Below, piece after piece: positions 1 through 64,000 of a stretch of DNA of 64,000 bases (its first letter is position 1; each line of letters starts with the position of its first letter). Position numbers and translations under genes: made by a program. The notes beneath the pieces were generated by a model. The model was not told the origin of the DNA. It was given only the letters and a program-made list of their open reading frames with translations, and searched no databases. The DNA is from Quercus robur. Lineage: Eukaryota > Streptophyta > Magnoliopsida > Fagales > Fagaceae. The stretch lies in contig NC_065539.1 in assembly GCF_932294415.1 (NCBI RefSeq), positions 35,008,501 through 35,072,500 of the forward strand, read 5' to 3'.

Positions 1-526
1 CAATTAAGGAGGTTAGCACATTTCTAACAATAAGATAAGCATGTTTGCAAGGAAGCACATGATTTGCAGAGGCAACACAAAGGTTTATTGATCTAGTTCC
101 GAATTAACCATTTTTTCGAGACCGTATCATAAAACATACTAACCACATTTGAACTTATAAAAACTTTGAAGTAGATAAAGATAGATATCAACTTCCAGAA
201 TATATCACCAAAGCTAATTATAACTCAATTTAATCCAAACTAATTTATTTCAATTAAGCTAACAAATTACTCATAGTACTTCCCCATTATTAATCAAAAG
301 AATAAGTAACAATTTACCATTCCAAAGCAGAAAGGAAAGCAATTGAAGTCCTTTGACAATATTTTTTTCGGTCATGCCTTTGACAAGAAATGAAAAAAAC
401 GAAAGCTACATGATTATTTAAAAAAAATTAAAAGAACAAAAAGAAAAAGAAAAAAGAATCGACAACCGTTTGTCTAGGCACGAATTTGAAGATTATTCTC
501 TCTCCTTTGAAAACAGTATCATTGTA
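1..526. other. 3' UTR and downstream flank of the cyclopropane synthase gene
   Basis: This sequence follows the minus-strand stop codon (527-529). It is AT-rich with no other ORF. The 3' UTR must lie here; the poly(A) site cannot be placed from sequence alone. Confidence 0.5.
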
Positions 527-3500
527 TCAGCATGCTGAAGGAAAATTGTGATATGGATTGCTGAATGCTTCAACATTTCCAGGACGAGAGAATACAACCT
601 ATGTCAAGGTCACATACCAAATATATGAGTCGAAACGCAAACATAATCCATAGAAGGAAATTTCAAGATAGATGGGAGCAAGTCAAAAGAAATGTACATA
701 TATGGTGAAAGACATAATAGTTTTGAATAGTTATTAAACTTGACCTAGTCTAGCCAGTTAGACCAATAACCTAGTGAATTGGTACCTAAGTCGGTCTGGT
801 AGTTAAATTCGACCACTTGTGCAATTGACTCAGTAAAATATAGTAAAATCTTTTTTTTCGCAACCCGTGCAACCTCGAACTAGTAGTTGTGACCCATTTG
901 ATTTGGTAATTTGAATAAAATTACCTTTGTGGATTCATTGCAATAATGTTTTCTGAATTTGGAGAGTAATAAAAACATGAGATTGATTCTTGACTTTTCA
1001 ATAAATATGGAGCTTTAAGTTTTAGCTCAAATTGTAATCCATGAGATTAGAGCAACAAGTGAGATATGTAATATGCATAGAATGTGACTTTGGAGTTTAA
1101 CATAGACTTTTATTCCAATAATTTTAAGAAATATAATGTAATAAGATTTTATTTAGTAAAATCTTAGCTACAATTTTTTGACATCTTTTTACTTTACATT
1201 TTCTAGTGTGTTGTTACTTGTGAAACCTAGAGTTTGTATTATATAGGTAGGCTTATTTATTAGAAAAAAAATTTTAATTCGTAATTTAGGTATGCATTTT
1301 TTCTATTTTCACATTTATTTTATGATTTCTCAAAAAAAAAAAAAAAATTCACCATGTGGTTTAATAACCAACTGATTGAACCAGTGACTCGGCTCTTATA
1401 CTAAGTTAATGTTTAGTCCGGGTTTAATAACTATGGTTCTAAGAAAATATAATAATCAATAGCAAACCTTCTATAAAATATTTAAATTTCAAGATTTAAA
1501 AAAAAAATTAATTATATATAAATTTTATTTTGAAATTTTAAATAGTAAAAGTATTATAACGCAACCGCGCATCCTTTGTGGGATGGTCACTCCACGAGTA
1601 TAAGTGTTTTTAGGATGTGGGGGTAAGGGCCGGAGTTCAAGTCTCCAAAAAAGAACTTCACACACATATACATTTAGATTAGACTATATTAAAATTTTTA
1701 TCTTGTAAAAAAAAAAAAAGAGGTATTATAACATTTTTTTTTTTTAAGGGAAAAATGTATTATAAGATTAAGGAAGAGTTACACCAACTTTTTGCCCCCA
1801 CTAAGATCCGGTTTCTAGGTGAAGAACTACTACAACGCTTTGAAGGGGGTGGCGGCAGAGACTTTCCTTTTAGTAAAGTATATGTAATTATAGATAAATA
1901 TGAGTATTATCAAATCCAGTATCATAGCTTTGCCTAGGTATAAAAGCCTTGCCATTGTCAAATATTATTTCAACCTGAAAGCATGATCAAGAGCTTTAGA
2001 GTTTAAATTAGCTGGCATAGGTTTGTAACTTTGTATACACTTTGCTATACCTGTTTGTCTTTGATATGTGATATTACCTCTGGATTGGAGGCCATATCCA
2101 TTTGGGATGGACAAGAGCTTGGGTTACACAAGTCTAGCACCAGATGAAAATTCCTTTTACAATTGAGAACTTATCTCTACCATGGTTAATTGGGCTAAAT
2201 TAAGGTTGTGTTTAGAGTGAATATACCTGTTCCTTAAAAATATGATATCAAGAATTCAAGATTTCCATAATAGTTAGCTTATTTCTCTACCTGTAAACGA
2301 TGTCATTTATGGTTTTCCCTTTTTCTGCTTATCTCCATGATCTGAAAGCAACACTCTGATTTTCTATTTGGTATTATGCTCATGACGTAATAAGTTGTTT
2401 ATTTATATTCAATGCACAAAATGATTTCATCACTCATCGGATGCAAAATGACTGTAATTCTCTTAGCCTAATTTTCCACAAGTCAATTCATAAGAGATTA
2501 ATCCAAATCTCTTGAAATATTTAACAAGAGTTATGGCCAAATAGAAATTATTCACTAAATCAAGGAAAATACCTGATAATTTCCTAGTGTACGTGACTCA
2601 AAACCAGCTGCAGAATAATCAAAGTAATATTCCCACGTCCGGATGAATTTTTCATTAAAACCAAGAGCAAGGATTTTTCTGAAAGTACAAAATTAATGCC
2701 ACAACATCAAAATATTAAACTTTGATACCATCTTTAGCTCGTAATAAGTTTTACATTGTAAAATAATCATAGATATGCAATTTAATAACATAGAGAAGAA
2801 AACCAAAAATATAAACATGCAAAACTTTGCTAATGTAAAATAGAAATTCCAATGACAAAGTTATTGAATTCATGTAGAAAGATTTATGTATGTCCTACTT
2901 TTGAATTCTGATCAACACTAGAGAAAATAACCGTCCAAATACATGTTTAGAAAAACTTGACCACTAGGGTCTAATATCAATTGCGAGTGTCAAGCGCATG
3001 CACTCATATAAATCCTGGAGGCATATATGTAAACAATTTTTAGCATTTCCTTATGGAGAAATATAATAACTTGGAAATGGTTTGCGGGACCTCTTCATCA
3101 ATAAGTGCATATTTTCATGCATAGCATTGCATATTTGATTTCCCTTGGATCTAATATAAATATAGTCCTGGTATTTACCAAACATGTGAATTGTTATGCT
3201 AGACCTGGGAACCTTTTAATGCTTTTTAAGTTTGTGCTTGGATACTACATATCTAGTTTCTGTAAGGTTCACTAGGTAAAGAGGCCCCTCATTCACCCAA
3301 ACTATACCTGAGTGAGACGAGTTTTGCATGAGTATTAGACCTCAAATACTAAAAAAATCAGCTTTTATGAGTCATGTTTAGAACAAACTTCTTTGAGAAA
3401 AAATTTCCAATGGATTACTTCATTTACCTCTGCTTCTCCAAAAAATTTCTTCTCCAACATCTGAGTGTTTGATAGTAATGAATGCCTATGTTCTCCAGGT

Positions 3501-6500
3501 GCTCCACACTGCACTTACCAAATTTCTATTAATATCATAGAGAATCAATACGAAACAAAATACACTGAAATGTAAACCTATACCAGAGTCTGGATGAAGC
3601 AGCCATGGCTGACGTTATCCTACTTAATGAAGGTAGGCATCCACCAGGAAAGATATATTCCTTTATAAAATCTGAGCTTTGCCTGTACTCATCATAACGT
3701 TCATCTGGTATCGATATGAACTAAGAAAAGATCAACCACTATTGCACATCAGCAATATGTTATAAGGTCAAACACGTTAGAGATAAAGATCAAATGTTGA
3801 AAATGTCAGCATTTGGGTGCTAAAATCAAACTGAAAATGAGACAGGACAGCAGTTTTGTATTTGCCCCTATCATTACCTGCAGAACGAGAAGGCCATCTT
3901 CTGCCAAAACTGATTCACAGCACCGAAAAAACTCTTCCATAAATTCATGGCCAACAGCTTCTATCATCTCACTGAAAAATGCAAGCAAGATCTTGTATTT
4001 TTTTTGGGAATATTATGGTCAGATATAATTCAGTGGAAAAGGACCTTACCAGGATATGATTCTGTCATATTTATAGGTTTTAGGCAACTGGCGGTAGTCA
4101 CAAAGGAGAAATTTAATTCGGTCCTGGTAATTGAGTAGATAAAAATAAATTAAAACCAGAAGGTAGGAAGTATAATGCTGTAGGAACCACACATTCTACA
4201 AAAGACATTTTAAGGGTTAGTAAAACCAAGGTGGAGGAATAAAAACAGTATGACAGATGATTGCGCATGATGCACTTGAGTTTCCAATATTTTCCAAATA
4301 TATTCATTACCCATTATGTATGCGTTTACATGCAAATGGTTCACTCATCAAGTTAATACCTGAAGGCCAGCTTCTTTCACTCTCCTTTCTGCAAATTTCA
4401 GTTGCTCCTCAGAGAGAGTGATGCCAGTGTATTTGCATCCAGTTTGTTTGACAACTTCAATAGCTAAGGTTCCCCAACCACACCCAATCTCAAGAACTTC
4501 ATGCTTCTTATCAATTCTTGCCTAAATTAATTGAAGTTGAGAGTAAATTGGACTAACTTACAACAACAAAAAGATTTAAATTTGGAGATTCCCATTGAAA
4601 AGACCAACTATGACCCATCCAAAAGGGGGGGGGGGGGGGGGGGGGGGGGGGGAATTTTGAATACTTACTTTTTGAATTAGAAGAGAGATTTTCCTTAGCT
4701 GTGCATCCTTTAAGTCTTCATCTTCACTCTATGAAATGTTTTAACACATTAATCAATATAAGATAAAGCTACAGCATACATGGAAGAATATTCTGCATTG
4801 TTTAATCATAAATCATCAAAAAGTTTTGATCTTGACCTTGAATACAGCACAGGAGTATGTCATTGTTTCGTCCAAGAATAGAGCAAATAGTTCATTACTC
4901 TAGAAACACAAGAAAGAGGAATTGTAAAGTTTCAATTCTATTACTGTAATTAAAAGTCTGGAACAGATAAAACAACTTGCAGTCTCAAAGAAAACATAAC
5001 TTGCCAACACAATCAGTTTTAAAAATTAATGGGAATATTACAAGGGAAATTGAAGAAAATAGAATATCTTCCACAATTGATCCAATAAAATACTATTTGT
5101 TAAAGAGGAAACCCCAATCAACATCTTTCTATGAACTTCAATTTATGAAAATTATAACATATACATAAAATCCTAAAAACCATATCCACTTAGTACTGTG
5201 CAAGAAAAGCTTGAGAAGAAAAGGCAAAATACTACCGATGTTATGTTACTCTAAAACCATTTAATGATGAAAGATTATCTCCAGCAAAAAATTGAATGAT
5301 CAACCGATTGCAAGCTTTCTTTACAATGATGAGGAACAAATAGTTGGCTGGAAGATGAGTAGTCATTGTGGCTGAACAAATTCACATAATTCCTCAATCA
5401 CTCCAGTTATGTACTTTACTTAAAAGTTTCAAATATATTTTTTGAATCCTCCCTTAAATACTTCAACATAGAGTGTATATATCTAACAGATCCAACCCCA
5501 CCTCCAAAATACATTTTCATCCATGCTTGCAAGAAAAAAAAATACTCCATATTGTGTGTGCATATATAAAATGTTTACATACTTTGAAAAAATTTGTAAA
5601 CCAACACATGTTCAGGTTATCTTATACCAGGTCATAATGAAGAGAGATGTTCCTGCGAGCCTGTGTAAGAGTATTTTGCCTCAGAACATGCTGAAGAAAA
5701 TATTTTGCTGATGCTATACTAGCTGTATATAAAGGTGGAGTCCACCAGCCCCTGAAGCAAACAAATGAGAATGCTCAACGTGATGCAATTGAGAAGATAA
5801 GTGCTACTAATATCACAAATAAAATCCATGATTCCAGCTAGAATGCCCGTCACAATATACCTTTTGCTACTCAATTTTGAGATGGAGGAATTTACATCTC
5901 TGCTGGCAATAAGAATCTGCAAAATAAATAAGCATGGAGAATTCCAAGGGATTCAATGTCAGAACAATAACTTCGTTTGAGACTTGACCATTTTTGGCTT
6001 TTGAGGTTTGGAATCAGACTCAAATAAATTTATCTTACCTTAAAAAGATTTAGAAGACCTTCCTTTTTGTCAACAAAAGAAAAATCTCCATTGATATATG
6101 CATCTGCAAGGCCTAAATCAGCCTGTGTCATTACCTGATAAAAGCAATATAGTGCTCCTCAGTGATGGTGAGAAATTTCAGCAATATAGCAAAAGTATTC
6201 TAAATTTTTGAATGCCAATATAACGAGTCACCTATTCCTTTAAATTATGAAACTTTTCTGCTACTTTCCACATATGGCATTTCATCCTTATCAGAAATAC
6301 TGATATAAATTCTGAGTGCCTACCTTCCAGTAAAACTGGGGACTATGAACTCTCAACACAGTTTTCAGAGAACATTTTTTCATGCTTCCTTCAAAGGTAA
6401 ATAGTGTGCCCCCTTCCTCCAATAGACTGTGATACCACAAGACACAATATATCAATTTTCACCATGAAAGGTAAATTTTATTTTTCTTAAAATAACAAAG

Positions 6501-9500
6501 CAGTATATTGCGGAGATAGATAATTTTTCAGATCAGAAGACAGAAAGTCAAAAAATGAACTGAGTTATACAATACAGAAGAGTTAAAAAGAAATTTTTTT
6601 CAAGTGCAATGTAGATCAATAACTTAGCTAAACACTTCTATGGTGTAACTTGAACCCTTCAAATTTATCAAGAAGAAAAGAATACATAGTTCATGTTACA
6701 AGCCAAGCAGGCCTTTCAAAAGAGTGACTATAGTATCCTTCCTACACCTGTTTTGCTACAAATTTTGTCAAAATTTGAAATAATGTATAAAATAAAGAAA
6801 AGATGAGGATGGAAGAATGAAGTAGATTTAACTGGCTGAGTCACTTGAAAATAGGACCCAAAACAAAAGGAAGCACATAATAAAAGTTTATGGAAAAGTT
6901 GATTAAATAGAAATCATTACCAATAGGAAAATCAAGCAAGTGAAGAGATTCAAGGAAGGCCCAATCAACCAATCCTTCACTATAGAGCAAGTTACTAGAA
7001 GCAGGAATCCAGTAGATAAATTACCAATATGCAATAAAGCAGTAGTAATATTCCCTACTAAAAATGGGAAGAAAGAAAGAGGTAGAAAATAAAAGTTGAT
7101 TAACAAGTTGATCATCTTAGAACCACCAATAAGAGAAAAATCATGTGAGTGAAAAGATACAAGCAAGGCAATCTTAGTCACCAAACCACTTAAATCTCTC
7201 CCATTATTCTGTTCTCACCTCCTCTTTATTTTCCATAATGTTTCAAATTTTGACATGGTACGAGATCAAGTTGGTTGGGCCTAGCTTGAATTTCTTCACT
7301 CACATGATTTTCCTCTTGTTAGTGGTTTCAAATATAGTCATCTTGTGAATCAACTAATTTTCCCGAAGATTACCCATTATTTTTTATTGTAGTAGTAGTA
7401 AACCAAAGTCTCATTATCACCAAACGCCCAGCATGACACACATGATTAGGTTACCCTTACTTCAACCAAAAGGCCAAGCATTCCAAATTAACCATTAACT
7501 CCTTCTCTTACCCTTTCTCCCAGATGTTTCAGTCAAAACAAACATTTCACATGAAACCCATATGACAAAGAGATGACAGAGGGTACATACTATTTAACAT
7601 TGAATTTGTAAATTTATATGGTTAGAAGAATGTCTATATTTCACTCAAGGAGGAAACAACTGGCAGAATAATTAAACTCACATTAAACATCCAGTAGAGA
7701 TATAGTGTCCAAGGAATCTAATAACACAAAGGCGCGCCCCAGTTTCTATCAGAGAAGGTACCATGTGTTTTGGGTTGCTCAAAAGAGCACAACTTTTTCC
7801 TAGCATGCTATGTGCAGCAGCCATGCCAGCCTGCCAAATAGATTACCTCGTAAGATGCACTCCAACTATACAATTCTTGAATGAAAAATAATGAACATAG
7901 TAAATCCATAGGCTTGGGAACAATTCTTCCAAAGAACAATCTTTTAGAGCCTTACTATAGCATATATCTTGACTACTCATAAGAATTATTAAGCACTAGT
8001 CACTACCTTTAATCCATCCTCATGGAAGCCATAACCTGAGAAAAAGTAGCACACATGCTCAGATGACCAGTAAATTTCTATAACATAGGAAAACATCGAC
8101 TCTGAACATTATGAATTAGGATCCTCTAGAGTTCTTAGGGTAATTCCGCCATAGAGTTTCTAAAATCCTATCCATTTATTTTGAGATAAGTGTATTGAAT
8201 TTTGCCACATCATCAACAATTTAAATAGATGCCAAAATGATCATAGTCAATGTTTTTTCAAATTTTGATTACGTGATAAAATTTAATCCGATCATTTCAA
8301 AATGAATGGATGGAATTTTAGGAACTCCATGAATTAATGAGATTTTAGGAAATTTATGGTTGAGTTACACTAAGAACTCAAGAGGATCTTATTCCTAAAA
8401 TATGATATGAAAGTCCTTTTTCTATATGTCTGAAAACTTACCCTGGTATGCCCCACAAAACCAAATTCCTCTCTTCCCTTGGATTTTATCAAACTCAAGT
8501 GAAGCTTTTGATGCTGCAATGGATGGGACTGGATGACCAGTTGACCACTTAAGCAAGGTATTTTTTGGTGTATGACCTGGGTTTAGAGTCACTAGAAAAG
8601 GTGGACTCGTTTCATCAATATTCTGCATGCACAATTATTCCAGGGTATGATTAGAGAAAATTTCAATCAGTGAAATGTTAATCTTATGCAGCTACAATTA
8701 TGGTTGTCTTCTTATTTCCAGCCTACCATTTGTTTCTTGGTATGTCTATGAAGAGGCTTTATATGTTCAAGGTAATATTATTCTCTCCAGATGATACAGT
8801 ATTCTCACACCAATTTCTGTCAAATAGAATGTATCTCTTGTTGTTGAGGGTTGTTAATGATTCATTCTCAACAATTGTAAGCTCTAGGTCATTTAAAAAT
8901 ATAGTAAAAGTGCTTTTAAAGAAGTTATCTATTCTGTACTCCATTATTGGGGAGAATTTCAAACATCCTTAACCCATTAGTAAGGCCCACAGGGAAATAA
9001 GTAGCCGCTCAATGTTTTTCTAATGTGCTCACCCACAAGTGAGGGTGGATATGCAACAAAAGTAGGCTCAACAAGCACAAATTCTACCATTCAAATGTTG
9101 CTGAACACCAATATAAATTTTACTTTTCACAAATGAAACCTTTTACTAACCTGAAGCACATTGAGCCAGTAAGTTAAACATAGTTTACTTTCTGTACTCC
9201 CAAGAAAATTCCAAGCACTCCACGCTGCTGGGTTTTTGGGCATTAAATTTTTGTCACGGTGAAGGAAAATATCACTGCCAATAGAGATTAAAAAAATGAC
9301 TACGAAAGCGTGTTCACCATAGCAAAGCTCAGTACCATCAATTTTACCAGCTCATTTTTGAGAAAACAAACGTAATGGAATTACACATAAACGAGTACAC
9401 TAACAGAAAGTAACTATCTCCTATGTCCATTGACATTATAGTTCTTATATAGTTGCAGTTAACAAGTACACTATGAAATTCTTCTGTAATTTTTTTTCCT

Positions 9501-12500
9501 AAATCAGAATATGTTATTAACTCTATGAGGACATCTTATTATAGGAAGAGAGAAATACCCCATATGATAAGCATTAAGGGTCCGTTTGGATACCGCTTAT
9601 TTTGTTGAAAATTAAAAACTAAAAATACTGTAATAAAATAATTTTTAAATGTGTGAATAGTGCTGCGAGACCCATTTTTAATGAAAGTTTTGTTGAAAAA
9701 AAAAGGTTTATGGGTCCCGTTAATAGTGCATGGGATCCACTGGAACTCAATTAACGTGTTTCTCAAAAAAAAAAAAAAAAAAAAAAGACACAGATACACA
9801 CAGTAAACGCAGTATCCAAACAGATACTATATCTACATTAATATCTTATCAAAAAAAAAAAAAAAATCTACATTACTAACTACTTCTTGTCCTCCCCACA
9901 CCCCCGCTTGACATCGTCAACGCACACACAAGAGAGAGAGAAGGGCAGATCACATGGAAGGAAAAAAATCTGCATACACATCCTCCATTCTCAAAAATTA
10001 GTTCTCTAATACAAATAAGAAGTCCATATTGCAACCCCAAAAAATTTTAAAAAATAGTTTTTATGAATTTTAGCAAGATAAATGTGTTTTTTTTTCTTTC
10101 TTTTTTTTTGAGGTGTACCCCATGTGTATAGATGATTTTGGAGAGGAGAGAATGCACCTGTAAACATATTGAAAAGCACCAAGTATTCTCCTCTCATTAA
10201 AAGTTGCTTGGTCTCCTAATAATTTCACAGCATCAGGGGCATGGACTGCCAACATACAGCCATTGTACATTTCTTTGGAATCATCTCCACAGAACACAAT
10301 GCAACCTGTGAAATCTCCTCTAAAATTCAGTGACAGAATTGGACCATGATTCCAATAGAGAAGATGTCTAATTCATCAAAACAAATGTTTAAACTTTACG
10401 AGGTATGCATAAACAATTTTTTTGGAATGTGCTTCCTTTAGGACGTCCAAAATTTATTCCATGTTTGGAAGTGGTTACATGCTTTACTGATTTAATTGTA
10501 CGTCATTTTCTTTGTTTTTTTTTTTTTTTTTTCTTTTTGTCAAATGCAAGTGCCCAAAGCTTTTCAAGCACGTAACTATTCCCTGGGTGTGTGTAGTTCA
10601 CCCAGTTGTACATCATTTGACGCAATGTTTTAAGTTTCATTCACTCTTCCATGTGTCGTTTTACAACCAACTGAATTGAATACAGTTAAGGATATCCTAG
10701 CAATTCAAATATCAGTATATGAATTTGTTGTCACTTATCGGTAAAATATTTACTCCATGATCACTTGAAGTACAAGTGTAACAAAAGGGAGGGACAAAGG
10801 GACCAGAAATATAAAAATAACTACTCACCCTCATCATTTGTTGCAACTGAATGTACCTCAGAACGAGTTCTAATTTGACAACCTTTACTCTCCAGCACTT
10901 CTCTGACCTGATTTTTCAAACAAAATATCAAGTTCACACAACATTTTCACAACATGTGACACACTAAGCAGTTTCTTCTTTCTTTTTTTTTCTTTTTTTT
11001 TTTTTCCTGAGAACAAAATAAAAACCTTCTTCACATAACAATGTGAACGCCATCTGACAGTATGCCACTGTGGACGGCCAAAGAGCTGCAGATAGCACCA
11101 AACAAAGATATAAAATCAAAATTATAATGAGGACTCCAGGAGTACAAAAATTGGCAACATATGCAGAAAACAACCCTACCACTATTTTATAAAATAAACA
11201 CAGACAAAACATATACTGCTAGTTTATACCTGAAGTAGATGATGATTTCGGCAAAATGAAAGAACGGAGAAAGCTGAAAAGCTCAAGACCCCGTCTGAAG
11301 GGCAGGACCAAATTGAACCACATATTGGAACCTATAAAAATACAGCGTTTTTAGAGTAAAAAAAAATCATGGTCTAGGGAATTAACAGAGAAGGATCAAG
11401 GATGTAATAGAAAAAATTGGTTTAGTGGCCTCACAAGATAAGCTTTCTGAAATAATTCAGAGTAACCCCGTGACTTGATAAACTGTCCCAAGGTTTCATT
11501 GCGACCAATGTCTGGGTTGTTCTCAAGTAGCTCAAGATAACTGCAATAAATATACAAACAGCTTGACCCCTATCTTCATTCCTTCTCACATAAATTTCTT
11601 GAAAGTGATGTCCTATAGTATCATTTTTCACTTAAAAAATTAGGAGAAAAAGGTCATATCTAAAGTTGGAAATAGAATGGCTTGCCTTAGGACGTCATCC
11701 TTGAACTTGAAAATTTCTCTAAGCATTTGCCAAAAGTATGGATTCAAAACATTCTTCTTCTGTGCAAATAAACTTGACAAACCATTTCGGCTCCCCCATT
11801 CACATCCATGGCCTTTGTCTAAGCTCACTGAGAATGACATATCTGATGTCTCCATATCAACTCCAAGACTCTCAAAGAACTCCATCATATTTGGATATGT
11901 TACCTGTCCAATTTCCCAATCCTCAAACAACAGACCAAACCAATATAACTGCAAATTTTCTCGTCTTTTTGACCCAAACAGAAAAACAAAAAGACAAACA
12001 GCCTTTGTGCAAAATGGCATTTCCTCTCCCCATATACAAGGATGGAAGGTCAGGCAAGCAAACTCTAACCATCTCGTCGCTCTTAAGAGTGAAAAAACCA
12101 TACATAACAAAGCAGGGTAGAACAGGTTAAGTAGGAGAAGGAATTTTTGTCATCCCTAACAAGAGATAACCATTCTATGTTATCGCTATCATCACAAAAG
12201 CTAAGGTGGTATGTCATTATTCATACATAATAAAAGTGGTGTTAACAGCGGATTCATAACTTCGTATGAATGTTGTTGATACAATGACAATTCGCCAATT
12301 GCCACCATAGTAAGTAGTGAAAATTTTCTATAATTCCAAAAATAATTGCTTCTACGTAAAGTATCATTAACAATAAAACACATTTAGAACATAAACTTAA
12401 GTTGAGATATTTAAAAATACCTATCAAATTTTACTACCACTGACAACTCAACACGCACCTATGTAAAAACTCCAAATTTTCACAGTAAAAGATTTAATCA

Positions 12501-15500
12501 AACAAATTTAAAAAAATAAAAAATTAATTCCACAGACGTGTTTTTCCGCAGAAAGACAGAAACAATAACTACTTATTACAATATTATTTAAAAACTGATA
12601 TTTTAAATATTATTCTAAAGTACCACACAGCATGGCAACGTATGATAAATATCCACTCCTTAGTCCTAAACACTTAATAGGACCACTGATTTTAATATTG
12701 TACATTACTAGCTACTGATTTATTATTCTGGTCCATTAGATCTTTCTATTTAAAACACTCCACCACTGATTTATGAAAAACTGGATTTTCATTGCAAAGT
12801 AGTGCCTTTATTTCTTCTTCTTCTTCTTCGTTTTATTTTTTCATTTTTTTTTTTAACCGCTAAATAATGATGCCTTTCAGTTTCAAGAAAGAAACGTTGA
12901 GAGATCCTACTATAGGAGAGCATTTATATAATATAATATATATAATTATATTTGACCTGTTATTAGATTGGTGAAAATTAAATCTATACTCTAAAATTGT
13001 GTCTTTTCTTTGTTGAAAAATAAATATAGAGAGAATATCACATAAAAAATAAATAAATAAATAAAATTGAGAGAACCGTATTTTCTATTTTCATAAATTT
13101 AAAGGAACTCATATTAATTTTGATGTCCATTCTATGCAACATCATGTCAAATTCGTGACCAAATAAATTGTGCCTTTTCTTTTGAGCAAAAAAATAAATA
13201 AATTGTGCCTTTTCATTTTTTTCGAGAAGTGTGTCTTTTCTTTTGAATAGAGAGAATCTTTAATTTCTATTTGTTATCAAAATGGGAAGGTACCATTTCT
13301 GGTTGAAGAATTACCTTTTCAATCATTAGGGCCAAGAGGCAAGGCCACTTAGGTCATTACCAGGCCCCAATAAAAAAATAAGGCCCAAAATTTGTATATT
13401 AATAGTTAGTTTTTAAAATTATTTTAGTGTACCAAATATTAACGAATAATTTCTCAGAACGACTTAAATTTTTAATTTTTTAGTTTCTCAAAAAAAAAAA
13501 ATTTTAAATCTTTATGTCTCCTTGCCACACAAAAGATTCTCAATATTGGTGATCTACTCTCTCTCTCTCTCTCTCCAAATTTTGGTGAATTGAGTTTTTT
13601 AAGTGATTATGTTGTTAAATGAAGTTGTAGTGCATTTGACAAAGTAAATTATGTTATTTTCTTCAAAAAAAAAAAAAAGTATTAAAATTGTAGGCTATAG
13701 ATAGTATTTCTTTTATGTGTTAATTTTTTTAATTAAAAATATATACAAGAAATATCACCTAAATATGAAAAAAATTTAAAAAAATAATGAGACAAGAATA
13801 AAAAAAAAATTGATTGAATCTCACCTAAGATCTTTTGATAAATTTGTTATTAGGAATACAAGATAAGCATATATGAAAAATCACAAATTAACAAGAATTT
13901 TAAAAAATTTTAAAAAGTTGGAATATAATAAAATAATATAATGGAAAAATAGTTTTTCAACTAAAATTGATAAAATTTTAATTAAAATCGATTATATCAC
14001 AAGTATATTAAGTTGATTAGTCATATTTTCAATTGAAATATGGAAGTTAGAAAAAACAACCATAATTAGTCATTTTTAATATCAAGAAGCAATAAATTGA
14101 ATTATACATATAAGTAATAATATTTAAATAAAAATGTCTCACTTAAACTTGTTGTCTTCAGTCTCAAACTGTTTCAGGCCAGCCATGTCAAGAATTTAAA
14201 GTATATATTACCACGACTGCACTAAGGAACAATCCACGTTTCCATCTTTTTTTTTTTTTTTTTTTTTTTGATAAGCCACGTTTCCATCTTTATTTCAAAA
14301 ACAAATAGAAAAGATCTTAATACATGGCTACATTATACTATACAATAAAGTTCCTTCCTAAGTAGGCTGTGAAGACTTAACTTTATACCATCAAAAAAAG
14401 TACCTTCCTAAGTTTATTTTCTAGGTGATATGTATATATGTGTACATTTTTTTTTGAAGCTAAATTTGTTGGAGAGATACTCCTAGTGTGAGTTGGGATA
14501 GCAAACGCGGTGGGCGTTTGCATTTTTTCTTGGGTCTCGTGCACCGTTTATAGGACTCGTAAGTTTTTAAATAAAGCAAATGTAACTTTAAAACTGGGTC
14601 CTACGAGCACTATTTATAATTTAAAATTTATTTTGTTACAATATTTTTAATAATAAGTTTTCAGTTTTCAACAATAAATGGTATAACCTCTAGTCTCCTA
14701 CTCTAGCTACCTGCTACCAAAATTATTTCTTTAAAGACTTATTTTGAAGGAAAATGAGTAATGACAGAGTAAATCCGATTGTCCAGAGAAGACATACACT
14801 AAACTCAATGCAGAAAAAATAAAGTATGCAGTGGCGAAAGGCGATCCAAGAGAACAGAGCTCTTCATTTGGCAGGCCAAACCGTTATCTACCACTCCTTG
14901 TCTTTTCCAGAACTTCACTCATATTCTTTAGCATATGTTTTAAGGTTACATAACTATTCCATGTTGATAAAAATTTTAATATAATAATAATAATAATAAT
15001 AAATAAAAGTTAGTACCTAACAAGGACTTGTAATGATTAATTTGCACAAATGTGGGAATGAGGATGGTATTTGTTATAATATTAAATTTAAAACGAAAAA
15101 TGTTCACTAAAGAAGTTAGATTGGATCTGAAATGATTAAATGAACTCTTTTTTTTCAGCAATGAATTATAGAATGGACATTGGTACAACTTGCTAATTTA
15201 AAAGCAAGGTCAAACGCAAAAACACTGGAAACATTAATTGCTATATGTACAAATTAGTGCACAGGGTTTTGTTTTGCATTTTTAGTTTTGGAAATGAAGT
15301 GCAAAAATGTTGTAATTAAGATTGATAAAAATTGGACGATACAAGTTTGTGAACTAAAATATTAGGGGTGTGCATCAAGCTGTCATACCCAATAACCTAA
15401 CAAAACCAACCCAACTTGCCGCTTGAGTTGATCTTTGTGGGTTGGTGGGTTAGAACTTTTTTTTTAAGTCTCGAGTAGAGCTGAGTTCAATTTGATAATT

Positions 15501-18500
15501 TTTTCAACCCATCTAACCTACTAAATAATCTTATTATCCTTATTTTCATTTTTTTTAGTGTGATTTATTTTAGTATTAGTTTGTATGAATTTAGAAATCC
15601 AAAATATAATTTAGATATATTATGCGATTTGTAAAATTTATCAAAAGAATAATTAATAAGATTAAAATCCAAATTTTTATAAAATATAAAATATGTATCC
15701 ACAACATTCACCGACCCAACTTAATCCAATAAGGTTGGATTAGTCAACACACATGTGACAGCTTGACAGGTTGGAAATTTCTCAACTCAACAAGCTTGGG
15801 ATGATTCTAAAAAAATAAATAATAAAATACCCTTCAAACTCAATCAAACCCCTCCCATGCGAGAAATTATAAGGTCCCTACGGTGGACAAGTGACGTGAT
15901 CTACCATTCTACTAAAAGACTTCCACCTATTAAAAATTACCGAGTTAAAAAAAAATTTTAAAACAGAAACTGATTACTAACTTAACAATTTTAAACAAAT
16001 AGGAGTTTTTTAATGGAATGGTAGACAAATGACATAGTCAACCACAAGACTGTATAATTTCTCCACCCATGCACTCCCATAGTACCAGGTAAATAATTAA
16101 TTTGGAATTAAAGAAAAAGAAAAAAGAAAATGGAAGTAATTGACGGAAGAAACGAAAATACAAGAAAATAAAGTTACACTATTAAATATGTGGGCCATAA
16201 ATTTTAATATATAGTCAGTGTTTTTAAAAATAAAAATAAAAACAAGGGATAATTAAGAGTTAAAGAAAGTCGGTGAAAATAAGCGATTCTAGAATGACCA
16301 CATCGCCACAAAGTGCACCTTACAGTTAGTCTTAAATTACAAGTGGACCAATTTACATATAATCAAAAAAATAGTAAAAAAGGAATCTATAGGATCCGAA
16401 GATTTTGGGGGCAGTAATGGAAATTCGAGGAGATAGTTTTGTAAGTGTCTAAAAATGGCAATATCATGTGAATTGAATTCGGCTCCTTCTATATCTCAAC
16501 AATATCATGTGAATAGAGTTTACCAAAAAAATAATAATAATAATACCATGTGAATAGCATGTGAATGCGACCCCATTGGTGGTGACTAGAGACTAACTTG
16601 GTTGGTAAGCTTAATGTTTTTTTTTTTTTTTTTTAGAAATAAACAAACACACAGATGAGAGGAAAATTGGTTCTATATTTAAATTTTATTCATCATATAT
16701 ATAAAGATAAGATTTATAAGGTTATTTTTTGAATGTCTAGGAGTAAAAAGTAAATGTCTCTAAAACCCTGGATTAAGAAAAACCTGTAAAATTGTCTTGA
16801 AATAATTTGATTCACACGCAAACAAAAAAAAAAAAAAAAAAAAAAAGTGAAATATTTAAAATTTAAATACAATAACTTAATTAATATTTTTCCATCCCAA
16901 GAAATAGTAAGAAGAATAAATTTTATATTATTTAGTTGATAGGTAAATATAAAAGTCTCATTTAATTTAATTAATTTAAGTTTTAAACTATTTTGAATCG
17001 ACCCTGAAATAACCTAAAGATTGCGAACGAGATGCTATTTTAGAAGTCTCATCGAAATCCATTAAATGAAAAGTTTAAATTACCAACATAAAGTTTTATC
17101 AACAATTTTCCATTTTTTTAACAACATAAAGTTTTAACTTTAATTAAAAATGGCAAATATCATAGTGAATTGAATTCGGCTCCTTCTATATCACAACAAT
17201 ACCATGTGAATCCAATCAAAAAAAAAAAAAAACAATACCATGTGAATGGCTACTACGTAGTACCACATCAATAGCATGTGAATGCGACCCCATTGATGGT
17301 GACTAGAGACTAACTTGGTTGGAAAGCTTAATGGTTTTTTTTTTTTTTTTTTTTTTTGATAAAAAAACAAACACACAGATGAGAGGGAATGGAGTTCTAT
17401 ATTTAAAATTTTATTCATCATATATAAAGATAAGATTTATAAGATTATTTTTTGAATTTCTAGGAGTAAAAAGTAAATGTCTCTAAAACCCTTGATTAAG
17501 AAAAACTTGTAATATTGTCTTGAAATAATTTGTTTCACACGCAACAACCAAAAAAAAAAGTGAAATATTTAAAATTTAAACACAATAACTTAATTAATAT
17601 TTTTCCATCCAAAGAAATAGTAAGAAGAATAAATTTTATATTATTTAGTTGATAGGTAAATATAAAAATCTCATTTAATTTAAGTTTTAAACTATTTTAA
17701 TGAATCGACCCTGAAATAACCTAAAGATTGCGAACGAGATGCTATTTTAGAAGTCTCATCGAAATCCATTAAATGAAAAGTTATTTTTAGAGCATAATAA
17801 ACATTAGAATATTTTACTAATAAATCAACGCGTCATACTATAACTTAAAATATAATAGTAAAAAGTTATTTAAACCCAGTACAACTCACAACAAACTTTT
17901 TTTTTTTTTTTTTTGAGAAGAACTCACAACAAACTTAATACGAAAATGTTGACAGATTTGTCGTGCCTAAACTTTCTGTTACGTAAAGAAACAGGGACTT
18001 CGGAGCCATTTTCTAGGAGCTCAAAACAGATTTGCCAAACGAGGAAGACTTTTACTTCTATTTTCTTACTATACCTTTTTATGAAAGGAAAAAAGTGATT
18101 TATTTAGCTTCTTAATTCTCTGTCCCATTCTTTTTTTTGTTCTACTTATGATTCAATTTTCTCAAAAAAATAATAATAATAATATCATATATTTCTTGGA
18201 TTTTTTTATATAATCAAATACAATGGAACCAAAATCAAACCCATAAAATAATGCGACGATGAAATATAAAGTGAAACATCAAATTATATATACTGTCATA
18301 CTCATATGTTTAGTTTGGATTCATTTTTTTTTTTTTAAGTCAATTTAACTAAAGTTTTTATTTATAACTGGCATATTATATTTTAATCTTTTAAGTAAAA
18401 TAAAATATTAATAAAAAAAAAAAAAAAAAAAAATCCTATCCGAAAGGAGAACTTACACGATTGAAGACCATGAAACCGAGGTCCAAATCAACACCGTCGA

Positions 18501-18657
18501 AGGTGACGGTCTTGGCATGGCCGCCCAAGTAGTCCTCCTTCTCGTACAACACAACATCTACGCCAGCTTTAGCCATAGTATAGGCCGAAACTAACCCACT
18601 AATCCCACTGCCAATTACTGCCACTCTCATCTTCTGCGACATTATTGTCTTTCTCAC
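527..18657 (-). CDS. Cyclopropane-fatty-acyl-phospholipid synthase, plant type with N-terminal FAD/amine-oxidase-like domain (24 exons, 874 aa)
   Basis: The enzyme adds a SAM-derived methylene across the double bond of phospholipid-bound oleate (family knowledge). Exons in order: 18657-18457, 11903-11686, 11540-11435, 11331-11230, 11085-11026, 10907-10829, 10305-10158, 9274-9151, 8622-8442, 8035-8007, 7830-7682, 6426-6324, 6134-6039, 5916-5861, 5751-5628, 4899-4837, 4728-4669, 4521-4360, 4123-4050, 3971-3878, 3720-3584, 3508-3428, 2678-2573, 598-527. All phases match and the total is 2625 nt. Exon 1 carries the dinucleotide motif VAVIGSGISGL (G16, G18, G21) and E39. Exon 18 carries SAM motif I, VLEIGCGWG, at 642-650. 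YSCAVF (C609), EMIEAVGHE (about 713-721) and HYYQTL match catalytic regions of bacterial CFA synthase. ATG codons 1, 6 and 10 could all start the protein; relatives suggest Met10 (865 aa). Intron 2 uses a GC donor. No disabling change is seen. Confidence 0.93.
728..1433. mobile_element. TIR element (about 0.7 kb) in the last intron of the synthase gene
   Basis: The two ends are inverted copies of TAGTTATTAAAC followed by a weaker extension. The interior has no coding capacity. A clean target duplication was not found, so the superfamily is not assigned. Confidence 0.5.
1561..1722 (+). mobile_element. tRNA-derived SINE
   Basis: The head carries a box-A-like stretch (GGGATGGTCACTCCACGAG) and a box-B-like stretch (GGAGTTCAAGTCTCC), as in Pol III SINEs. 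The body ends in a poly(A) run at about 1707-1719. It is flanked by a perfect 10-bp target duplication GTATTATAAC at 1551-1560 and 1723-1732. It sits in the last intron of the synthase gene, opposite to transcription. Confidence 0.85.
4625..4652. repeat. Poly(G) tract of 28 bases inside an intron
   Basis: Uninterrupted G28 on the plus strand, hence C28 in the sense of the synthase gene. It begins 17 nt downstream of the 5' splice site at 4669/4668. The length may be unreliable because homopolymers are hard to sequence. Confidence 0.9.
9578..9826. mobile_element. GTCCGTTTGGATA-type MITE, copy 1
   Basis: The left end GGGTCCGTTTGGATAC is matched inverted at the right end by GTATCCAAACAGATA. The interior contains the family core AATAATTTTTAAATGTGTGAATAG, shared with the copies near 21193, 21766 and 61628. 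It lies in an intron of the synthase gene. Confidence 0.75.
11904..16450. other. Left part of synthase intron 1, no gene
   Basis: AT-rich intronic sequence with no supported exon. It holds simple repeats ((CT)n at about 13556-13575), MITE remnants, and at 15365-15800 a degenerate element beginning GGGGTGTGCA. ORFs on the plus strand at 11677-12130 are shadows of exon 2. Confidence 0.6.
14249..14690 (-). mobile_element. Degenerate remnants of a GTCCGTTTGGATA-type MITE plus a poly(T) insertion
   Basis: At 14490-14680 the GC-rich 'GCAAACGCGGTGGGCGTTTGC' end and the body of the MITE family can be recognised in inverted orientation, with the outer end missing. A T-run of about 23 followed by GATAAG at 14249-14275 looks like the reversed tail of a poly(A) retroelement. 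Both lie in intron 1 of the synthase gene. Confidence 0.4.
16451..17075. repeat. Intron direct duplication, copy 1
   Basis: About 625 bp that recur at 17146-17782 in the same order, from AAAAATGGCAAT through CGACCCTGAAATAACC to ATTAAATGAAAAG. The copies differ by point changes, poly(T)/(A) length and small indels, so this is a real duplication with some age and not an assembly stutter. Confidence 0.85.
17146..17782. repeat. Intron direct duplication, copy 2
   Basis: Second copy of the 16451-17075 segment, 70 bp after the first ends. It carries its own poly(T) run at 17337-17357 and one extra poly(A) block. Both copies lie in intron 1 of the synthase gene. Confidence 0.85.
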
Positions 18658-19398
18658 ACCTTATCCTTTCTCTGCATCCAATCAAATTCCACATCAAAAA
18701 TCCACAAACATAAGAATACACACACATCTAATTGCTAAAGCCAACTGTGTTTACCCAACAAAAAAAATAAAAACAAAATGAAACTTTATAGAGTTTTTGA
18801 CATTTTCAAGGATTCTAATACACATTAAGTTAACGATTTTCCAATAACAACGGAAATAATGTGTCACTCTCATAACCTATTAGACAATAAACATTATTAT
18901 TCCAGCAAAATTATGAAATTTCATGACGATAAAACATACCTCAATACTTCAAATGCCAAGAAATCCTGTTATTTATTTATTTAAATTTTCTTCTGTTGCG
19001 AATGAACTCCAAGAATTCCTCAACTAACAACAGCCATTCACTCAAAACCCAACCAATTCCAAAAATCACAACTCCAAAATCTAACTCTGTTTGTGAGTGT
19101 GTATTGGAGGAAGAGAGATAATGAGTATGTGGAACACAAAGAGTCGAATAATATGAGAGAGAGAGAGAGAGAAGCTATACTCTGCCTGTGCTGGCCTCTG
19201 AATCTTCCCCGGCTAAGAACAGTAAATAGATTGTTGTTAGGCTCAAGTGGGTCTGTGGAAATGTCGTAAGAGAGAAAGAAATAAAGCCATACTACTCTTA
19301 TCTCTTTTCTGAGAGCACACCGCTCTTTTTTTTTTTCTTTTTTTCTTTTTTTTTTTGGGGCTTGGGTGACTCCATACCACTCTTATCTTCGCCAGTAA
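18658..19398 (-). promoter_or_regulatory. 5' flank / promoter region of the synthase gene
   Basis: Sequence upstream of the minus-strand start. A TATAAAG match on the minus strand lies at about 18784-18790 and a (GA)n run at about 19155-19172. The transcription start is not determinable. Insertion of the Harbinger-like element at 19399 caps the undisturbed promoter at about 740 bp. Confidence 0.4.
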
Positions 19399-20319
19399 GA
19401 GCATCCACAGCAGTGGAGCTAAAAATTTAGCTTTTTAGCTCCATCAAAAGTTACTTTATCTATTATACCTATACATATACTACAGCAGTGGATCTATTTT
19501 AGCTATCAACACAATAAAATAATATAAACATCACAATAAAATAATATATCTCTACAATAAAATAATATACCACCTACAATAAAATAATATAACCCACTAC
19601 CCAAAAAAACAACCCAGCACCGTGCACAACCACCTCTACCATCAGCCACACCCGCAACCACCACTATCACCACCGCCAGCAGACACAACCAAACCCACAA
19701 AAAAAAAAAAAAAAAAAAACCAAACACCGTACCACCAAACAATAGCCACAACAGCCACCATCGCCACCACCACAGCCATCAAACCCATAGAAGAAAACAA
19801 AAATCAAACATCATTCCCACATGAAAATACATTAAAAAAAAAAAAAAAAAAAACAAACAAACAAACAAACTCAATCACAGCAAAGAGAATGGCGTGGGTC
19901 TGATCGGAGGACTGGGCGGAGGCGTTGATCGGCGGAGTGGGGAGGACTGGGCGGCGTGGGTTTGATCAGAGGATTGGACGGAGGCGTGGATCGGCGGCTG
20001 GGGGCTTGGGTCGGTGACGTTGAGGCCGGCGGAGGGATGCAAACTGGGCGATGGGGCTTGGCATGGGTCGGCGAGCTGGGTCAGTGGAACAGGTCGGCGG
20101 TGAGGGAGTTGGCCGACGAGCTGAGGGATGAGGGAGATGACAGAGGCTGGTGAGAGCTAGAGAGGAAAGGAAAATTTACCGGCGAGCTGAGAGCTAGAGA
20201 GAAAAAAAAAGACCGGTGAGCTGAGGGATGAGGGAGGCCGGCGAGCTGAGGGATGAGGGAGGTCGGTGAGCTGGAGAGAAAAAAAAAATTTTGAGGAAGA
20301 AAGAAGAATGAAGAGAAGT

Positions 20320-20372
<53 letters not shown>

Positions 20373-20580
20373 ATTTTAATCAAAGAGGAAAGAGAGAGAT
20401 GTAATAAAAAACTATTTTTTTTTTTAGCTTTGAGCTACAGTGCACATCTATTTTTAGATGTGCACTGTAGCCATTCATCTAAAATTTTTAACTATGGCTC
20501 CACTGCTGCAGGGGTTTTTTTGTGTTTGTGGAGCTAAATTTTAGCAATATAGCATTATAGCTACACTGCTGTGAATGCTC
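19399..20580. mobile_element. Harbinger-like non-autonomous TIR element (1.18 kb)
   Basis: Terminal inverted repeats GAGCATCCACAGCAGTGGAG (left) and GAGCATTCACAGCAGTGTAG (right, reversed) are flanked by TAA at 19396-19398 and 20581-20583, the 3-bp duplication typical of PIF/Harbinger. The CAGCAGTGG motif recurs subterminally. The interior has a GC-rich, Gly/Trp-coding-like region, repeats of GAGCTGAGGGATGAGGGAG, a (GA)n run and a palindrome near 20445-20475. No transposase is visible. Confidence 0.8.
20322..20369. repeat. (GA)n microsatellite
   Basis: About 24 uninterrupted GA units within the Harbinger-like element. Confidence 0.95.
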
Positions 20581-20801
20581 TAAGAAAATGCAATAGTGAG
20601 AATTACTACGTTTATAATATTTTCACAATATTCTTACTACAAATCATAGGTGATTAATTGTTATTGATTCAAATTTGAATCTAATACTAAGATTATTTCT
20701 TTACCCCAACAATAACAATCAATAACAACCTACCACTTAAAATTTGTTGTAAAAATATTGTATACATATTATTTTTCATGCAATAATAATATAATATATA
20801 G

Positions 20802-21505
20802 TCTCATCACACGCACTCCATACATGCGATGAGGCTTTTTAGTTTAATATAATTTTTCAATTTAAATTTATTTATTGTTAGTAAGGTTACACAAGAAATG
20901 ATTTTTATAAAACTAAAATTTAGGATTTGATATAGAGTAAACTGCTAGGTTAGTGTGTGCTAGTTTTTAGAGAAAAAATAAATAAATGGTATAAAATGTA
21001 CGTGACGTATGTTTAGATAAAAAGAGTGCTAATTTTTAGGAAAAAAGTTTCTCTGGTAGTTTTTTTTTTAAATTTTTTTGAATTACAATTTTAACCCTAT
21101 TTTTTTATTTTTTAAGAATAAAAATTATCTAATTAGATTATGGGTATTTTTAGCATTTTTTAAAGCCATAACTAACTTTCTGAATCCTCTTAGGGTCCGT
21201 TTGGATACAGTTGAAAACTGAAAAATACAGTAGCAAAATAATTTTTAAATGTGTGAATAGTACTGTGGGACCCATTTTTAATAAAAAAGTTGTTCAAAAG
21301 TGAGGTTTGTGGGTCTTGTGACTAAAAAGTTGCTGAAAAGTTGATTAAAAAGTGCTGAAAAAGTTATTGAGGTGTACACTATCCACATCTTTCCAGTCAA
21401 CAATCACGGCACAGAGAATAAAAAAAAAAAAAAAGGTGAAACACGTTTTGCGTCTAGATGTGGACGCAAAACGCAATACCCAAATGGAGGCTTAATATAA
21501 AGAGA
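20802..21505 (-). mobile_element. Helitron-like element, tandem unit 1
   Basis: Read on the minus strand it ends in a hairpin (20802-20835) and starts at 21505 with TCTCTTTATATTAAG. A GTCCGTTTGGATA-type MITE (21193-21491) is nested near its 5' end. The terminal CTAG at the left is degraded, so that boundary is approximate. Confidence 0.65.
21193..21491. mobile_element. GTCCGTTTGGATA-type MITE, copy 2 (nested in Helitron unit 1)
   Basis: Starts GGGTCCGTTTGGATACAG and ends with the inverted equivalent CCCAAATGGAGGC. It shares its core with the copy at 9578 and sits at the same Helitron position as the copy at 21766. Confidence 0.75.
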
Positions 21506-22094
21506 CTAGCCTCATCACATGCGCTCCGCACGTGTGATGAGGCTTTTTTTTTTTTTTTTTTTAATTTAATATAATTTTTCAAGTTTAGATAAAAAGAGTG
21601 CTAATTTTTAGGAAAAAAGTTTCACTGGTAGTTTTTTTTATTTTTTATTTTTTTGAATTAGAATTTTAACCCTATTTTTTATTTTTTAAGAATAAAAATT
21701 ATTTAATTAGATTATGGGTATTTTTGGCATTTTTAAAGTCATAACTAACTTTCTGAATTCTCTTAGGGTTCGTTTGGATATAGCTAAAAACTGAAAAATA
21801 CAGTAGCAAAATAATTTTTAAATGTGTGAATAGTATTGTGGGACCCATTTTTAGTAAAAAAAGTTACTGAAAAGTGAGGTTTGTGGGTCTCATGACTGAA
21901 AAGTTGCTGATAAGTTGATTAAAATTTGCTAGAAAAGTTGCTAAGATGTGCACTGTCCACACCTTTCTAGTCAACAATCACGGCACAGAGAATAAATAAA
22001 AAATAAATAAATAAATAAAAAAAGGTGAAACACGTTTTGTGTCCAGACGTGGACGCAAAACGTAGTACCCAAATAGAGGCCTAATATATAGAGA
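21506..22094 (-). mobile_element. Helitron-like element, tandem unit 2
   Basis: On the minus strand the 3' end is CTAG (21506-21509) preceded by a long hairpin with arms CCTCATCACA/TGTGATGAGG. The 5' end at 22094 reads TCTCTATATATTA. It abuts unit 1 and unit 3 with no intervening base and carries the same nested MITE. Confidence 0.75.
21766..22080. mobile_element. GTCCGTTTGGATA-type MITE, copy 3 (nested in Helitron unit 2)
   Basis: Starts GGGTTCGTTTGGATA, ends ACCCAAATAGAGGC. It lies at the same place relative to the Helitron 5' end as copy 2. Confidence 0.75.
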
Positions 22095-22520
22095 CTAGCC
22101 TCGTCACATGCGCTCTGCACGTGTGATGAGACTTTTTTTTTTAATTTAATATAATTTTTCAATTCAAATTTATCAATTGTTAGTAAGTTTACATAGGAAG
22201 TGATTTTTATAAAACTAAAATTTAAAATTTAAAATTTAAAATGGAGTAAAGTGCTAGGGTTAGTGTGTGCTAGTTTCTAGGAAAAAAATTGTATAAAACC
22301 TATGTGACATAAGTTTACATGAGAAATGATAGAAAGTGTGCTAATTTTTAGGAAAAAAATTTTCCTAGTAGTTTTTTTTTTTTTTTTTAAATTGTTGAAT
22401 TACAATTTTAACCCTATTTTTTATTTTTTAAGAATAAGGATTATCTAATTAGATTATAGGTATTTTTGGCATTTTTTTAAAGTCATAACTAATTTTCTAA
22501 ATTCTCTTAATATATAGATA
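22095..22520 (-). mobile_element. Helitron-like element, tandem unit 3
   Basis: CTAG at 22095-22098 next to the hairpin at 22098-22132; the 5' end at 22520 reads TATCTATATATTAAGAG on the minus strand. It has no nested MITE and so keeps the ancestral, uninterrupted 5' end. Confidence 0.72.
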
Positions 22521-22620
22521 CTAGCCTCATCATACACGCTTCGCGCATGCGACAAAGCTTTTTTATTTTTGTCATAATTTTTCACTCATTTCAATTTAAG
22601 GTTTTTACATTTTCCCACAA
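22521..22620 (-). mobile_element. Helitron-like element, tandem unit 4 (truncated)
   Basis: CTAG at 22521-22524 and the hairpin at 22524-22558 are present, but no matching TCTCTATATATTAAG 5' end follows. Only the 3' end of the element is recognisable; the right boundary is arbitrary. Confidence 0.55.
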
Positions 22621-22924
22621 AAAATCGCACATTTAGAACTACTAAATACAGCCGAAAGTGTCACAAGGCTAACTACAAAAGATGTAAACTGAAATAGCAT
22701 TGAAATCATATGTGATGCTTTTGCCTTTATGCAACTAAATAAATCACCCACATTTATAAAAAAAAATACATGGTTGTCGTAATTTTTATTTTTATTTTTT
22801 TAATCACATTAGAATTTAGTGCATATATTATGAAATTGATTTCAATTTGGTTCCAAGTATATAATAACCGGATACTATTATAATTTAAAAGAAGAAAAGA
22901 AAAAAGAAACCAAACTATGGAGGC

Positions 22925-22955
<31 letters not shown>

Positions 22956-23304
22956 AAGAGGAAATATGTTCATTAAAAGAAAAAATACAGAACATGGAGA
23001 TGTGAAAAGAAAACAGTTAAAACACCAAAATAACACTGTGAATAAAAACATTAAAAGGAAAAAAGAAGTGCAATTGAAAGGACACCAATTCTATCATCTA
23101 TAAATTTAAACTTCTTAATTATAACATATGTTCTCAATTACAATTTACAACTGAAGCCTAATAATTATTATTTTTTTTAGCAAACAGACCAAATTCTAAG
23201 ACATAATTTGTAAATTTGTAGTGATGAGTGGATTTAGCAATCATAACAGATTCTCCAAAAAACAAAAAAAAAAACAAAAAAAAAAAAAAATCTATAAACA
23301 AAAC
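22621..23304. other. Intergenic, no gene seen
   Basis: AT-rich spacer with an (AT)n run at about 22929-22955 and A-runs near 23265-23290. Nothing else is recognised. Confidence 0.5.
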
Positions 23305-24095
23305 TGTAGGGACACGATTATTTAACGGCCCAAGAATAACATTGGACTCGCACATGAAAGATCCCTCACAATATGATTTGTAGAGAGTGGGCTTAAAAGG
23401 CTTGCCTTTGATCACTGGGCGATGGTACGGACTTGTTTTTAGGCGAACTCAAGTAAAAAAAGGGGTTCAACCTGAACGTCCAAACTCTACAGCTTTTGTA
23501 ATCTGAGGGATTGGACTCCTCGAACTTAGTCCGAGGAGCATTAAATTCTTCCTCCGGTTACCCGGCGGTGGGTTTTTTGTGGTGTACATACATCGTTAAG
23601 GTGTTTTCACCCCTGGAGTCTTTCTCCTGGAGGTGGGATGAGAGGCTCTACTTTTTTGCCATTCTTTTTTTCCTCCTTCTCCAGATTACTTGCCTTCTCT
23701 TTTATACTAGCCTACGTTCGCTGTCCTTCGTCCACGTGTAGGGTCAACCTTTCCAAGACTGATATTTGTCCCGTCAGTCTAATCCCAGAATCGTTGAAGG
23801 TGGTTGAAAAAGCCGAAGAATCCGGTTCTGTTAGGTGCAGAGTCTTATCTGGGAAGGGTAGTAAGGGCAGCTTTCCCGAGATATTTTAGATTTTCTTTCA
23901 AGTTTGTTCCTATACCTTTTTTACCCCTCTTCTCAATGGAACTTTGGGTCTGCCGAGGACTGAACTGTCCTCAACTGCATCTCCGGGCCATTTTCTGTTT
24001 TATGTTATTGAGCTTGGGCCATAGCCTTCTTCGACTTGGGCCTTTGGACTCCCCATGAGCAAGTGGGCATGGCCCATAAATTATTGGGCCCCACA
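23305..24095. mobile_element. Solo LTR related to the 29.9-36.6 kb retrotransposon
   Basis: Begins TGTAGGGACACG and ends GGGCCCCACA, with a perfect 5-bp target duplication AAAAC at 23300-23304 and 24096-24100. It shares blocks such as GTAGAGAGTGGGCTTAAAA and CTAGCCTACGTT with the intact LTRs at 29941 and 35818 but is clearly diverged. No internal sequence adjoins it, so it reflects recombination between two LTRs. Confidence 0.88.
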
Positions 24096-24308
24096 AAAAC
24101 CATAGTACATGGATTAAAAAAAAAATGCATCGAAGAAAACTTATATGCCTTTTTAATGAAATAAAGCAAGGTTTGTACACAAATTTTTTATAGTCACACT
24201 CCAAGAAGGAAGTTTGTGTTGAAATTGTATATCAAAATGAAGCAGCCTGAAGTTTTTGTTTGTGAGAACAGTAGCTAGCTATCAAAAATCCTATTTAAAT
24301 TAGGAACA

Positions 24309-25051
24309 CTAGCCTTATCACACGCGCTTCGCACGTGCGATGAGGCTTTTTTATTTTTTAGTGGTCCTCTTTTGTAGAAAAAAATGTGTTTTTTATTTTA
24401 TATATATAATTTTTATTTTGAAAATCTAATTTATAAGTGAATAAATCAATTTGAAAATTAATAGAAGAGTGATCTTATTCTTAGGCAATATTTTAATAGG
24501 AGTTAGAGTTGCATTTTTATTAGATTGTCCTTTAGTTATGTCTCTACTTAAACATAAAGGTGTAGGGACATTTTTAAACTAAAAAATGAAGAATCCAAAT
24601 AGGAAAAGCCCCTTAAATAATAGTATAGATAGATGAATAGGTACACATAACAAATTATTGGAAATGAGTTTTTTTTTTTTGTGATACATTCACATATTTG
24701 GCAAAGGAAGTTTGTGAGATGTGGGGAAGAAGTTTTGTTTGTAGTGCGAAGTTTATGAGATGTGGCAGTTGTGAACTTGTGATACGTGGGATAGGAGATG
24801 TGAGAAGTTGTGACTTGTGAGACCGTGGGCGGGAGGTTTTTTGCTTTTTAGAAGGAAGTTAGAGAGAGAGATTTATCAGATAGTTTTTTTTTTATTTTTT
24901 TATTTTATCATTATTGAATTACAATTTTTACCTTAATTTTTATTTTTAAGAAATATAGATTATTTAATTAGATTAGGGGTATTATTAACAATTTATGAAG
25001 TTATAACTAACTTTGTGAATTCTCTTAATATATAGAGAAGAGAAGAGAAGA
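24309..25051 (-). mobile_element. Helitron-like element (0.74 kb, non-autonomous)
   Basis: On the minus strand it ends in the hairpin with arms CGCATGCGAAG-type core followed by CTAG (24309-24312), and it starts near 25051 in a TCTTC repeat leading to TCTCTATATATTAAGAG. It is flanked by A on the left and T on the right, as for Helitron insertion between A and T. No Rep/helicase ORF. Confidence 0.7.
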
Positions 25052-25102
25052 TTATCTAGGCTATTTATTTATTTTTTGATGAAATCTAGGGGATATATAT
25101 TA

Positions 25103-25448
25103 TCTATACTACTATTTAAGGGACTTCTCTTGTTTGGATTCCTCATTTTTTTAGTTCAAAAATGCCCTACACCTCTATATTTAAGTAGAGACAAAACTAA
25201 AGGACATTCCGGCAAAAATGCAACTCTAACTCCCACTAAAATATTGCCTAAAAAATAGAACTACTGTCCTGTAAATTTTCAAAATTTTTTTATTCACTTA
25301 TAAATTAGATTCATTTTCAAAAAAAAAAAAAAAAATTAAGAATTAGATTCTCAAAATAAAAATTATAAAAAATAAAAACATAGGGTTTTTTTTTTGTTAA
25401 AAAAAAAAAAGTCTCATCACACACGCGTAGCGCATGTGATGAGGCTAG
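25103..25448 (+). mobile_element. Helitron-like element (346 bp)
   Basis: Starts TCTATACTACTATTTAAG directly after A and ends with a hairpin (CTCATCACAC...GTGTGATGAG type) plus CTAG directly before T. It is opposite in orientation to the 24309 element. Non-autonomous. Confidence 0.75.
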
Positions 25449-25843
25449 TATACTAAGAAGATTTAAAAAGTTAGTTATGGCTCTGAAAAATGTCAAGAAT
25501 ACCCCAAATCTAATTACATAATCATTATTCTTATAAAATAAAAATTAGGGTTAAAATTGTAATTCAAAAAAAAATACCAAAGAAACTTTTTCTATAAAAA
25601 TTAACACATTTCCTATCTAAACATATCTCACGTAGGTTTGATATAATTTTTTTCCTAAAAACTAGCACACACTAAACCCAATAGTTTACTTCATTTCAAA
25701 TCCTAAATTTTAATTTTATAAAAATCATATATTGTGTAACCTCACTAACAATAGATAAATTCAAATTAAAAAAATTATATTAAACTAAAAAAAAAAAAAA
25801 AAAAAGACTCATCGCACATACGAAGCGCGTGTGATGAGGCTAG
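25449..25843 (+). mobile_element. Helitron-like element (about 0.4 kb, 5' end eroded)
   Basis: The right end has the hairpin at about 25808-25840 and CTAG at 25840-25843 followed by T. The left part (TATACTAAGAAGATTTAAAAAG) matches the 5' region of the other units but lacks a clean TC start where it meets the preceding element. Confidence 0.6.
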
Positions 25844-25850
25844 TATATAC

Positions 25851-25900
<50 letters not shown>

Positions 25901-26403
25901 ATGTTCAACCCTTGCTGATGAAGTCCAGCATCACATCATAATTGCCACCAGTCATTTTCTTTCTTTACTGTATTTTCATTGACATTGATGAACCATATCG
26001 CAAAAAACTGCAACGTGGAAGAGTTATAACAACTAGTAGCCAGTAACAAAAATTTGACAAAATATGTTTTTTTTTTTTTTTTTTTTTTAATAATGTTTCT
26101 ATTGCTATTATTAATAAGTATTTATTATGATAGTGTCTATGTATAAATATATATTTTATTATCATGATACTATGATAGTGTCTATATATAAATATATTTT
26201 TTATTATTTAAATAAATATGAATTGAAAATATTTTAATGGAAGTTTTAAATATAGAAATAGAATTACAATTTACAAGTTAATTAAAAATATATAATAAAA
26301 TTTTGATGTATAAAATTATAAAGCCTAAAAAGTTTACACTGCATAATATTATGAGGGCAACCAATTATAAGTAAGATGTTTTATTTTTATTTTTATTTTT
26401 CTC
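25844..26403. other. Intergenic, AT-rich, no gene
   Basis: (AT)n tracts at about 25855-25905 and a T-run near 26068-26088. Nothing else is recognised. Confidence 0.5.
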
Positions 26404-26824
26404 ACATTTGATGGTTTCATTCTCATATTGAACAATACCAATATCACATATGACTATACTTTTGTCATATTTGGTGGTTTCCTTATTTTTTTTTTTTTCA
26501 CATTTGATAGTTCCATCATCACATTAGGCAATACCAATATCACATATGATCGTACTTTTGTATTAATATCACATCTGACCATACGTTTGTCACATACAAT
26601 AGTTCTATTTTTTTTTTTTTTTCACATTTGATGATTCCATTGTCAAATTAAGCAATACTAACATCACATATGACTATATTTTTATCACATTCGGTGGTTC
26701 CCTTGTTTTTTTTTTACTCACATTTGATGGTTCTATCATTACATTAGGCAATATCAACATCATATATGATTGTACTATTGTCATTTTTTATGGTTTCATA
26801 GTCATATTATGCAATACCGACATC

Positions 26825-26983
26825 CATGGTTTTAAAAACTGGACTGCCTGATCCGACCGGTTCAACTGGGAACCGGGCACCAACCCCCCCCCCCCCCCCC
26901 CAAAAAAACCGGTGAAAATAGGTCAAAAACTTGGAACTAGAGACAAAAACGATTTTGCCCTTTTTCTGGTTTTTAAAACCATG
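26825..26983. mobile_element. 159-bp TIR MITE with 8-bp target duplication
   Basis: Ends CATGGTTTTAAAAAC and its inverse GTTTTTAAAACCATG. Flanked by CCGACATC at 26817-26824 and 26984-26991, an 8-bp duplication as in hAT elements. It carries a C20A7 block. Removing it restores the array consensus. Confidence 0.82.
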
Positions 26984-27388
26984 CCGACATCACATGTAAC
27001 TATACATTTGTCACATTCGGTGGTTTTCTCTTATTTTTTACTCACATTTGATAGTTCCATTGTCACATGAAGCAATACCAACATTATATATGATTGTACG
27101 TTTGTCACATTCGATGGTTCCCTTATTTTTTACTCACATTTTATGGTTCTATCATCACAATAGGTAGTACTAACATCAAATATAATTGTATTGTTGTCAG
27201 ATTTGGTGATCCCTTATTTTTACCCAAAATTGATGGTTTCATATTGTACAATACTAACATTACATATGACCCTACTTTTGTCACATTCGGTAGTTCTCTT
27301 ATTTTTTACTCACATTTAATGGTTTCATCATCATATTATGTTGTACCAATATCAGATATGACTGTACTTTTATTACATTCAGTAGTTG

Positions 27389-27490
<102 letters not shown>

Positions 27491-27752
27491 GAATGGTTTC
27501 AATGTCACATTGGGCAGTAGCATCATCATATATGACTGTATCATTATCTCCTTCAATGGTTCCCTTATTTTATAATTACATTGGTCATTACCAATGGTTT
27601 TTTTTTTAGTCACATTTGAGGGTACCAACCAGTTGAACCAGACTTTAATCCAATCTGGTTATCACTAAAAACTGAATATTAAAGAAAAAGCAAAAATAAC
27701 CAAAAACCGCCGATTCAGCCAAAAACCGGTGCGATTAAACAGGTTCTAGTAA

Positions 27753-27880
27753 CTTTTTTTTTTTTTATTATAAGATAGAAATTCTACTCTAGTCTAATCT
27801 AAGTGTAAATGTATGTGAAACTCCCTCTTGGAGACTTAAACTCGACCCTTGCCCCCCACACCCCATAAGAACTTAAGGAA
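27753..27880 (-). mobile_element. 5'-truncated SINE, same family as 1561-1722
   Basis: The minus strand contains the box-B segment (GGGTCGAGTTTAAGTCTCC) and the family tail CACATACATTTACACTTAG followed by poly(A) (T-run on plus at 27753). The box-A half is missing. Confidence 0.7.
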
Positions 27881-29488
27881 TTTTTCCACCAAAAACTTAT
27901 GAAATTTTCTTTAAAAACTCCTAAGGGAACTTTTCCTCAAAACATATGAGATTTTCAATAAAAATCCAAATTTCCATATAAAACTCGTTCTTCCAAAAAA
28001 AATCAAAAGTTTTACACTAAAATCCTTTTAAAAAATGGTGGTTTTCAAATGATGTTTGGTCAATGGCTTAAATTAGTTGAGCACATTGACCATAATAATC
28101 AAGCCAACATGTCCCCTTCCCCTAAAACTAACCTTTTTATCTTTGATATTTATTTTACATGAGTGTTTATTTGGAGGTTAGTTTAAAATTTCCTTGTCAC
28201 TTAAAAGAAAGGTGAGATAAGATATACTTGACTTCATATCCCTTTTAATGTGCACATGCAAGAATAAATTAATTGTACATACTTACATGCATGCATTTTA
28301 TATGTCATTTTCTAGGGTAATTTGTATTTACTTACATGTTTATGTCTCCAACCGTTATATATGCCATTTTTTAGATAAATTGTACATGTTCACATGTCCA
28401 TGCACCTCACATGTCATTCTCTATAGTAGATTGTACATATTCATATGCTCTTAAAACAAATCAAATGCCAAATTCTTTAGTTATTTTTTAAATAGTAAAA
28501 AATTGGAATAATTTCAAAATAAGGTAACAAAGAGGAAAAAAATAATTCCTTCACACCTCAAATGGTCGGGGATCATTGAAGAGGGAAGAAATGTAACAAC
28601 TCTTTCACACACATTGTGTAACACACTGCGTGAAAAAAACACCGCCCGAGAAAGTAATCCAAAAATTAGGCTAGCACTCGAAGCAATTAACCTTCGACAC
28701 CTCAATGGAGATGCAGGTGAAGGGCAATTTAGTAGTTAAGCCCAAAATCCCAACTATGTAACCCATCCTTTTCTCTCTTGCCCGTGCCTCCACTTGTTCA
28801 ACCATCTGTCTCTCTTTGAAATGGGCATTGATGACTACATCACCAACTTGCTTTCTTTCCACACACAAGAATACATCTGGGGCAGAGTGAAGGAATATGT
28901 GCTGGGATGTGTACATCTTATGACCAAGTTGATTTCAATTAAGTTGGAGGTTGACATAACAGTCCAGGACGGCAAGCAATAAAGTGTCGTTCAATCATAT
29001 ATAGGTTAATTAAGGTGGTGAAACTATAAGATTTTGGTTGATTGTATTGCTCTTGCAGTACCCAAAAAGCATTTGCATGTGGTAGGTATTTCACGCTTAT
29101 CCTGGTCACTTTCCAAAATTCCAATAGACCTCTCAATCGACATACTTGTAAGACTATAATAAAAAATAAAATTAAAAGAATTATAGCATATTAATCGGAA
29201 TCTAATTTGGTCAATTTGGTTCTATCTAGTTGGCTATGTCTGGTGAGCGAGTGGATGATAACTTATTGTGAATTCAAGAGGTAAAGTGGTATTTACTAGT
29301 AAAATGGTTATCGACAAAGTTTATATTGAAGGCGTATATATATTTACGTATTCCTTTTTTGTTTTCCTACTCTCCAATTATTAATTTGTTGTGGATATTA
29401 AAAGATAGCCTTGAATACCTATTTTGTTTTAAAATATCGCGGGTCAAGTTGAATTTCTACATGAACTTGGGAATCTCTGAACTGAATA
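27881..29488. other. Intergenic, no confident gene
   Basis: Contains three imperfect copies of a unit of about 60 bp (WTTGTACATRYTYACATG...ATGTCATTYTCT) at about 28270-28450. A minus-strand ORF at 28671-28916 is preceded by an acceptor-like CCCAG and could be an exon relic, but I do not recognise it. Confidence 0.4.
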
Positions 29489-29940
29489 GTTCTAGTCAAG
29501 GATGGAACCAGCATTCAAACTTAGGGGGCGAAGTTCTTTGTTCAAAAATTTTTAAAAATTGGAATATCAATACTAGAGGTTGACAAAGTAGCATTATTAG
29601 CATTAATTTATTAATTCTTATTTGTATTTTTTCTTTTGAAAAAAAAATTTAACAATAGGATTTTATAATCAAGAATTTTGCAAGTTAATTGGCACGTCTT
29701 AATATTTTCAAAGTCTAACTAATGTGTGGATGAAGGGATCAATATGTGGCATAGGGGAGTCACCTTTATGGCTATGAAGGTGGAGTCATTTGAGAGGGGC
29801 ATAAAGCTCTCAAGTGAGAGGGGGGAATTGGATAAAGGTTATTGGGTTTTTGTGATTTTTTTTGCTAGGATTTGTAATTGATTTGTTATTATTGTTTTTG
29901 CTTAGACCAGATTTATGATTTGTCCAAAGATTTTTCTTAT

Positions 29941-30701
29941 TGTAGGGACACAAAATCTTCAGCGGCCCATCAACGTTGTTGGGCTCGCGCAAGGAAAATC
30001 CCTCACAATGATATTTGTAGAGAGTGGGCTTAAAAAAGGCCAGCGTTGGGTCGCGGGGCGGCATCTCGGGCCGGACTACAGGCATACCGACATGAGGAAG
30101 AGCTTCGGGCTGGATATTCAGGCCCTTCAATCTTGTATCCAGGAAGATTTGGCTCCTCGGATATGATCCGAGGCGTGAGGGCGCTGTTCCCAGTCACCCA
30201 TCGGTGGGATTTTAGGTGATGTCCGGCGTGTCTTATCCAGACACTCACTTTCATCAAGTCTTTCTCAAGAAGCCAGATGGGAGCCCCCCCTCCTTTGGTC
30301 ACATAACATTCTCTTTTATACTAGCCTACGTTAGTTGTCCTTCGTCCACGTGTAGGGTCGATCTTTCCGGGACAGATATCTGTCCCATCAGTCTAGTCCC
30401 AAATTTGCTGTAGATGATCCATAAAGCCTAAGATCCCGGCTTTGTTAGGGGCAGTGTTATGTCAAGGAAGGGTATTAAGGACTATTTCCATGAGATATTT
30501 TCTGACCTCTCAAGCTCGCCTGTATCCCATTTTCGTCAGTGGGGTCCTGGGCTTTCCGAGGACGGAGTGGTCCTCGGACGTGTCTTTTGGCCATATCGAG
30601 CTCACTACTTTCGGGCTTGGGACCTGGCCTCCTTTAGTTTGGGGGCCTGTGGATTCCCTATAAGTGAGCGAGCCGGGCCCGTAGATTCTTGGGCCCCCAC
30701 A
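29941..30701 (-). repeat. 3' LTR of the LARD-like element (left copy)
   Basis: TGTAGGGACAC...GGGCCCCCACA on the plus strand, 761 bp. By my reading it differs from the other LTR at one base only (G at 30410, A at 36287). Confidence 0.93.
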
Positions 30702-30958
30702 ATAGCCCCTCGAAACCCTGCTGTCCAACGTCCTGGTTGGAGAGGTGGGTTTCGGTAATTCCGAGCCTTAACTGCGGCTCATTTAATTTCGGCCCTTGAT
30801 CAACGTTGGTGACTCTTCACCTCCCCGAGGAATGCGCCGGTCTACGAGTCGTTTTTCCTAGATTTACGTACGCTGCCGTTATGCCGCGTGGTTATCCGCA
30901 ACGTGCCTTTAATCCCTTGCCATTTACGAGACCTTCCAGATGTAACGGTTACTGATGG

Positions 30959-31500
30959 TGTGGGAGAACGAAGCGACGCGTCGTACTCTGGATTTCCTTG
31001 AGGGTCCGAATGTGTCACATACCCTCTTCTTCGTCCTCTATATAAAGAGAGAAAACAGGGGGTGACCTTTTCATATCAGAATCCCTCACATTCTTCCCAG
31101 AGTCCATTTCCTCCTTCTGGTTGCTCCCTCTTCTATAATACTTATTTCTCAGTAATCCACCATGAACAAATCCTTCTTTTCCCAGAAACGCCATATCCCA
31201 ACAAAACTCGAGATGGCTCGGTCTGGGCAAGGATGGCGGAGGCTTAAGACTGGCTTCCCTATTCTTTTAGCCAAAATCCGAAGCAGGGACTCGTCACACC
31301 CCTGTTCTGGTGTGACTGAGTCGAAAACTTCCCTTGTCATCTCCATCTGCTCTCTCACGAGCATACCTAATAAGGCTCCCCTTCTCCCTCTTTTGCTCCT
31401 TTTATTTTCTTTTCATTGCTTCACTCTTCTTCTCCTCCTTCCCGCTCATATCCTCCATTTTCTTTTGCCCTTGCATTCTTCAGTAACAAGAGCTTGCTGA
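30959..31500 (+). other. Promoter-like cassette 1 inside the LARD
   Basis: A TATA-like CTCTATATAAAGAGAG at about 31036-31050 is followed about 120 bp later by an ATG and an ORF at 31162-31500 (112 codons) of unknown nature. A similar arrangement recurs near 32930-33247, and both ORFs contain a KIRSR segment encoded by the shared AAAATCCGAAGCAGG. No known domain. Its strand is opposite to the element, so function is doubtful. Confidence 0.35.
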
Positions 31501-32139
31501 AGTGCTTCCATGTGTTCCAATTCTTCTTCCTTTTCCTTCATTATTTTTGTATAAGGATCTTCCCCTGATAGGAGCAGTACCGAGGCATAGATTTCAGAAA
31601 GACTTTGAAGACGAATGCAGAAGGCACCTGATGGTTTACTTATTTGTATTACGGATATTGTTACTGTTTTAACAGTAAAAAAAATTTTATATAGGCTTGT
31701 TTGAGCCCTTCTTTGTACGTTGTAACAAATTTTCATATTAATAAAAGTTAGTGTTACTCTATTTCTTATGTCTTATTTGTATATTTTAACAAGTGTGAAA
31801 GCGCTGCTCGGCATAATAGTATAGCATTTCAATCTATAATAACTAAGGCCAAAGCAATCCTTGATAAAAAGATGCCACGATAACTTTAAAGAGATTACTA
31901 TTCATCATAACAATCCAACCAGCGAAGAATGAGACTTATCTTAAAGTTAGCAGTGATGGGTGTTGAATGCTCGATAAAGTGTGAGAAGTATTTTTCCGAG
32001 GACATGTTACCCATCGGATGAATGGCCCCCTTAGGTTGACGATCATTAGGTTGGCCTGCCATCTTCCTGACATGCGAGCCTTAACCTTTTCCAGTGTTTA
32101 AACCGAGAAATTTCTTCATTCCTGCAGTCGATTTCCCGC

Positions 32140-32627
32140 GAAGCCTGAGTCCGAGGACTTTGCAAGACCTGGGTTTTGTCCATGACTTATGCGTTTTATC
32201 TTATGTGCTTGATTTTTCCCTTTGGCTTGAGTCCGATACTTGTGTCTTTATCGGTACTTGGTTTTCCCTTTTAGCTTGAGTCCGAGGACCATGCAAGCCT
32301 TAGATTCTGTCCGAGACCAATGTCTGCATCAGTACTTGGTTTTCCCTTTTAGCTTGAGTCCGAGGACCATACAAGCCTTAGGTTCTGTCCGAGACCAATG
32401 TCTGCATCAGTACTTGGTTTTCCCTTTTAGCTTGAGTCCGAGGACCATGCAAGCCTTAGGTTCTGTCCGAGACCAATGTCTGCATCAGCACTTGGTTTTC
32501 CCTTTTAGCTTGAGTCCGAGGACCATGCAAGCCTTAGGTTCTGTCCGAGACCAATGTCTGCATCAGTACTTGGTTTTCCCTTTTAGCTTGAGTCCGAGGA
32601 CCATGCAAGCCTTAGGTTCTGTCCAAG
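32140..32627. repeat. 78-bp minisatellite inside the LARD
   Basis: About five near-identical 78-bp units from 32250, each with TACTTGGTTTTCCC, AGCTTGAGTCCGAGGACC and ATGCAAGCCTTAGG, preceded by diverged half-copies from about 32140. The unit shares most of its core with the 81-bp repeat downstream. Confidence 0.9.
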
Positions 32628-32924
32628 ACTTTGAGTTCAGATCTTCCCTTTCATTGAGCATTTCCCGAGGTGCCAAACAGGGTGTCCCTAGGCCTTCACG
32701 CCAAGAACCCGCGGATTAAGATACATTTCTGCAAACTCTGGCCACGCAGTACTTCTCTGACGCCCCAGGGATCGAGGCGCGCCTTCACGAGGCTTCTTGA
32801 GTCTCTAGACTGCAGTTGACGTTGGAAGTTGAGCCAAAGCCACTTTGTCTGTAGTGTTCCTTGGGACACCGCGTGAGTTGACTGCCATCATCTTGTCTTT
32901 TCAAATAAATAGGAGGGAGAGAGG

Positions 32925-33247
32925 GTTGCTTTATATATACACCCATCCTTTTATTTTTCTCTCATATCACGCTTCCCATATCCGTAGCTCTCCTTTCTTG
33001 GCATAACATGTGGAAAGCGAGGGTTGGGAAGAAAGAACCTTCTCCGCCGCAGAAGCGCCGTGTCCTCATGAGGCTTATAACAGTAAGGTATGGGCACAGG
33101 AAGCACAAGTTCAGAAGAGTACTCCATCTCCACCGAGGGGGAACGGCGTCTCTCCCTCTTTTAGTCAAAATCCGAAGCAGGCTCTGTTCATGCCAGCACT
33201 TCGGTATGTCAGAAGAAAGATTCTCCGCCATCAGCGCCTCTGCTTAG
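32925..33247 (+). other. Promoter-like cassette 2 inside the LARD
   Basis: TTTATATATACACCC at about 32930-32945 precedes an ORF at 33008-33247 (79 codons) containing the same KIRSR segment as cassette 1. It appears to be a diverged duplicate of 30959-31500. No known domain. Confidence 0.35.
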
Positions 33248-33849
33248 CAGCAGGCGAATATTTAGAGAAAGCCCCTCAGTTTCCCACTCCCTGCATCTTC
33301 CCTTCAACGGTGCCAGGCTCAAGTTGGGTTTCTTTGGCTGCCTGAGTTATGGGCATGTAGGAGCGCGGGGGAAGAATAAGGTCTCGGAGCTGTAGCCAAC
33401 CTTTCCTCCGACATACCTCCTCGGCTTTCTCCAGCTTTCTTGTATTTTTCTTTTTCTTGCTTCTGTAGTAAGCTTTGACGTAGGCTGATTCCAGCTTTTC
33501 ATTGTACTCTGTACTATTTCTTCGTTGTAATAAAAATGGAAATTGACTTACATGTTTTAAGCGTTGATCTATTGGGCAATACCACTTTGTGAACGAATGT
33601 GCTCTATGTATGTGTTGTTTTGAAAATATTTGTAACAAAGCTATTTTGAAGTATAATCTAACCAACTCTCATCTACCAGCACTATCAGGCATTATATCGA
33701 TAATTTGTAATAAATCGAACTTAGGAAACTGACCGAGATATCAGTTGCATATTCTGTGATGAGCGCATGAATATCGTCCAAGGCTGATGATTTCTAAGCA
33801 ATCCATCTGAGCAATTGACTGGGACATAGGGGACTCCGATGACGCTTTC

Positions 33850-35553
33850 TTGTATTCGGTTTCCCCATAGGCTTCGGTCCGAGGACCATGCAAGGCCCTG
33901 GTTCTGTCCGTTACTTGGAAGAGTTCATCGTTGTACTTGGTTTCCCCACAGGCTTGGGTCCGAGGACCATGCAAGGCCTTGGTTCTGTCCGTTACTTGTA
34001 AGAGTTCTTCGTTGTACTTGGTTTCCCCACAGGCTTGGGTCCGAGGACCATGCAAGGCCTTGGTTCTGTCCATTACTTATAAGATGTCCTCTTTGTACTT
34101 GGTTTCCCCACAGGCTTGGGTCCGAGGACCATGCAAGGCCTTGGTTCTGTCCATTACTTATAAGAGTTCTTCGTTGTACTTGGTTTCCCCACAGGCTTGG
34201 GTCCGAGGACCATGCAAGGCCTTGGTTCTGTCCATTACTTATAAGATGTCCTCTTTGTACTTGGTTTCCCCACAGGCTTGGGTCCGAGGACCATGCAAGG
34301 CCTTGGTTCTGTCCATTACTTATAAGAGTTCTTCGTTGTACTTGGTTTCCCCACAGGCTTGGGTCCGAGGACCATGCAAGGCCTTGGTTCTGTCCATTAC
34401 TTATAAGATGTCCTTTTTGTACTTGGTTTCCCCACAGGCTTGGGTCCGAGGACCATGCAAGGCCTTGGTTCTGTCCATTACTTATAAGATGTCCTCTTTG
34501 TACTTGGTTTCCCCACAGGCTTGGGTCCGAGGACCATGCAAGGCCTTGGTTCTGTCCATTACTTATAAGAGTTCTTTGTTGTACTTGGTTTCCCCACAGG
34601 CTTGGGTCCGAGGACCATGCAAGGCCTTGGTTCTGTCCATTACTTATAAGATGTCCTCTTTGTACTTGGTTTCCCCACAGGCTTGGGTCCGAGGACCATG
34701 CAAGGCCTTGGTTCTGTCCATTACTTATAAGAGTTCTTCGTTGTACTTGGTTTCCCCACAGGCTTGGGTCCGAGGACCATGCAAGGCCTTGGTTCTGTCC
34801 ATTACTTATAAGAGTTCTTCTTTGTACTTGGTTTCCCCACAGGCTTGGGTCCGAGAACCATGCAAGGCCTTGGTTCTGTCCATTACTTATAAGAGTTCTT
34901 CGTTGTACTTGGTTTCCCCACAGGCTTGGGTCCGAGGACCATGCAAGGCCTTGGTTCTGTCCATTACTTATAAGATGTCCTCTTTGTACTTGGTTTCCCC
35001 ACAGGCTTGGGTCCGAGGACCATGCAAGGCCTTGGTTCTGTCCATTACTTATAAGAGTTCTTCGTTGTACTTGGTTTCCCCACAGGCTTGGGTCCGAGGA
35101 CCATGCAAGGCCTTGGTTCTGTCCATTACTTATAAGATGTCCTCTTTGTACTTGGTTTCCCCACAGGCTTGGGTCCGAGGACCATGCAAGGCCTTGGTTC
35201 TGTCCATTACTTATAAGAGTTCTTCGTTGTACTTGGTTTCCCCACAGGCTTGGGTCCGAGGACCATGCAAGGCCTTGGTTCTGTCCATTACTTATAAGAG
35301 TTCTTCTTTGTACTTGGTTTCCCCACAGGCTTGGGTCCGAGGACCATGCAAGGCCTTGGTTCTGTCCATTACTTATAAGAGTTCTTCGTTGTACTTGGTT
35401 TCCCCACAGGCTTGGGTCCGAGGACCATGCAAGGCCTTGGTTCTGTCCATTACTTATAAGATGTCCTCTTTGTACTTGGTTTCCCCACAGGCTTGGGTCC
35501 GAGGACCATGCAAGGCCTTGGTTCTGTCCATTACTTATAAGAGTTCTTCGTTG
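33850..35553. repeat. 81-bp minisatellite, 21 units, inside the LARD
   Basis: Each unit contains TACTTGGTTTCCCCACAGG, GGGTCCGAGGACCATG and TTACTTATAAGA. Units fall into two variants, ending AGTTCTTCGTT or ATGTCCTCTTT, in a partly alternating order. Because 81 is a multiple of three, two plus-strand frames stay open for about 550-570 codons; I do not regard these as genes. Confidence 0.95.
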
Positions 35554-35797
35554 TTGATAGTCTTTTCTCTATACTAACTTATTCCTTGAAGGTCAGCCCC
35601 TAGACCAGAGAGGGAAGAGTTGGCTCGAGGCCGCAAGCCCCTAGAGCTGTCCACTCTGTTGGCAGTGCACGGCGCGGCTCCTAGCGATGGCTCATGGCGG
35701 AGTAACAACCGTACGTCGCCGGGAATGGGAAAAACCCGTGAGCCTCTGCTTGCTGGAGAGCTGACTCGTGCGCCACCCGTGCCAACGCGCAAGCCCT

Positions 35798-35815
35798 TCC
35801 CCACAGACGGCGCCA
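35798..35815 (-). other. Primer-binding site of the LARD-like element
   Basis: Minus strand TGGCGCCGTCTGTGGGGA, two bases inside the 5' (right) LTR. The TGGCGCCG start is typical of plant Gypsy elements. This fixes the orientation of the element. Confidence 0.75.
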
Positions 35816-35817
35816 AT

Positions 35818-36578
35818 TGTAGGGACACAAAATCTTCAGCGGCCCATCAACGTTGTTGGGCTCGCGCAAGGAAAATCCCTCACAATGATATTTGTAGAGA
35901 GTGGGCTTAAAAAAGGCCAGCGTTGGGTCGCGGGGCGGCATCTCGGGCCGGACTACAGGCATACCGACATGAGGAAGAGCTTCGGGCTGGATATTCAGGC
36001 CCTTCAATCTTGTATCCAGGAAGATTTGGCTCCTCGGATATGATCCGAGGCGTGAGGGCGCTGTTCCCAGTCACCCATCGGTGGGATTTTAGGTGATGTC
36101 CGGCGTGTCTTATCCAGACACTCACTTTCATCAAGTCTTTCTCAAGAAGCCAGATGGGAGCCCCCCCTCCTTTGGTCACATAACATTCTCTTTTATACTA
36201 GCCTACGTTAGTTGTCCTTCGTCCACGTGTAGGGTCGATCTTTCCGGGACAGATATCTGTCCCATCAGTCTAGTCCCAAATTTGCTATAGATGATCCATA
36301 AAGCCTAAGATCCCGGCTTTGTTAGGGGCAGTGTTATGTCAAGGAAGGGTATTAAGGACTATTTCCATGAGATATTTTCTGACCTCTCAAGCTCGCCTGT
36401 ATCCCATTTTCGTCAGTGGGGTCCTGGGCTTTCCGAGGACGGAGTGGTCCTCGGACGTGTCTTTTGGCCATATCGAGCTCACTACTTTCGGGCTTGGGAC
36501 CTGGCCTCCTTTAGTTTGGGGGCCTGTGGATTCCCTATAAGTGAGCGAGCCGGGCCCGTAGATTCTTGGGCCCCCACA
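35818..36578 (-). repeat. 5' LTR of the LARD-like element (right copy)
   Basis: 761 bp, TG...CA ends, one base different from the left LTR; followed by the target duplication CTTAT. Confidence 0.93.
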
Positions 36579-36823
36579 CTTATTATTTGGATATGTGCAA
36601 TTTTTTTTTTTTATAGATTTTTCTTGTTATCTATTTGTTGGATTTCTTGGTTTAGTTTGTAAATTTTTTGGAGAGGAGGGCCAAATATATAAATTTGAGA
36701 GCCATAATTAAAATTCTTTTTGCTAATATACATACTAGTATTTTTTTTTTTTCAAAGGTTTGGGGGGGGGGGGGGGGGGAATGCCCCCCTCAGCCCTTGA
36801 GTAGTTCTGTCCCTGGTTCTAGT

Positions 36824-37182
36824 ACCATAAATTATTTCAAAAAATTTTTGCTACAATTCTGACATAACAGACTGTAAGTAGTTAACCATCACTTACACAT
36901 GGACCCACCATATTTTACTCACCAATTAATTACATACTACCGTGTCGTAATTGTGATAATAAGTTGTGAAAATTTTTATATTCCTAGACTTTTCCCTCTA
37001 AATTATTATGGTTTCAATTGTTTAGGAATTTCCCTGAGAAAGTTGACATTAAATTAATTTATCATGGGGAAGGACTCACCATAGTAGCTTGCTGCTAGAG
37101 TTCTTGAGTGTAGCCATTGGGCTAGGCACACCCCACCAAATCAAGTGTTAAAGTGATTCAAGGGTCTATTACCTAAATGGAT
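36824..37182. other. Intergenic, contains a dispersed repeat
   Basis: About 36845-37000 (TAGTTAACCATCACTT...AAGTTGTGAAAATTTTTAT...CTAGACTTTTCC) is homologous to about 63830-63985 in the same orientation. No gene. Confidence 0.5.
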
Positions 37183-37475
37183 TTTTTTTTGAGATAAAAG
37201 ATAGAAAATTTTATTAATGATAAGAAACAGTATACAGGCTGGAAAAAAGGAAGTACGTATGAGACAAATACAGTCAATTGTAACTACAGCAGCATCAGCA
37301 CAGAATATGAAAATCAACTAGTCAAAATAGATGCTAATATGGGCTGATTTCTTTGTCTTCCAAAGACAATCAGCTGCTGCTGGATATGGGCAGAGAAATT
37401 CTGTTTGCTTTCTTATGATCTTGCAATGGGATTTGAGCCATATCCAATAATTTCTGGGGATGAAGTTAGGTACTC
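37183..37475 (-). mobile_element. 3' end of an older minus-strand LINE
   Basis: Plus strand starts with a T-run at 37183-37191 and reads, reversed, as a LINE 3' tail ending TTAATAAAATTTTCTATC then poly(A). I interpret it as the 3' part of the LINE whose upstream pieces are at 41246-41289 and 49611-49960, interrupted by the plus-strand LINE and the CACTA element. Confidence 0.5.
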
Positions 37476-40400
37476 GCCGACTTGGTGAGATCAAAAAGAC
37501 CCAACGTTTTGTTTCTTATGGAGACGAAATTGTCAGTAACTGAGATGATTCCGATTAGAGATGAATTAGGGTATCGTTCTATGCTTGCGGTACCAAGTCT
37601 GAGACGGAGTGGGGGTCTGGCTCTCCTTTGGAAGGATGACATTTTGGTAGATACTCAGACCTATTCTCTTAATCATATTGATGCAAAAATCCTGGTTTCT
37701 CCACAGGTAGAATGGCGCTTGACTGGTGTGTATGGCCATCCAGAGGAACAGAGGAAGAAGGAAACCTGGGCTTTATTGCGGCATCTCCATTCTAGGGCCT
37801 CCATGCCGTGGATTTGCATTGGCGATTTTAATGAAATCTTGTCATCTGATGAAAAAAGTGGTGGTGTGCCTAAGTCACTGGGTCCTATGCAGGATTTTCA
37901 AAGCACCTTGTTGCATTGTGATCTAGTAGACTTGGGATACCAGGGGTACAAATATACTTGGCGGAACGGCAGGCCAGTAAACATGTTTGTGGAGGAGCGG
38001 TTGGATAGAGCTTGTGCGAACCCGAAATGGAGAGAGATGTTTCCGACTGCTAAAGTTAGACATCTAACGGCCTCTTACTCTGACCATGACCCTATTTTAC
38101 TCGAAACAGAGTTTGCTCCGTTGAGGCGCAGGCGAAGGAGGATCCAAAGGTTTGAAGAAAAGTGGGTGGCCCACGGGGAATGTGAAGAGCAGATAAGAAG
38201 ATCGTGGACCCAGTCCCACCCAATTGGGAGTCCAATGTTTTGTCTCTTCGAAAAGATCAAGAAGTGTCGCATGGACCTTGTGCAGTGGAGCAGGGGTGCT
38301 TTCGGAAATACCCGAGAGCGTCTTAGTGCCAAGCAACAAGAGCTGCAACAGTTGGTTCATTCCAACTATGGAGGTAATATGGAACGTATTAACCAGACAA
38401 AGAGAGAAGTCAATGAACTCATGCATAAGGAAGAGGTTTTTTGGCGACAACGATCTCGAGCTATATGGCTCCCTGTTGGCGACAAAAATACTAGATTTTT
38501 CCACCAGCGTGCAAGCCAACGAAGACAAAAAAACCAGGTTGAAGGCTTGGTTGATTCGGATGGATTGTGGCAAACAGAGGAAACTAAAGTGGCAGATATT
38601 GCAGTGGACTATTATCAGACTCTCTTCACAGCATCCGCAACTACTCATATGACCGAAGTGGTGGACAAGGTAGACAGGGTTGTGACAGATGATATGCGAC
38701 GCACACTGATGCTCCCTTACACTGAAGAGGAGGTAAGAGTAGCCCTTTTCCAAATGCATCCATCCAAGTCCCCTGGCCCCGACGGCATGTCACCATATTT
38801 TTTCCAGAAATTCTGGCACATCGTTGGCCCTGATGTCACGTCCGCTGTGTTGTCTGTTTTGTATTCTAGACGATGCCTACACAAAATGAACCTAGCCCAC
38901 ATAGTACTCATACCCAAAAAGAACAAACCTGAGCATATGAGTGAATATCGCCCCATCAGCCTTGCAAATGTGGTATCAAGGATGGTCTCAAAAGTCATAG
39001 CTAATCGTTTGAAGATGATCCTGCCAAATGTCATCTCAGATGCCCAAAGTGCTTTTGTGCCAAATAGACTTATCACCGATAATACCTCAGTGGCTTTTGA
39101 GATGTTACACCGTATGCGGAACCGACGGAAAGGGAAGATTGGGCACATGGCAGTGAAGTTAGACATTAGCAAAGCATACGATCGGGTCGAATGGAGCTTT
39201 CTCAGGCAAATAATGCTCAAGATAGGACTTCCTGTACAGTGGGTGGACATGGCCATGGAAACAGTACAAACGGCAACCTACTCGGTCCTCATCAATGGTG
39301 AGCCTCGAGGGCACATTACTCCGACCCGTGGAATCAAACAAGGTGACCCTCTTTCACCTTATCTCTTTTTGTTATGTGCTGAAGGTTTGTCCTCTATGTT
39401 GCGAAAAGCCACAGACACTAAAGAATTGCATGGCATCACCTCATGTCGGGGTGGAGTCCAAATATCACATCTCCTCTTCGCCGATGATAGCTTACTTTTC
39501 TGTGAAGCTACTCCAAGTGAATGCCATCGATTGTTGGATTTATTGGCTAAGTACGAGGCTGCCTCTGGACAGGCCATAAATCGCCAAAAGACATCCCTTT
39601 TCTTTAGCCGAAATACAAGGAATGAGGTGAAGGAAGAGATTCGAGGTTTGATGGGTGCGCAAATTATGACTGGCTGTGAGAAGTATTTGGGGCTGCCAAT
39701 GGTAGGAGGAAAGTCCAAAGTGTCCACTTTCAGAGAACTACAAGAGAAAGTCACCAAAAGGGTCATGGGATGGAAGGAGAAGCATATCTCAAAGGCGGGT
39801 AGAGAAGTGCTGATCAAAACTGTCGCCCAAGCGATTCCCACCTACTCGATGAGCCTTTTCAAAATTCCCAAAACAGTCTGTGATGGTATAAACTCTGCTC
39901 TATCCAAGTATTGGTGGGGTCAAACTAGGGAGGAGAAGAAAATACATTGGATTAATTGGGGAAGGTTGTGCACATCGAAAAGGAAGGGCGGAATGGGGTT
40001 TCGGGACATCCATGCCTTTAACTTGGCTATGTTGGCGAAGCAGGCATGGCGACTGCTACATGAAACGCACTCACTGTTTTACCGTGTGTACAAAGCTCGA
40101 TATTTTCCCTCATGCTCTTTTATGGATGCGGAATTGGGAGCAAGCCCATCGGTAGTGTGGAGGAGTCTATTACAAGCACGTGAGGTGATTAGGGAAGGTT
40201 CTATATGGCAGATGGGTAATGGACAAACGATAGGTATTAATACCCATAGGTGGCTGCCTCGACCACCAACCTTTAATAATGGAGCAGATAAAAGCTTGAA
40301 AGTGGCTGACCTCATTGATGCAACTACAAACCAGTGGGATCGAGCTAAGGTGCATGCCATTTTTGCCCCGGGTACAAGGGAGGATATCCTACAGCTCAAG

Positions 40401-41245
40401 CTAGGTAATATGACCTTGAGGGACAGACTGATATGGAAGGAAAATAAGGCAAAAAAGTTCTCAGTGAAAACGGCCTATCAGGTGGCTCTTCGACTCCACC
40501 ACCCACAATCAGGAGAGCACTCCCAAGCTAGATTGGATCAGAAGATGTGGAAAAAGATATGGGCTATAAACGTCCCTCCCAAGGTACGGACTTTTATTTG
40601 GCGTGCATGCTCTAATATCCTGCCTACCAAAGCAAATCTACTCCAAAAGAAGGTGCAGGTGGACCCCACTTGTTTTGTGTGTGGACAGCATGAAGAAACA
40701 ACGGGACATATATTGTGGGAATGCCCTCTAGCTCGTAACGTGTGGGCACTGGTTAGGGGTAAGGTTCAGAAGACAAGCTCCTGGATGCCAAGCTTCTTCC
40801 TTCTTACGAGACAGATGATGGAGAGACTATCAGGGAATGAATTTGAGCTATGGGCTATGATTGCATGGGCACTCTGGAATGCACGAAACCGTATACACTT
40901 CCAAAACACACAGACCCATCCAACTGAGATCCTCAAGCAAGCAACGGACCTGCTGATGGACTACCAGAACCTTGTTCGAGATCTTGTGCAACGGCAGAAG
41001 GCACGATGACTCTTATAGTTTTTTATCAAGGACTTTGGTAGTTTGTAAGGACTGGTGTTATTTTATTCTTTCTCTTGTACTGATTGGGCTTGTAGAAGGG
41101 GTAGGCCACGATGCATGGCTTGCATGGCTTTGTGTATTACAGCTCATCAGCCAAGTCTATATTTGTATACTCTTATTTTTCTTTTGTTTAATATACTTCT
41201 ATCTTTGACGTCAAAAAAAAAATAAAAAAAAAATAATAATATTTA
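37476..41245 (+). mobile_element. LINE retrotransposon (5'-truncated or mutated)
   Basis: Includes the 1175-codon ORF2, a 3' UTR of about 200 bp and an A-rich tail at 41212-41239 (AAAAAAAAAATAAAAAAAAA). It inserted into an older LINE of opposite orientation. AATAAT-rich sequence on both sides may be the target duplication, but I could not define it. Confidence 0.75.
37482..41009 (+). CDS. LINE (L1-type) ORF2: endonuclease and reverse transcriptase, 1175 aa
   Basis: Non-LTR retrotransposon polyprotein that nicks target DNA and reverse-transcribes its RNA. An apurinic-type endonuclease covers about residues 1-215 (METK at 13-16, IGDFNEI near 110, SDHDPIL near 200). The reverse transcriptase lies at about 470-740 (SEYRPISL, FADD at 666-669). 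A zf-RVT domain lies near 1015-1100 (CFVCGQHEETTGHILWECP). The usual extreme N terminus of the endonuclease (the WNCRG region) is not in the ORF; the upstream frame has stops at about 37461-37470, so the copy is probably 5'-damaged. No C-terminal RNase H is seen. Otherwise the long frame is intact, implying recent insertion. Confidence 0.9.
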   Translation: MVRSKRPNVLFLMETKLSVTEMIPIRDELGYRSMLAVPSLRRSGGLALLWKDDILVDTQTYSLNHIDAKILVSPQVEWRLTGVYGHPEEQRKKETWALLRHLHSRASMPWICIGDFNEILSSDEKSGGVPKSLGPMQDFQSTLLHCDLVDLGYQGYKYTWRNGRPVNMFVEERLDRACANPKWREMFPTAKVRHLTASYSDHDPILLETEFAPLRRRRRRIQRFEEKWVAHGECEEQIRRSWTQSHPIGSPMFCLFEKIKKCRMDLVQWSRGAFGNTRERLSAKQQELQQLVHSNYGGNMERINQTKREVNELMHKEEVFWRQRSRAIWLPVGDKNTRFFHQRASQRRQKNQVEGLVDSDGLWQTEETKVADIAVDYYQTLFTASATTHMTEVVDKVDRVVTDDMRRTLMLPYTEEEVRVALFQMHPSKSPGPDGMSPYFFQKFWHIVGPDVTSAVLSVLYSRRCLHKMNLAHIVLIPKKNKPEHMSEYRPISLANVVSRMVSKVIANRLKMILPNVISDAQSAFVPNRLITDNTSVAFEMLHRMRNRRKGKIGHMAVKLDISKAYDRVEWSFLRQIMLKIGLPVQWVDMAMETVQTATYSVLINGEPRGHITPTRGIKQGDPLSPYLFLLCAEGLSSMLRKATDTKELHGITSCRGGVQISHLLFADDSLLFCEATPSECHRLLDLLAKYEAASGQAINRQKTSLFFSRNTRNEVKEEIRGLMGAQIMTGCEKYLGLPMVGGKSKVSTFRELQEKVTKRVMGWKEKHISKAGREVLIKTVAQAIPTYSMSLFKIPKTVCDGINSALSKYWWGQTREEKKIHWINWGRLCTSKRKGGMGFRDIHAFNLAMLAKQAWRLLHETHSLFYRVYKARYFPSCSFMDAELGASPSVVWRSLLQAREVIREGSIWQMGNGQTIGINTHRWLPRPPTFNNGADKSLKVADLIDATTNQWDRAKVHAIFAPGTREDILQLKLGNMTLRDRLIWKENKAKKFSVKTAYQVALRLHHPQSGEHSQARLDQKMWKKIWAINVPPKVRTFIWRACSNILPTKANLLQKKVQVDPTCFVCGQHEETTGHILWECPLARNVWALVRGKVQKTSSWMPSFFLLTRQMMERLSGNEFELWAMIAWALWNARNRIHFQNTQTHPTEILKQATDLLMDYQNLVRDLVQRQKAR

Positions 41246-41289
41246 TTCTTAGCGTTCCAAATATATGGCTCATATAACATAGCCCATAT
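41246..41289 (-). mobile_element. Fragment of the older minus-strand LINE (left of CACTA)
   Basis: Minus-strand translation gives IWAMLYEPYIWNAKNKYY, matching the C-terminal region of LINE ORF2 (compare WAMIAWALWNARN in the adjacent plus-strand LINE). It continues across the CACTA insertion into 49611-49960. Confidence 0.6.
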
Positions 41290-42144
41290 CTACAAGAAAA
41301 GAGTCTACTAGCGAGGCTAAAATGCCATCGCAAAAATTCAAATATCGTCGCAAAAAACTATTAGCGAGGGCATGTGGCCTTCGAAAGCCGTCGTATTTGC
41401 TGTTGTTACTAAAAGAGATTTTGCGACCATGCCTTCACAACAACTTCTTTTTAACGAGGGCGAGTAGTCGTCGTTAACAACTATTTGTGAGGACCTTTAT
41501 ACCCTCGCAATTAGTTTTTTGTAAATTTCAAATTAACGACATACTTTTTAGAGACAAATAATGCCATCGCTAAAATTTATTTGTGAAGGCTTTTAACCCC
41601 TCGTAATTAGTTAGGAATAATAGTGACAACATTTAGCTATCACTTAAAATGTTTTTGCAATGTGTTAAGTGACATCGCTGTTCTATACATTGCGAGGGAC
41701 TTTGTTGTCATTATAAAATTATTTATGACCAAATTTTTACGTCATCAGTGATAATATTTTATATAATTTTTGAAATATTTTATTATTTATTTATTTTTAA
41801 TTATTTTATATAATTTTTTTTAACTATAATGTTTTGATAGTATAATAATTACTAAAAATTGATCAATTGAAAGATAAAAATTCATATAAGTTCAAACTTT
41901 AAAATATAGAATATACAAAGAAATCCTGAAATTAAACCTTGTTTTAAACTTAAACAACTAGAATTATGACAAGATCTATACTAGTCTTCCTACAAATGAG
42001 GGGAAGCTCCATACAAAAAGCATGTGATCTTACTATTTAATACAAAAGAAAGCCTATCTAGATCAGGTCCCTATGTATGCTAAATGAGGGGAAGCTCCAT
42101 ACAGTTGATCCCATGTTTGTGAAGTTTCAAAAGCATCAAGTTAC

Positions 42145-43050
42145 CTACAAATCACTTGACAAGTCCTTCGCAATGTCTTCAGAGAGCTTTTTCTCCTGCA
42201 TGAAAAGCAAAGCAAAGGACTTTTAAAGAAGAGAGTGGGGGTTGGACTCAAAAAAGCAATTACTGGAGAGTGAAAAAAACAGGGCAGGGGATTAAGGGAT
42301 TCAAACCTTCTCAAGTTTTTTGCAGGCTTTGAAAGCATCTCTTCTTATGTTCCTCAATGCCACCTATAAACAGTTTAGGGGAAGGTGGTATTCAAGAGGA
42401 CAAATTTAGTGACTTTAACATAGCCTATGTATTGGTCTATAACCAAAGATTAATAAACATATACATTTTTAGAATATGTGCACTTTGGTAAAGTGTACAA
42501 TGCCATGTCAAATACAGACATTGGATGAATTCCCATGTGTTTCAAGAAAGTTACAAACCCAAAAAAAATGTTACAGGCCAATTATGTCTGACTTCTCAAC
42601 CCCAAAAAATAGTGTCACTTAGGTGACACTCTTTTTGCATTTTTAACATATTTTTCATTACTTATCCCCCCCCCCAAAAAAAAGGTTTCAGGCAAGTGAA
42701 GACAGGAGGAGAAGGCAGAAGAAGGGGAACAACATAAACATGAATTAGAGGCATTTCATGAGATCTGATTTGTTCTGACAACACTACGCATATCCACCTA
42801 AGCCCAATTTTAATACTAATGAATTTACTAAAAACAGCGGCAGGTTTTTGTTTTAAATTGTCCAGAGATAATGCCACTGTACCTTCCCTTCTTCAGCCAG
42901 TTTAGCTACTATTTTTAAGAATTCCTGCAATGATTAAAATAAAATAAATTAATAAAAAGAAAAGAAAAAAAGAAGAAGTGGAAGTTCTTTGTAAGCATGC
43001 TTTAAGGAACTTCACTTCATAGTGCACATCTTCAAAAAGAAATGTGTGTC

Positions 43051-43088
<38 letters not shown>

Positions 43089-44227
43089 TTAATTTATATC
43101 AAATTACAGAAAGTAGAATTTCTTTCATCAATTACTACTAACCACCATTATTTTCAAGAATATAAAGCATTTTTTGCATTTAAATTCATTATAAATAATT
43201 ATTAAGGATACATAAACATATCACAAAACAAGTGCTAAACCGAGAAAAGTTTTAGAAGAACTAAACCTTTGAAGCAGAACAGTAGAGCAGGCCTCATGTG
43301 ATTAATTCCAAACAACTAACATAAAGCTCAAGTCATGACTCATGACAAAGTACAGAAAGTCTAAATATAACTCAATCATCTAACTCATTTCAAAGTATGG
43401 TACTTGAAGTTAATGTACATGCAAAGAGAACATTATATGTTAGATGCAAAAATGTCGTGTAGGTGAGACAGTAAGTATATTGAGCTCCAAGGAGCAACAC
43501 AAGATAGAATGAATTGACTGCAGTATAGCACCAACATCCAGGAAAAATCAGAAGAACAAAGAGGTAAAAGTAATATTTCAGCTGAGATTTCATATTAATT
43601 GGATATAGAAAATAGACTTATGGGCCTATGGCATAAAAAGACATAGAATTACATGCAAAGGGATCAAAGCCAACAAACTATACCTTCCTCCTTTATGATG
43701 TAAGTTGAGGGAGAGTCAATCTTATCACTTCTCCATCGTTGTTTGGAGTCATACCAAGATCAGAGCCCACTATGGCCTTTTCTATAGCCTTTAAGCTGAC
43801 AAACATAACATATCAAAAAGTAAAATAGATTGTCAAAGAGAGATCATATGAAAGATTTCATGGGCCATTCCTGCAATGCAAGATGTCAATGCTCTATAAC
43901 TCAAAATAATTGGACAATTGGATCACCTTTGGTTGTCAAAAATTTATGGAAGATTCACTAGCATATTAATTTACAAGAATCAGAGAAAATTTTAGTCTTT
44001 GTTCTTACTTACTAGTATACATGTATTTATCACATAAAATTAAATGGAGAATGTTTCGATCTTCCTCAACAACCATTTTATGTCCTTTAGTTTATAGAAT
44101 ACCTGGATTTGTCGTACGGCTGAACCAAGAGAGAATTTGCATCGGGAGTATTGATTTGAGCTATGCTCTTCAAGCTAACTGGACTTCAATAATATTCCCC
44201 CTAGAAAAGCATTGGGTTATAGCTAAT
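42145..44227 (-). pseudogene. Captured fragment of plastid ribosome recycling factor gene (RRF)
   Basis: Five exon-like blocks keep splice sites and order: 44227-44103 (PVSLKSIAQINTPDANSLLV), 43795-43684 ([24 protein letters not shown]), 42924-42883 (EFLKIVAKLAEEGK), 42363-42307 (VALRNIRRDAFKACKKLEK), 42195-42145 (EKKLSEDIAKDLSSDL). RRF splits post-termination ribosomes. The copy is broken: two stops and a short deletion in the first block, TAA in place of Asp before RRK, and TAG in place of the Gln after SSDL. The N-terminal exons and the C-terminal helix are missing. It lies wholly inside the CACTA element, so it was probably captured. Confidence 0.85.
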
Positions 44228-45796
44228 CTAAAATAAAGGTAATTACTTAACCATTAATAAATTACAAGTGATGATTTTGCACTTCTGCAACCTTTTTTGC
44301 AAAAGTCACCTCCTTTTTTTATAGAACCACATACGCAAACTTATGATTTTTTTTTTTTTTTTTAAAGTTGAACCCAAAATACTATGTCATATTAAGCAAT
44401 GGATGAGGTGGCTCCCCCATACATTTGTTTCTGAAAAGCTCCCATTGATTGCCACTTACAAGAGAAATTATCCTATATGCAAAAATGACAACTATTGCAA
44501 AACTAAACCACCAAAAACTATTGCAATGCTAGAATCAGCTTGAAATTTTGGAACTTCTCCTCATTTGAGATTTTTTTTTTTTTTTTTTTGATAAGTACAT
44601 TTGAGAGAATATATATATTAAATTAACAAAAAAAAGGAAGAAGAAGAAGAAGAGAAATGAAAGCAATTGATGCTACAGATTTGTAGTAAATACCCATAGC
44701 AATAAAAACCTATCTGATTTTAAACCTGAAAAACTATTTCCTGTAGAGGAATGATTGCTTCTAGTGTTGTTTGACAAACAACATGTGGGCACTCGAAACA
44801 TCAAACAAAAAAAGATAATATTGTTAAACTCTGTATGTTATGACATTGATAAGAATAAGAAAAAAAATAAAATAAAAGAACAACATAATAAATCTACGGT
44901 AATTGATAGTTGATAATGATGATGAGAATAAATAAAAGTTGAAATGAAAAGTATTAGGGTATGTTTCAGAGAAGATGACAATGCTGTTTTTCAACTTACC
45001 TGAACAACCTGAAATCGATTGGGCTGTGAGGGGCTTTACAAGTCGGTGGTGGCTGGGGATTGTGACTTCGGCGTGATGGAAGACAGAGCAGATCAATGGC
45101 GAGGGGTGGCGGCGTGAGGGGAGAGAGAAGTGGGAAATGAAAAGAAAGAAGGAAGAGAAACACGCTGAATCAACAAAAGAAGAAAAAAAAAAGGGGAAAA
45201 AAGTGGGAAATGAAAAATTGGGGGAAACTTTTTGCGGGAAGAAAAAAAAATCTGGGGGGAGAGCTTGTCCTATTGAGGTTTTTTTTTTTTTTTTTTTTTT
45301 TTTGATAAGGCTATATAATTAGAGTTTTCTTTAATAATAATAATAATAATAAAGCTTAAGTAATAAAATAATGAATTTTAGGGAGTACAAATTGAAGGAT
45401 CTAAAGGCCATGGCGATGTACAAGTCAAAGGAGCAAGAGCTTCGAATGAATATTTTGGGAAAAAAAAGTTTATGCGTGTGAGAAATTGTGTGAAGGATAA
45501 AAAAAAATGGGGAAAATTTAACTTTTAGGATAAAAAAAAAATGTTTTGTCTAATAACTATTGCAATGGGTTATAAAAATATTGCTATAGACTAGTAAAAA
45601 TTTCACATCAACATTTAAATAAATAATAAATCACATAAAAATTTTTAAAAAAAATCAATTTCTAAAATTTTAAAAAATAAAATAAGATAATTAAATTAAT
45701 TTTTTATTCCTTTCATTATTATTAATTTTTTGGAAGAAAATGTTTATGTTCTTTGTGTTCTTCAAAATATATAACTTATATTCTTAGATCAATAGC

Positions 45797-47400
45797 AATC
45801 AAACGGTTGGATTTAGAGAAAGACGCGGTCAAAGTTTAGTCAAAGTTGGTCAAACCCAATCAAACTTAATAAATGGTTTTGAGACCACTCTTGGTGAAAT
45901 TCATATTCAAATCTTGATCAATAGGATTGAAGAGTATGGCGACATACTGGTGTTGGTGAAATTTGAGACCAATTGGATAGTCAGATTGAGTAAACATAAC
46001 CATACAAGTATATGGCACATGTCTATCATGCGTCATACTTAGATTTGAAATCTAACTATTAGATTTGAAGAGTATAATGAAAGGTTAATTCTAGTAAATT
46101 ATGGTCACAATCAAACGATTTGATTTAGAGAAATGCGTGGTCAAAATTTAGTTAAAGTTGGTTAAACTCGATCAAACTTAATAAATGGTCCCGATACCAT
46201 TGGGCTTGGTGACATTCATATTCAAATCTTGGTCATTAGGATTGAAGAGTATGGTGACATATTGATGTTGGTAAAATTTGAGACAAATTGGATGGTCAGA
46301 TTGAGAGAATATATATAGCCATATAAGTACACAACACATGTCCATCACGTGTCATTCTTAGATTTGAAATCTAACTGTTGGATTTGAAGAGTGTAATGAA
46401 AGGTTCATTTTGGTAAATTATGGTCACAATTAAACGGTTGGATTTATAGAAAGACGTAGTCAAAATTTAGTCAAAGTTGGTCAAACCCGATCAAACTTAA
46501 TACATGGTCCCTGTGAGGGCTAGTTAGTCACTAAAATTATTAAAGTCAAGTTAATTGGGCCTGTGGCCCATCCGATGACGTAAAGCTGTCCGAGGAGGCC
46601 ATATCAGGTTGTTGGGGTAACCAAATGAAAGGAAGAGTAAATATCACCTAAGGTGAGTTCAGTATTCGTCCGAGGACAAAATCCTTCTTGGTAATATGAG
46701 TCCAAGGTCGACCAGACTGTCACCTTATTACAAACGTACTTCGGAGCTACGTCACCACTAAAAATGGGATAAGGGACCAATGGTAAGAAAGAGAAGACAA
46801 ACAAATATCTATAATAATAGCTGCCTTCGCATTAATTGCCTCTCAACCAACTCTCTGCCCGCATTAATGTGGAGGTGATGCCTGAGCAGTGATGAAGCAG
46901 CCTTACAGCTGGTAGTAGGAAGTTCCAGAAGGTGTTAGATGGGACAGAATGAGATCCCATGAACCCAACTTTCACGTGTGTGGTGAAGATGATATGAAGA
47001 GGGCAATATATAACATGAAAAAAAGCATTGAGAAAAGGGGATCGGAACATCAGAAAACAAAGAGTACTCGGAAGAAAGCCTTAACAACAAAAAAGCTAAA
47101 CTTGTTTCAAAAGAAAAAATTAATTGTTATATCAGTGCTAATTCATCTATAAACGTGTGGTTTAATCGTTTTTCTTTTAGAGTTAACTTAGTTCTTGGAT
47201 ACCCACGCTCTACAAATTTTATTATTTGGGCCTGTAACATACGAACCCAATACCAGTTTGGGGTCGTTACAAATTGAGTCCTTACAGTCCCGATACTACT
47301 GGACTTGGTGAAATTCATATTCAAATCTTGATCATTAGGATTGAAGAGTATGGTGACATATTGGTATTGGTAAAATTTGAGACCAATTGGATGGTCAGAA
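45797..47400. repeat. Tandem repeat, unit about 315 bp (three copies, third split by a solo LTR)
   Basis: Units start near 45797, 46108 and 46427 with ATYAAACGGTTGGATTTA, and contain GTCAAAGTTGGTCAAAC and GATTGAAGAGTATGGYGACAT. The third is interrupted at 46512-47287 and resumes at 47288. Inside the CACTA element. Confidence 0.85.
46512..47287. mobile_element. Solo LTR, 776 bp
   Basis: TGTGAGGGCTAG...GAGTCCTTACA with a perfect 5-bp duplication GTCCC at 46507-46511 and 47288-47292. Its removal restores the tandem-repeat unit (TGGTCCCGATAC). It differs from the 23305 solo LTR and the LARD LTRs apart from scattered motifs. Confidence 0.88.
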
Positions 47401-48650
47401 TTCACATCGAATTAAGAAATATAAGGTTGGGTTCAAGTTACACCCGATGTAACTCTAAAAAATATTACACCACCCAATAACTTATTATTAAATTCATATT
47501 TTAAAAATCTAACCATTGGATTACGTGTTCTATATGTTCTTAACATGTATGCCAATTTCATTGCCAATCGGATGTAATTTACCATTTGATATTTAAACTC
47601 ATATTTTATGCATTATTTTAAACTACAAAAACTTAAATTTAGACAATTGATTAATGACATGACTATTAATTTTTGATCACCTTGAAATTTTGTAAGTATG
47701 AAAAATATATGAAAATAATGTAATCTAACGGTAGATTTGTCAAAATTCATATCGAATTGAGAAATATAGAGTTGGATTCGAGTTACACCTGACGTAACTC
47801 TAAAAAATGTTACACCACCCAATAATTTATTATTGAATTCATATTTTGGAAATCCAACCGTTGGATTACATGTTCTATATAGGCTTAACATGCATGCCAA
47901 TTTTCATGCCAATTGGATGTAATTTACTATTTGATCTACAAACTCATATTTTATGCATTATTTTAAACTACTAAAACTTGAATCTAGACAATTAATTGAT
48001 GAAATGACTATTAATCTTTGATCACCTTGAAATTTTGTAAGTATGAAAAATATATGAAGATAATGTAATCTGACGGTAGATTTGTCAAAATTCACATCGA
48101 ATTAAGAAATATAAGGTTGGGTTCAAATTACACCTAACATAACTCTAAAAAATGGTACACCACCCAATAACTTATTATTGAATTCATATTTTGAAAATTC
48201 AATTGTTGGATTTCATGCTCTATATGTTCTTAACATGCATGCCAATTTTCATGCCAATCGGATGTAATTTACTGTTTGATCTATAAATTCATCTTTTATG
48301 CATTATTTTAAACTATAAAAACTTGAATTTAAACATATGATTGATGACATGACAATTAATATTTGATCACCTTGAAATTTTATAAGCATGAACAATATAT
48401 GAAGATAATGTAATTTAACGGTAGATTTATCAAAATTCACATCGAATTAAGAAATATAGAATTTGGGTTCAAGTTACACGTGATGTAACTCTAAAAAATG
48501 ATACATCACCCAATAACTTATTATTGAATTCATATTTTGAAAATCCAACCATTGAATTACATGTTCTATATGTTCTTAACATGCATGTCAATTTTCTTGT
48601 CAATCAGATGTAATTTACCATTTGATCTATAAACTCATCTTTTATTTATT
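47400..48650. repeat. Tandem repeat, unit 345 bp, about 3.6 copies
   Basis: Units begin ATTCACATCGAATTAAG at 47400, 47745, 48090 and 48435, exactly 345 bp apart. Each contains GTAACTCTAAAAAATG, CACCCAATAACTTATTATT and TTTGATCACCTTGAAATTTT. AT-rich and noncoding; within the CACTA element. Confidence 0.92.
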
Positions 48651-48960
48651 ATTTTAATTAGAAGAGATTTTTATTCACTTGAGAGAGAGAGAGAGAGAGT
48701 ACAAAAGGCTGAAATTCTTGAATTTTAGGCTATCATTTTGAAGTTGAAAGTGCTATCATTTTTTTATGGGTACAATTATTTAGAAAAGAAGGACAGACCT
48801 TTATTATATAAGATGTATATAAAAGTTTTTTTTTAGATTGTAAACAAAAGGTTCATCTAAAGAATACAAAGTGCTATATGTTTATAAGTTTCTTTTTATA
48901 TTTTCTTTGAATTTTAGAATAACTTTTATCTCCAAAAAAAAATTAATATTTTAATGATTT

Positions 48961-49560
48961 TTTGTGAAGGTCAATCATGGCCCTTGCAAATAATTTAGTG
49001 TTAGTAAGGGCATATTTTTAACCCACACAAAAAATAAACTCTTTTCAAGAGATTTTTATTGTCCCTCGGAAATAATTTGGTGGGAACATTTTTCTCCAAA
49101 ATTTTTGGCATTTTAATGATTATTTGTGAAGGTCGATCCTAGCCCTTACAAATAATTTAGTGTTAGTAAGGGCATATTTTTAACCCACACAAAAAATAAA
49201 CTTTTTGCAAGGGATTTTTATTGTCCCTCGGAAATAATTTGGTGGGAACATTTCCCTTCAAAATTTTTGACACTTTAATGATTATTTGTGAAGGTCGATC
49301 CTAGCCCTAGCAAATAATTTAGTATTTGTGATGGTTTTTTTTTAACCATCACAAATAATATACTTTTTGCGAGAGATTTTTAATTGTCCCTCGCAAATAA
49401 TATGGAGGGAAAATTTCCCTCCAAAATATTAGTATTTGTGATGGCTATAACACATAATTGAGACAACTTTTCTTGTTGGTCACAAATATTTCACATTTTA
49501 CCAAGTATTTGCAAGGGTTTTATTTTGCCATCACAAATAAGATTTTTTGAGAGGGCTTTT
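48961..49560. repeat. CACTA subterminal repeats, 162-bp period
   Basis: TTTGTGAAGGTC recurs at 48961, 49123 and 49285, then a diverged copy at about 49433. Units contain CCCTCGSAAATAATTTGG and AACCCACACAAAAAATAAAC. They end just inside the right terminus of the CACTA element. Confidence 0.85.
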
Positions 49561-49610
49561 TGGGTCCGTCAAAAATTCTTGGTCGCTAATAGGCATTTTT
49601 TTTTGTAGTG

Positions 49611-49960
49611 TATTTCAGCTTCTTCAATATTGCACTCCAGGCAAGCTCTATTAAACAGACCAAAAAGGTCAGTGACTATGTCATTAGGCCATTTTTGTAT
49701 TTTGTCTCTCACCAAAGCCCAAACATTTCTAGCTAAAGGGCATGACCATAGTGCATGAAGCATTGTTTCATCCTCCTGTTGACATATCTGACATTTTGAT
49801 TCTGCTACTATTTTCCTATTTTGCAAATTCAGAAAGACAGATAAATAGGGAGAGGTAAGGGGGGGTTGAAGGGTGAAAAAATTACAAGTAATGGATGTTG
49901 TTTGAAAAAGTCCCATTTTCTTTAATTTTTTCAACTGTTTGAGCATTGGTGCCACCTTCC
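49611..49960 (-). mobile_element. Older minus-strand LINE fragment, zf-RVT region (right of CACTA)
   Basis: Minus-strand ORF to 49955 contains CQICQQEDETMLHALWSCP and ARNVWALVRDKIQ, the zinc-binding C-terminal domain of plant LINE ORF2. At 49611 it joins the 41246-41289 piece across the CACTA insertion. Confidence 0.8.
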
Positions 49961-50067
49961 AATTGAAGAAAACCTACCATTTGGAAGGAGTATAGAACTG
50001 ACACCTTACCAAAAGCAAAATTGAAACTTAACACATTCTCTATGAACATAGGAATCCAGATACAAAC

Positions 50068-52176
50068 CAGGAGGCCTGTCTTTCACAGCAGCCAATCAAA
50101 CAGCGAAGGCAATTGATTCCCTTGTGGCACCTCGTCCAATATCTCCACTCATGGGGTCGCCATCCAACTTCATTTCATGAACTATATTAGATAGATGGAT
50201 TTTTTGAAAGGAAAAGTAAAATTTGGATTGATGATATCATTCGAAACTTATTTAAACAGTTCAGATGGGTTTCAGTTAAGAGAGGACAGACCTGCCATAA
50301 ATTGAAGCAAGGTAGCTAGATTAGGTTCCATAATAGAGTACATCGTGTTCATTGAGGACATGGTTGAATCCCCAATATTAGGTAAGCTAACCTGGAGCCA
50401 GAAAGTATTAATTCACAATCCTCACTATACTCGACAGGAAACTGCTTTACAACTTAGTGTCAAACATTCACACACACGCACACTGTTAGTCTCAGATGTG
50501 CAATTGAATCTCCCAAGCCATCCCAAAGTTCTTCAAATAAAGCAGTCTGCCTACAGAAGGGTTCAGTTCATGCAATGCGTCAATGCCTAGATTTGGATGA
50601 AACTCAATTAGATATAGTCACATTTAGATATTTCCTAAGAATTGAGGGGAAATAAAAAGTTCTGTCCTTTATAAGGTATGGCAGTGAAGTATATTAATTT
50701 CTCATAGCATTTGAGGTGAGACAACTACAATCACATGTATAGTTTTAGACTTAGCACAGGCTCCTTTTCAGGAGATATTTTTCAGTCTTTTTACCTTTGT
50801 CATTAAAGAGGATAAAATTCTATTGCAAATGCAATCAAAACAAAATAATAGATCCCATACCCCTTCTCCCCTCATCTATTTAAATTATATACTATCTATT
50901 TTGCATTATAATATGTTTAATATAATCATGAAATAGTACCTTCCACTTGTATGTATCTCCACAGCATCAATACCATTTCTCTTTATAAGATCAGCTGTAG
51001 CAGTAGTATCTCTTATATATGTAACCACCCCTAAACAAGTTTGTGAGATTAAACGTGAAAATAATGAAAGAGATCTAATTGAAAACACTAGAAGAGGAAG
51101 AATACACGAGTTTATGATTTCAAATGTAATTAAGATTGGAATCTTAATGAAGGCTTCAAAAAGAAATAAAAAAGAGGCTACATAGCCTATGTTAAGGAAA
51201 ATCAGCCGCATGACGAAGGAAAGTAACACCCACTAATATTACTGTAGGGGCAAACTGGAAAGCAACGGCCACAGCCATAACAGCGTCCAGTTATAACTCC
51301 ACCCTGCACATTATGTCAAGTATAAATGGCAAATGTAATCCATGATGAACAATAGGGTGTGCAGTTAAAAATCAATCAAAATGAATCAAGTACACAAACC
51401 TTTAAGAATTTAGATGCATTGGTACCATTCAAAACTTCTAATGTAGAGTTTCCTTCATTGAGTGATAGCAGGACAAACAATCTCACAAGGCCTTGAACAT
51501 TCAAGTGGACAATCCTCCAGATCAAACTCTATTAAAGTGGCCAGAAGTCAGCTTAAACAAATTGCAAAAGAATTCATATATGAGCATGTTATTAAGTGGC
51601 CAGTGTAACCTAAGACCTACCCAAATTTCCAACCTCATACATTAGGCTTTCCCTTATTCATACTGTATTGCATTAACCAAAAATATACTATGGTCCATCT
51701 AATCTGCACAATTTTTAAAACCATGACATCAGATGCTTCATTGACCCTAATGCTTTGCTTGTCTAACTATATCAAGAAAATAATTGTCTTCGTGATTGAG
51801 CTGAATTAAAGATTGACTCTCCCAAAAAACTCGCTAATTCATTAGTCATAATTCTGTATCAAGCCAAAGTCTGATTTACATAAATGACACGATAATTTGT
51901 ATCTATGGTATAAAAACACTTGCAAATCTTATTCAATTGATTGCACACACTATACTACATGAGCTTCTGCAGTAGCTGGTGCTAATAAAATAAGACACTA
52001 CTAATTAAACCAATGCAAGGAGGCATGTATACCAGCCTTTCGGAAGTGAAGATCTTCATCATCATTGACGCTGATCATTACCCAAGGCCTTCTAAGGCCA
52101 ATGTCTCTAGCCGATTTAATTCCATCATTCACTGCACTCACGACTGCCACTTCAGCAGCACAGTCAATGCAATCAA
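50068..52176 (-). pseudogene. Broken gene for an LdpA-like iron-sulphur protein (plastid circadian-period-factor family)
   Basis: Exon-like blocks on the minus strand: 52176-52033 (AVNDGIKSARDIGLRRPWVM), 51528-51400 (EFDLEDCPLECSRPCEIVCP), 51303-51234 (GRCYGCGRCFPVCPY), 51030-50940 (VVTYIRDTTATADLIKRNGI), 50391-50292 (SMNTMYSIMEPNL), 50167-50068 (MSGDIGRGATRE). Two Cys clusters of 4Fe-4S type are visible. The arrangement matches plant proteins related to cyanobacterial LdpA, an Fe-S factor that sets circadian period; this family call is from memory. The second block has a frameshift after CPA, the last block has TGA in place of Arg after AFAV, and the N-terminal exons are absent. Confidence 0.7.
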
Positions 52177-52277
52177 CTGCACAACCATTCGTTAAAAACA
52201 CATGATTCACATTCACTTACATCATATCACACACACAAACACAAACACTAGTTTACACCAGTCTCAACCTTGGACTA

Positions 52278-52490
52278 ACAACCAAGGCGCCAGAAAGTCC
52301 TTAGAGATGCTGCTGTGTTGAGAAGCTGCCAAAGACAGTGTCAGAAAAAGACACCGGAGCCGCCCATAATGGTTGGCATGGTTACTCCTTTAAAACAAGT
52401 AACAAGAATTCATGGAGGATATTAGACTCACATGAAATATTTTCCGAGGAAACAAACAAAGCCTCTGATCCAAACACCCTCTGTCTCGTA
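52278..52490. repeat. Direct duplication of the NPG-like 5'-UTR exon, copy 1
   Basis: About 210 bp matching 53977-54190 in the same orientation, with shared blocks GTCCTTAGAGATGC, GAAGCTGCCAAAGACA and GCCTCTGATCCAAACACCCT. It lies upstream (minus sense) of the LdpA-like fragment. Confidence 0.85.
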
Positions 52491-53029
52491 GCACAATGTA
52501 CTGCCCTTAATATAATTATAAACAATGACCATCCAGAAAGAAAGGCAAATATATCTAAAACCGGATAAACCTACTAAGGAATTCTCATTGTCAGAGCCAC
52601 TTCCACCTCAAAATGACTTTACAAGTGTACAGCTAAATGACAGTAAAACAAAAAATCATGGCCTGTTTGGTTCGTATGAACTTGAATGGCCTACTTCATT
52701 TTGTCTTACCATATTATTTAAATTCATATCTTAAATGGAGCAATCAGAAACAGGTTGAAGTATTTACTACAATGTATGGATAAATCATATCTATAAATTT
52801 TCCCATTATAATGCTCAATTTGTTCATTGAAGATCATACAAAGTGACAAATGTAGCCATAAAAAATATCATAGTATGACCAAACAGGCCCTTAGTATACC
52901 ATGAAAATTGATACAGATGTTTAGAATTTTTAAAGTAGTCCACAGCTAATAGTAAAATGAGTGCATATCAGTTTATATATAACAGAAACAAAAATACATC
53001 AGAAAAGGCAAAATAAAGATATCACTAAC

Positions 53030-54190
53030 CTCCTAGTTCAGATAACCACTCTCACGAAGAAAACACTCTGCTTCTTCAATGTTGCTATTGTCCACCTTTG
53101 TTTCCATCTCACCAGCTCGGGATGAATAGCCACTTGCTAAATAGTGCCGAGTCGCTAAGGACTCCATCGAATATGAACCCTTTCATCTACCTTCAATTGC
53201 TCACCTGAACAAATACACTTCATCACCTTCTGCAACCTCCCTCGAATGATAATTACTCCCTTATTCATCCAATTCTTAAGTCTCATACCGGATCAATCCA
53301 CTTGAAATTCTTCTAAACTAGCATCAACCATAGAACTAAAAATCAGAACCCAGAAATTACCCAACACCCCAGCTCATATAAGTGCTCATAAATTCTTAGA
53401 TCATGAGCAAAGTGTTAGTGCTCAACCAGTGAATTCTTGAAGTACTAGATTTCATAGGTCAAAACGAACTAAGAAAATAAAACTACTCCGAAACTCAAAC
53501 TTTCAACAAGTTTTCTTTATCGGTTCCTTTTCAATTATGTTATGAAGCTTATGCTATAAACAAGTCTAATTCTGAATCCTACCATCCAGGATTCGAACAT
53601 CAAAATTATATAATGACATGAAAAACCAACTTAAATTTCTGCAACCCCAATTCACAAATTTATCAGAATTCGCCAACAAGAAACCTTAAGCACCACAATA
53701 GCCCATCAAAGATGAATAAAAGAAGAAAGTTTAGAATATATATATAAATAAATAAATAAATAAAAAACACCCAGAAGAATCCAATAACAACCCAGATGAA
53801 GTACCACAGCATATTTACACAACAACTTAGAAGAAAGAACAGGAGATGAAAACAGCATCTAAAGAAGGTACCTTTTGGTTAAGAAAAAGCATTGACTGAG
53901 CCCACCAGACATCAAAACCACCGTGCATCTCTCCAGTTCCTCCGACAAAAAAGGACCCTTGATTTTCTCTTGCTAAACAACCACCGCGCCGGAAAGTCCT
54001 TAGAGATGCCGCTGTGTTGAGAAGCTGCCAAAGACAATGTCAGAAAAACCAACCGGAGCAGCCCATATTGGTCGGCATGGTTACTCCTTCAAAACAAGTA
54101 ACAAGAAATTCATGGAGGATGTTAGATTCACAGGAACTATTTTCCGAGGAAACAAAGAAAGCCTCTGATCCAAACACCCTCACTGTCTCC
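53030..54190 (-). pseudogene. Broken 5' part of an NPG1-related TPR protein gene
   Basis: A noncoding exon (about 54190-53872, donor AAAAG|GTACC) and a first coding exon (53229-53030) are visible. The coding exon starts MKCICSGEQLKVDE and, after a frameshift, continues ESLATRHYLASGYSSRAGE and NIEEAECFLRESGYLN before TAG. This matches the N terminus of the NO POLLEN GERMINATION family of calmodulin-binding TPR proteins. The frameshift after DE and the stop where the family has Tyr (LN-Y-EEAR) inactivate it. All later exons, and so the TPR region, are missing. Confidence 0.7.
53977..54190. repeat. Direct duplication of the NPG-like 5'-UTR exon, copy 2
   Basis: Partner of 52278-52490. This copy keeps the downstream donor-side sequence and is therefore probably the source. 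Confidence 0.8.
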
Positions 54191-54249
54191 GTATTCAGTT
54201 TAACCCACCCAACTGGGGGGTTTATGCCAAGAGACTAGAACCCAAGCTT

Positions 54250-54894
54250 TCACAATATTTACCTTTAAATTCAACTCCTTTTTTGATGCACAGTTTGTAG
54301 ATTTTATGATCAACAACTCCATTTCTGTGTATTGGCTATAAGGAAATAGATCGATGTTCCACTTTTGCTGGATAAGTGGTAAGGGTGAGGGGGCTCCTTA
54401 TCAGCAGAACTATTAATAGATCTTAAGATAACTACGCATGCAGAGATTCTCTCTATCATTTTGAAAAAGCATGTAAGTACATTTATTGTTTCCTATAAAT
54501 GGAAACAAATACCAAATACACTTTGTTTTGCAAAACACGTTTCTAATATTTCTTTAGTAATTTAAAACTTGTTATTTGTCACCTCAGAAAACGAAAAGGG
54601 AAATAATAAGAAAAGCAGCGAAATAATCGGAAGGCAAATTGGCATGAATGACATGTAATGTCCTTTCACAACCTCTAGCTTTCTCGTTTTCTTCGCACAA
54701 CAACGTTGGCACCCAACACTCATTCCTTAACACAATAACGTTGTCACGATAACCAACCAAACCACCATTTTCTCTCCCTTAATTTTTCTCGCTCTCTCTC
54801 TCTCTCTCTATCTCGCAAATATCGTCCTCTACTTTAAGGAGAATATGCAAACCCAGCTGGTTGCCCCCGATATCTGACTTTCCTCCCATCCACC
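54250..54894 (+). promoter_or_regulatory. Promoter and 5' UTR region of the DUF810 gene
   Basis: Non-repetitive sequence ending in a CT-rich leader (CTCTCTCTCTCTCTATCTC at about 54790-54810), typical of plant 5' UTRs. The start codon at 54895 is in context CACCATGGGA, close to the plant consensus. No clear TATA box in the last 200 bp. Confidence 0.5.
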
Positions 54895-57800
54895 ATGGGA
54901 CACCACACTCGTCGTGAGTCCCTTTCGGCTCCTCACGTCGCTTCACGCCCTGATCACTTCCATGAGGCCTTCATGGCAGACCTCTTATGGCCCTTTGGAA
55001 AGCTCGAAGGTATTGAACGTGACGACGTTAGAGAAACAGCCTATGAAATATTCTTCACGGCGTGCAGGTCGTCTCCTGGCTTCGGTGGTCGCAATGCCCT
55101 CACTTTTTACTCATCATCCAATTCCCATAATGAACATGGTGGGGAGGGTTCGTTGTTGCCGCCATCCTCGGGGACTAATAAGCCTGGTGGGGAGCGTGTG
55201 GTGACGACCCCCACGAGTCGGGTGAAGAGGACATTGGGTTTGAAGATGTTGAAGCGGTCGCCTCAAAGAAGGATGTCAACTGGTGCCGGGGCAGGTGGTG
55301 CAGCTCCTGCTCCTCCTCCGTCTTCCGGTGGTCATGGTGGACACACTTCTAACTCTAGTAGTCCTGGGTATTCATACACCGTGCCGCAACCGGTTAGGCC
55401 AAGGCGGCCGATGACTTCCGCCGAGATCATGAGGCAGCAGATGCGAGTGACAGAGCAGAGCGATAACAGGCTCAGAAAGACCCTTATGAGGACCCTCGTT
55501 GGCCAGGTACGTCTTTCTTTGTTTTCTTTTATTTTTTATTTTTTTAATCCGAAATTTGAATATTGGAAGCGTTGAAAAAAATTAAAAAGTGCCAATTAAG
55601 CTATACAACCCTTTTACAATTTTAATAGTATATGTTATGGGACAATGTGGTGGTGTTCTCTTCCTGGTTTTTTAGGATGTTGATGAAATTGCTGTTTTTA
55701 AAAGGTCACAGACTTTTCCATCAAATATAGAAAGGTAGGGTCATTGTATTTGTATTAGTGCATATGTAGGCACTTCAAGGCAAAAGGATAGACAATAAGG
55801 AAGCAAACAATGAAATTAGAAAACAAAGCAAATAATCACAATAATTTTAATCTTCTTTCTCCACATTGTAGCATCACCCATTTTAGAATCATGTTGTAAT
55901 TTTGGAAACAGGTAATCACATAATCGGTACTAGAATGAGATGAATGAAAACATTATATTCAATCAACATTAGAGTCTCTGAATGCGGATTGAACATCACA
56001 TTGTTTAGTATAAATTTAAATACAAAATATTCTACAAATTAACTTGACAATAAACGTGATTAGTACCCAATTTAAAGACAAGTTTCCCCATTTGATTCAA
56101 CATTGTAAACTTGCTTATTGATGTGAAACAGATGGGTCGGCGAGCAGAGACGATAATACTTCCGTTAGAGCTCCTCCGCCACCTAAAGCCATCCGAATTC
56201 AATGACTCCCATGAGTACCATCAATGGCAAAGGCGTCAGTTTAAAATCATGGAGGCAGGGCTTCTTCTCCACCCTTCAATCCCCTTAGACAAATCAAACA
56301 CCTTCGCTATGCGTCTGAGGGACATTATCCGAATTAGCGAGACAAAAGCAATAGACACTGGCAAGAATTCCGACACCATGAGAACGCTTTGCAATTCCGT
56401 AGTATCCTTGTCATGGCAAAGCTCCAATGGAGTTCCCACAGATATTTGCCATTGGGCTGATGGGTACCCTCTCAACATCCACCTCTACGTCGCTCTTCTT
56501 CAATCAGTATTTGATATCAGGGATGAAACTTTAGTCCTTGACGAGGTTGATGAACTTCTAGAGCTAATGAAGAAAACGTGGTCAACATTGGGAATCACAC
56601 GGCCTATACACAATTTGTGTTTCACTTGGGTGCTCTTTCAGCAATACGTCGTGACTGCACAGATAGAACCAGACCTTCTTTGTGCTTCGCATGCTATGTT
56701 GACAGAAGTGGCAAATGATGCCAAGAGACCAGACCGAGAGGTTACATATGTAAATATCCTGTCTTCAGTATTGACCTCAATGCAGGGATGGGCAGAGAAG
56801 AGATTGCTTAATTACCATGACTATTTCCAGAGGGGAAATGCTGGCCAAATTGAAAACCTTCTTCCTTTGGTGTTATCGGCCAAAAGGATTTTAGGCCATG
56901 ATTTTACAATCACTGAAGGGGCTGGGGAAGAGGAACGAGAAATAACCTTAGTGGACTCATCTGGAGATCGTGTGGACTTCTACATTCGATCATCTGTGAA
57001 AAACGCATTGACCAAGGTCTGTAAATAGTTTTCCTGATAACAATGTTGACAAATTTTTTCTAAATTTGTTATGGGTGAAATATCACTTTTTGCATAGGAC
57101 TATCACTGACAGTCTGACATCAATTTTATTGTACACCAATCACAATGTACCATCTCAGCACTAGTGAACAAATGTTGTGAAATTTGTTGTCATTCAACTT
57201 ATGGTTTTCTTAATTATCGAGTTCATGCTCAAGTTTTAGTGCAGTTTTGATTTGATGTTATCTGTCATCTTATTCTTTGGTTAATGACAACAGATAATTG
57301 AAAGTGGGAATGTCAAAAGTGATACTGCTGAAGTGAAACAAGAGGCAAGTGAAGCTTTGCTTCAATTGGCTAAGGAAACCGAAGATTTGGCATTGAAAGA
57401 GAGGGAAATCTTTAGTCCCATACTCAAGAAATGGCACCCAACTGCAGCTGCAGTCGCCGCTGTCACGCTACATAACTGTTACGGAGCTGTGTTGAAAAAA
57501 TATTTAGGGACAGTGTTCATGCTCACAGCTGAGACAGTTGACGTACTGCAGAGGGCTGGAAAGCTGGAAAAGCTTTTGGTCCAAATGGTAGTTGAAGACT
57601 CTGCTGAGTGTGAGGATGGAGGCAAAGCAATTGTACGAGATATGATTCTATATGAAGTTGAATCAGTCATATTGAACCTCTTGCAAAAATGGATAAACGA
57701 AAGGTTGGAGAAAGGGAAAGAGTGTTTCCAAAGAGGGAAAGAAACTGAAGTAAGTTCTTTACTTTGGAACAATTTGGCATAGAAATTAAAGCTTCCATAG

Positions 57801-59254
57801 AGTGATAAATCTTTGATTCAATCCTAATGATTGATTGTAATTTGTGTTGCAGACATGGAATCCAAAGTCCAAATCAGAGCCCTATGCACAATCAGTCGTA
57901 GAGCTAATGAAATTAGCTAAGGAAACTGTGGATGACTTCTTTGAAATCCCAACAGGGATTACAGAAGATTTAGTTCTAGATCTTGTTGATGGTTTAGAGG
58001 TTCTCTTCCAAGACTATGCTTCATTTGTTGCATCGTGTGGTAAGAACTTTCTCTTCATTTATTTATTTATTTTCCTTCTGTAAACGTTCTTGATTGGCTG
58101 AAAATGCATTCTCGTCTCTATGTTATCTAATGATATTGCTATCAACAACAATATAGACTGGTACTGCACAACTCATGTTGTCTTAGAATTGGGCAGAAGT
58201 TATTGCAACTAAGATTTCGATGAATTTTGTCATATTAAGTGTCATTTTTTCCCACTTATAAAATAAGTTTTCAGGTACAAAACAGAGCTATATCCCCACA
58301 CTTCCTCCACTGACCAGATGCAATCGAGACTCAAAGTTCATCAAGTTGTGGAAAAAAGCTAGTCCATGCAGTGTTGGTGCAGCAGATCAGTTGCACCAAA
58401 ATATAGCAAATGAAGGTCACCATCCTCGCCCATCAACGAGCCGAGGAACACAACGCCTCTATATCCGCCTCAACACGCTGCATTATCTTCATTCCCACCT
58501 CCATTCACTTGACAAAGCCCTCTCCATCCCCCCTCGAACGCATCCTTCAACCCGCAATCGATTCAACAACAACCGGAGGGCCAATAGCACTACGGCCTCA
58601 TACTTTGAACTTGTAAGCACATTCATCCAAGCAGCCTGGCAAAATGTCTCAGAAGTAGCTGCTTACCGCCTCATCTTCCTTGACTCAAACTCTGTCTTCT
58701 ATGATAGTCTTTATGTGGACGATGTAGCCAATGCACGGATTAGACCAGCATTGAGAATTCTCAAGCAGAACCTCACTCTCATGACTGGAATTCTCACGGA
58801 TAGAGCCCAAGCCCTGGCAATAAAAGAAGTCATGAAGGCCTCGTTTGAGGCATTCCTTATGGTTTTGCTTGCCGGGGGAAGTTCCCGGGTGTTTTATCGG
58901 TCTGATCACGAGATGATTGAGGAGGATTTCGAAAGCCTGAAGCGGGTTTTTTGCACTTGCGGAGAAGGATTGATAGCTGAGGAAGTGGTGGAGAGGGAGG
59001 CCGAGGTAGTGGAAGGAATAATAGCATTAATGGGTCAGATTACAGAGCAACTCGTTGAAGATTTCAGCATTGTGACCTGTGAAAAAAGTGGAATTGGACT
59101 AATGGGTTCAGGGCAAAAGCTACCAATGCCTCCTACTACAGGAAGGTGGAATAGATCAGATCCGAATACAATACTAAGGGTGTTGTGTCACAGAAATGAT
59201 ACAGCCTCCAATCAATTCTTGAAGAGGACATTCCAATTAGCAAAGAGGAGATAA
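54895..59254 (+). CDS. DUF810 / MUN-domain protein, unc-13 homolog of the PATROL1 family (five exons, 1039 aa)
   Basis: Exons 54895-55506, 56132-57016, 57294-57749, 57853-58039 and 58275-59254 join in frame with GT-AG introns and give 1039 residues, the usual family size. The N terminus has MGHHTRRESLSA and the conserved PFGKLEGI, RETAYEIFFTACRSSPGFGG, followed by a Ser/Gly/Pro-rich stretch at about 80-165. DUF810 starts near RKTLMRTLVGQMGRRAETI, and an MHD2-like segment (FEAFLMVLLAGG, FYRSDHEMIEEDF) lies near the C terminus. The Arabidopsis family member PATROL1 acts in membrane trafficking and delivers a plasma-membrane proton pump in guard cells; this copy looks closer to the At2g33420 subgroup, whose role is less known. 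No disabling change is seen. Confidence 0.93.
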
Positions 59255-60785
59255 GGAGGAGAGATTGCATTTCTGGTGCATTGTTGTACTGATTTCCGGT
59301 CGTGTAGTTATGAAAAACCAAAAACACAAAAACCAAAAACAAAAAACAAAAATTAAAGCAAATGTTGGGAGGTTCATTGTATGCACATAACTTACAGGAC
59401 TATACTTCAAAAATCAAAAACATGCTTGGGGTCAACTGAGCATTGTAATAATTTTTTTAGGACACTGTTTATTACACACTTTTCTTCACATTTCAAAACC
59501 CTAACGTGAAGTTACAGTTTTTCTTGTCTTTGGAGAGTGTATATACTATGTGTATATTAAAGAATGTACGCTAAACATTTATTTTTTTTCTTTTTTTACC
59601 TTTTTTTTAAGTCTTAAGTATGTTTAATTATTGGAGGTAGAATAAGGTTGATTAAAAAAAAAAAGAAAAAAGAAAAGAAAAAGAGGATGCTGTTTGGTAA
59701 GAGGAGAAGGAAAGAAAATTTTTGAGTAGGCCTAGGCATTTTTCACCCAGCCCACAAAAAATATGACTCTCCGATTTTAGAGAGAAAACACAGGTGAAAA
59801 GTAACCATGCAGCAAATAACCATTTTTACTCCTTCCTCTCTCAGCCACTTGCATCTAACTCAAAAAATAAAAAAAATGAAAAAATCATGTTTCAACTACA
59901 TATTTGCCTAGTTTCCTTTCTTCTCCCAACAATAACTTCATCTCACCTATTATTTAACATAGAAAATAATTATTATTAAAAAAAAAAAAAACTTGATTGA
60001 AGTATCATTGGTTGAAAATGAATGCCTTTTCATAAAATAAAATAAAAAATTAAAAAAAGAGAAGAAAACGGAAATACCTGGGATTGCGGTGAGCATATGA
60101 GATCATTTTCTTTTTTCTTTTTTGGGAAATGCATCTAAGATAGTTGACATGCAAGTAAGAAATGTGAAAGTATAAAGAGAAGAGGAAAGTGACAAAGAAA
60201 AAAGTAAGGGAGAGGAATCAGTACTGAGAGTGAGAGATGATTTCATGAGAGAAATGGATAAGGGATTATAATGAAAATAATATGGTTGAAGTCGTGAGAC
60301 CACTAGCCTTTTATTTTATTTTATTTTTATTGTATACTATTTTTTATTAAGCTCCCTCCAACAAGTTTTTAATTTTTTTTTTAATTTTTAATTTTTATTT
60401 TTCGTTTTTGATTAAATTAAGAACCTGAACAGTTGTAGTATGCAAAAGTTATGTTACTAATGCAAATAAATGGTTAAATTGAAGAAAATGAGATTGAGAA
60501 TTTAAGGTGTTTCTTATTTTAAATAATTGTAATTTTGTTATTTAATGATTACAAAAAAGTGGGTATTGTTTGGTAACAAAGAAAAAAAATATAAAAATTT
60601 ATATGTATGATGTGTTAATTTTTTATATTATTTAATGAGTACAAATAAATTATTTCTTACATATTATGTAGTAAGGATATAAGAGTCAATTTATATAAAC
60701 TATATTTTTTATCATCCTACTTTTCTCTTCAACTAAGTAAAAGACTTTTCCACCCCTCCAACAAAACACATAAGGAAAAACTGAG
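59255..60785. other. 3' UTR and intergenic sequence, no gene
   Basis: The first 200-300 bp should contain the 3' UTR of the DUF810 gene (A-rich AAAAACCAAAAAC repeats at 59310-59350). The remainder is AT-rich with purine/pyrimidine runs and nothing recognisable. Confidence 0.5.
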
Positions 60786-61212
60786 ATTATGTTTTGGTAA
60801 CAATTTTTGTTTTCTATTTTCAAAAACTTGTTTTTGGAGATATAAAGAAAATACACTTTTCTTGTATTTTTGAAATCAAAAACATGTTTGGTTAGTTGAA
60901 ATTAAAAAAATAATTTTTTGAAAAAAAGAAGAAGAAAATACTAAAATTTGTTGTTACTAGGATTTGAACTCTAATGTTAATTCATTAAATAAGACAGATT
61001 CATTAAATTAAATACATATTCATTTACTTTTGAAATTAGAAACTGAAAACAGCATTTTGCATATTTTCAGTTTCTTTCACAAATTGAGTTTTGAGAAAAA
61101 AAATTTGTTTCTATCCATTTTGGTTTGTCAAATAAGTTTTTTAGTCTCAAAAATAAAAAATTGTTTTTGAAAACAGAAAATAAGGGGAAAAAGCAATTAC
61201 CAAACATACCCA
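60786..61212. mobile_element. Probable TIR MITE (about 0.43 kb)
   Basis: Left TATGTTTTGGTAACAA then TTTTGTTTTCTATTTTC; the right end reversed reads GGGTATGTTTGGTAATTG then TTATTTTCTGTTTTC. Long imperfect inverted ends, no ORF and no clear target duplication. Confidence 0.55.
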
Positions 61213-61473
61213 ATCTTTACTATTCTTTTATTTTTCCATCTTCCCACCAATTTTCTATCCTTCAACTTTTCCACTCCTCCAACTAAGCAGACCCTTAAAT
61301 TTCAATGATCTCATTTTATGCACTGTTAACCTAACTTTGAGAATTTGATCTTATTTACATTTCAATAAATTGAATAAAAAAAATTTTGATCATAGGTACA
61401 TTTTGGAAATGGAGTACGTGCCGTGCAGGTGAGGTTTTCATCTTGAATCCTTGGTTTGGTAATTGGTAGGCCA

Positions 61474-61475
<2 letters not shown>

Positions 61476-61526
<51 letters not shown>
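61476..61526. repeat. Poly(T) tract, 51 bases
   Basis: Uninterrupted T51 on the plus strand, possibly the tail of a minus-strand retroelement whose body is not recognisable. Confidence 0.9.
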
Positions 61527-61630
61527 CTTTTTCTAAATAGCAGAACATTTATTTTTGTCCTAAACACTTGTCTTCCGTCTTTCTTTCTCACTTAAATTAG
61601 TCTTTGTTTTATGAGAAATAGGAAACTAAG

Positions 61631-61870
61631 GGTCCGTTTGGATAAAATTGAAAACTGAAAACTAAAAAACATTGTAGTAAAATAATTTTTAAATGTGTAA
61701 ATAATACCGTGAGACCCTTTTTTAATAAAAAAATTGCTGAAAAGTGAAATTTGTGGATCCGTGAACAGTGTACGGGACCCACATGTGGCTGAAAATTGGT
61801 TGAAAAGTCAAACTTTTCGGCTAAAAAAAAAGGGTAGAAACGCAAACGTGCGTTTTGCGCTTCCCAAATG
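61631..61870. mobile_element. GTCCGTTTGGATA-type MITE, copy 4
   Basis: Left GTCCGTTTGGATA and right (reversed) GTGCATTTGGGAA form TIRs. The family core AATAATTTTTAAATGTGTAAAT is present. It is flanked by the heptamer ACTAAGG on both sides (61624-61630 and about 61873-61879). Confidence 0.75.
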
Positions 61871-61879
61871 CACACTAAG

Positions 61880-63579
61880 GCTTTTGTTTGAGAGTTCATA
61901 AGAGAATGAAATGAAATGGTCCTTAAAGAAATGGAATGTATTTAAGTAGGGAAAAGAATAGAATAGAATGAAATTAAAAAATCTTATTTAGATGTTTTAA
62001 AATAAAGGAATGGAATGTAAGTAACATTGTTGGGAAGTGACATTCAAAGAAATGAAATGGAATTATTTTATAATAACATTACTATTATACCCCTCATTTT
62101 AAAGAACATAAAAAATTACACTCCATGTGAATGTGCTTATTATTTACTTTCAAAATTCAAAGAAATAATAATAGTAAACTACATATTTATTGTCAACAAA
62201 ATTCAAAGCAATTCACGCATCACATATTTATTGTCAACAAAATAAACATTGTCTAAAATGCAAACAAATATCTTTTAAGGTCCATGCATGGTATAAAAAA
62301 ACTTATGTAATGAGTCTTGCCAAAACAAAATAAAATAACAAAATAAAGCAAATCTAAAGTTAGCCAAGAAATTCCACACTTTTTTTTTTTAATTTTTAGG
62401 CCTAGACATTAGTATCAATAGGAAACATTTGCGCTCATGGTCTTAAGTATATCATCATTCAAATCTATCTAAGTAAAAAATTAGTTACGATATTATTCCT
62501 ACTTAAAAAAATTATGGGCACATGTTCTATCATAATAATAAAGAAAATAGAAGTTGGATAAAATGGTGTAAATGGTTCCTCTCACTGGATTATTTTACAA
62601 GACCTTGGAATTTATAAAAGATGCTTTGAGATGATATAGTCTAACTAATTATGAATGTGTTACAACTACTCTAAAAATAAAACTGTTAAACTATAAACAT
62701 TAATTTTATTTGGGATTCAATAACATAAACAACTTGTTGCATAGTAGACCAATAACTCAAACACAATTTATTAAGGTATCTGGACTTAATTTTAAATTCA
62801 AAAACTAAGGCTCTATCGTCTATTTGATTAAAACAAATGGACTTAATTTAACATTCAAAACTAATTATTTGAGGCAAGCACGTAATCATACAGTTTTGAA
62901 GAAACCAATGGATAATTATAGAACACGTACATTAGCATTCACACAAAAGAAAATGATAGGAATTAAACATCATACAAGTGAAAATTTAACAGTTGAGTTC
63001 AGCTAGTTGGGTACGGCTGGACTTAACTAAGACAAGTAGGTAATCATACAATTTTGAAAAAACCAATGAATAATTGCAGAATACGTATAGTACACTAGCA
63101 TTCACACAAAAGACAATAATAGGAATTAAACTTCATGCAAGTGAAAAACTCACAGGATACGCTAGCATTCATAGAATACATATGTAAACAAAAGCTTTTT
63201 AATAGTAAATAAATCAATGAAATCAAAACAGCAGTGAGAGAAAGAAAGAGCAGCAAAGAGAGAGCAAAAATATTCATACGACTAGTTGAGAATAAAAAGG
63301 GCTAAGATTCAAGGGGTAATTTAGGAGTTTCAATAAAATTTTCATTAAACCTAATTTCATTCCCTCCTATTCCTCCCAATTTGGGGGGAATGAAAATTTA
63401 AGGTTTTGAGGGAAAATGAGGGAATGAGTGTTCCCTCCTAAATATTTCATTCCCTCCCACCTAAACTCCAAAACAAGGGAATAGACTTTCCATTTTCTCC
63501 GTTAAAACTCCCAAACAAGGGAAGGGGAGAATATTCTAAAAATATTTTTTTCATTCTATTCGATTCCCTCCTCCCAAAC
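61880..63579. mobile_element. Possible hAT-like element (1.7 kb)
   Basis: Left CTTTTGTTTGAGAG and right (reversed) CTTCGTTTGGGAG are imperfect TIRs, with ACTAAGG again on both sides. The interior is AT-rich without a transposase. It includes a tandem duplication at about 62870-63140 of a unit of about 163 bp (GTAATCATACA...CATTCACACAAAAGA). Confidence 0.5.
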
Positions 63580-63589
63580 GAAGACTAAG

Positions 63590-64000
63590 GATAGAAAGAA
63601 TTTCAATAAACTCATTACATTTCCTTTCGTTAGAAGAAAAAAAAGTAAATATTCTAAATCACTCTGATAACATTGACGTGTTTGGATCAACAATAGTGAC
63701 AAAATCAAAATAGATAGGACCTCATACCAATATTCGTCTACTGCAAGTGTGAGTCAACTCATCCTTTTATGGAAAATCAAAACTCCCCAAGCCACATCAT
63801 GAATAGTTAGATCACAAATTATTCCATAATTTTTTCGCCACAACTTTGACATTATAAACTATGAATGGTTAACCATCACTTTCACAAGGGCCCCCCATTT
63901 TTTCTTCACCAATCACACTCTGTCATGTCACAATTGTGGCAAGAAGTTGTGAAAATTTTTGTGATTCTAGACTTTTCCTTAGGGGCAAACAAGGACTTGA
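63590..64000. other. Intergenic with dispersed repeat
   Basis: About 63830-63985 is homologous to 36845-37000 (GTTAACCATCACTTWCACA, AAGTTGTGAAAATTTTTRT, CTAGACTTTTCC). No gene. Confidence 0.5.

Follow-up and report, generated by a model that had tools for sequence, protein, structure and literature searches.

The capture of gene fragments together with their introns by CACTA transposons has already been published. In soybean, the CACTA element Tgm-Express1, found in F3H in the wp allele, carries fragments of host genes in which exons and introns are present and the splice sites are kept (PMC1947982). The Pack-CACTA and Pack-TYPE elements of Arabidopsis, rice and maize have CACTACAA ends, are non-autonomous and carry coding DNA (PMC8903248, PMC13317346). 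In the model advanced for Pack-CACTA, neighbouring elements with compatible ends move together, and the DNA lying between them becomes cargo (PMC8903248, PMC13317346). Gene cargo is also found in grapevine, where two CACTA copies of Cactavine-5 contain part of a PPR gene (PMC2528002), and CACTA-like elements of Chenopodium combine fragments of captured genes with satellite-like arrays of tandem repeats (PMC8978399).

We have studied a locus in oak that is like each of these systems in the respects just given. The window, i.e., the whole stretch of DNA analyzed, is 64 kb in length. Its block 41290-49610 is best explained as one non-autonomous Pack-CACTA-like transposon, inserted into the remnant of a LINE and carrying a genomic, intron-bearing copy of part of a ribosome recycling factor (RRF) gene. 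We assign this reading a probability of about 85%. The ends that we find agree with the limits given in the initial annotation of this DNA. The features of the two ends and of the insertion site are as follows.

41287..41289, no strand: left copy of the target site duplication (TAT)
41290..41323, plus strand: left terminal inverted repeat, beginning CTACAAGAAAAGA, with its first two bases (CA) missing
41290..41769, no strand: left subterminal region, with seven GYGANGG-type repeats in 480 bp; its inner border is a round number, unmeasured
48948..49427, plus strand: right subterminal 162-bp tandem repeats, three copies, with the TTTGTGA motif
49575..49610, minus strand: right terminal inverted repeat, beginning CACTACAAAAAAAAATGCC
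49611..49613, no strand: right copy of the target site duplication (TAT)
49614..49973, minus strand: host sequence, an older LINE remnant (zf-RVT) that is split by the element; the LINE frame resumes at 41289-41241

On the minus strand the right end reads CACTACAA. The left end, CTACAAGAAAAGAG, begins CTACAAG and is two bases short. When CA is prefixed to the left end the terminal repeats match in 29 of 38 aligned columns, or in 27 without those letters. The block is therefore bounded by CACTA terminal inverted repeats, one of them damaged. The 13-base end pattern CACTACAAGAAAA, with up to two mismatches allowed, occurs 11 times in the window compared with 4.58 expected, and none of 100 shuffles contained as many; since only two of the 11 matches are ends of the element, the pattern alone proves little, and the argument rests instead on a subterminal motif and on the LINE frame described below. 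The motif TTTGYGANGG, which was picked after inspection of the sequence, has 10 sites in the 64 kb, two in the left 480 bp and eight in the right 700 bp with none elsewhere, and 100 shuffles gave a mean of 1.05 sites and a maximum of 4. Present in both orientations within the two ends, this post hoc motif constitutes subterminal repeats of the CACTA kind.

The insertion site provides an internal record of the event. The open reading frame at 49569-49973 contains the Pfam domain zf-RVT and belongs to the host LINE. Joining the flanks of the block with a single TAT restored the LINE frame, which reads ...CLECNIEEAEI up to the junction and WAMLYEPYIWNAKNK beyond it. The joined flanks align to residues 1056-1141 of the LINE open reading frame at 37470-41009 with a score of 73.6 bits; the right flank alone scored 60.1 bits, and the left flank alone found the matching LINE stretch at E 0.007. 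Among 121 right-hand cuts the single-TAT join gave the highest LINE score, with a narrow lead over the runners-up at 73.2 (offset −6), 72.0 and 71.6 bits, and the 12 cuts listed are all multiples of three. The frame also survived when both TAT copies were left in place (69.3 bits), and it was broken when the left end was read as AT instead of CA (62.4 bits). Thus the removal of the block is supported, but since other in-frame cuts score close the 3-bp duplication is fixed only weakly: TAT stands on both sides, and its single-copy join is the best cut by a small margin.

Once the block has been taken out the LINE frame runs from 49614 directly to 41289, i.e., an empty site is recovered, and so the block most likely entered the LINE as one unit. 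This bears upon a different explanation of the locus, whereby a relic RRF pseudogene or a segmental duplicate happens to be flanked by two separate CACTA ends. Such an arrangement would agree with the imperfection of the ends, of which only one has the full CACTA, but the restoration of the frame by removal of the whole block points to arrival as a single unit, and we consider chance flanking to be extremely unlikely. A CACTA-type element would rather have inserted by cut-and-paste into the old LINE remnant, with duplication of TAT. The window, with a G+C content of 35%, has the appearance of nuclear DNA of a plant: near the element there is a PATROL1-like gene, along with a LINE and two paired LTR-like repeats.

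What host DNA does the transposon carry? Five consecutive exons of a plastid-type RRF gene lie at 42145-44200 on the minus strand.

44103..44200, minus strand: RRF exon A, 98 bases, encoding GEYY, a stop and then SPVSLKSIAQINTPDANSLLVQPYDKS; one stop (TGA)
43684..43795, minus strand: RRF exon B, 112 bases, 36 residues with one stop (TAA)
42883..42924, minus strand: RRF exon C, 42 bases, encoding EFLKIVAKLAEEGK
42307..42363, minus strand: RRF exon D, 57 bases, encoding VALRNIRRDAFKACKKLEK
42145..42195, minus strand: RRF exon E, 51 bases, encoding EKKLSEDIAKDLSSDL and then TAG; donor TAG/GTAACT

The initial annotation had placed five consecutive plastid RRF exons inside CACTA-type ends, and the exons, their splice borders and their RRF matches were all found. 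It had given the segment as 42145-44227; the exon border at 42145 holds, whereas the outermost 5′ exon reaches only to 44200. All five exons are preceded by AG and followed by GT, and when joined they give 120 codons in a continuous frame without a frameshift. Scored with a weight matrix for the general consensus of plants, the donors of the five exons rank between 6 and 22 among the 395 GT sites of the element, and their acceptors between 1 and 46 among its 351 AG sites.

The spliced piece was compared with solved structures, using a query of 119 residues with X at two stops. The two top matches are chloroplast RRF chains: the piece aligns over 118 residues without gaps both to 6eri_Az (E 4.2e-54), at residues 51-168 of 191, and to 5mlc_9 (E 9e-54), at residues 129-246 of 271, and this places the domain with the plastid type. 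Identity to the chloroplast sequence, which we take to be that of spinach, extends to 93 of the 118 aligned residues. The third-best chain, named only Ribosome-recycling factor, gave E 3.6e-32; of the chains named mitochondrial, the best reached E 1.1e-06. The Pfam family RRF (PF01765) matches both stop-free halves of the piece (E 1.7e-21 and 1.8e-12).

Four introns with GT-AG borders are kept between the five exons, and the piece is therefore a genomic copy and not a retroposed one, in which introns would be absent; the same argument for copying at the DNA level, made earlier from the retained introns, is thus borne out. The spliced piece contains three in-frame stops in its 120 codons (a TGA in exon A, a TAA in exon B and a TAG that closes exon E). 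With these stops, and without a frameshift, the RRF copy in the element is a pseudogene and makes no intact RRF protein.

The piece lacks both ends of the gene. We probed the window for the missing parts with plant and E. coli N- and C-terminal RRF probes. The plant probes matched exon A (E 0.002) and exon E (E 8e-5), the E. coli probe matched exon B (E 5e-8) and exon D (E 0.42), and exon C alone was matched by none of them. Outside the RRF exons the probes gave nothing better than E 0.076, and neither the N-terminal part nor the C-terminal end of the gene was found with them, a search that short diverged exons could escape. Outside the element they gave no RRF homology past the CACTA ends, where by the account of the initial annotation such homology would have told against it. 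A plus-strand, protein-like stretch at 45356-45442 was weakly touched by the C-terminal probes (E 0.32 and 0.62). The 35-residue peptide that covers it has no Pfam match and no counterpart among solved structures at E 10, and with the stretch lying on the opposite strand it was rejected as a missing RRF exon. Comparison of the element with the 64-kb window at E 1e-3, which served as a check of small-RNA hairpin potential, revealed no second copy of the RRF exons in either orientation. When IMG/VR was searched with 61 residues of the piece, 49 stretches matched a pattern, and tblastn confirmed none of them as a relative.

The element also contains the following features.

45000..45200, minus strand: candidate second captured piece, pyrimidine-rich, ATG-free and first-exon-like; its upstream border is arbitrary
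45796..46511, plus strand: 319-bp tandem array, 2.3 copies, resuming after the solo LTR at 47287-47399
46512..47286, plus strand: nested 775-bp solo LTR (TG...CA) with the duplication GTCCC, interrupting the 319-bp array
47394..48657, plus strand: 345-bp tandem array, 3.7 copies

The solo LTR also has an empty site, for the joined site aligns to a sister repeat unit around 46180. Pfam was applied to 20 of the 39 open reading frames of at least 50 amino acids that overlap the element, and no transposase domain of the kind encoded by autonomous CACTA members was found among those 20; the longest open reading frame within the element has 164 amino acids. Non-autonomous CACTA members lack a transposase gene, so that its absence bears on autonomy only. 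Three further Pfam matches in the same 20 frames (E 0.014, 0.076 and 0.22) fell under the family cut-offs and were judged to be chance, and they were not taken as other captured genes. Rfam gave no match at the gathering score over 36000-55000. Two long inverted repeats (I1 and I7) were rejected as candidates for the ends of an internal element, since their arms are unnested and AT-rich.

The tandem arrays and the nested solo LTR show that the element is composite. It is probably an old copy, as suggested by the solo LTR, by the loss of CA from the left end and by the three stops, and lacking those two bases it is probably no longer mobile.

The presence of one nested insertion raises the question of how the RRF piece itself came to be inside the element. 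It could have been brought by a second transposon (a Pack-MULE, hAT or Helitron) that had inserted into the CACTA element, in the manner of the solo LTR. A scan for ends of the Pack-MULE and hAT types gave five candidates with inverted ends and 8-10 bp duplications around the RRF exons; of 10 shuffles one gave a single candidate and nine gave none, although these shuffles preserve dinucleotides and not local AT richness. But four of the five candidates fall within a single pair of AT-rich stretches (41774-41802 with 45640-45699), the fifth starts outside the element (at 41239), and the best of them has only 18 of 24 end bases matching. We therefore regard a nested carrier as unlikely, and infer that the RRF piece arrived by CACTA transposition and not in a separate nested event.

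As in Pack-CACTA, the element has host coding DNA between CACTA ends. In the mechanism we propose, the RRF piece would have been taken up at the DNA level before the insertion into the LINE. Its capture would most plausibly have occurred through the joint mobilization of two adjacent elements whose ends were compatible, and the captured piece would then have decayed as a pseudogene.

The stretch upstream of the RRF exons (45200-45000, minus strand) ends in CAG/GTAAGT. This is the best donor of the element, scoring 12.3 bits and ranking first of 395 where the next scores 8.8, but when the window was shuffled 100 times the same 9-mer was present in 34 cases, which lowers the weight that can be placed on it. 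The stretch resembles a non-coding first exon, and on this slender basis it may possibly derive from a second captured gene, or be the remnant of a 5′ UTR exon of the transposon itself. Could the element then be a transcribed chimeric unit, in which a first exon at around 45200-45000 is spliced to the RRF exons to make a regulatory RNA? In favour of this, the strong donor lies upstream of the RRF exons and in the same orientation. However, the frequency of the 9-mer in shuffled sequence tells against it and with three stops no intact RRF product could be made, and we consider such a unit improbable. That it should be a chimeric non-coding unit of a captured first exon with a perfect splice donor (45000-45200, minus strand) and the five sense RRF exons, whose RNA or small RNAs would tune the nuclear gene for chloroplast RRF, is on the evidence of the sequence very unlikely. 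The Pack-CACTA-like transposon with a decayed RRF fragment remains the preferred description of the block.

Fragments captured by maize Helitrons, Pack-MULEs and Sireviruses are described as sources of siRNA able to silence the donor genes (PMC13317346). Since captured fragments act in this way elsewhere, a small-RNA effect on the parent RRF gene would be reasonable in general terms.

The oak element differs from the closest known systems in several respects. Tgm-Express1 is 5.7 kb in length and contains fragments of five genes, whereas a single gene has been identified in the oak element; moreover, the exons of Tgm-Express1 are spliced into the transcripts of a live host gene (PMC1947982), while the oak RRF piece has three stops and lies in a dead LINE. 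In the oak element, unlike the Pack-CACTA and Pack-TYPE elements, the gene fragment is accompanied by tandem arrays and by a solo LTR. The Cactavine-5 family has a transposase-encoding region and its members are 21-25 kb long (PMC2528002). The Chenopodium elements have a conserved coding domain ('TAD') with the gene fragments upstream of it (PMC8978399), and no such domain was found in the oak element.

A search of a paper library for ribosome recycling factor in CACTA elements led to work on other genes, and plastid RRF may be new as CACTA cargo. The view of how CACTA-type elements work is unchanged by the oak element, which is a further member of a well-known class. It provides a base-resolved case of gene capture by a CACTA element at the DNA level, in which the insertion is marked internally by the restored frame of the LINE.

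A LINE open frame of 1179 aa, with endonuclease, reverse transcriptase and zf-RVT domains, lies at 37470-41009. The A-rich tail of this LINE, near 41211, adjoins an older antisense LINE remnant that is itself interrupted by the CACTA element (41290-49610), and several insertions are therefore stacked at this locus. The CACTA element in turn holds a solo LTR within its tandem array:

46512-47286, solo LTR of 775 bp, with a 5-bp duplication GTCCC

Also inside the element, on the plus strand at 45356-45460, is a stretch resembling protein, REYKLKDLKAMAMYKSKEQELRMN, for which searches of Pfam and of solved structures gave zero matches.

Just past the last exon of the ribosome recycling factor (RRF) gene piece carried by the CACTA element, there is a 22-bp exact direct repeat (41994-42015 and 42082-42103), which may be close to where the captured segment ends.

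Comparison of repeats in the window revealed two 763-bp direct repeats, 29939-30701 and 35816-36578, with 99.9% identity. We read these as the putative LTRs of a young LTR element. Their interior contains a 78-bp tandem array of 5 copies and an 81-bp tandem array of 21 copies with 95% matches; the unit length of the latter is divisible by three, and long open frames are left on both strands.

Further large direct repeats, at 16450-17782 and 20836-22509, have 82-88% identity. Elsewhere in the window, an open frame on the plus strand at 58262-59254 contains a PATROL1-like domain (E 1.2e-143).
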